Shown here: piece after piece, positions 1 through 29,724 of the stretch
How positions within the stretch are numbered: the stretch's first letter is position 1
Layout: the number at the start of each line of letters is the position of its first letter
Virus record (IMG/VR): IMGVR_UViG_3300022926_000079
Span: 1 to 29,724 of that record
Strand: one strand, 5' to 3'
From: a virus
DNA: 29,724 bases
Notes under the pieces: model-generated
The model's input: the letters and a program-made list of their open reading frames with translations, nothing else
What the model was told of the DNA's origin: nothing
Databases searched by the model: none
Translations under genes and position numbers: made by a program

Positions 1-1037
1 TTGAGCCGATTGCTGACGTGGGTGGCCGTGTCATCTGCCTTAGTACGGCGAATGGTTCTGGGAACTTTTTCCACCAGTTGTGGGTTGGTGCGGAGTCTGG
101 GAACAATGGTTTCTCTGGTTTGTTTTTCCCGTGGTCTGCTGGTGATCGTGATGATGATTGGTATGCGTCGAAGTTGAAGTCGATGCCGTCATGGCAGTTG
201 CATCAGGAGTATCCGCGTTCAGCGGAAGAGGCGTTTATCAAATCTGGTAACCCCGTGTTTGATGTTGACCGTCTGGTCAGCATCGAACCTCAGGAGCCGT
301 GGCGTGGCTATTTGCACACGTTCTCTCCTAAGCATACGGAGTTGCGTCAGTCGGGTGATGGCGAGTTCGCGGTGTGGGCGGAACCGGAGCCTCAGGGTGT
401 GTATGTGTTGGGGGCTGACGTGGCTGAGGGTTTGGGTCATGGCGACTATTCGTCGTGTCATGTGGTTGATGCCCATTCTGGGGATGTTGTTGCCCATTGG
501 CATGGGCACATCGAACCGGATTTGTTTGGCGAGTTGTTGTGTGAGATCGGCTGGTTGTACAACACGGGGCTGTTGGGTATTGAGAACAACAACCATGGGT
601 TGACGACGTTGAAGGCGGCGCAGCGGTACGGGTACAGGAATCTGTACCGTACCCGCAAGTTGCAGCAGCGGAATCCGGAGGCTACGGAGACGTTGGGTTG
701 GCGAACAACTTCGGCTACGAAGCCGTTGGCTATTGATGAGTTGTCTGCGGCCATTCGTGATAGCGAGATCGGTATTTATTGTTCTCGGACTGTGGCGGAG
801 TTGAAGGCTTTTATCAGGGATCAGAATGGTCGGACGCATGGTTCTCCGCATGATGACCGTGTGATGTCTTTGGCGATCTGTTGGCAGATGTTGAAGTATG
901 TGTGGTTGCCGGAGTATCGGGGCGAACAGAATCTTCCGAAGTACAGTCTTGGATGGTTTGAGCGTTTTCAGATTGATGAGGATTCTGCGTTCAAAAGGGT
1001 GCCAATCGGCGCGCACAACGCCCGTTCCAACAGGTAA
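1..1037 (+). CDS. terL: Terminase large subunit, 3' part (5' end outside window)
   Basis: DNA-packaging motor that pumps and cuts the genome at the portal. The reading frame is open from base 3, so the start and the Walker A/B part of the ATPase lie upstream. The visible part begins with the end of the ATPase domain (STANGSGN, a coupling-motif-like stretch). The RNase-H-fold nuclease domain follows: an acidic strand GADVAEG near 412-430, ENNNHG near 583-600 and HDDRVMSLA near 850-876, which match the spacing of metal-binding acids in TerL nucleases. It ends with a TAA embedded in the late motif at 1034. Its place ahead of the portal and capsid genes is the usual order in tailed phages. The family call is firm; the subfamily was not determined. 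Confidence 0.93.
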   Translation, partial: EPIADVGGRVICLSTANGSGNFFHQLWVGAESGNNGFSGLFFPWSAGDRDDDWYASKLKSMPSWQLHQEYPRSAEEAFIKSGNPVFDVDRLVSIEPQEPWRGYLHTFSPKHTELRQSGDGEFAVWAEPEPQGVYVLGADVAEGLGHGDYSSCHVVDAHSGDVVAHWHGHIEPDLFGELLCEIGWLYNTGLLGIENNNHGLTTLKAAQRYGYRNLYRTRKLQQRNPEATETLGWRTTSATKPLAIDELSAAIRDSEIGIYCSRTVAELKAFIRDQNGRTHGSPHDDRVMSLAICWQMLKYVWLPEYRGEQNLPKYSLGWFERFQIDEDSAFKRVPIGAHNARSNR

Positions 1038-1058
1038 CGATCTGGCTATCTAGTGATG
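1034..1058 (+). promoter_or_regulatory. Late motif copy A (candidate late promoter)
   Basis: GTAACGA (1034-1040) is followed by CTATCTAGTGATG, ending at the ATG 1056-1058. The TAA stop of terL lies inside GTAACGA. Near-identical blocks occur at 4019, 5920, 8679 and, on the - strand, 16922-16899. All five sit directly in front of a start codon, and I found GTAACGA at no other place on the + strand of the late block. The gap from GTAACG to the TATCTA-like hexamer is about 7 bases, too short for a standard -35/-10 pair. This may be a promoter for a modified or phage-directed polymerase, or an activator site. Confidence 0.6.
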
Positions 1059-1283
1059 GGTTCTCTAAATTGCACGGAATGCGGCCGTACGTTCACGTTT
1101 GATGTGATTCCGAAGCGTGGGGCGGTGTGTTTCAAATGCCATGTGGGGAGCATCCGGTTCGGTTTCCAGCAGGGGCAGCAGATGTTTCACGACAAGACGA
1201 TCAAAGAGCAGGAGCGGGAGATCATTGATTCCGCGAAGCGTGAGGGCCGCAACATCGAATACATCGGGAACAAGTGGGTGTGA
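1056..1283 (+). CDS. Small zinc-ribbon protein
   Basis: 75 residues with two CxxC knuckles (C6/C9 and C25/C28) separated by a short basic loop, the pattern of a zinc ribbon. A charged, probably helical tail follows (TIKEQEREIIDSAKREGRN). Such proteins bind zinc and often nucleic acid or protein partners, but no specific role can be given. The start may be GTG 1053 or ATG 1056. Neither has a Shine-Dalgarno sequence, and both abut late motif copy A, so the message is probably leaderless. The next gene begins one base after the stop. Confidence 0.8.
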   Translation: MGSLNCTECGRTFTFDVIPKRGAVCFKCHVGSIRFGFQQGQQMFHDKTIKEQEREIIDSAKREGRNIEYIGNKWV

Positions 1284-1284
1284 G

Positions 1285-1488
1285 ATGCCGACGTGGGCGC
1301 AGATCGTTATTGCGTTGGCCGCCCCCAGCGGTGTGCTGGTGGCGTTGATTGAACGCACTAGGCGTGAGAACAACAGGGATCATGCGTCGAATGCCAGTTT
1401 GTTGCACCAGATTGACCGGAAAGTTGATCACGTGTCGGAACGAGTTGATGATCACATTGAGTGGCATCTGGACCGTAAGGAGAGATAA
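1285..1488 (+). CDS. Small membrane protein with coiled-coil tail
   Basis: 67 residues. A hydrophobic segment (about residues 4-22, AQIVIALAAPSGVLVALI) is followed by a charged heptad-like region containing IDRKVDHVSERVDDHIEW. This layout, one N-terminal membrane helix and a cytoplasmic coiled coil, is common in small actinophage membrane proteins next to lysis genes. It could be a holin partner or antiholin. It starts one base after the TGA of the zinc-ribbon gene, and its TAA shares a base with the next ATG, so translation is likely coupled. Confidence 0.75.
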   Translation: MPTWAQIVIALAAPSGVLVALIERTRRENNRDHASNASLLHQIDRKVDHVSERVDDHIEWHLDRKER

Positions 1489-1676
1489 TGGAATATCGTG
1501 AAGCGTTGAAGCGTGCTGCTGCCACGTTTGTTGCGGGGGCAACGGCTGCGCCGTTGACCGCTGCTGTTGTTGACATTTCGTTCTTCAAGGCTGCTGCTGT
1601 TGCTGGTCTTGTTGCTGTGTGGAACCTTGCGGCTCGTACGGCTCAGGCTTGGTTGGCGCAGCCGGGTGAACTCTGA
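1488..1676 (+). CDS. Putative holin-like small membrane protein
   Basis: 62 residues, with a basic, amphipathic N terminus (EYREALKRAAATFVAG) and then an Ala/Val-rich hydrophobic hairpin region (about residues 12-50). The size, alanine richness and two potential helices resemble r1t-type phage holins, which open the inner membrane for the endolysin. This is a resemblance in composition and layout, not a firm family match. It has a good Shine-Dalgarno (AAGGAG) and a 1-base overlap at each end. The endolysin is 15 kb away on the other strand, so lysis genes would be split. Confidence 0.65.
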   Translation: MEYREALKRAAATFVAGATAAPLTAAVVDISFFKAAAVAGLVAVWNLAARTAQAWLAQPGEL

Positions 1677-3475
1677 TGGCTCGCCCTAGTAACGCCGACA
1701 AGTTGGCGAAGTTCCGGAAGCATCTGAATGCTTCTAAGCGGTGGCGACGTGAGGAGGCGTATGACAGCACGTGGAAACGTCTTGTCGATATGTACCGTGG
1801 CCGTCATTACGAGTATGCGTCCGATGAGGATCGTCTGCTGGTCAACATTGCGTTCTCTACGGTGAACGTGATTGCGCCGTCCGTGTCGGTGAACTATCCG
1901 AAGATTGCGGTGAATGCGACGAAGCCGGATGATGCGCCAAAGGCGATCATCACGGAAGCGGTGATCAACTATTGGTGGCGGCATTACAAGGTGAAGCCCG
2001 AGTTTCGTCGTGCCGTAAAAGACTTTTTGGTGACGGGCCATGGCTGGTTGAAGTGTGGTTACCGGTATGTGGAAGAGCAGCGGGTTGCTGAGGCCGATGA
2101 GTATTCGGATGATCAAGAGGGTGGCGAGTCCACGTCGATCACTGTGATCACGGAGGACCGCCCGTTTGTTGAACGGGTGTCCCCGTACGATGTGTTTATT
2201 GATCCTGATGCTACGTCGATGCGTGATTTGAAATGGATCGCACAACGTATCCGTCGTCCGTTGGCTGAGGTGCGTGCCGATAAGCGTTATGCGAAGAAGG
2301 TGCGTGAAGAGGTTGCTCCGACTGCTGGTTCACGGTTTGTGGATGAGCCGGGTAAGCGGCGCATCCACGATGACAACCATTCGTATTGTGAGATTTGGGA
2401 GTTTTACGATCTTCGGTCGAAGACGATGTCAGTGTTTGCTGACAGCGGCGACCAGTTCTTGATCCCTCCGAAGAAGATGCCGTATGCGTTTGGTCATCCG
2501 TTTGTGATGATCCGTAACTATGACGTTCCGGATCATTTCTATCCGTTGGGTGATTTGGAAGCGATTGAGCCGTTGCAGCGCGAGTTGAATGAAACTCGTA
2601 CACAGATGATGAATCATCGTAAGCGGTTCTCCCGTAAGTATTTGTTCAAAGAGTCGGCGTTTGATTCTGATGGGCGTGGCGCGTTGGAGTCGGATTACGA
2701 CAATGTGCTTGTGCCTGTGATGTCCGATGAACCGTTGACGAATGTTGTTGCTCCGTTCCCGGCGGTGATTACTCCGCCGGAGTTCTACAACCAGTCTGAG
2801 TTGATTCAGGGTGATGTGGAGCAGATCACGGGTGTGTCGGAGTATCAGCGTGGTGCGCTGCCGGAGATTCGTCGCACAGCGACGGAGGCTGCGATCATGC
2901 AGGATGCTGCGAATGCGCGTGCTGCTGACAAGTTGGCGACGATTGAGGGTGCGATCCAAGAGGTTGCGTCTCGGATGGTTGCTTTGGCGCAGCAGTACAT
3001 GACTGGTGAGCAGGTTGCCCGGTTGACTGGTTCTGATGGTGTGCCGATGTGGATCACGTTTGATCGTGATTACATCAGCGGCGAGTTTGATTTTGAGGTG
3101 GAGGCTGGTTCGACTGCTCCGAACAATGAGTCGTTCCGTCGCCAGATGGCGTTGCAGATGGTGGATGCGATGGCTCCGTTTGCTTCTGCTGGTGTGGTGA
3201 ACGTGGAGCGGCTTGCCGCTCACGTGTTGCAGTTCGGGTTCGGTATCAAGAATCCGGCTGAGTTTCTTGCACCTCCCGCACCTCAGGGTGCGGCTCCGGC
3301 TGGTCCGGCGGGTCTTCCCGGCCCGTTGCCGCCGGGGATGTCGGAGCCGCCCCCGGCTGGTCCGGCGGGTGTGGCGGCTCCGCCTGCCGCTAACCCGATG
3401 GAGTTGTCGGGTGTTGATCCCGCAGTTCTTGCTGCTTTGTCGTCTCGTATGGGCGTTGCCCTTCCGAACAGTTAG
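1676..3475 (+). CDS. Portal protein
   Basis: 599 residues, the right size for a podovirus portal, which forms the dodecameric ring through which DNA enters and leaves the capsid. Typical features are an N-terminal helical region, GHGWLKCGYRYVEEQ, the VSPYDVFIDPDATSMRDLKW segment (residues about 164-184) seen in P22/SPP1-type portals, and the long-helix region ELNETRTQMMNHRKRFSRK. The C terminus is rich in Pro, Gly and Ala (about residues 535-575) and is probably a flexible tail. The start ATG overlaps the previous TGA. Confidence 0.9.
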   Translation: MARPSNADKLAKFRKHLNASKRWRREEAYDSTWKRLVDMYRGRHYEYASDEDRLLVNIAFSTVNVIAPSVSVNYPKIAVNATKPDDAPKAIITEAVINYWWRHYKVKPEFRRAVKDFLVTGHGWLKCGYRYVEEQRVAEADEYSDDQEGGESTSITVITEDRPFVERVSPYDVFIDPDATSMRDLKWIAQRIRRPLAEVRADKRYAKKVREEVAPTAGSRFVDEPGKRRIHDDNHSYCEIWEFYDLRSKTMSVFADSGDQFLIPPKKMPYAFGHPFVMIRNYDVPDHFYPLGDLEAIEPLQRELNETRTQMMNHRKRFSRKYLFKESAFDSDGRGALESDYDNVLVPVMSDEPLTNVVAPFPAVITPPEFYNQSELIQGDVEQITGVSEYQRGALPEIRRTATEAAIMQDAANARAADKLATIEGAIQEVASRMVALAQQYMTGEQVARLTGSDGVPMWITFDRDYISGEFDFEVEAGSTAPNNESFRRQMALQMVDAMAPFASAGVVNVERLAAHVLQFGFGIKNPAEFLAPPAPQGAAPAGPAGLPGPLPPGMSEPPPAGPAGVAAPPAANPMELSGVDPAVLAALSSRMGVALPNS

Positions 3476-3484
3476 GAGATAACC

Positions 3485-3625
3485 ATGCCAATGGTTGGTG
3501 GAAAGAAGTATCCGTACACGAAGGCTGGTAAGGCCGCAGCGAAGAAGGCTGCCGCTAAGAAGGTTCCGGCGAAGAAGACTGCGGCTAAGAGGTCGCAGGC
3601 TCGTCGGAACAACATGGATTACTGA
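3485..3625 (+). CDS. Small lysine/alanine-rich basic protein
   Basis: 46 residues. The middle is a run of AAKK-type repeats (GKAAAKKAAAKKVPAKKT), like the C-terminal tail of histone H1 or bacterial HU-like proteins, and the protein ends RNNMDY. It is strongly basic and probably binds nucleic acid or the acidic scaffold or portal. It has a good Shine-Dalgarno (TTAGGAG, 3473-3479) ahead of ATG 3485, and its TGA overlaps the next ATG. The real function is unknown. Confidence 0.7.
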   Translation: MPMVGGKKYPYTKAGKAAAKKAAAKKVPAKKTAAKRSQARRNNMDY

Positions 3626-3909
3626 TGGCTGAGAAAGACCCAAGGCTGAAGGCCGCTGGTGTTGACGGCTACAACAAGCCGAAGCGAACACCGAATCACC
3701 CAACGAAGTCTCATATTGTTGTTGCTAAAGAGGGCGACAAGATCAAGACCATCAGGTTTGGGCAGCAGGGCGTGTCTGGTTCTCCTAGTAAATCTGGTGA
3801 GTCTGCTTCGTATCGGAAACGACGTGAGTCGTTCAAGGCCCGTCATGCGAAGAATATTGCTAAAGGGAAAATGTCGGCTGCTTATTGGGCTGACAAAGTG
3901 AAGTGGTGA
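3625..3909 (+). CDS. Conserved small basic phage protein
   Basis: 94 residues, basic. The C-terminal half (SYRKRRESFKARHAKNI followed by AKGKMSAAYWADKVKW) is a sequence I recall as strongly conserved in proteins of environmental tailed phages, annotated only as a domain of unknown function. The N-terminal half has a beta-like segment (HIVVAKEGDKIKTIRFGQQG). It lies between portal and scaffold, which suggests a head-assembly or DNA-associated virion role; that part is inference. It starts with an overlapping TGATG junction. Confidence 0.8.
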   Translation: MAEKDPRLKAAGVDGYNKPKRTPNHPTKSHIVVAKEGDKIKTIRFGQQGVSGSPSKSGESASYRKRRESFKARHAKNIAKGKMSAAYWADKVKW

Positions 3910-4022
3910 AAAGAACTTTCCAAGTCTTGTTGCTTGTGACGGCTTGGATTGTTGGCGTGTTATCTGCGATTACGTGGGGGACGGCAGAGGTGTTTATCCG
4001 GTTCCGTAACGGACGCAGGTAA
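3906..4022 (+). CDS. Tiny single-pass membrane protein
   Basis: 38 residues: a basic N terminus (MKRTF), one hydrophobic helix (QVLLLVTAWIVGVLSAITW), then a basic end (FIRFRNGRR). The GTG start overlaps the previous stop by four bases (GTGA). The TAA stop lies inside late motif copy B. Its size and position suit a holin, antiholin or membrane-associated assembly peptide; I cannot decide which. Confidence 0.65.
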   Translation: MKRTFQVLLLVTAWIVGVLSAITWGTAEVFIRFRNGRR

Positions 4023-4042
4023 CGATCTTTCTCTATTATTAG
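4019..4042 (+). promoter_or_regulatory. Late motif copy B
   Basis: GTAACGA (4019-4025) followed by TCTTTCTCTATTATTAGG. It is the most divergent copy: the CTATTATTAG part is shifted by a few bases relative to the others. A normal Shine-Dalgarno (GAAAGGA) follows, and the scaffold gene starts at GTG 4064, so this unit has a short leader. The TAA of the preceding membrane peptide lies inside GTAACGA. Confidence 0.5.
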
Positions 4043-4063
4043 GAGCAACCGAAAGGACTCTAA

Positions 4064-4882
4064 GTGAGTGAAATAACAGATGCCCCCGTGGTAGACCCCG
4101 CCCCCGTTGAAGTGGATGGTGGACAAGTCGAAGATGTGGGCGGAAACGTCGAAGTACAGGCGGATGCACCAACCCTAAATGTTGACGAGTTTGCCGACCA
4201 TCATGTGGTCGTCAAAGTTGACGGTGAGGACGTGCGGGTTCCGTTGTCTGAGGCGGTGGCCGGTTACAGTCGTCAAGCGGATTATACCCGTAAGACGCAG
4301 GAATTGGCGCAGCAAAAACAGAGCCTCCAGTGGGCAAGTGCTGTGGCACAGGCTTTGGAGAACGATCCTGCACGGACGATTGATCTTCTTCAAACCCATT
4401 ATGGTTTGACGAAGGCTCAGGCCCAGCAGGTTGCCGATCAGGCAGCCGAGGATGCTGGGGATGCCGAGTGGGACGATCCAGTTGCCGCACGTGTCAAGGA
4501 ACTTGATAGCCGGATCGCACAGTTTGAACAGGAACGTGCGTACCAGCGTTTGGAGGCTGAGGTTTCTCGGCTGCAAACCACATACGGTGATGATTTCGAC
4601 CCTCAGGAAGTGGTAGCCAAGGCGTTAGCCGAGGGTTCCGCGAATCTGGAGGCCGTGTACAAGCAGTTGGCTTTTGACCGGCTGATGTCTCGGGTTCAAG
4701 CGGCTGAACGTCTGGCGGGTGACCGTACTGCTCAGGAGCAGGCGGTGCTGGATGCGAAGCGTGAGGCCGGGATTGTGTCGGGCGGGGCTTCGGCTGCGGA
4801 GCAAGGCTTGGAAGATACGTCACCGATCCGTTCAGTTTCTGACGCTTGGGCTGCTGCGAAGCGGCAGTACGGCGTTACTTGA
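4064..4882 (+). CDS. Capsid scaffolding protein
   Basis: 272 residues, acidic and largely helical. It lies directly before the major capsid gene, the usual place for a scaffold that guides procapsid assembly and is then removed. The N terminus is acidic and disordered (residues 1-40). The centre is rich in Gln, Glu and Ala with long coiled-coil-like stretches (TRKTQELAQQKQSLQWASAV and the VKELDSRIAQFEQER region), and the end is basic (DAWAAAKRQYGVT). It starts with GTG after a good Shine-Dalgarno. Confidence 0.82.
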   Translation: MSEITDAPVVDPAPVEVDGGQVEDVGGNVEVQADAPTLNVDEFADHHVVVKVDGEDVRVPLSEAVAGYSRQADYTRKTQELAQQKQSLQWASAVAQALENDPARTIDLLQTHYGLTKAQAQQVADQAAEDAGDAEWDDPVAARVKELDSRIAQFEQERAYQRLEAEVSRLQTTYGDDFDPQEVVAKALAEGSANLEAVYKQLAFDRLMSRVQAAERLAGDRTAQEQAVLDAKREAGIVSGGASAAEQGLEDTSPIRSVSDAWAAAKRQYGVT

Positions 4883-4899
4883 TCCATTAGGAGTAAACC

Positions 4900-5862
4900 A
4901 TGGCTGGAAACAGCAACTTTGACGAACTGTTGTCAACAACGATTGCGAACTACCGTGATCAGTTGACCGACAACGTGTTCAATGCACGTCCCCTTACCAA
5001 CCATCTCATGGAGAACGGTCGCCTTCGCATGGTCGATGGCGGCACCAAGATTGTTGAGCCCCTCATCTACGGTGAGAACAGCACCGTTGGTGTGTACTCG
5101 GGCTACGACACGATTGCTTTGACCCCGCAAGAAGGCATTTCGGCGGCCGAGTTTGAGTGGAAGCAGTACGCTGCGTCCATCGCTATCTCGGGCATCGAAG
5201 AGGCCAAGAACAACGGCGAGGCTGCAATCATCAACCTTCTGGAAGCCAAGGTCATGCAGGCCGAGGAGTCCATGAAGGAAGGCTTCAACGCCATGTTCTT
5301 CGGTGATGGCACCGACACCCTTGGTGCTGGTGGCACCGACTCGGGCAAGACTTGGAACGGTCTGGGCAACCTGATTGATGCGACCGCTGTTGCGGGCGGC
5401 ATCGATCCGGCCGGTTCAGGCAACGGGTTCTGGGCTTCGTACGAAGAGGGCACCGCTGGTGCGCTGACCACTGCGGACATGACCACCGCTTACAACACCT
5501 GCTCGGTTGGCAACGACCATCCGGACATGATCCTGACCACTCAGACTCTGTTTGAGAAGTACGAGTCGCTGCTTACGCCGCAACTCCGCTACACGGACAC
5601 CGACAAGGCGAACCTCGGGTTCCAGAACCTGCTGTTCAAGTCGGCTCCGGTGGTGTACGACGTGGATGCTCCTTCGGGCAACATGTTCTTCATCAACAGC
5701 AAGTACCTGACCCTCGTCGGCCACTCAGGCAAGTGGTTCTCGCAGACGGAGTTCGTCCGTCCTGAGAACATGGATGCCCGTTATGCGCTGATCTTCTGCT
5801 ACGGCAACCTCACGGTTCGTAACCGTAGCCGTCAGGGCAAGTTGACCGGCCGCACAGCCTGA
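4900..5862 (+). CDS. Major capsid protein
   Basis: 320 residues, expected to form the icosahedral shell with the HK97 fold. Supporting features are its place after the scaffold, an extended N terminus (ANYRDQLTDNVFNARPLTNHL), a long charged helix (EAKVMQAEESMKEGFNAMFF) like the spine helix, and a beta-rich C terminus ending in basic residues. It has a strong Shine-Dalgarno (TTAGGAG). Codon use differs sharply from neighbouring genes: C-ending codons (GAC, AAC, ACC, TTC, ATC) dominate, while the rest of the late block prefers T- and G-ending ones. This fits selection for very high expression. A hairpin follows the gene. Confidence 0.9.
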   Translation: MAGNSNFDELLSTTIANYRDQLTDNVFNARPLTNHLMENGRLRMVDGGTKIVEPLIYGENSTVGVYSGYDTIALTPQEGISAAEFEWKQYAASIAISGIEEAKNNGEAAIINLLEAKVMQAEESMKEGFNAMFFGDGTDTLGAGGTDSGKTWNGLGNLIDATAVAGGIDPAGSGNGFWASYEEGTAGALTTADMTTAYNTCSVGNDHPDMILTTQTLFEKYESLLTPQLRYTDTDKANLGFQNLLFKSAPVVYDVDAPSGNMFFINSKYLTLVGHSGKWFSQTEFVRPENMDARYALIFCYGNLTVRNRSRQGKLTGRTA

Positions 5863-5881
5863 TCAACCATGTGATGCTGGT

Positions 5882-5905
5882 GGCGGGGGGCTTCGGCTCC
5901 CCGCC
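5882..5905 (+). terminator. Hairpin after the capsid gene
   Basis: A ten-base-pair stem (GGCGGGGGGC with GCTCCCCGCC, one G-T pair) closes a TTCG tetraloop, 19 bases after the capsid stop. No T-run follows, so it is either a Rho-assisted or weak terminator, or a 3' stabiliser of the capsid message. It is followed by late motif copy C, which would restart transcription. Confidence 0.7.
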
Positions 5906-5919
5906 GCTCGCATATCTGG

Positions 5920-5944
5920 GTAACGATTCAGCCTATTAGTGATG
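5920..5944 (+). promoter_or_regulatory. Late motif copy C
   Basis: GTAACGA (5920-5926), then TTCAGCCTATTAGTGATG, ending on ATG 5942-5944. It has the same total length as copies A and D. This copy is not constrained by an overlapping coding sequence, because the capsid gene ends 58 bases earlier. That is strong support that the motif is selected as DNA or RNA. Confidence 0.6.
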
Positions 5945-6190
5945 ACTCCTAATGCTGTTCCTGCCCACTCCCTGTACGGGGAGCCCGCTTTGCGGGATGC
6001 CCGGCCTGCTGCTCAGGCTAAGGGTTCTTCTCCTGCCCCTCCGGGTGGGATGCCATACACGGGTCATACCCGTTGTATGGCGAATGATGCAACGTGTCAG
6101 GGCCATAGGGCTAAGGGCACGGATTATTGCATGGGTCATTTGAGGCAGATTGCCCGCGATGTGAAGGAGCGTGAGAATGAATCTGGCTGA
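5942..6190 (+). CDS. Small zinc-knuckle protein
   Basis: 82 residues with a Pro/Ala-rich N-terminal half and then a cysteine-rich knuckle: C45, C52, C63 and H66 (RCMANDATCQGHRAKG, DYCMGH). The pattern C-x6-C-x10-C-x2-H resembles small phage zinc-binding modules. The function is unknown; its place between capsid and adaptor suggests a head or head-completion role. The start is GTG 5939 or ATG 5942, directly after late motif C and without a Shine-Dalgarno. It overlaps the next gene by 14 bases. Confidence 0.72.
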   Translation: MTPNAVPAHSLYGEPALRDARPAAQAKGSSPAPPGGMPYTGHTRCMANDATCQGHRAKGTDYCMGHLRQIARDVKERENESG

Positions 6191-6857
6191 AATCCGCTCC
6201 AAGGTTCGTGAGATTGTTGACATGGATACCGACGATGTGTCGGATGCTTTGCTCAACATGTACATCAAAGATGGTTATGACCGGATGATTTCTTTGGAAC
6301 GGCGTTGGCCGTTCTTGGAGAAGTCGTACACGTTGTCTACTGTGAATGGGCAGAAGGGTTACACGATTTCCGCTATTGGTTCTGGCGATGTTCGTGAGAT
6401 CACTTCTGTTGTGGAAGGGTCTATTGGTGGTATCCGGTTGACGTTGGTTGACCATGCGGATGCTGAGGCGTTCTGGTTGGGCACTCAGGACACTGTTGGC
6501 CGTCCGATGCATTTCTCTGTGTGGGAGCAGAAACTGTACATCTGGCCTACTCCGGATGCTGTGTACACGTTGGCGTTGCGGGGTTTCCGCAAGCCAACGG
6601 ATTGGACTGCGAACGATACAACTCAGGTTGATGCTGATGATCGTTTGCATCAGTCGTTGGTGTATTACGCGGTTGCCCAGTTGTACCAGTTGCAGGAAGA
6701 TGTCCAGTTGGCTCGGTTCTATCGGGATTCGTTTGATGAGGCTGTCCGGTTGGCTGCTTCGGATATTTTGCGGGTGTCGTCGCATCGTCCTTTGGTGTAC
6801 TCGGGTGGACGGTTCCATGAGTCGTCTAATGGCTGGCAGTCCCCGGTGTACTTCTGA
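6177..6857 (+). CDS. Head-tail adaptor protein
   Basis: 226 residues. The N-terminal helical segment (MNLAEIRSKVREIVDMD), followed by ALLNMYIKDGYDRMISLERRWPFLE and a beta insertion, then a C-terminal helical part (HQSLVYYAVAQLYQLQEDVQ), resembles P22 gp4-like adaptors that seat under the portal and extend the DNA channel. ATG 6177 is chosen over GTG 6171 because the AAGGAG at 6164-6169 is 7 bases upstream of it. The stop overlaps the next ATG. Confidence 0.75.
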   Translation: MNLAEIRSKVREIVDMDTDDVSDALLNMYIKDGYDRMISLERRWPFLEKSYTLSTVNGQKGYTISAIGSGDVREITSVVEGSIGGIRLTLVDHADAEAFWLGTQDTVGRPMHFSVWEQKLYIWPTPDAVYTLALRGFRKPTDWTANDTTQVDADDRLHQSLVYYAVAQLYQLQEDVQLARFYRDSFDEAVRLAASDILRVSSHRPLVYSGGRFHESSNGWQSPVYF

Positions 6858-8545
6858 TGGCACGGCTGGAAACGCTTCAGGTTCAGGACTTCACTGGTGG
6901 TCTGAATTATCGTGCTGATGCTTTCCAGTTGGCTGATAATGAGTCACCTGATTTGTTGAATGTTGATATCGATCCGCGTGGCGGGTTTTCGCAGCGGAAC
7001 GGTGTCAGGGATTACAACACGTCGGCTATTGGGTCGATTGTTTCCGGGTCGTTTGACCCTCATCGGGTGTTCGCTTGGGATGGCAATAGCCGCCAGTTGT
7101 TTGTTGCTGCGAACAACAAGGTGTTTTGGACGAAGACTGACACGTTCGCTGATTTGGGTGTGACAACGGACGCTGTTGATGGTGCCGAGTTTGGTGCGTG
7201 GTCTAATTCTGGTACTTCATATATTTATGGGTGTGCGGGCGAGTCGAACAATGCGTTTCGTTGGGACGGTATTGGTGCGTCGCCAACGGCGACGTTGTTG
7301 ACTGCTTCTGGTATTGGGGCGACGGATTGGCAGAACTCGTATGTGGGTGCGTCTGGTTCTCATTGTCCTCGTTCTGAGCATTTGACGGTTCATGCTGACC
7401 GTTTGTGGGTTGCTCATACTTATGACGGTAACGGGGCGGGTTCGGTTGTGCCGTACCCGGACCGTGTCCGGTTTTCTCATCCGGGTAATCCGGAGTGTTG
7501 GCGTGAGTTGGATTACATCGATGTTGTTGGCGGTGGCCGTGGCATTCAGGCGATTGTGTCGTTTGGTGACCAGTTGTTGGTGTTCAAACCTCGGGCCATT
7601 TTTGCGATCCTTGGTTTTGATGAGACGACGTTCCAGTTGGTGCAGTTGACGAATCAGATTGGTGTGCCGTCGGCTAAGGCTGTGGCTGCGACCGAGTCTG
7701 CTGTGTTCATGTTCTCTTGGCCTGATGGTTTGTTTGCGTTTGATGGCTCACGTTTTATTGACTTGTTCCAGAAGATGCGTCCGATCATTCAGATCGGTGA
7801 GATGAATGATGAGTCGTTGGATGGCATCTATGTTTCGTGGGTTGATCGTAAGGTGATGTTGTCGTTGCCGGTCGGTGTCGATCCGGCAACGGGGGAAGAT
7901 TTTGATGAGCCGCTAGTGACGTTTGATTCTCCTGATTCAAAGTTCAACGGTTCGATTCAGGCTTCTGTACCTACGTCGACGTTTGTGTGGGATCAGACAG
8001 TTGGCGAGGGTGGTGCGTGGTCGCGGTACACGTTGGCTGATGGGTACGGGTTTGCTGGTGGCACAGAGTTCGTTGATGATTCTGGTCGCCGGTTGCCGAT
8101 GGTGTTGCATCCAACTCAGCCGTTTGCGTTGCAGATCGATGTGCCTGAAACCGCTGATGATCTGATCGCTGGCACTACACAAAACTTTGAATCGTATTAT
8201 GTGACGAAGTGGCAGGATGCAGGTCAGACGACCGCCAAAAAGTTTTGGCGGCGACCCGAGTTCGTGGTCCGCCAGTTGGGTGAGGACACAACGATTGATG
8301 TGTCCACGTTCCATAACTGGGATCGTTCCACTTCTCAGCGTGATTTCCAGTTGACGTTCAGTGGTACGTCTTTTGCTGGTGGCTATGAGTCGTGGGTGCA
8401 ACCTGATCTGGGGTCTGATCTGGTGAAGGGAACGAATCTTGGGTTGGCTAACGCTATCCAGTTGAAGGTGTCTGGTGTTGGGGGTCAGGCGTGGGGTGTG
8501 AATGGCATCACATTCAAGTTCAACCCGCGTAGGAGCAGGTTGTAA
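6857..8545 (+). CDS. Connector/tail protein, probable beta-propeller
   Basis: 562 residues, rich in beta-strand-forming residues and aromatics with few charged helices. Repeated short units such as FAWDGNSRQLFVAANNKVFW, YIYGCAGESNNAFRWDG and AVFMFSWPDGLFAFDGSRF look like propeller blades. Podoviruses have such proteins after the adaptor (T7 gp12-like tail tube/nozzle, P22 gp10-like stopper). It probably closes the head and forms the short tail. The structural class is likely, the exact homologue uncertain. The start overlaps the previous stop (TGATG). Confidence 0.7.
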   Translation: MARLETLQVQDFTGGLNYRADAFQLADNESPDLLNVDIDPRGGFSQRNGVRDYNTSAIGSIVSGSFDPHRVFAWDGNSRQLFVAANNKVFWTKTDTFADLGVTTDAVDGAEFGAWSNSGTSYIYGCAGESNNAFRWDGIGASPTATLLTASGIGATDWQNSYVGASGSHCPRSEHLTVHADRLWVAHTYDGNGAGSVVPYPDRVRFSHPGNPECWRELDYIDVVGGGRGIQAIVSFGDQLLVFKPRAIFAILGFDETTFQLVQLTNQIGVPSAKAVAATESAVFMFSWPDGLFAFDGSRFIDLFQKMRPIIQIGEMNDESLDGIYVSWVDRKVMLSLPVGVDPATGEDFDEPLVTFDSPDSKFNGSIQASVPTSTFVWDQTVGEGGAWSRYTLADGYGFAGGTEFVDDSGRRLPMVLHPTQPFALQIDVPETADDLIAGTTQNFESYYVTKWQDAGQTTAKKFWRRPEFVVRQLGEDTTIDVSTFHNWDRSTSQRDFQLTFSGTSFAGGYESWVQPDLGSDLVKGTNLGLANAIQLKVSGVGGQAWGVNGITFKFNPRRSRL

Positions 8546-8682
8546 TGGCTGATCAGAAGTTCACTCCTCCCGGTTTGGGTCGCCTTCAGGGTGAGGATGC
8601 TGCTGTGTTGCGGCAGGTGATTTTGGCGTTGATTCAAGAGTTGGAACGTATCCGTGCACGCCTTGATGCGGGCGGCTTGTAA
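8545..8682 (+). CDS. Small coiled-coil protein
   Basis: 45 residues: a Pro/Gly-containing N terminus (DQKFTPPGLGRLQGED), then an amphipathic helix (AAVLRQVILALIQELERIRA). The start shares one base with the previous TAA, and its own TAA lies inside late motif copy D. It is probably a minor virion or assembly protein. No family is recognised. Confidence 0.65.
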   Translation: MADQKFTPPGLGRLQGEDAAVLRQVILALIQELERIRARLDAGGL

Positions 8683-8703
8683 CGAAATGGCTATTTAGTG
8701 ATG
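8679..8703 (+). promoter_or_regulatory. Late motif copy D
   Basis: GTAACGA (8679-8685), then AATGGCTATTTAGTGATG, ending on ATG 8701-8703. It is the closest match to the - strand copy in front of the endolysin (GTAACGAAAGGGCTAGTTAG then TATG) and has the same length as copies A and C. The TAA of the small coiled-coil gene is embedded in GTAACGA. Confidence 0.6.
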
Positions 8704-9135
8704 GCTTCTTTTGCGAACCTTGGTTTGTCCGTTGGGCGTGGTGAACGGTCGGCACGTACTCAGCGTGACGCGACCTTGGCTCAGAACGCCTATAGCCGGT
8801 TTTTGTCTCAGCAGCGTGGCGATAGGGAGTTACGTAGTCTTGGTGAGCAAACGAACCGTGATCTGGGTGCTTTGTCTGCCGCGTATTCGCAGCGTGGGCT
8901 GCGAAACAGCGGGCTTCAACAGCAGGCACGTAATGAGTTTGGTACGCAGGCTTTCAGGTCTGAGCAGGACATCCGTAATCAAACTGCACAGCAGTTGGAT
9001 ATGGCGAATTTGTCTGATGCTCAGGCTCAGGCTGCGTATGAGTCCGCTGTTCAGGAAGCGGAGATTGCCAAGGCGAACAGTATCGCCCAGTTGGCTGCCG
9101 AGTTGTTGAACTATTACCCGTTCATGGGGAGTTGA
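8701..9135 (+). CDS. Putative internal virion protein, Gln/Ala-rich
   Basis: 144 residues, predicted mostly helical, rich in Ala, Gln, Arg and Ser (TQRDATLAQNAYSRFLSQQR; AQAQAAYESAVQEAEIAKAN), with a short hydrophobic C terminus (AELLNYYPFMGS). The first in a run of four such proteins after the tail protein, as in podoviruses whose ejection proteins are encoded in series. The ejection role is inferred from position and composition. GTG 8698 is the alternative start; no Shine-Dalgarno is present. Confidence 0.62.
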   Translation: MASFANLGLSVGRGERSARTQRDATLAQNAYSRFLSQQRGDRELRSLGEQTNRDLGALSAAYSQRGLRNSGLQQQARNEFGTQAFRSEQDIRNQTAQQLDMANLSDAQAQAAYESAVQEAEIAKANSIAQLAAELLNYYPFMGS

Positions 9136-9137
9136 TT

Positions 9138-10049
9138 ATGTCTATGACAGATGCGTACGAAAGTTACTTGGGGAACCTTGGGGGTTCCCGTCAGCGAACA
9201 GACGAGTTGTTCGGTCAGTTGCTGTCCGGTAACCGTCAGTCCCGTCAGAATGTTGCTGATCGTTATGCGATGATGGGTCAGCAGTTGGCCGACATGTCGG
9301 CTACTGCGTCTGGTCAGGCTCGCTCAGGTTATGGTGCTGCACGCAACCGGGTTCAGGCTGCTCCTCAGGTTTACCGTGGGCCGGTTGGTCCGGGCCCGCA
9401 GGCTGCTGCGGCCCCGTCTGTGGGGATGGACGCTGCTACCGCAGCGAACTTGCAGAGTGCTGCGGGACAGTTCGGTCAGGCTAATCAGGCCGCTCTTCAG
9501 CAGGTGTATAACACGTTGGGACAGTCCGAGGCTGCTAACAGGGCTAGCCGTCTGAGCGATATTGATCTCGCACAGACCAGCGATTTGGCACAGTTGGCTG
9601 CTTTGGCTCAGGCGCAGCAGTTCGGGATGGGTGCTGCCCAGTCACGTGAGATGGCTGATTTGGATGCTGCGATCAACCAGATTTCACGTGATCAGATTGC
9701 TGCCAGTCTCGGGTTTGATGAACGGGAGTTGGCTGCTATCAACGCTATGACGGCGGCACAGCAGCAGGGTGAGCGTTTTGCGTTTGATCAGGCTGAGGCT
9801 GCTGCGGCAGCGGAGCGGGCGCAGCGGGAGTTTGATTTCGCTCAGGATCAGGCTGTTGTTCAGGCCGCTCAGTCCTCTCAGGTGTTCGATCAGAATGCGG
9901 TGAACTCTGCGGTGAACATGTTCACTTCGATGGTGAATCCGATTGTGGATACTTTGGAACCGGAGTCGTTGTTGGAGTTGTGGTTGGCGTTCTCTGAGGA
10001 GATTGGTATGCCGATGAGTGAGGCTCTTGGTTCGGTGGGGGCTGTCTGA
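9138..10049 (+). CDS. Putative internal virion/ejection protein, Ala/Gln-rich
   Basis: 303 residues, with long Ala/Gln/Arg-rich helical stretches and coiled-coil character (ERFAFDQAEAAAAAERAQRE near residues 210-230), a Gly/Pro break (VYRGPVGPGPQAAAAPS), and a mildly hydrophobic C terminus (VVNP-like helix followed by LLELWLAFSEEIGMPM). ATG 9138 is used because GGGGAG at 9127-9132 gives good spacing; an in-frame TTG lies at 9132. Probably released into the host envelope with the DNA; this is inference from position. Confidence 0.62.
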   Translation: MSMTDAYESYLGNLGGSRQRTDELFGQLLSGNRQSRQNVADRYAMMGQQLADMSATASGQARSGYGAARNRVQAAPQVYRGPVGPGPQAAAAPSVGMDAATAANLQSAAGQFGQANQAALQQVYNTLGQSEAANRASRLSDIDLAQTSDLAQLAALAQAQQFGMGAAQSREMADLDAAINQISRDQIAASLGFDERELAAINAMTAAQQQGERFAFDQAEAAAAAERAQREFDFAQDQAVVQAAQSSQVFDQNAVNSAVNMFTSMVNPIVDTLEPESLLELWLAFSEEIGMPMSEALGSVGAV

Positions 10050-11536
10050 TGCCTCCGTTGACACCTGAAGAACAAGCAGCGATGCTGCGTGCCTTCATTG
10101 GCACGGGTAGTGGTTCTAACCAGATCAACGATTTGGAGAACCTGTTTGGTTTCTCCCAGAACTTGTTGGCTCAGGCTGCTATTGGGATGCCGGGTGTCGA
10201 TGCCCAATATATTTCTGACACGGTTCAACAGTTGGCGTACACGCCGTATGACGGACCTGATCCGCTGGTTATTCAGGAACAGGTGAATGAGGCGATGCGA
10301 CGTGTTGCGTCGCGTCTGGGCATCCAGCCGGAAACGATGAACAGTATTGCCGAGTCGGTAATTGATGGCATTGCTCCTGATGTTGCGTTGGCGGCGATTA
10401 GTGGGCTTGTGTTCCGTGATGCTGAGGGTAATCCTCGTCCTGATGTGAGCGATACGGAGCGGGATGAGTTCAATGATCTGTCAGGCATTTTGGAGGCTTA
10501 TCAGGATGCTGTTGAGGCCGAGCGCAACACGTTTGAGATGGACGGGCAACGATATGTTGCCCGTGATGAGACTGCTGTTCGTGCTGACATGGAGGAACTT
10601 GGTCTTACCGGCCCGTTCAACGATCCGAACATTTGGCTGTTCCAACCCGATCAGGCTTTGGCCGCCGCGTCGCAAGCGACTGAAGCGGAGGCCGCAACGG
10701 TTGGTCGTGAAACAGATGCCCTTAGGGATCGTCTTGGGCGTGTAGGCAGAGAGACTGCGCAGCAGGCTGCCCGTGGTGTTCAGGGGCAGGAAGATATTGA
10801 AAGAGGGATAATCGATTTCTTCAACAGGTCGGTGACTCCACCGACTGTTGAGCAGGGCGCAAGTGTTGCTGGTGCACGTATCCCTGAGGGCGCAACTGTG
10901 AGTGCACCCAGACCTCCTGTCAATGCCCCTCAAACCGATGATTTGGCGATGTTGCAAAGGCTTGCTCCGGGGGCTCCCGCTCCCGGCACGGCTGACCCTA
11001 TGGAGCAGTTTTACCGGTTGACCGGCGGCAGAAATGTCACGTCTGGTTATGGTGGGGCTGACGTTCAGCCTAAGACTTTGCCTGATCAACTTGATGTTTT
11101 GGCACGGTTGGCTCCGGGTGTTCAACCATCTGAGACTGGTCCTTCTCCTTTGCCTCCGGTGCAGCAGGAGGCACTTGATCGTCAACGTGAGGCTGCTATC
11201 CAGTCTGCTAACAGGTACGCCACTTTTGCTGCGGTTGAGCAGGCAAATAAGGGTGTCCCGTTGGCCGAGGAAAACTTACGTAGGGAGATCAACGATTCGG
11301 TTGTGCGGCAAAGAGAGTTGTCTGATTTGGCTAGGCAGCAAGCCGAGGAGGCCGGGGCTAAAGGAACTATTCCGGGTGCCGCACAGTTGGATATCTACCG
11401 TGATTTCCTGACTAGTTCTTTCCCGACTGTCACTTCCGGTGGCGGCGGTGGTAGGCAGAGGTACCGGTTGTCGCAGGATCAGATTCGTAGTGTGGCTCGC
11501 GCTGCGGCGGGGCCGCTGCGCCGAGGGGCACAGTAA
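10049..11536 (+). CDS. Putative internal virion protein
   Basis: 495 residues. The N-terminal third is helical (LTPEEQAAMLRAFIGTGSG; VQQLAYTPYDGPDPLVI), the centre is acidic, and residues about 270-390 are Pro/Gly-rich and low in complexity. The C-terminal third is charged and helical (EENLRREINDSVVRQRELSD), with a glycine run near residue 470. No enzymatic motif was seen. It starts on an overlapping TGATG and ends directly before the giant 1450-residue protein, and is likely part of the same ejection apparatus. Confidence 0.62.
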   Translation: MPPLTPEEQAAMLRAFIGTGSGSNQINDLENLFGFSQNLLAQAAIGMPGVDAQYISDTVQQLAYTPYDGPDPLVIQEQVNEAMRRVASRLGIQPETMNSIAESVIDGIAPDVALAAISGLVFRDAEGNPRPDVSDTERDEFNDLSGILEAYQDAVEAERNTFEMDGQRYVARDETAVRADMEELGLTGPFNDPNIWLFQPDQALAAASQATEAEAATVGRETDALRDRLGRVGRETAQQAARGVQGQEDIERGIIDFFNRSVTPPTVEQGASVAGARIPEGATVSAPRPPVNAPQTDDLAMLQRLAPGAPAPGTADPMEQFYRLTGGRNVTSGYGGADVQPKTLPDQLDVLARLAPGVQPSETGPSPLPPVQQEALDRQREAAIQSANRYATFAAVEQANKGVPLAEENLRREINDSVVRQRELSDLARQQAEEAGAKGTIPGAAQLDIYRDFLTSSFPTVTSGGGGGRQRYRLSQDQIRSVARAAAGPLRRGAQ

Positions 11537-14500
11537 ATGCCGATCCTTCCTTACGACGACGAGAAGCAGGGTTCTGGGCGTGGCCTGTCAAGGCTGCCTG
11601 ACGTGGTGCGGACACAGCAGTCGCAGCAGCAGTCTGGTGGGCCGGGTTTTCTTGGGACGTTGGCTAGGGGAATTGTTGCCCCGTTGACCGCAATCGATAC
11701 GCCGAGGCGTGCGATCATTTCTGGTATCCGTGAGACGGTTGATTTGTTGGATTCCGATCCGGAAACCAAAGCATCGTTCGGTGATTTTTTGGAGCAGACG
11801 AAAGACCCGACGTACGGTGTTGGCTCTGCTTTCCCTGACCCGACTGGCAACAAGTGGGTTGATCGCCTGATTGGGTTTGCTGGTGATGTGGCGTTGGACC
11901 CGATCACATACTTGACGTTGGGTGCCGGTAAGGCCGCGACGTTGGGTGGTCGTGCAGCGTTGTCGACTGATTTGTTGCGTGGGGCTCAGGCTGTGGGTCG
12001 TGTTGATGAGGCTCGCCCGTTGATTCAGAAGGTAACTCAGCGGGGCGTGAATGCTTTGAGTCGTAGTGAACGCCAGTTGTTCGATGACATTGTTCGGGCT
12101 GGCGGGACTGGTTCGGAGATTGGTCAGGCTGGGCTTAGGTTCCGTGTGCCGTTCACTGGTCGTGAGACGGCGGCGATTCCGGGGACTCAGCGTGTTGCCG
12201 AGGGGATTGGTGGTGCGTTGTCGTCGGCACGTTTGCGTGCCGGACAGTCGGCCACGGGCCAGCGTGTGCGTCGTGCTGTGACCCCACGTGAACGGGTTGA
12301 CTTGTATGACCAGATGGTGATGGGTGGCGATCCGGACACGTTGTTGACGCGACTGCAAGATATTGCGGCTGGTGATCGTGGAACGGCGACTCGCAATATT
12401 GCGTTGAACCGTTTTGGGGAGCAGGTTGATGACATCGCTAAGGCGGGCCGTAAGGAAGGTTTGTCTGGTGAGGAGTTGACTCGCCAGTTGACATCGGAGT
12501 CCGTTGAGACTGGGACCGCTGCGGAGGCACGTGGTTTCTTGGACAAAGGTGTGGCGGAGTTGTCGGATGCTGGTTCTGAGAAGTTCCGCAGATTGCCTGA
12601 CGGGACGTACGAGGGGTACAGGACAAATTATGCGCCGCGTGTGTACACCGACGAGTACGACACGGTCGTACGTGGCGAACTTGGCGACGAGATCAGGCAG
12701 ACTGTTGGTGTTGTTGATGATCTGAGCCAAGAGGGAATCACGCAGACACGTCAGATCAATGCGGGCGACACGTTGTCACGTGGCGACCAGTCGGTCGTGT
12801 TGCAGGGCGATGATCCGTTCTCGTTCAACAAAGCGATGAACGAGTTGTACCCAGAGTTGGGTGGCTCCGTCAAGTTTGTTGAAGAGGACGGCTACAAACT
12901 GTTGGAGCGTTGGGCCCGTTCCGCCAGCGCAGAGTTGGGTCGTTTGCGGTATGCGGACGAGATTCAGTTGTTCGGTCCGGGTCAGGCTGCAAGTCAGGCC
13001 ACTCAGGCTCCACGGGTGACTGGTCAGATCGCTGAGGAAACTGCGGGCACGGTGCCGGACAGGATCGATGACATCCGTGCCGCTAGGGCTGAGGCTTTAG
13101 ATGTTGCACGTGGACGTACGAGTGAGGCGCGTCGTGCCGAAACGGCACGTATTGGTGCTGAGGCCACTAGGGCCGAGGGGGCCGCCACCCAAGCGCAGCA
13201 GAGGGCGGATGCTGCTTGGCGCAGTGCCCAGAAACGATTGCAACAGATCGATGACGAGGTAGTGAAGATCGACAGTCAGATAGAACGTCTTCGCGGCAAG
13301 CAGGCCAATGTGGCTCGTCGTCAGTTGCGTGATCGTTCCAACCGTCGTGCCCGCTTGTTGGCGGAGCAACGACGCATTGAGGCCCAGTTGCCCGGATTGC
13401 AGGCCCGTAGTGGGGCTGCTCAGGCGTTGTTGCGTCAAAGCGATGAAGCCACTGCTGCTGGTGTGCGGCCTCCGGGCGTGTCTCGCCCGACGGGGGCCGC
13501 TATCAGGGCGACTGAGCGGGCTGAGGGGCGGCTTGCTGAGGTTGGTGAAGAGTTGTCTGCGTTGGGGCGTGGCGGTGAGGGGGTTGTCCCCAGCCAGCAG
13601 ATCGATGATGAGATTGGCTACTTGACAGCGAAGCGTGGTGAGGCGCGTGTTGCTTCCGAAATGAACAAGGGGGCGACGGAAAGAATTGCTTACAGTAGTT
13701 ACAGGACAGAGTTGGTGCCTATCGACAGGCTTGAAAAGATCAGGTCTAACACTCTGGACCCGAATGTTGACATTGATGCCTTGGCGCAAGATATAGCGCA
13801 GCGCGGGCAAATGGAGCCTCTGGTTGTCATTTATGGCACGGACTCAAACAAGGTTGTTCTGGCGGAGGGTCATCATAGGCTTGCCGCTTTGGAGCGGCTT
13901 GGGTTCGACAGTGTTCCTGTGAGGGTTTTACGGCGGAAGGATTTGAACGAACTTGAACCTTATGCCCGGCGTGTTCCGGGCTATAAGGGGGGACGGCCGC
14001 CGGAAGATTTGTTGCCTTCCGAGATCGGGATGGTTACTGCGCGTCCGACGATGCCTGATGATGTCGCTGCTATGCAGGCGCGTGGCGTACAGATGGAGCA
14101 ACGTGCCGGGCAGAAACTTGATGAGGCCGAGGCTTTGCGTGCCCGTGATCCTCAGGCGTTGGAAGCGAACCCCCGCACAGCAGCCGCTGTGCGTCGTAGG
14201 AAGAAAGCGCAAGCAGCGGAGTCACGTGCCCGCCGTCAGGTAAACGCTGCCGCCAAGGACGGGTTTGCCCCGTCATTGGACGGTGAGGATGCGGCGGCGA
14301 ACATCACAGCGAACTTGAAGCGGGTGCCTGAGCAGGGCAACAAGCGGCTGCGTCGTGAAGCACGCGCCTTGGTGGAAGATGTTCCTGAGGGCGAGTTGTT
14401 GACCCGTGACGAACGGTATCTGGCCGGGTTGCGTCAGGCCGCTAAAGACCCGTCTGATCTGTCCGCTCAGGTCGCGTACGCGAACATGTTGCAGGCGTAT

Positions 14501-15889
14501 TCGATTGAAACAAAGATCGCTGCCGAGGGCGGCAAGGGCCGTAACTTCGGCAAGTTCTTTGAGTCGCTGTCCGGCAACAGTAAGAACTCTGCCCAGTTCC
14601 GTGAGGACATGTTGAACCAGTTGGAAGAAGGCTGGCGCATGATTGAAGGCACGGGTGTTGCGGTGCCTGACGAGTTGTATCGGATGCGTCAACGCATTGT
14701 GGAGTTGAATCAGCCTGAAGCGTTCACTGGTTTCTTGAAGGCGTGGGAGACGTACACAAGGTTGTTCAAGGCGTATGTGACTGCGACTCCACGGTTCCAT
14801 ATTCGTAACGGTATGTCGGCTTCGTTTATGAACTGGTCTGAGGGTGTGTCTTCGATGCAGATGATCGAAGGTGTCCGCATCTGGAAGAAGTACAAGAGTG
14901 TCGGGATGCCGGGGTTGGATGCCCGCGAGAAGACGATTATTGAGTCGGTGTTGGCTTCAGGTGCAGGCCAGTACGACATGATTGAGGTCGGGTTGCGAGG
15001 CCCGTTGGGGACTCGCACTTCCCGCAAGGTTGGTACGAACGTCGAAAGTGGGGTGCGTGCCGGTCTGGCAGTCAAGGTGATTGATCAGGGCGGTTCGTTT
15101 GATGAGGCGTTGTCGACAATCACCCGTGTCCATTTCAACTACAGCCAGTATTCCAACGTGGACAGGGTCGCACGTCAGGTGTTCCCGTTCTGGACGTTCA
15201 TGTCTCGCAACTTGCCGTTGCAGGTCACCCAAATGTGGACCAAGCCACGTGCTTACGCACGTTTCAACAGTGTGATCCGAAACATCCGCACCGACGACGA
15301 AGAGACAGGTTTGGTGCCGGACTATTTCACTGAGGGTGGCGGGTTCCGGTTGCCGTTCAACATCCCCGGTGTCGGCCAGTGGGCTCGTCCTGATCTTGGG
15401 TTCTCACGTGTCGAAGAGGACGTGGAGCGTTTGGGTGATCCGATCCGGTTCTTGGCTGACTCCAACCCGTTGATCAAAGCAGCGGTGGAGAACTTCGCTG
15501 GGAAACAGTTGTACAAAGATATCCCGTTGGATGACGAATCGTATGTGCCGCTACAGGGATGGCAGCAAGCAATCTTGCCGTTGCTGCTGGCTACTGGTCA
15601 GGCGGAGCAGGGGCCGAATGGTTATGTGATCACTCCGAAGACGGAGTACATCTTGGATCAGGTCAACCCGTTCGGCGGTTTGTTCAACCGGTACTCCGGT
15701 GAGGGTTCTCGCAACGAGGACAAGGCAATCAAGAACTTGTTGGGTGCTACTGGCATCCCAGCGTTGCTGTCCGGTGGTGGCTATGTGCGTGATCTGACAC
15801 CTGAGGTGCAGGAGTCGCAGCGGCGACGTGAACAGTTTGAGCAGCGTGACGCGCTACGTAAGTTGCGTGAGATCGCAATGGCGAGTTAG
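11537..15889 (+). CDS. Giant virion protein with embedded ParB-like domain (ejection/polyvalent-type)
   Basis: 1450 residues, the largest gene in the window and the last late gene. Residues about 1-500 are mixed alpha/beta. Residues about 520-690 are long charged coiled coils (RTSEARRAETARIGAEATRA). Residues about 720-800 match a ParB/sulfiredoxin-like module: LVPIDRLEKI, DIDALAQDIAQRGQMEPLVV and AEGHHRLAALERLGF, where GHHR aligns with the GxxR nucleotide-binding motif of ParB. The rest is helical with aromatic-rich segments (FHIRNGMSASFMNW; VFPFWTFMSRNLPLQ). Large proteins carrying such effector modules are delivered with phage DNA in the polyvalent-protein model. ParB-fold recognition is good; delivery is inferred. 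AGG and ATA codons are enriched in the module. Confidence 0.8.
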   Translation: MPILPYDDEKQGSGRGLSRLPDVVRTQQSQQQSGGPGFLGTLARGIVAPLTAIDTPRRAIISGIRETVDLLDSDPETKASFGDFLEQTKDPTYGVGSAFPDPTGNKWVDRLIGFAGDVALDPITYLTLGAGKAATLGGRAALSTDLLRGAQAVGRVDEARPLIQKVTQRGVNALSRSERQLFDDIVRAGGTGSEIGQAGLRFRVPFTGRETAAIPGTQRVAEGIGGALSSARLRAGQSATGQRVRRAVTPRERVDLYDQMVMGGDPDTLLTRLQDIAAGDRGTATRNIALNRFGEQVDDIAKAGRKEGLSGEELTRQLTSESVETGTAAEARGFLDKGVAELSDAGSEKFRRLPDGTYEGYRTNYAPRVYTDEYDTVVRGELGDEIRQTVGVVDDLSQEGITQTRQINAGDTLSRGDQSVVLQGDDPFSFNKAMNELYPELGGSVKFVEEDGYKLLERWARSASAELGRLRYADEIQLFGPGQAASQATQAPRVTGQIAEETAGTVPDRIDDIRAARAEALDVARGRTSEARRAETARIGAEATRAEGAATQAQQRADAAWRSAQKRLQQIDDEVVKIDSQIERLRGKQANVARRQLRDRSNRRARLLAEQRRIEAQLPGLQARSGAAQALLRQSDEATAAGVRPPGVSRPTGAAIRATERAEGRLAEVGEELSALGRGGEGVVPSQQIDDEIGYLTAKRGEARVASEMNKGATERIAYSSYRTELVPIDRLEKIRSNTLDPNVDIDALAQDIAQRGQMEPLVVIYGTDSNKVVLAEGHHRLAALERLGFDSVPVRVLRRKDLNELEPYARRVPGYKGGRPPEDLLPSEIGMVTARPTMPDDVAAMQARGVQMEQRAGQKLDEAEALRARDPQALEANPRTAAAVRRRKKAQAAESRARRQVNAAAKDGFAPSLDGEDAAANITANLKRVPEQGNKRLRREARALVEDVPEGELLTRDERYLAGLRQAAKDPSDLSAQVAYANMLQAYSIETKIAAEGGKGRNFGKFFESLSGNSKNSAQFREDMLNQLEEGWRMIEGTGVAVPDELYRMRQRIVELNQPEAFTGFLKAWETYTRLFKAYVTATPRFHIRNGMSASFMNWSEGVSSMQMIEGVRIWKKYKSVGMPGLDAREKTIIESVLASGAGQYDMIEVGLRGPLGTRTSRKVGTNVESGVRAGLAVKVIDQGGSFDEALSTITRVHFNYSQYSNVDRVARQVFPFWTFMSRNLPLQVTQMWTKPRAYARFNSVIRNIRTDDEETGLVPDYFTEGGGFRLPFNIPGVGQWARPDLGFSRVEEDVERLGDPIRFLADSNPLIKAAVENFAGKQLYKDIPLDDESYVPLQGWQQAILPLLLATGQAEQGPNGYVITPKTEYILDQVNPFGGLFNRYSGEGSRNEDKAIKNLLGATGIPALLSGGGYVRDLTPEVQESQRRREQFEQRDALRKLREIAMAS

Positions 15890-16182
15890 CCGAAACCCCA
15901 GTCTTCTGGGTATTCACCGCTGATGTCGGTTTCATTGACATCTAGTTCTAACCCTTGTTCGATCTGGTTTGCGAACTGCTCTAGGAACATCAACATTTTC
16001 GCCATTGATTCGGGCACGCCGTTCAATGATTCTTCGTAGTGTTCCATCCATTCCCGTGCGGCAGCGACGGGAATGACCATGGCGACATGCAAAGACATGC
16101 CGTCTTCTTCGATGATTTGTTCTGCTTTGGCTTGGATGTCCTCAGCGTCATCACCGAACAGTTCTTCAGCCCAAGCACTCAC
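15886..16182 (-). CDS. Small acidic hypothetical protein downstream of the endolysin
   Basis: 98 residues from GTG 16182, acidic and helical (AEELFGDDAEDIQAKAEQII; SMAKMLMFLEQFANQIEQG), ending GEYPEDWGFG. No membrane segment or known motif. The GTG start overlaps the endolysin TGA as GTGA, a junction type used elsewhere here; ATG 16209 and ATG 16227 are in-frame alternatives. The TAA overlaps the TAG of the giant + strand gene (TTAG at 15886-15889), so the two blocks meet stop to stop. It is probably co-expressed with the endolysin. Confidence 0.65.
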   Translation of the reverse strand: MSAWAEELFGDDAEDIQAKAEQIIEEDGMSLHVAMVIPVAAAREWMEHYEESLNGVPESMAKMLMFLEQFANQIEQGLELDVNETDISGEYPEDWGFG

Positions 16183-16901
16183 CCAATCATCTGACCCATC
16201 ACTGCCCATGTTTGAGCCCCGATCCATCCGTCCACTGTCAACCCGTGTTTGGCTTGGAATGCCATCACTGCCTTCTCGGTCTTCGGACCGAAGTATCCGT
16301 CTTGTTTCGCTCCGACAATTTTTTGGATGGAGCGCACTAGGTCACGGTCTTTTTCTCCGCGCCGGATCGGCTTGCCCCGATACGGCACGAACGTCATTTT
16401 CGGTGGTGCTTGTTCGGCTGGTTTGCCTTTGAGTTCTGCGAACACGATACGGTAGTAGTCTGCGTCATCAGCCACGTCGGGGCTGATCTCCACATGAATC
16501 CAATCGGCCCAAGATTTGCCGCCACCTGTGATTGTTTTGCGTGCGTATCTGCGCCACTTGTTGCGGTCACATTTCCATCCGCGCCCTAACGGCTTGTAGG
16601 CGTAGTCGACAATGATTTCGATCTGGAGGTCTTCGGCGTGTTCAACGAGCCAGTCGATCCACTTCAGTGCTGTCTTGCGGTCGCCGCAACCGGGGTATGT
16701 GCCGCCACGGTAACTGAGATCAATGGCACGGCCGGTGCCGTGGTTCGATGGTTTGCTGCCACCTCTGACCGGCCTACGTAAATAGGTTCCGTTGTTGAAG
16801 AATGCTCCGCCTGTGAACTTGACGAACTCTCGGACGAACTGTTCTGTGCCTTTGCGTTTGCCGGATGCGTATCCGTCAAACCCTGTGTACTTGCGACCCA
16901 T
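16179..16901 (-). CDS. Endolysin: M15-type peptidase plus peptidoglycan-binding domain
   Basis: 240 residues. The N-terminal domain has the zinc peptidase signature S-x-H-x-x-G-x-A-x-D as SNHGTGRAID (H54, D61) and a third ligand in DWIHVEIS (H136), the pattern of M15 D-Ala-D-Ala/L-Ala-D-Glu peptidases. The C-terminal domain (about 185-240; RSIQKIVGAKQDGYFGPKTE, AFQAKHGLTVDGWIGAQTW) is a PG_binding_1 repeat. It cuts host peptidoglycan peptides at lysis. There is no signal peptide, so it needs a holin. ATG 16901 is preferred over the upstream GTG-type start near 16928, because the late motif ends exactly there. No Shine-Dalgarno is present. Confidence 0.92.
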   Translation of the reverse strand: MGRKYTGFDGYASGKRKGTEQFVREFVKFTGGAFFNNGTYLRRPVRGGSKPSNHGTGRAIDLSYRGGTYPGCGDRKTALKWIDWLVEHAEDLQIEIIVDYAYKPLGRGWKCDRNKWRRYARKTITGGGKSWADWIHVEISPDVADDADYYRIVFAELKGKPAEQAPPKMTFVPYRGKPIRRGEKDRDLVRSIQKIVGAKQDGYFGPKTEKAVMAFQAKHGLTVDGWIGAQTWAVMGQMIG

Positions 16902-16922
16902 ACTAACTAGCCCTTTCGTTAC
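16899..16922 (-). promoter_or_regulatory. Late motif copy E, on the - strand before the endolysin
   Basis: Read on the - strand: GTAACGA (16922-16916), then AAGGGCTAGTTAGTATG, ending on the endolysin ATG. It differs from copy D at only a few positions and is one base shorter. It overlaps the last codons and the TAG stop (16905-16903) of the sigma-region-4 fusion gene. It would place the endolysin under late control although it lies on the early strand. Confidence 0.58.
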
Positions 16923-17727
16923 CCTCATCGCTCAGGTCAAGGATGAATGATCCGTCGATGAGCATCTGTGCGATAACACAGTAGCCGACCATGTCTAGCA
17001 GTGTGTCGATGATTGATTCGTTCGCCGGGCTGCCATCGGATTTCTTCATCAGGTTGGCGTACCGTTCGATCTTGTCAGACAGGCGGATCGCCACCCCAAA
17101 CAGTCCGCCTTGCAGAATGTTTTGGTGGCCGTAGTCACGTTGCTTGGAAACCAGCAGGTCGGTCATTCGTTCGCTGTCCCACTCGCCTCTGTCTCGTAGT
17201 TCAGCGATAGCGGAGTAGGCGATGGCGGGCCACACCCTGATGTCGGTGCCTTCTGTCCTGAACAGTACGTCTCGTTCTTCTCGCACTTTGGCAATGTCGA
17301 TTGGTGTCGGGTCAGCGAAGTAGGAAGCAAGTGCTTTCACTAGGTCTTCTGCTGATTCTTCCCATGTGGTTGGCATGTTCACTCTTTCTCTGATGGTCAT
17401 GTCGAAACTTAGCATTGCTTTCAATGCTTTGAGGGCACGGTTCCGTATCCGGAACACGTGTGTTTTGGATACACCAAGTTGGTCAGCGATTTGTTGCAAC
17501 GACAGTTGTTCACTGTAAACAGCGTCGATTACCCAGCGGTCTTCTTCTGGTAGCAGGTCGACTGCGTCGGCAACAATTTCTCTGAGCGGTTCTAGTTCTT
17601 CGGATGATTCTTCTGGTTCATGTCCGAAGTCTGCTTCCATCAATGCCTGTATCGGGTTCTCTGGTATGCGACGAAACATTGGTGTTTCGTCACCATAGAA
17701 CTCTGTTGGTATTTGACGGTTAGCCAT
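16903..17727 (-). CDS. Sigma-region-4-like HTH fused to a DUF1599/Nmad1-like domain
   Basis: 274 residues in one unbroken frame. Residues about 50-107 look like sigma70 region 4: DLLPEEDRWVIDAVYSEQLS followed by LQQIADQLGVSKTHVFRIRN, with a helix-turn-helix. Residues about 180-262 (VSKQRDYGHQNILQGGLFGV, then RLSDKIERYANL and ESIIDTLLDMVGYCVIAQM) match the KxxDYG...R...D pattern of DUF1599, a nucleotide-modification-associated domain in phages. One protein may therefore bind promoter DNA and act on nucleotides or DNA bases. An internal GTG/ATG near residues 116-118, with AAAGAG upstream, could also give a separate C-terminal product. It lies just before the endolysin. Confidence 0.72.
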   Translation of the reverse strand: MANRQIPTEFYGDETPMFRRIPENPIQALMEADFGHEPEESSEELEPLREIVADAVDLLPEEDRWVIDAVYSEQLSLQQIADQLGVSKTHVFRIRNRALKALKAMLSFDMTIRERVNMPTTWEESAEDLVKALASYFADPTPIDIAKVREERDVLFRTEGTDIRVWPAIAYSAIAELRDRGEWDSERMTDLLVSKQRDYGHQNILQGGLFGVAIRLSDKIERYANLMKKSDGSPANESIIDTLLDMVGYCVIAQMLIDGSFILDLSDEGNERAS

Positions 17728-18217
17728 TTGTGATCTCTTTGATCAGTTCGACTGCTGTATCGAAACTAATCAGCATTCTACGTGGAACCGTGTGGAAGGT
17801 GTCGTAATGTTTGCGGATTCGATCAAACTTTTTTATCGCACCCCACTGGTCATCTGTGTCTCCCATGACGACCAGCATCTGGTCGGTTGCACGTGACACG
17901 AACACAACAGCAACCGGTTTGTTTCTTTTCTTCCGCCATCCAGCAACGGTGTCAACGAACGCTGTGGTGTACGGGAATGACTTGGGGTCTGCGTCGAACT
18001 CTAGGTTGCGTGATTTCACTTCGACACAGTGTCCGCTGTCTAGGACTACGTCTTGTTCATCTTCGTAGTCTTTGATTTGTTCTTCGGTTTCAGCGAATGT
18101 TAGTTCGGTTGCTTCAGCGTTGATGCCGCACTCGGTGAGTCGGGCGGCTACCAGTTCGGCGTACTGTTGGCCGATGGTGGCTTCGCGTCGGAAGATTTCG
18201 TCGCTTGCCCGCTTCAT
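17720..18217 (-). CDS. PD-(D/E)XK nuclease-like protein
   Basis: 165 residues. The core EDEQDVVLDSGHCVEVKSR has the D-x(9)-E-x-K arrangement (D56, E66, K68) of the restriction-endonuclease fold, followed by the aromatic, basic FPYTTAFVDTVAGWRKKR. It probably cuts or trims DNA in recombination or degrades foreign or host DNA. It overlaps the RusA-like gene by four bases (ATGA) and its own TAA lies in the start region of the next gene (ATGGCTAA). The fold call is fairly good; substrate unknown. Confidence 0.75.
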   Translation of the reverse strand: MKRASDEIFRREATIGQQYAELVAARLTECGINAEATELTFAETEEQIKDYEDEQDVVLDSGHCVEVKSRNLEFDADPKSFPYTTAFVDTVAGWRKKRNKPVAVVFVSRATDQMLVVMGDTDDQWGAIKKFDRIRKHYDTFHTVPRRMLISFDTAVELIKEITNG

Positions 18218-18579
18218 CGTTTTTCCGCCGTGACAATCATGACGATCTTGTCGTTCTCAAACGCTGCGCCTTGGAGTCCATCCAGTGTGGTCTTCACAAG
18301 GTTGTCTACGTCGGCTGTGAGTTTGGTGGTGTGATCCCCGAGCGGGGTGAAAGTTATTTCTGTTTGTTGTGTGGTGTAGACGATGTCTATTTGTAGCGGC
18401 TGGTCGTAGAACGGTCCGTTCTGTTTCAGGTATTCGTCCCGAATGTTTGCTTCTGCTTCCAGAGTTGTTTTCGGGGTGAACACACGACCGCCCCGCCCAA
18501 GGCGTGGTCTGCCTTTGGGTCGGGGTCGGCCGGGGATCGTTATTGTGAACGGCCGTTTATTCGACCTGCGTCTTCCCAT
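18214..18579 (-). CDS. rusA: RusA-like Holliday junction resolvase
   Basis: 121 residues, the usual RusA length. It has the basic N-terminal strand (FTITIPGRPRPKGRPR) and the acidic signature ADVDNLVKTTLDGLQGAAFE followed by NDKIV (D90, D92, D100, D110 region). RusA dimers cut four-way junctions with paired nicks during phage recombination and packaging-substrate resolution. ATG 18579 lies within the primase 3' end, a 40-base overlap; no later start would keep the full N-terminal strand. Confidence 0.88.
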   Translation of the reverse strand: MGRRRSNKRPFTITIPGRPRPKGRPRLGRGGRVFTPKTTLEAEANIRDEYLKQNGPFYDQPLQIDIVYTTQQTEITFTPLGDHTTKLTADVDNLVKTTLDGLQGAAFENDKIVMIVTAEKR

Positions 18580-19481
18580 GTTTCGCCCGCTACTTTCTGC
18601 ACGGCTTCCATAACTGTCCGCGCTATCCGTTTCTCACGATCATTACGATTTGAGAATTTTCCCCATCGACGATCGGCATCGTATAGCACCGCAGTTATCT
18701 CCTCGGGGGATAGCCCGTCACGTGCCGCACAGCAAGCCAGATAAAACATTGTGGTTGACCTGTCTTTGCCCGGTTTCGGTCCGTTCCGTAACACGTATCT
18801 GGTGAGTTTCCCCATCTTGTACACGGGAAGTGTCGACGGTATTTCACCGTCGATCACAACATGTTGCTTCGGTGGTTCTTTCCACATGTCGGCAAGCCGC
18901 AGAATCTTGTGTGGTGGAACACGGTTGGCGTGTGCTTCTTCAATGAAGAACTCCCTGCCCATAGGTGTCAGGTCGTCGTTCATGATGTACCGCAAACCTG
19001 AACCGTCGTTCGGGTATGGCAACCTCACATAGTTACCAACCTGCCCATCTCCCAACGTCACCTGCTTCGGGTTGACCTCGGTCGGTGGCACGTCAGCAAC
19101 TTTGTGAACCACAAGGAAAGCGTTACGCATCGATTCTGCCGGGATGCTACGTGTCGGGAACAGCCACACGTGATAGCCCTTACGGGTTTTCTCTATCCAT
19201 GTGACTATGTCCTTCATGGCGAACGCTTCTTGTATGCGATGCGCCGCGTCGTAGTCGTCCACATCGATGTCGGTGCATCCCCATGTGACGATGGTGCCAG
19301 TTGACCTGTTCATTGCCGGGTAGATCCCAACCTGTGTGCCACCGTTCAGGTGTTCACGGAACAGGTCGGGGCTGACAGGACGGCGGATGCATCCACCGGT
19401 CCATGATCCGTAACAGTCGGAGCGGCCAGCGAACAAGTCGATGTACTTCCTGAGTGTTTCACCTGTGATGCCGTTCACCAT
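18540..19481 (-). CDS. Archaeo-eukaryotic-type primase (PrimPol-like)
   Basis: 313 residues. It has the AEP motifs in order: CTDIDVDDY (D71, D73), KTRKGYHVWLF (H104, the sxH motif) and a third region near GNYVRLPYPND. A helical C-terminal part follows (about 245-310; FYLACCAARDGLSPEEITAV, REKRIARTVMEAVQ) of the type found after phage primase cores. It makes primers for genome replication. ATG 19481 overlaps the helicase stop by seven bases; GTG 19478 and an upstream GTG 19508 are alternatives. It is adjacent to the helicase, making a replication pair. Confidence 0.85.
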   Translation of the reverse strand: MVNGITGETLRKYIDLFAGRSDCYGSWTGGCIRRPVSPDLFREHLNGGTQVGIYPAMNRSTGTIVTWGCTDIDVDDYDAAHRIQEAFAMKDIVTWIEKTRKGYHVWLFPTRSIPAESMRNAFLVVHKVADVPPTEVNPKQVTLGDGQVGNYVRLPYPNDGSGLRYIMNDDLTPMGREFFIEEAHANRVPPHKILRLADMWKEPPKQHVVIDGEIPSTLPVYKMGKLTRYVLRNGPKPGKDRSTTMFYLACCAARDGLSPEEITAVLYDADRRWGKFSNRNDREKRIARTVMEAVQKVAGETWEDAGRINGRSQ

Positions 19482-20548
19482 TGACCATCCAGTTGTGGTT
19501 CCTCCCACACCACCTCAGGTGTTGTGGGGCGGGCCACTAAAGGTTTGAACCCTTTGAGCCTGCCGGTCCCTTGTTCAATGTAGTAGTCGATGTCATCGAC
19601 CAGTTCGGCATCATGCCGTTTGCATTTCACAAGGTTCAACGTGACGGTGTTGGAGTGGCGTTCCAGTTCTGCCCTGAGCATGTCCAACTTCTCCAATGCG
19701 ATCTCGGAGACGGAGCCGTGTGCGGCTCGTTCTTCGATCTCTCTGATCTCTGCTTCGATCCCGAACTTCTTGCGTCGCACACCAATGATGTGTGATGCCT
19801 GTTGTTCGCCACCGAACGCACCGGATGAGATGGTTTGTTTCGCACCGTCTTTACCTGATGTGCGTGACGACTGGTGCAGCACAACCAACGGCACGTCGTG
19901 CCGTCGGGCGAACGCTTTGATCGTGTTCGCTTTCGACGCGACGTTGTCTTCGGTTGGCAGCAACTCTAGGTAGTCGTACACGATGCATGCTGGCTCACCA
20001 ATGTTGTCTGCGGTTTCATGAACTGCACGATCCATGTCTCCCATGCTGAGGAACTGGTCGAACACTGCGAGTTTGCCGAACTCTTCGGACGCTGTCTGTT
20101 CGATCATGTCGATGGTTTCCCGGTCGTCTTGTTCGATCAACTGTTCCAACATCCGGCCCGGTGTGCCCGTGATCAGTGACACCAGTTTGATCAGTGTCAA
20201 TGTGCGTGGCTCATCGGGGCAGAAGTACATGATTGGTTTGTCACGGTTCGCCCGCAAGATTTCCATCAGGAACAATGTTTTGCCGGAGTGCGAGTAGCCG
20301 TTGATCAGCAGCATCTCGCCGGGTGCCACGCCACGCATCTGCGTGTCGATGTCGTTGAACCCTAGGTAGATGCGATCAGCGGGTGTTTGCACCCAACGGA
20401 CAAAGTCCCCTACCGAATCGCTGAGTGGACGGTAGAACAGTGGGGCTGGGGCTGGCAGCAGAGACGGAGACGGGGCGACCTCGGTGAGATCGCCCCGCTC
20501 CATTTCTTCCCACCGAGCCGCCAGATCGGGGCTGGTGGTGTCGCTCAC
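19475..20548 (-). CDS. DnaB-like replicative helicase/ATPase
   Basis: 357 residues. The RecA-type core has Walker A GYSHSGKT (84-91), Walker B-like CIVYDYLELL (about 188-197), and the LHQSSR sensor segment (about 224-229). The layout fits DnaB-like or RecA-like ring ATPases that unwind DNA at the fork. It lacks a long N-terminal DnaB domain; residues 1-45 are short and Pro-rich. GTG 20548 overlaps the previous TGA (GTGA) and is chosen over an upstream in-frame start for this reason. It pairs with the primase downstream. Confidence 0.85.
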   Translation of the reverse strand: MSDTTSPDLAARWEEMERGDLTEVAPSPSLLPAPAPLFYRPLSDSVGDFVRWVQTPADRIYLGFNDIDTQMRGVAPGEMLLINGYSHSGKTLFLMEILRANRDKPIMYFCPDEPRTLTLIKLVSLITGTPGRMLEQLIEQDDRETIDMIEQTASEEFGKLAVFDQFLSMGDMDRAVHETADNIGEPACIVYDYLELLPTEDNVASKANTIKAFARRHDVPLVVLHQSSRTSGKDGAKQTISSGAFGGEQQASHIIGVRRKKFGIEAEIREIEERAAHGSVSEIALEKLDMLRAELERHSNTVTLNLVKCKRHDAELVDDIDYYIEQGTGRLKGFKPLVARPTTPEVVWEEPQLDGQW

Positions 20549-20988
20549 TTCGGCGGCCAGAACGCGAAGGGCTGACCCTTGGCGTTCATGCTCCCGTCGG
20601 CTGCCTTGAACCACGGACGGTTGTTCGTGGCGTTGGCGGTGTCACGGTTGTCGTACACCTTGGTGACGCTGTTCTTCGCGCAAGCAGCGATCAGCCACTC
20701 GGGAAGCGGGCCATGCTGGGCACCGGCAACTTCGATGGTTGCAGCGGACTGCTGCACCTCAGTGGTTCCGGGGAACATGTCCTTGACAGCGGCAACACCG
20801 CTGGTGGATGCCTGCCCGCCGATCTCTGCGGTCAGGTAGTTGCCGAGTTCGACAATGACCATGGCGACGGTTTGCAGTTCTGCGTAACCCTCGTCGGTGG
20901 TGATGTCGATACCACGCTGCGCTGCGTAGTTCAGTGAGTTGGTCAACGTGTTACCTACACGCAAACCGATTTGCTGTTGATCAGCCAT
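20545..20988 (-). CDS. Putative replication/recombination accessory protein
   Basis: 147 residues. The N-terminal half is helical (NTLTNSLNYAAQRGIDITTD), and the C-terminal segment holds KVYDNRDTANATNNRPWFKA and ends FAFWPPK. I recall comparable DNR...P.(F/D)K endings, some with added cysteines, in phage proteins next to replication genes; an ssDNA-binding or accessory role is possible but not shown. It has the strongest Shine-Dalgarno of the block (GAGGAGG). It overlaps the helicase by four bases. Confidence 0.68.
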   Translation of the reverse strand: MADQQQIGLRVGNTLTNSLNYAAQRGIDITTDEGYAELQTVAMVIVELGNYLTAEIGGQASTSGVAAVKDMFPGTTEVQQSAATIEVAGAQHGPLPEWLIAACAKNSVTKVYDNRDTANATNNRPWFKAADGSMNAKGQPFAFWPPK

Positions 20989-21151
20989 GTGATGAACCTC
21001 CTCTGGTTCGGTTGTTGGTGTCCCTGCAGGGACACCTGTTGGCCCGACACCTTTGGCTTGGGGTGCCGGGTTCCCTCATGTGAGGCTTATAGAAGGTGGC
21101 GAATGCCAACACGCCACCAACAACGAAGATGTATCCGATCAGGGTTTCCAT
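20981..21151 (-). CDS. Small single-pass membrane protein carrying a palindrome copy
   Basis: 56 residues: a hydrophobic N-terminal helix (LIGYIFVVGGVLAFATF), then a basic tail. The palindrome at 21018-21035 is translated in the tail as CPCRDT. AGGGGA lies upstream; ATG 21151 overlaps the nuclease stop, and its TGA lies inside the next start region (ATGGCTGA, 20988-20981). The tight junctions and membrane helix support a real gene, but the tail could be non-coding baggage around the palindrome. Confidence 0.6.
   Translation of the reverse strand: METLIGYIFVVGGVLAFATFYKPHMREPGTPSQRCRANRCPCRDTNNRTRGGSSHG
21018..21035. repeat. 18-bp palindrome, copy 1
   Basis: GTGTCCCTGCAGGGACAC is a perfect inverted repeat with no loop, extended to 20 bp by flanking G and C. 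It lies 30 bases upstream (in transcription direction) of the start of the 20545-20988 gene, inside the coding sequence of the small membrane protein. Loop-free symmetry suits a dimeric DNA-binding protein. Four related copies lie at 24129, 28285, 28739 and 29094. Confidence 0.85.
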
Positions 21152-21951
21152 GTTAGTTCATCCCCTGACATGTCTGCCCCCTTGCAGGTGTCCCAGAACG
21201 GACACCAGATGTGAGAACACAACGCCGACTGGTCGTTCAACGGCCACGGATTATCCATCCCGTACCGCAACGCAAACTGTGCGGCACTCAACGCTTGCTT
21301 ACGAACGAACGAGATGTGCCCGATGTCCCGTTGTAGTTCCACGATCTGGGTGTCACCGTTACGCAACATCACGTCATAGAAAAACTTGACTGGCACCTGA
21401 GTGACCAGACCGTCATGAACAGCGGCGGCACAGTACACCGATGGTTGAACAGCCCAGCGTTGCTTCTCCCACTGCTGGTACTTGCGGCTCGCAGACTTGT
21501 GATCCCACACCGTGTTGTTCGGGGCCACATAGTCGATGGTTCCTTCAAACCATACAGGGGTGCCGTCGGCTTCACCGATCTGGAACTCAAACCTGTACTC
21601 CACCTGACCGCCGGGCGGCATGATCGGGTACACGTTCGCAGCCCACGCCGCTGACATCAACTGGGTTTGACCGACCATCTCATCGGCGGTCAGCCCTGTC
21701 GACTTCCACGACTCGGCCTCTGCCGCCATCTGCAACGCTTCCGGCGCAGCCTCAGCGGCCGCACCGGGATCGATCTCACCGGACAACACCTGTTCGATCA
21801 CAGCGTGCATCGCTGTGCCGATCACGGTCAGGTCGGAACCGATGTTCGCATCGGGTTCGACCACGTTACGACGTGCCCGTTCTGGGCACAGCAGGAAGTC
21901 ATTCAACCATGACTGCCTGATTGCTACCCCACCGTCTTCTCTGATCTTCAT
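21139..21951 (-). CDS. Cas4/RecB-like PD-(D/E)XK exonuclease with Fe-S cluster
   Basis: 270 residues. Motifs in order: SWLNDFLLCPERARR with C22; GTAMHAVIEQ (H49); EGTIDYVA (D140) and TVWDHKSASRKY (D150, K152), the nuclease acids and lysine; QPSVY (Q169, Y173), the QhxxY motif; then C245, C250 and C256 (LCSHIWCPFWDTC). The four cysteines match the 4Fe-4S clamp of Cas4 and AddB nucleases. It probably resects dsDNA ends for phage recombination. ATG 21951 is chosen over an upstream start near 21990 because GAAAGGGG precedes it. Confidence 0.9.
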   Translation of the reverse strand: MKIREDGGVAIRQSWLNDFLLCPERARRNVVEPDANIGSDLTVIGTAMHAVIEQVLSGEIDPGAAAEAAPEALQMAAEAESWKSTGLTADEMVGQTQLMSAAWAANVYPIMPPGGQVEYRFEFQIGEADGTPVWFEGTIDYVAPNNTVWDHKSASRKYQQWEKQRWAVQPSVYCAAAVHDGLVTQVPVKFFYDVMLRNGDTQIVELQRDIGHISFVRKQALSAAQFALRYGMDNPWPLNDQSALCSHIWCPFWDTCKGADMSGDELTWKP

Positions 21952-21966
21952 GCCTTTACCCCTTTC

Positions 21967-22008
21967 GGGCACTTCGTGCCCACTGAACATCGGACACCTG
22001 TGTGTCCG
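21967..22008 (-). promoter_or_regulatory. Two hairpins in the gap between the HTH and Cas4-like genes
   Basis: This gap (21952-22038) holds two inverted repeats: CGGACAC/GTGTCCG around a 4-base loop (21991-22008) and GGGCAC/GTGCCC around a 3-base loop (21967-21981). The latter lies just before the Shine-Dalgarno of the Cas4-like gene. Neither is followed by a T-run. They could be mRNA processing or translation-control hairpins, or weak terminators. Confidence 0.5.
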
Positions 22009-22038
22009 GTGGGGGCTGCCCTTGATGGCATCCCCATT

Positions 22039-22341
22039 CTAATCACCCCTGTCAAGCACCGACCGTAAACGGTCGGCCTCGGCTGTCATGTGATCAGCGA
22101 TCAGTTCCTGTTCGACCGTGATGTCGTACAGCACGTCGGACACTTCGTCCCGTTCAACGACGGCGCGTCGCTCGGGTGTGATCCCGTGCCGACGCAACAA
22201 CGTGTACACCGTCGACCGTGAGATGTTGTGCTTCTCGCAGATGCGGCTGATGGTTTCACCTGCCATGTACTCATCAGCGACTGCGGCGGACAGACCGTTG
22301 CTATGAACCCGTGGCCTGCCGGGCTTCCGTGCGTTCGTCAC
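22039..22341 (-). CDS. Helix-turn-helix DNA-binding protein, resolvase-type HTH
   Basis: 100 residues. A basic, AT-hook-like N terminus (RKPGRPRVHSNG) precedes an HTH (GETISRICEKHNISRSTVYT, LLRRHGI), like the C-terminal HTH of Hin/resolvase recombinases, without a catalytic domain. The C-terminal half is acidic and helical. Probably a transcription or replication regulator of the early block. The start overlaps the previous gene's 3' end by 41 bases. Confidence 0.78.
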   Translation of the reverse strand: MTNARKPGRPRVHSNGLSAAVADEYMAGETISRICEKHNISRSTVYTLLRRHGITPERRAVVERDEVSDVLYDITVEQELIADHMTAEADRLRSVLDRGD

Positions 22342-22558
22342 GTGTCGCCACCTCCCCTAGTTCTCCTGCTTTCAACATCTGCCACACCAGATGACGGGCA
22401 ACCCATGAGGCGCACCCTGTTTGGCGAAGCATCCTGTACACCCTGACCACGTACGGCCTGTAGGAATGTCCGACGAACCGGTAATGGAACTCCAACGATC
22501 CGGCCATCGGTTTGGTCTGCCGCATGTACGGCTCCAACATGAACACTCTCATTTTCAT
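22301..22558 (-). CDS. Hypothetical basic protein
   Basis: 85 residues, rich in Arg, Tyr and Met (YRFVGHSYRPYVVRVYRMLR; WVARHLVWQMLKAGELGEV), with a polar tail. No family recognised. The ATG overlaps the stop of the preceding gene as ATGA and it overlaps the HTH gene by 41 bases, so its tail is the less certain part. Confidence 0.62.
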   Translation of the reverse strand: MKMRVFMLEPYMRQTKPMAGSLEFHYRFVGHSYRPYVVRVYRMLRQTGCASWVARHLVWQMLKAGELGEVATRDERTEARQATGS

Positions 22559-22860
22559 TTGTTTCCCTTTGCGATCTGGGCGACACGCTGATAGGAGATG
22601 CCGATCTCGTCGGCCATCTTCCGGTACGTGTTGCCTTCTTCATGTCGTTTCACGATTCGGAAACGACGGGCTTTGTGTGTGTCCGACACAAGAGTTGTCA
22701 ATGTGTCGATGATGTGCGCTGTCTCACCCATCATGGTGCGGATGTCGCCGTGTTCCGCTAGGCGTAACGCTTCGTAAATATGTCCTGCTGCTAAGGCAAG
22801 TTGGTCGCTGACTTCTGTGCGAGGTTTGACGTGCCGGGGGTTTTCTGTGCTGTTGATCAT
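22555..22860 (-). CDS. Putative HTH DNA-binding protein
   Basis: 101 residues. The N-terminal half is helical (SDQLALAAGHIYEALRLAEH); residues about 65-100 (RFRIVKRHEEGNTYRKMADE, IGISYQRVAQIAKGNK) form a sigma-like or HTH-type DNA-binding motif. A promoter lies directly upstream with only six bases between the -10 and ATG 22860, so the transcript is probably leaderless. It is first in the unit containing the 22301 and 22039 genes and the replication genes, and may control them. Confidence 0.75.
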   Translation of the reverse strand: MINSTENPRHVKPRTEVSDQLALAAGHIYEALRLAEHGDIRTMMGETAHIIDTLTTLVSDTHKARRFRIVKRHEEGNTYRKMADEIGISYQRVAQIAKGNK

Positions 22861-22866
22861 GACAAC

Positions 22867-22896
22867 AGTTTAGTCCACCCCCGGCTAGTTCGTCAA
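22867..22896 (-). promoter_or_regulatory. Early promoter P1 with embedded stop codon
   Basis: On the - strand: TTGACG (22896-22891), an 18-base spacer, then TAAACT (22872-22867), followed by GTTGTC and the ATG at 22860. The -35 context ACTTGACGAAC is shared with P2 and P3. The whiB stop TGA lies inside TTGACG. The hexamers and spacing fit a host housekeeping sigma factor, and the short gap predicts a leaderless message. Confidence 0.75.
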
Positions 22897-23243
22897 GTAC
22901 CCCCTAGACGTTCGCGGTCGCGTTGCGCCTGCAACGCAGCAGCGGACAAGTCCGGACCGTACGTATCCAAAGAACCAGTCAACCCAAGTTCGCCACGCAT
23001 CACACGTCGCTGCCGAGCAGACTTGCCACCCCAGATACCTTCTTCGATGTTGAACCTCAAAGCAAAATCCAAACACTCCTCAGCCACAGTGCACTCGGCA
23101 CACACAGCACGGGCACGTTTCAACATTTGCTTCTGGTCACCACGCGGGATGAAGAACTCCGGTGTGTCATCGACAAGCATCATGCCCCGGCATGCTGCAT
23201 CCTGCTGCCACTCCGGCCTAGAGAAAATGAAATCAAAACTCAT
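22893..23243 (-). CDS. whiB: WhiB-family iron-sulfur transcription factor
   Basis: 116 residues. Four cluster-binding cysteines (C18, C48, C51, C57) in the WhiB spacing C-x29-C-x2-C-x5-C, then the conserved GIWGG turn (69-73) and a basic DNA-contact segment (KSARQRRVMRG). WhiB proteins bind a 4Fe-4S cluster and the host sigma factor and are restricted to actinobacteria and their phages; phage versions can reprogramme host transcription and affect superinfection. GAGGAA precedes the ATG, and it overlaps the upstream gene by four bases. Confidence 0.93.
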   Translation of the reverse strand: MSFDFIFSRPEWQQDAACRGMMLVDDTPEFFIPRGDQKQMLKRARAVCAECTVAEECLDFALRFNIEEGIWGGKSARQRRVMRGELGLTGSLDTYGPDLSAAALQAQRDRERLGGT

Positions 23244-23443
23244 GATGATTCCTCAATCCAGTTGATCAACACCAACACCAAAAGAAACTGAAACAACCAG
23301 CATCCGATAGTGACCGGGACGATCTCCGGCTGAGAACGAATGACCTCATCAACCCCGTCCGGTGACCAAGGTGACCACAAGGCCCACACCACCGTCACCG
23401 TTGCCGCACCTGCGGCGATCAGCAAACGTGTTGCACGTCTCAC
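23240..23443 (-). CDS. Small two-helix membrane protein
   Basis: 67 residues: a basic N terminus (MRRATR), one helix (LLIAAGAATVTVVWALW), a short external loop with SPWSPDG, and a second hydrophobic helix (IGCWLFQFLLVLVLINW). GTG 23443 overlaps the previous TGA as GTGA and has GGAAGG upstream. Could be an early membrane protein, for example in superinfection control, but nothing specific is seen. Confidence 0.65.
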   Translation of the reverse strand: MRRATRLLIAAGAATVTVVWALWSPWSPDGVDEVIRSQPEIVPVTIGCWLFQFLLVLVLINWIEESS

Positions 23444-23640
23444 AGCACACCTTCCTTCCACCAGCGGTCGTTCGCCCAACGGCGAGCATCATGCAGACAT
23501 GACTCACCGTAAAACTTGCGGCGGGCACCAGTCCGCATCGACATCGCCATAGCGATACACGGATCAGTCTTGTGCTCCCTGATCACATAGTCACCGACCT
23601 GTTCATAATCAACGAAATCATGAATCGTTGCTTCAGCCAT
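23440..23640 (-). CDS. Small hypothetical protein
   Basis: 66 residues, polar and aromatic (IHDFVDYEQVGDYVIREHKT; CLHDARRWANDRWWKEGVL) with two cysteines. It has a good Shine-Dalgarno (GAAGGAG). The ATG overlaps the upstream zinc-ribbon stop as ATGGCTGA, an eight-base overlap. No family recognised. Confidence 0.65.
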   Translation of the reverse strand: MAEATIHDFVDYEQVGDYVIREHKTDPCIAMAMSMRTGARRKFYGESCLHDARRWANDRWWKEGVL

Positions 23641-23767
23641 CGGTCTTCTCCTTCATCAATCGGCCACCACCCGTGTGCTTGCTGCACGTCGGAGGATGGG
23701 AAAGTTTTACTTGTGTTGTGACGGTGACCCCGCATGCGGGACACACCCACGTTTGTTTTGTTGTCAT
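23633..23767 (-). CDS. Micro zinc-ribbon protein
   Basis: 44 residues: MTTKQTWVCPACGVTVTT, then KLSHPPTCSKHTGG and a basic tail. Ligands would be C9, C12, C28 and H31, a complete zinc-finger set. ATG 23767 overlaps the transglycosylase TGA as ATGA and its own TGA lies in the next start (ATGGCTGA). The junctions and zinc ligands argue for a real gene. The function is unknown. Confidence 0.65.
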   Translation of the reverse strand: MTTKQTWVCPACGVTVTTQVKLSHPPTCSKHTGGGRLMKEKTDG

Positions 23768-24315
23768 GACATTCCCCACGGCTCATAGCCGTATTCAAGC
23801 CAAATAACTAAGGCTGCTTGCAAGTTGACATGCGGATCATACAAGTCGTCACATTCGTTCAAGATTCCGAACTCCTGCAACCAACCAACCTCAACACCGT
23901 ACGAAGGATTCGGACGGCACCAATGCCCATTGATCTGCATCAACCCACGGCTACCACCACGCGGATCGCTGGTGTTGATAACCGTAGGGTCACATCGTGA
24001 CTCACGATGAATCAGATAGTCAACAGTTTCAATCTCGCTGATCGGCCAACCGATAGCGACAGCATCATCCAACCACTGGGCACACAGCCCCTCCGGCAAC
24101 GTCGTTGTCACCGGAGGAACCGTGCTGGGTGTCCCTGCAGGGACACTTGTAGTGGTGGGGGCGGCCGGTGCAGGCCGGGCCTCCCGAGCCTGAGCCTGCA
24201 CCGACGTGGTCGTCACCAACTCCAACGGGTAAGTGGATTCCACAGGAGGGGTTGTTGTGTCCTGTGATGCACATCCCGTCATTAGTACGGCGACGGCCAC
24301 TACCGCCCACCTCAT
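23764..24315 (-). CDS. Lipoprotein lytic transglycosylase-like protein
   Basis: 183 residues. A lipoprotein signal (MRWAVVAVAVLMTGC, lipobox cysteine C15) is followed by a Thr/Pro/Val linker (about 20-72) and an SLT-like domain: the catalytic-type E105 in IHRESRCDP and the GLMQIN motif (124-129). Such enzymes cut the glycan strand of peptidoglycan, here outside the membrane and anchored to it. It lies in the early block rather than with lysis or tail genes. A palindrome copy is translated as VPAGT in the linker. Possible roles include exit, cell-envelope remodelling or superinfection exclusion. Confidence 0.8.
   Translation of the reverse strand: MRWAVVAVAVLMTGCASQDTTTPPVESTYPLELVTTTSVQAQAREARPAPAAPTTTSVPAGTPSTVPPVTTTLPEGLCAQWLDDAVAIGWPISEIETVDYLIHRESRCDPTVINTSDPRGGSRGLMQINGHWCRPNPSYGVEVGWLQEFGILNECDDLYDPHVNLQAALVIWLEYGYEPWGMS
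24129..24146. repeat. 18-bp palindrome, copy 2 (inside the transglycosylase linker)
   Basis: GTGTCCCTGCAGGGACAC, a full 18-bp match to copy 1, inside the coding sequence for the low-complexity linker, where an insertion would do least harm to the protein. That placement suggests a mobile or selected DNA element rather than a protein-coding constraint. Confidence 0.85.
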
Positions 24316-24770
24316 GACTCACCCAGCCGACGCTTTAGGTGAGCGATCTCGTCACGCAAATCAACGATAACACGTTCCAACTCACGGGCCTCACGGACCA
24401 GCCGCTGAGACTTTGTCTCGGCAGGTGTCCGGTACAACTCGTCAGCATCAAACATGTCGGCGTAATCGGCGTGAACGTACACGGAGCAACGAGGCTGCCC
24501 CGGCTTACGGTACACAGCCAACCGTGCGATCTTCCCCTGCTTGTGCAGGTTCGTCAACGCACCAGAAGACTGGCCGTGATGAGTGCCTAGGGCTTCATCG
24601 ATGTCACGGAACGTGGCACCGATGGTTCCTTGCCGGTACACGAAGTCCAACACTTTCGATAGGCGTTTCGACAGCGTGCCGTCGGATGCCTCATCGATGG
24701 CTCGTTCACGGGATGCCGACTGGGCAGCAGCATCCTGCCACCCAGCCGTCCCCCAGTAGTAGCCACTCAT
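24312..24770 (-). CDS. Winged-helix DNA-binding protein with coiled-coil tail
   Basis: 152 residues. Residues about 33-95 (LSKVLDFVYRQGTIGATFRD, IDEALGTHHGQSSGALTNLH, KQGKIARLAVY) read as a winged helix with a wing strand; residues about 118-150 are a charged coiled coil (REARELERVIVDLRDEIAHL). Probably a dimeric transcriptional regulator of the early genes and a candidate binder of the palindrome; that link is inference. The stop overlaps the next ATG (ATGA). Confidence 0.75.
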   Translation of the reverse strand: MSGYYWGTAGWQDAAAQSASRERAIDEASDGTLSKRLSKVLDFVYRQGTIGATFRDIDEALGTHHGQSSGALTNLHKQGKIARLAVYRKPGQPRCSVYVHADYADMFDADELYRTPAETKSQRLVREARELERVIVDLRDEIAHLKRRLGES

Positions 24771-24979
24771 GACGGCTCCGAATACAGAACGTCGGTGACC
24801 TGCGGAACGAACCGTTCCAACGCTTCGGCCAGCCGTCGCTGCTGTTTCAGTTGGGACTTCGACGGTTCGTCAAGACGCTGCCAACTGGTCAGCAACGTCT
24901 GCCCCGCCTGAGACAGTGCCTTCGCATCAGCGATAGTGAGAAAGAATTCCCACTCTGGTACATCACTCGTAGTAGTCAT
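24767..24979 (-). CDS. Small helical hypothetical protein
   Basis: 70 residues from ATG 24979: an acidic N terminus, a helix (TIADAKALSQAGQTLLTSWQ), then a basic helix (KSQLKQQRRLAEALERFV). AAGGA lies 11 bases upstream. It overlaps both neighbours. No family recognised. Confidence 0.6.
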   Translation of the reverse strand: MTTTSDVPEWEFFLTIADAKALSQAGQTLLTSWQRLDEPSKSQLKQQRRLAEALERFVPQVTDVLYSEPS

Positions 24980-25121
24980 CGGACAATGGTCCTTTCCCGG
25001 CAATAACTGCCGATAGATATTCAAACGTGGGGATACCGTCGTCATGTGGTGGGCAATGCTGCTCGCACATGTCGACGGGTGCGCCGTCGTCGGCCCACTT
25101 GCAGCCGCACGACTCAACCAT
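24963..25121 (-). CDS. Micro cysteine-rich, possibly zinc-binding protein
   Basis: 52 residues: CGCKWADDG and MCEQHCPPHDD (C5, C7, C19, C23 plus His) could form a zinc site, followed by a helical acidic tail. ATG 25121 overlaps the previous stop as ATGGTTGA, and its own end overlaps the next start by 17 bases. Confidence 0.6.
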   Translation of the reverse strand: MVESCGCKWADDGAPVDMCEQHCPPHDDGIPTFEYLSAVIAGKGPLSDDYYE

Positions 25122-25422
25122 CGAACGTCTCGCTGTCAACGACACGCACGTTGTACGACAGGTCGACCTCAACGGTGAACCTGAACTTCGATGGGCTGCC
25201 TGCTGCGGGCTGGTCGATCTGCTGGATGTAGTTCTCCATCAGCACCTTGTCCATCAGTAGCGAATCAAGTGATTCGCCGGGGATCAACGTGTCGTCCACA
25301 TGCAAGGCAGGGAACCCTTCGATGATCTCAGGTTTGATCTTCGGGTGGATCAACTCGCAGCCCTCCAACGGGCGGGCCACACCGGACGGACGGTGATAGA
25401 TGAACGCAGGATGCCCGCTCAT
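25114..25422 (-). CDS. Hypothetical protein
   Basis: 102 residues, probably mixed alpha/beta, with an N terminus GHPAFIYHRPSG and a beta-rich end (FRFTVEVDLSYNVRVVDS). ATG 25422 overlaps the preceding TGA as ATGA. No family recognised; it sits in a run of co-transcribed small early genes. Confidence 0.62.
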   Translation of the reverse strand: MSGHPAFIYHRPSGVARPLEGCELIHPKIKPEIIEGFPALHVDDTLIPGESLDSLLMDKVLMENYIQQIDQPAAGSPSKFRFTVEVDLSYNVRVVDSETFDG

Positions 25423-25823
25423 CGCACACCTCCCAAGAACCCGGTCATGTTGCGGCACGCTTCGACCACAGCGGGACGATCCTCTTCGACCGTCACTGCT
25501 TTGCGTGAAACGTACACGTCATGACGCAACGCAACACGATCCGTCTTGTACTCCTGTGTCGCCGGGTCGAACGACCACCGGTTGACACCGGTGCCCGGAA
25601 CATGGCGGTAACGGAACTCAAGGTCAGAGTTGCGGCACTCATGGTTCAACCAAGAGCCACGGCACTGGTTGCGGAAGATTGCTTCCCCATCAGGGAACAT
25701 CTTCAGAGTGTCACGCGCCTCTTCGATGAGACGTGCAACCTTGGAGGTGCGGGTACGTCGTCTTGGTTCAACACCAACTTCGGCGGTGCGGAACTTGTTT
25801 ACTGTGATTTGGATTTCATCCAT
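25419..25823 (-). CDS. Hypothetical basic protein
   Basis: 134 residues, basic (GVEPRRRTRTSKVARLIEEA), with a helical centre and an aromatic, charged C-terminal half (HDVYVSRKAVTVEEDRPAVV). ATG 25823 is preferred over the upstream in-frame start near 25886 because AAGGAGG lies about nine bases before it. No known family was recognised. It follows a hairpin that may end the DUF932 transcript. Confidence 0.65.
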   Translation of the reverse strand: MDEIQITVNKFRTAEVGVEPRRRTRTSKVARLIEEARDTLKMFPDGEAIFRNQCRGSWLNHECRNSDLEFRYRHVPGTGVNRWSFDPATQEYKTDRVALRHDVYVSRKAVTVEEDRPAVVEACRNMTGFLGGVR

Positions 25824-25872
25824 GATGAGCCCCCTCCTTGGAGGCGTGGGTTTGTTTGGTTTGGTATTGCTG

Positions 25873-25901
25873 CCCGGCCACCCCAAGGCGGGGTGACCGG
25901 G
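25873..25901 (-). terminator. Hairpin downstream of the DUF932 gene
   Basis: Arms of twelve bases (CCCGGCCACCCC with GGGGTGACCGGG, one mismatch) around a five-base loop, just after the DUF932 stop at 25910. There is no T-run on either side, so it may be a partial terminator or an mRNA-end stabiliser that raises the level of the upstream message. Confidence 0.65.
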
Positions 25902-25909
25902 ACATCTTG

Positions 25910-26872
25910 TCAGGCGAGAGCGAGACGCTCAGCACGGATAGTCATGGCCTGCTTGGTGCCGGGGTCAGTGACCACATCGACCTGCTTGGCGAAGTTGCCC
26001 TTGGTCTTGTCGTGATACTCCCAGCCCTGAATCGACTGCACCATGCACCACGCATTGTGACCGAACTCGTCCGACTCGTAGTCGTACCGCTTCATGATCG
26101 CATCGACCTTGTTCTCCCAACGGGTGAACTTGGACGCATAGCCACGCCACGTTTCCTTCGGGTCACGCACCGGCATCGGGATAACCCTGAACAGAAAGTC
26201 CTTCGCCTGCGAACGGCTTTCGAACGTGATCGCACGCATCTGCTTGGCACGACCAAGGAACGTGTCCCAAGAATCCTGAGCCCGTGAAATGTACGTCGCC
26301 CACGATGCGATGATCACGCTGTGGTTCTTGGTGTGACGCGCCGAGAACAGTTTGGAGTCGTACGACTGGGCGTTCTCGCACGCTGCACGGTACATGAACG
26401 AGTGAATCTGGGTCGACCTGCTGCCATCTTGGGAGTCAGTCACCATCAGGCATGGCTTGACGATGTCGCCGCCACCAAGGTCAACCGCGCCGGTCAACTC
26501 CAACGTGACCACCAGCACCTTGCCGTGTTCGATCATCGCTAGACCGGTGCAACTGTTCGGGAACGCAGCCTCCACCATGTCGATGGTCTGCATGTACGGG
26601 GTCGCCGGGTAACCGTGCGACACCGCCGGGTTCAGCAACGCAGGCGGGTCAACCGATTCGTTCCACACACTGTACGCCGTAGGTGTACCACGGTTCTCCG
26701 GTGTATGGCCCGACGGATGGACCAGCGGATGCTTGACCGGAACGAAGTTCGCTCCGGCATCCAACGCAAGATCGATTGCGCTGGCCTTGTCTCCGACCGG
26801 AAGCATGTCATCACGACTAAGCATGACGTTGCCAGTTACCCGGCCGGTTTGGTTTGTACGGAAGAAAGCCAT
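25910..26872 (-). CDS. DUF932-family phage/plasmid protein
   Basis: 320 residues. The sequence fits the DUF932 family (phage/plasmid-like proteins): a mid-protein segment HSFMYRAACENA (compare RVVCxNTL) and a helical C-terminal half with WENKVDAIMKRYDYES. Members are common in phages and conjugative elements, with no settled biochemical role. ATG 26872 is chosen because AAAGGGGAG precedes it; an upstream in-frame start exists near 26989 but would read through the leader. The gene has its own promoter and a structured leader, which suggests individual control. Confidence 0.78.
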   Translation of the reverse strand: MAFFRTNQTGRVTGNVMLSRDDMLPVGDKASAIDLALDAGANFVPVKHPLVHPSGHTPENRGTPTAYSVWNESVDPPALLNPAVSHGYPATPYMQTIDMVEAAFPNSCTGLAMIEHGKVLVVTLELTGAVDLGGGDIVKPCLMVTDSQDGSRSTQIHSFMYRAACENAQSYDSKLFSARHTKNHSVIIASWATYISRAQDSWDTFLGRAKQMRAITFESRSQAKDFLFRVIPMPVRDPKETWRGYASKFTRWENKVDAIMKRYDYESDEFGHNAWCMVQSIQGWEYHDKTKGNFAKQVDVVTDPGTKQAMTIRAERLALA

Positions 26873-26910
26873 TGGGCTCCCCTTTCTGACCCGTAGGTCG
26901 TTGTTTATTT

Positions 26911-26928
26911 TTTTACCGGTTGGTAAAA
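26911..26928 (-). promoter_or_regulatory. Inverted repeat in the DUF932 leader (candidate operator)
   Basis: TTTTACC and GGTAAAA flank a four-base centre, 40 bases upstream of the DUF932 start. A-rich and T-rich flanks do not give a T-run after the hairpin on the - strand, so it is not a normal terminator for this transcript. It looks more like a protein-binding operator or a leader hairpin. Confidence 0.5.
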
Positions 26929-26951
26929 CTTGTTGTCCCCTAGGTGTTGAT

Positions 26952-26989
26952 GTGGCCGGGAGCCCAAGGGGACATAGACCCCCGGCCAC
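26952..26989 (-). promoter_or_regulatory. Stem-loop at the predicted 5' end of the DUF932 transcript
   Basis: Perfect nine-base arms GTGGCCGGG and CCCGGCCAC (26952-26960 and 26981-26989) enclose a 20-base loop. The distal arm begins about at the predicted transcription start of P2, so the mRNA would begin with a stable stem. 5' stems of this kind protect messages from decay. Confidence 0.55.
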
Positions 26990-26996
26990 GAACTAA

Positions 26997-27026
26997 ATAC
27001 TAGACGAAACTAAATGGGTTCGTCAA
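26997..27026 (-). promoter_or_regulatory. Early promoter P2 with embedded stop codon
   Basis: On the - strand: TTGACG (27026-27021), an 18-base spacer, TAGTAT (27002-26997). The flanking ACTTGACGAAC is identical to that at P1. The TGA of the 27023-27226 gene lies inside TTGACG. It drives the DUF932 gene with a leader of about 118 bases. Confidence 0.72.
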
Positions 27027-27226
27027 GTCGGCAGACCGGACAGCACGTCCTTGATCCACCTTTCGTAACTCAACGATGCCAGCCGCAATTTCTGTGGTTC
27101 CTGACATTTGTCACAGAACGGCGAACCATCAGTCGCATTACGAGAACAGATGATTGGGTATGGAATCTTCTCGCCACCGTAACTCCTCAGAGTGAAGCCG
27201 GTTTGCCTTTCGCAACGCCTGCCCAT
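27023..27226 (-). CDS. Small cysteine-rich protein
   Basis: 67 residues with cysteines RRCERQTG, IICSRNATDG and FCDKCQEP, four in a possible zinc site, and a basic, aromatic C terminus (LSYERWIKDVLSGL). ATG 27226 is preferred over GTG 27229 because GGGAGG lies seven bases upstream; both overlap the GP88-like stop. The function is unknown. Confidence 0.65.
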   Translation of the reverse strand: MGRRCERQTGFTLRSYGGEKIPYPIICSRNATDGSPFCDKCQEPQKLRLASLSYERWIKDVLSGLPT

Positions 27227-28113
27227 CACACCACCTCCCGAATGAACCCGTGCGTATCCGGACGCTTGCCGTCCGTGCGCTTCTTGACACGGACCAGCAC
27301 CGCATAGTTGCCACGCTCGTCACGTGGCGTATCAGCACACCGCAAGTCATGCACGTCGCCATCGATGACGGGTCTGCCCATGAACGTGTCAGGCAACGCC
27401 GCACCCTTGGGTAAGTTGACTGGCACCACGATGTTGCCCTGATGTTCATCGAACATGGCGCGGTCGTCACGTTCGGTCGCAGACCGCACCAGATAATAGT
27501 TCGGCACGGTCGTGCGCCAGCCCGACCTGACCAACGGGCGTTTCGTGTAGTCCTGAAAATCCACGTCCGGATGACGAGACAGAATCGACTCGTCACCCAC
27601 GTACGCCTCGGTCACCACATCCAGATCGGACGTGCCATTGATACGGCACACCAACGTCTTACCGCACCGGCCCACACGTTTCTTCGCTAGACCGATCTCG
27701 TAGTCGACCAACAGCCAGAAGTCATAGGGGAACAGACAGAGCATGACGTACCGGGCCAGCATGGCACGGGACGCAGCCCCGCCAGATATTCCTAGGTGGC
27801 CCGAGTTGCCAAGGCACGCGGCCCGACATCCCGGTGTCGCATGGCTGCACACGTTGCGATGTTTGCCCTGCATCGTCGTCCAAAGTTTGATCAGACGGGG
27901 CGATGCCAACTCGTCAAAGAGTTGGCGACCACGGTTCGCCTGCGGCAGATACATCACGATCTGCTCCAACTTATCTGTCCACTGTGCGTTGTGCGCCGTC
28001 TTCGCGGACCGCGACTGCTTGGTGAACATCTTCGGGTTTTCCCCACCTCCAACTAGGCGGGAGATCACCCAGAACTTTGCCTTCGCTGAGGCTAGGTGTG
28101 TTTTGTACGTCAT
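27226..28113 (-). CDS. GP88-like phage protein
   Basis: 295 residues. It resembles the gene 88 family first seen in mycobacteriophage L5: a cysteine cluster (NVCSHATPGCRAACLGNSGH), a helical middle (ARYVMLCLFPYDFWLLVDYE), then VCRINGTSDLDVV and DVDFQDYTKRPL, matching the family's hRhN.G..D and P....YTK segments. The biochemical role is unknown; the clustered cysteines suggest a metal site. ATG 28113 overlaps the previous stop as ATGA. Confidence 0.72.
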   Translation of the reverse strand: MTYKTHLASAKAKFWVISRLVGGGENPKMFTKQSRSAKTAHNAQWTDKLEQIVMYLPQANRGRQLFDELASPRLIKLWTTMQGKHRNVCSHATPGCRAACLGNSGHLGISGGAASRAMLARYVMLCLFPYDFWLLVDYEIGLAKKRVGRCGKTLVCRINGTSDLDVVTEAYVGDESILSRHPDVDFQDYTKRPLVRSGWRTTVPNYYLVRSATERDDRAMFDEHQGNIVVPVNLPKGAALPDTFMGRPVIDGDVHDLRCADTPRDERGNYAVLVRVKKRTDGKRPDTHGFIREVV

Positions 28114-28253
28114 TTGTCCTCCAACTCGTCGCGTTCTCCGTTCGTCATGATCATGTCGACCAGCAGACCTAGGACGTATTTAGCGTCGTCCCTGTCTAGG
28201 TCGTGGATGTAGTTCTCCATGACGTTCAGTGCTTGTTCGGATTTGTTGCTCAT
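28110..28253 (-). CDS. Small acidic hypothetical protein
   Basis: 47 residues: SEQALNVMENYIHDLDRDDA, then KYVLGLLVDMIMTNGERDE. Helical and acidic, possibly a small binding protein. It starts one base after the preceding stop. The duplicated palindrome element lies upstream, at 28268-28301. Confidence 0.62.
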   Translation of the reverse strand: MSNKSEQALNVMENYIHDLDRDDAKYVLGLLVDMIMTNGERDELEDK

Positions 28254-28254
28254 G

Positions 28255-28572
28255 TCAGACGGCCTCCGTCCCTGCGGGACTCCCTGTCCCTGCAGGGACA
28301 CACTCGTAATGGTTGCCCGTCTCCGGGTCGTGGTCGTCCCTGCACCCCAATATGGTGACCCGATCACAATGGTCGCAGATGCCATACAGTTCGTACAGGG
28401 TGGCGTTCCAGTGGTCAAGGATTTTGTCGGCTACCGCACGGTGCGACGTGTCGCACCCGGCACCGCCTAGGTACACCGGGACACGCAGCCCGGCGATGTA
28501 CCCCACCCCGACGTAGGAACCACCACGATCTTCGACCGTGATGTTGTCGATACGCATCGTCGGCGCACTCAT
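28255..28572 (-). CDS. Hypothetical protein with CxxC and an element-derived C terminus
   Basis: 105 residues from ATG 28572 (GGAGGAA upstream). Beta-rich N terminus (DNITVEDRGGSYVGVGYIAG), a helical centre and CDHCDRVTILGC with three cysteines. The last residues, CVPAGTGSPAGTEAV, are encoded by the repeat element at 28268-28301. The original C terminus may have been replaced or extended when that element arrived. The TGATG junction with the upstream gene suggests coupling. Confidence 0.62.
   Translation of the reverse strand: MSAPTMRIDNITVEDRGGSYVGVGYIAGLRVPVYLGGAGCDTSHRAVADKILDHWNATLYELYGICDHCDRVTILGCRDDHDPETGNHYECVPAGTGSPAGTEAV
28268..28301. repeat. Composite palindrome element, copy 3 (first of a near-identical pair)
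   Basis: A 13-base imperfect palindrome (GTCCCTGCGGGAC, 28268-28280) sits next to a full TGTCCCTGCAGGGACA (28285-28300). The whole 34-base unit recurs at 28722-28755 with only three mismatches. It lies in the C-terminal codons of the 28255-28572 gene. Confidence 0.85.
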
Positions 28573-28697
28573 CACAGTTCCTCCAAGTGAACGATGGTCG
28601 CACCGCAACGGCACTCCCACATGTTGTGACCTGTCTTGCGTCGTGCGACCAGATGGTCGCACCGCTTGTTGTTTTGTTTCGTTTGTTTGTTCTTCAC
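28572..28697 (-). CDS. Micro zinc-ribbon protein
   Basis: 41 residues from GTG 28697: MKNKQTKQNNKRCDHLVAR, then MWECRCGATIVHLEEL. Ligand candidates are C13, H15, C30 and C32. GGAGGG lies just upstream of the GTG. It is the first gene after promoter P3. Confidence 0.62.
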   Translation of the reverse strand: MKNKQTKQNNKRCDHLVARRKTGHNMWECRCGATIVHLEEL

Positions 28698-28721
28698 GGT
28701 GTCCCTCCGTTGCTTGTGGGT

Positions 28722-28755
28722 GTCGCTGCGGGACTTGCTGTCCCTGCAGGGACAC
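28722..28755. repeat. Composite palindrome element, copy 4 (second of the pair, in the P3 leader)
   Basis: It has the same layout as 28268-28301: GTCGCTGCGGGAC followed by TGTCCCTGCAGGGACA (28739-28754). It lies between promoter P3 and the first gene, about 40 bases after the predicted transcription start, a good place for an operator or an attenuator. Confidence 0.85.
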
Positions 28756-28792
28756 CCGGTTCGGTGTGGCTGGTCCCCCAACCACTAACTAC

Positions 28793-28821
28793 AGATTACC
28801 ACACCAACCAGAGTTTGTCAA
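28793..28821 (-). promoter_or_regulatory. Early promoter P3 with embedded stop codon
   Basis: On the - strand: TTGACA (28821-28816), a 17-base spacer, TAATCT (28798-28793). It is the closest of the three to the sigma70 consensus. The shared context ACTTGACAAAC overlaps the TGA at 28820-28818. It leads into a leader of about 88 bases containing the palindrome element. Confidence 0.78.
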
Positions 28822-29027
28822 GTCCTACTAGACACGGGCACCGGTGGGGTCATCGACACCACCACACCCGGAGCCCACCCCAATAACGACACCAACGACC
28901 GGCGACCATCAACTAGACAGACCACATACCGGTCGGCCCCGTCATCGTCAACACCCAACGGGCGACACCACGCCACCCCAACATCGACATAACCGGCACC
29001 CGCTCGCATTGCTACATGTTCCAACAT
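28818..29027 (-). CDS. Small hypothetical protein ending in promoter P3
   Basis: 69 residues from ATG 29027: MLEHVAMRAGAGYVDVGVAW, then RYVVCLVDGRRSLVSLLGW and PVPVSSRT. It has ordinary amino-acid composition, unlike the repetitive reading frame upstream of it, and its TGA lies in the -35 box exactly as at P1 and P2. The ribosome-binding site is weak. Moderate support only. Confidence 0.45.
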   Translation of the reverse strand: MLEHVAMRAGAGYVDVGVAWCRPLGVDDDGADRYVVCLVDGRRSLVSLLGWAPGVVVSMTPPVPVSSRT

Positions 29028-29431
29028 GCCACCAACACTACGGGCTGCCCCAATAGATACGCCATGACCGACACAACGACACCACGTCGGGCCGTCCCTG
29101 CAGGGACACGGCAACGGGGCCAACGGCCACGGGGCCGAGGCCCACACACGCCACCACACCGGGCCGCACACGGCCCGCAGCCCACACGGCCCCACACGGG
29201 CCGCAGATAATCGCCCGCACCTAGACACCGGGCCCGCCCACAGCGGGCCACACGGGGCCACCTAGGGCCCAATGCGGGCACACGGGCGCAGCCCACACGG
29301 GGCCACACGGCCCCGCAGACATGGCAACGGCCCCACACCGGGCCACACCGGGCCAGATATGGGGCCGCACATGACAACGGCCCCGCGCCGTAGCACGGGG
29401 CCGCTGCACTAGGTGCGCTAGGTGCGCTAGG
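29028..29431. other. GGCC-rich, repeat-dense intergenic segment
   Basis: About 400 bases with no convincing gene. Bases 29090-29403 hold about 21 GGCC tetramers by eye, mostly in units such as CACACGGGGCCACACGGCCC, several times the chance level for this composition. The + strand is C-rich. The longer reading frames here are Cys/Trp/Pro-rich and look accidental. It could be a control region, origin or packaging-related site. Confidence 0.6.
29094..29107. repeat. Palindrome core, copy 5
   Basis: GTCCCTGCAGGGAC, the 14-bp core shared by all five copies, at the edge of the GGCC-rich segment. The outer bases that extend copies 1 and 2 are not conserved here, which marks this core as the part under selection. 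Confidence 0.85.
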
Positions 29432-29432
29432 T
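29409..29432. repeat. Short tandem repeat CTAGGTGCG
   Basis: Two full copies of CTAGGTGCG (29409-29417, 29418-29426) and a partial third (CTAGGT), ending at the stop codon of the partial gene. It could be an operator array or replication slippage. Confidence 0.6.
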
Positions 29433-29724
29433 CACACGGTAGCGGGCTCTTCTGCAGCCTCGCACAACGCCGCAGCCTCGGCCAGAATCCGGGCCGCATT
29501 CTTCACACCGGCCGACGGGCTCTCGTGCTGCCCGATGTAGTCGACCAGATAGGCCCGCAGCGCGTCATGGATGACGCCCGCGTCGGGGCCGGGTGACGTA
29601 CCCGGCCCGTCCTCGCCCTCGCCGTCGCCGTCCTCGCCGTTCCCGGTGTCGGGGTCATCGACCGGTGCCGCATACAACGCCCGCACAGCAGCCCGTGCAC
29701 CCGTCTTATTCTCGGCACCTTCGG
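29432..29724 (-). CDS. Hypothetical protein, 3' part (5' end outside window)
   Basis: At least 96 residues, open to the window edge. An acidic Gly/Asp/Pro-rich linker (DTGNGEDGDGEGEDGPGTSP) separates a short basic region from a helical C-terminal part (VIHDALRAYLVDYIGQHESP; VKNAARILAEAAALCEAAEE). GTG 29686 is a possible internal start. No family recognised. High GC and codon choice resemble the adjacent repeat segment more than the other genes. Confidence 0.55.
   Translation of the reverse strand, partial: EGAENKTGARAAVRALYAAPVDDPDTGNGEDGDGEGEDGPGTSPGPDAGVIHDALRAYLVDYIGQHESPSAGVKNAARILAEAAALCEAAEEPATV

What the first reader, a model, noticed from the sequence alone, without database searches (positions are those of the whole stretch)
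22867..28821. Three early promoters share ACTTGACRAAC with a gene's stop codon embedded in the -35 box
P1 (22896-22867), P2 (27026-26997) and P3 (28821-28793) have TTGAC[A/G], 17-18 base spacers and TAAACT, TAGTAT and TAATCT. In each the TGA of the preceding gene lies inside TTGAC. The conserved flanks go beyond the sigma70 consensus. The CTTGAC part also resembles one half of mycobacteriophage L5 stoperators (repressor sites near gene junctions), so these may be repressor-controlled.
Basis: partly seen in the sequence, partly recalled or inferred. Interest (0 to 1): 0.65.

Follow-up and report, generated by a model that had tools for sequence, protein, structure and literature searches.

The report
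Tandem phage promoters with embedded stop codons
A small uncultured bacterial virus has three ordinary-looking promoters in a row, and in each the start signal also contains the stop codon of the gene before it; this space-saving overlap is real and tidy, but it also occurs in other phages and needs no special repressor to explain it.

Summary
ACTTGACRAAC occurs at 22898-22888, 27028-27018 and 28823-28813 (minus strand). Each copy is followed after a 17-18 b spacer by TAAACT, TAGTAT or TAATCT, and each holds the in-frame TGA of the upstream ORF. These are the only TTGACR-N16-19-TANNNT sites in the window. None of 300 shuffles gave the 11-mer plus a -10 box. A fourth exact 11-mer (16817, +) lies inside a gene and has no -10 box.

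The best reading is three tandem promoters for the host housekeeping sigma factor. The flanks are only partly special: promoter-like sites in unrelated phages also prefer A, C before TTGACR. Embedded stops are enriched at such sites too (11.5% against 4.9%).

At P2 the upstream gene has been swapped between close relatives, yet both unrelated genes end on the same ACT-TGA. P2 and P3 also share a start region and a hairpin beginning at predicted +2. P1 is predicted leaderless.

The L5-stoperator idea is not supported: no stoperator excess, no other gene-end copies, and no integrase or immunity repressor found. Gene stops do sit inside CTTGAC in a cluster A phage (4 of 25 sites), so that resemblance is architectural. 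No transcription data exist.

The parts
22867..22896 (-). P1: -35 TTGACG (22896-22891), 18 b spacer, -10 TAAACT (22872-22867)
   Evidence: conserved in G001 (as TTGACGTAC) and G003
22893..23243 (-). WhiB-like gene upstream of P1; stop TGA 22895-22893 lies in the -35 box
   Evidence: PHROG WhiB hits E 1.9e-19; frame
22555..22860 (-). 101-aa protein with a weak C-terminal HTH match; its ATG (22860-22858) begins 7 b after the last base of the -10 box, so the P1 mRNA is predicted leaderless
   Evidence: Pfam HTH_23 E 7e-5, below its curated cut-off; position; predicted +1 window unstructured
26997..27026 (-). P2: -35 TTGACG (27026-27021), 18 b spacer, -10 TAGTAT (27002-26997)
   Evidence: identical over 60 b in G001
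27023..27226 (-). 67-aa Cys-containing ORF ending in the P2 -35 box; replaced in G001/G002 by an unrelated ORF ending on the same TGA
26952..26989 (-). P2 transcript 5'-terminal hairpin GTGGCCGGGGG...CTCCCGGCCAC (15 bp), starting at predicted +2
28793..28821 (-). P3: -35 TTGACA (28821-28816), 17 b spacer, -10 TAATCT (28798-28793) with TGG before it (TGN extended -10)
   Evidence: G001/G002 have TTGACG
28818..29027 (-). 69-aa ORF upstream of P3; stop TGA 28820-28818 lies in the -35 box
   Evidence: 8 synonymous: 2 non-synonymous codon changes against G001
28766..28785 (-). P3 transcript 5'-terminal hairpin GTGGTTGG-GGGA-CCAGCCAC, starting at predicted +2
28775..28791 (-). TAGTTAGTGGTTGGGGG, initial transcribed region shared with P2 (26995-26979, TAGTTCGTGGCCGGGGG)
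   Evidence: pattern TAGTTNGTGGYYGGGGG occurs exactly only at these two sites in the window and at the two equivalent sites in G001
25910..26872 (-). First gene after P2 (DUF932 family)
   Evidence: Pfam DUF932 E 1.6e-17
16817..16827 (+). Fourth exact ACTTGACGAAC, antisense inside the endolysin-like gene, no -10 box; treated as chance

Best explanation
P3, P2 and P1 are three tandem sigma70/sigmaA-type promoters read by the host's housekeeping RNA polymerase along the leftward early (replication and regulation) gene block of a small podovirus, probably of an actinobacterium. Because genes are packed tightly, each promoter begins at the very end of the gene before it. The ACT-TGA that ends that gene is also the start of the -35 box (A-C-TTGAC), so one stretch of DNA serves as last codon, stop codon and -35 element. 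P2 and P3 start transcripts with a similar stem-loop at the 5' end, probably a stabiliser against 5'-dependent decay, followed by a ribosome site. P1 starts a leaderless mRNA for a small putative HTH protein. Shown from sequence: positions, frames, uniqueness, conservation, shared hairpins. Inferred: promoter activity, timing, host sigma, leaderless start, hairpin role.
For: The three are the only TTGACR-N16-19-TANNNT sites in 29.7 kb, and the same three are the only ones in the 36.5 kb relative G001. 11-mer plus -10 box: 0 in 300 shuffles. Four distinct upstream genes (WhiB, the P3 ORF, and two unrelated P2 ORFs) all stop on this TGA; at P2 the similarity between relatives resumes at CCGACTTGACG and continues unbroken for at least 60 b from the 11-mer. 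The flank A(-2) C(-1) is enriched at promoter-like sites of unrelated phages (p 7e-6 and 4e-8 in set B; 1.8e-2 and 8.8e-2 in the smaller unselected set A). Embedded stops are enriched there too (18/156 vs 97/1972). Unrelated contigs carry ACTTGACAAAC with TATAAT and an embedded stop, e.g. L174, L177, L240. Predicted +1 of P1 is the A of ATG; P2 and P3 hairpins begin at predicted +2. In M. tuberculosis TANNNT -10 motifs and leaderless starts are common (PMC3898074).
Against: No transcription data. TTGACG with TAGTAT or TAAACT is only 9 of 12 against the E. coli consensus, and the generic scan finds no overall promoter excess in the region (3 found, 6.1 expected). The host is unidentified, so its sigma preferences were not tested. 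The P3 5' hairpin is only moderately unusual for its GC-rich neighbourhood (6% of nearby 40-nt windows are as stable). The AAC triplet is not fully explained by generic preference. Set B of the flank test comes from contigs chosen by the same motif (the 11-mer sites themselves were removed).
Confidence: 0.8

Rival explanations
1. The 11-mer is an operator: a phage repressor (e.g. the 101-aa HTH protein made from P1) binds ACTTGACRAAC over the -35 boxes and shuts the promoters, like L5 Gp71 at its operators and stoperators.
For: Strict sharing of AC...RAAC at three promoters. CTTGAC halves and stop-codon overlap also occur in cluster A stoperators: 4 of 25 in Turbido. P1 drives a protein with a weak HTH match. 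Stoperators are described as intergenic or overlapping gene termini (PMC13313380).
Against: No stoperator excess (15 vs 18.8); no 11-mer copies at other gene ends; no integrase or immunity repressor found in the proteins scanned; flanks largely match generic promoter preference; P1 of G001 breaks the AAC.
Confidence: 0.08
2. A phage factor with a sigma region-4-like domain (274-aa protein 17727-16903) reads the extended -35 and directs polymerase to these promoters.
For: Sigma70_r4 match E 7.6e-10; region 4 is the part of sigma that contacts -35 (established knowledge); extended -35 shared.
Against: Its gene lies far downstream in the same block, so it cannot start that block; no region 2 was detected for the -10 boxes; the -10 boxes are TANNNT like those of a host sigma; the motif also occurs at promoters of unrelated phages.
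Confidence: 0.06
3. The three promoters share sequence because one promoter-leader unit was duplicated, and the flanks are ancestry rather than function.
For: P2 and P3 share both the -35 region and TAGTTNGTGGYYGGGGG after the -10 box.
Against: Spacers are unrelated and differ in length, and P1 shares only the -35 part; the hairpin changes between P2 and P3 are pair-preserving (U-A to C-G, U-G to C-G; from the sequences), which suggests selection.
Confidence: 0.1
4. Chance: the sites are not promoters.
For: Simple promoter scan shows no excess in the region; no expression data.
Against: 0 in 300 shuffles for the combined motif; conservation among relatives, with unbroken identity across P2 after a variable upstream gene.
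Confidence: 0.04

Closest known systems
Host-sigma (sigma70/sigmaA) early promoters of phages
   Same: TTGACR, 17-18 b spacer, TANNNT, on the early strand, ahead of regulatory and replication genes
   Different: All three contain the upstream gene's stop codon, and two share a hairpin at the predicted 5' end of the transcript
Cluster A mycobacteriophage operators and stoperators (L5, Turbido)
   Same: CTTGAC core in sense orientation; at some sites the preceding gene's TGA lies inside CTTGAC (4 of 25 in Turbido); an early gene here (28113-27226) is a GP88-family homologue of Turbido gene 94
   Different: Only promoter copies here, no dispersed sites, a different flank (RAAC instead of ATNCACC), and no integrase or immunity repressor found
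5'-terminal stem-loop mRNA stabilisers (ompA, papA type)
   Same: Stem-loop placed with at most one unpaired base at the predicted 5' end
   Different: Role only inferred here; described in E. coli and B. subtilis (papers listed in PMC3997798), host of this phage unknown

Membership tests
sigma70/sigmaA-type promoter | -35 close to TTGACA and -10 TANNNT with 16-19 b spacer | tested here: met
sigma70/sigmaA-type promoter | More than chance and conserved in relatives | tested here: met
   0 of 300 shuffles; same three sites in G001
sigma70/sigmaA-type promoter | Transcription start about 7 b after the -10 box | not testable with these tools
   no RNA data
L5-type operator/stoperator system | 13-b consensus (CTTGACAKCCACC or variants, consensus recalled) in excess of chance | tested here: not met
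   15 found, 18.8 expected
L5-type operator/stoperator system | Many dispersed one-direction sites at gene junctions outside promoters | tested here: not met
   11-mer only at three promoters plus one copy inside a gene
L5-type operator/stoperator system | Sites overlapping gene ends | tested here: met
   3 of 3 here; 4 of 25 in Turbido; not diagnostic,
L5-type operator/stoperator system | Immunity repressor and temperate gene set | tested here: not met
   no integrase or L5-type repressor match among the main proteins of the window and G001; not every small ORF was scanned
5'-terminal stem-loop mRNA stabiliser | Stable hairpin at the transcript 5' end | tested here: inconclusive
   hairpins begin at predicted +2; the start sites themselves are predicted

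The most novel reading that the evidence does not exclude
The shared start region of P2 and P3 (TAGTTNGTGGYYGGGGG with its hairpin), together with the swappable palindromes in the leaders, is a regulatory RNA or DNA element of the early transcripts, for example a polymerase-modifying antitermination site like HK022 put, and the promoter with its built-in stop codon is a boundary where upstream gene cassettes are exchanged.
Probability: 0.1. Interest if true: 0.55.

Novelty: new member of a known kind. Interest (0 to 1): 0.3.

Why it matters
It shows cleanly how a compact phage makes one short sequence serve as last codon, stop codon and -35 box. The swapped upstream gene at P2 suggests that such a promoter can accept a new upstream gene and still end it properly. 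It also warns that a CTTGAC core at gene ends in actinophages need not be a stoperator, since a -35 box with an embedded stop looks the same.

Tried and rejected
Stoperator search with the L5 consensus: no excess. The fourth 11-mer at 16817 (+) was treated as chance: inside a gene, antisense, no -10 box.

Motif in more distant relatives of the phage (those with capsid proteins up to about 83% identical): the extended motif is absent as a promoter, so the set is confined to the close group.

BLAST of P2 DNA against known phages: no match. Rfam: no match. tRNAs: none. Host search with the palindrome: 4 bacterial contigs, no informative host.

AlphaFold model of the P1 product from one sequence: long helices, mean pLDDT 79.5, pTM 0.49; not used to assign a repressor fold. 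A DNA-pattern scan of viral contigs returned a capped sample (at least 119 stretches) and was used only as a set of unrelated promoters.

Full report
WHAT IS THERE. The window is a virus record of 29,724 b with a podovirus-like gene set: portal and head genes on the + strand, and on the - strand a block with a WhiB-like gene, exonuclease, DnaB-like helicase, primase and RusA-like resolvase. A close relative, G001 (36,477 b), extends beyond the window with tail fibre-type and terminase genes. The combination ACTTGACRAAC plus a -10 box never appeared in 300 dinucleotide shuffles. TTGACR-N16-19-TANNNT as such occurs three times in the window, only at these sites, where about one is expected. In G001 the same three positions are again the only ones, even with any base after TTGAC.

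THE STOP CODON. In all three the TGA in TTGAC is in frame with the upstream ORF. The upstream ORF of P3 is coding by its substitution pattern (8 synonymous, 2 non-synonymous codons; 8 of 11 base changes at third positions). The most telling place is P2. The window has a 67-aa ORF upstream; G001 and G002 have unrelated sequence there, with a 47-aa ORF that shows no similarity to it. Both ORFs end ...P-T-stop on the same ACT-TGA, and the DNA becomes identical at CCGACTTGACG and stays identical for at least 60 b from the start of the 11-mer. So the promoter supplied the end of two different genes. Four distinct upstream genes therefore use this stop.

HOW SPECIAL ARE THE FLANKS. Among 52 TTGACR sites in the window, random triples agree at the five flanking positions essentially only when they are drawn from the ACTTGACRAAC sites (2 in 10,000), so the sharing is real within this genome. 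But in unrelated phage contigs, promoter-like sites prefer A at -2 and C at -1 before the hexamer (45% vs 23% and 54% vs 27%, p 7e-6 and 4e-8), with a weaker excess of A just after it (50% vs 39%, p 0.025). The smaller sample of loci not chosen by any promoter pattern shows the same upstream trend (44% vs 18%, 38% vs 20%; 16 sites; p 0.018 and 0.088). The last C is not preferred. The contigs of the larger sample were picked by the 11-mer with a -10 box, and the 11-mer sites were then removed; this may still bias it. In the retrieved contigs the -10 box following the 11-mer was TATAAT in 22 of 79 cases, where 1 in 64 would be expected for TANNNT, so the 11-mer marks genuine-looking sigma70 promoters in unrelated phages.

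HOW SPECIAL IS THE STOP. In unrelated contigs 18 of 156 promoter-like sites (11.5%) hold the stop of an ORF of 60 codons or more, against 97 of 1,972 other TTGACR sites (4.9%; p 0.0014). Stop sharing is thus a general, mild tendency. Three of three in one genome is unusual against such a rate, but of the same kind.

THE L5 COMPARISON. The L5-type 13-mer (consensus recalled from memory) is not in excess. I read a real cluster A phage, Turbido, for comparison: of 25 stoperator-like sites 4 hold an annotated gene's TGA inside CTTGAC and others lie within a dozen bases of a stop; 2 of its 48 other CTTGAC sites do so. The literature describes stoperators as intergenic or overlapping gene termini (PMC13313380), with one orientation relative to transcription (PMC9283540). 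But this phage has no dispersed copies, no integrase or L5-type repressor was found, and one core, CTTGAC, is what both a -35 box and a stoperator need. A GP88-family gene in the same early block is a second point of likeness with cluster A phages, at about 35% identity over 71% of the protein.

WHAT THE TRANSCRIPTS WOULD LOOK LIKE. If +1 lies 7 b after the last base of the -10 box, P1 starts on the A of the ATG at 22860, a leaderless mRNA, a class that makes up 22-26% of genes in M. tuberculosis (PMC3898074). P2 and P3 share TAGTTNGTGGYYGGGGG from just after the -10 box, found exactly nowhere else in the window or G001. In both a stem-loop begins at predicted +2 (GTGGCCGGGGG...CTCCCGGCCAC, GTGGTTGGGGGACCAGCCAC). 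Between the two sites stem changes preserve pairing (U-A to C-G, U-G to C-G). Whole-leader folding is stronger than shuffles (z -3.2 and -4.5). Against the GC-rich neighbourhood the P2 hairpin is exceptional (0.1% of nearby 40-nt windows) and that of P3 only moderate (6%). The likeliest role is protection of the 5' end from decay, by analogy with 5' stem-loops reviewed in PMC3997798.

VERDICT. The most likely explanation is three tandem host-sigma promoters placed so tightly against the preceding genes that their -35 boxes contain the stop codons. The repressor reading is possible but unsupported. What remains open is transcription itself, the host, and whether the shared 5' hairpin and the swappable palindromes do more than stabilise RNA.

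Noticed in passing
29093-29108, 28739-28754, 28285-28300, 24130-24145, 21019-21034: A palindrome TGTCCCTGCAGGGACA (one copy with one mismatch) occurs five times against 0.1 expected; the 18-b form GTGTCCCTGCAGGGACAC was found in seven viral stretches, all matching this phage group, and in only four bacterial contigs.
   Followed up: partly
26928-26911 and 21019-21034; G001 2426 and 8335: At two leader positions close relatives carry different palindromes in the same slot: TTTTACC-AACC-GGTAAAA in the window where G001 has TGTCCCTGCAGGGACA, and the reverse exchange at 21019. Looks like exchange of hairpin cassettes just upstream of ribosome sites.
   Followed up: partly
28722-28754 and 28268-28300: A longer 33-b unit containing the palindrome, TGTCCCTGCAGGGACAGNRAGTCCCGCAGNGAC, is duplicated in the P3 leader and at a gene end; the second copy is missing in G001.
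   Followed up: partly
27226-27023; G001 about 1920-2320: Between the gp88-family gene and P2 the window has one small gene where G001/G002 have a different set, a gene-cassette replacement with its right border at the promoter.
   Followed up: partly
17727-16903 (-): Protein joining a sigma70 region 4 domain with a weak match to DUF1599 (nucleotide modification associated domain 1), an unusual combination.
   Followed up: no
11537-15889 (+): 1450-aa protein at the end of the structural operon with an internal ParB-like domain around residues 710-800.
   Followed up: no
G001 28952-36477 and window 1-15889: No TTGAC-TANNNT promoter was found for the late operon, whose first gene is probably the small terminase (G001 about 35.4 kb); the late promoter may be of another kind.
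   Followed up: no
L174, L177, L219, L240, L241: Unrelated viral contigs carry ACTTGACAAAC promoters whose TGA ends an upstream open frame of 67-280 codons, the same arrangement as here.
   Followed up: partly
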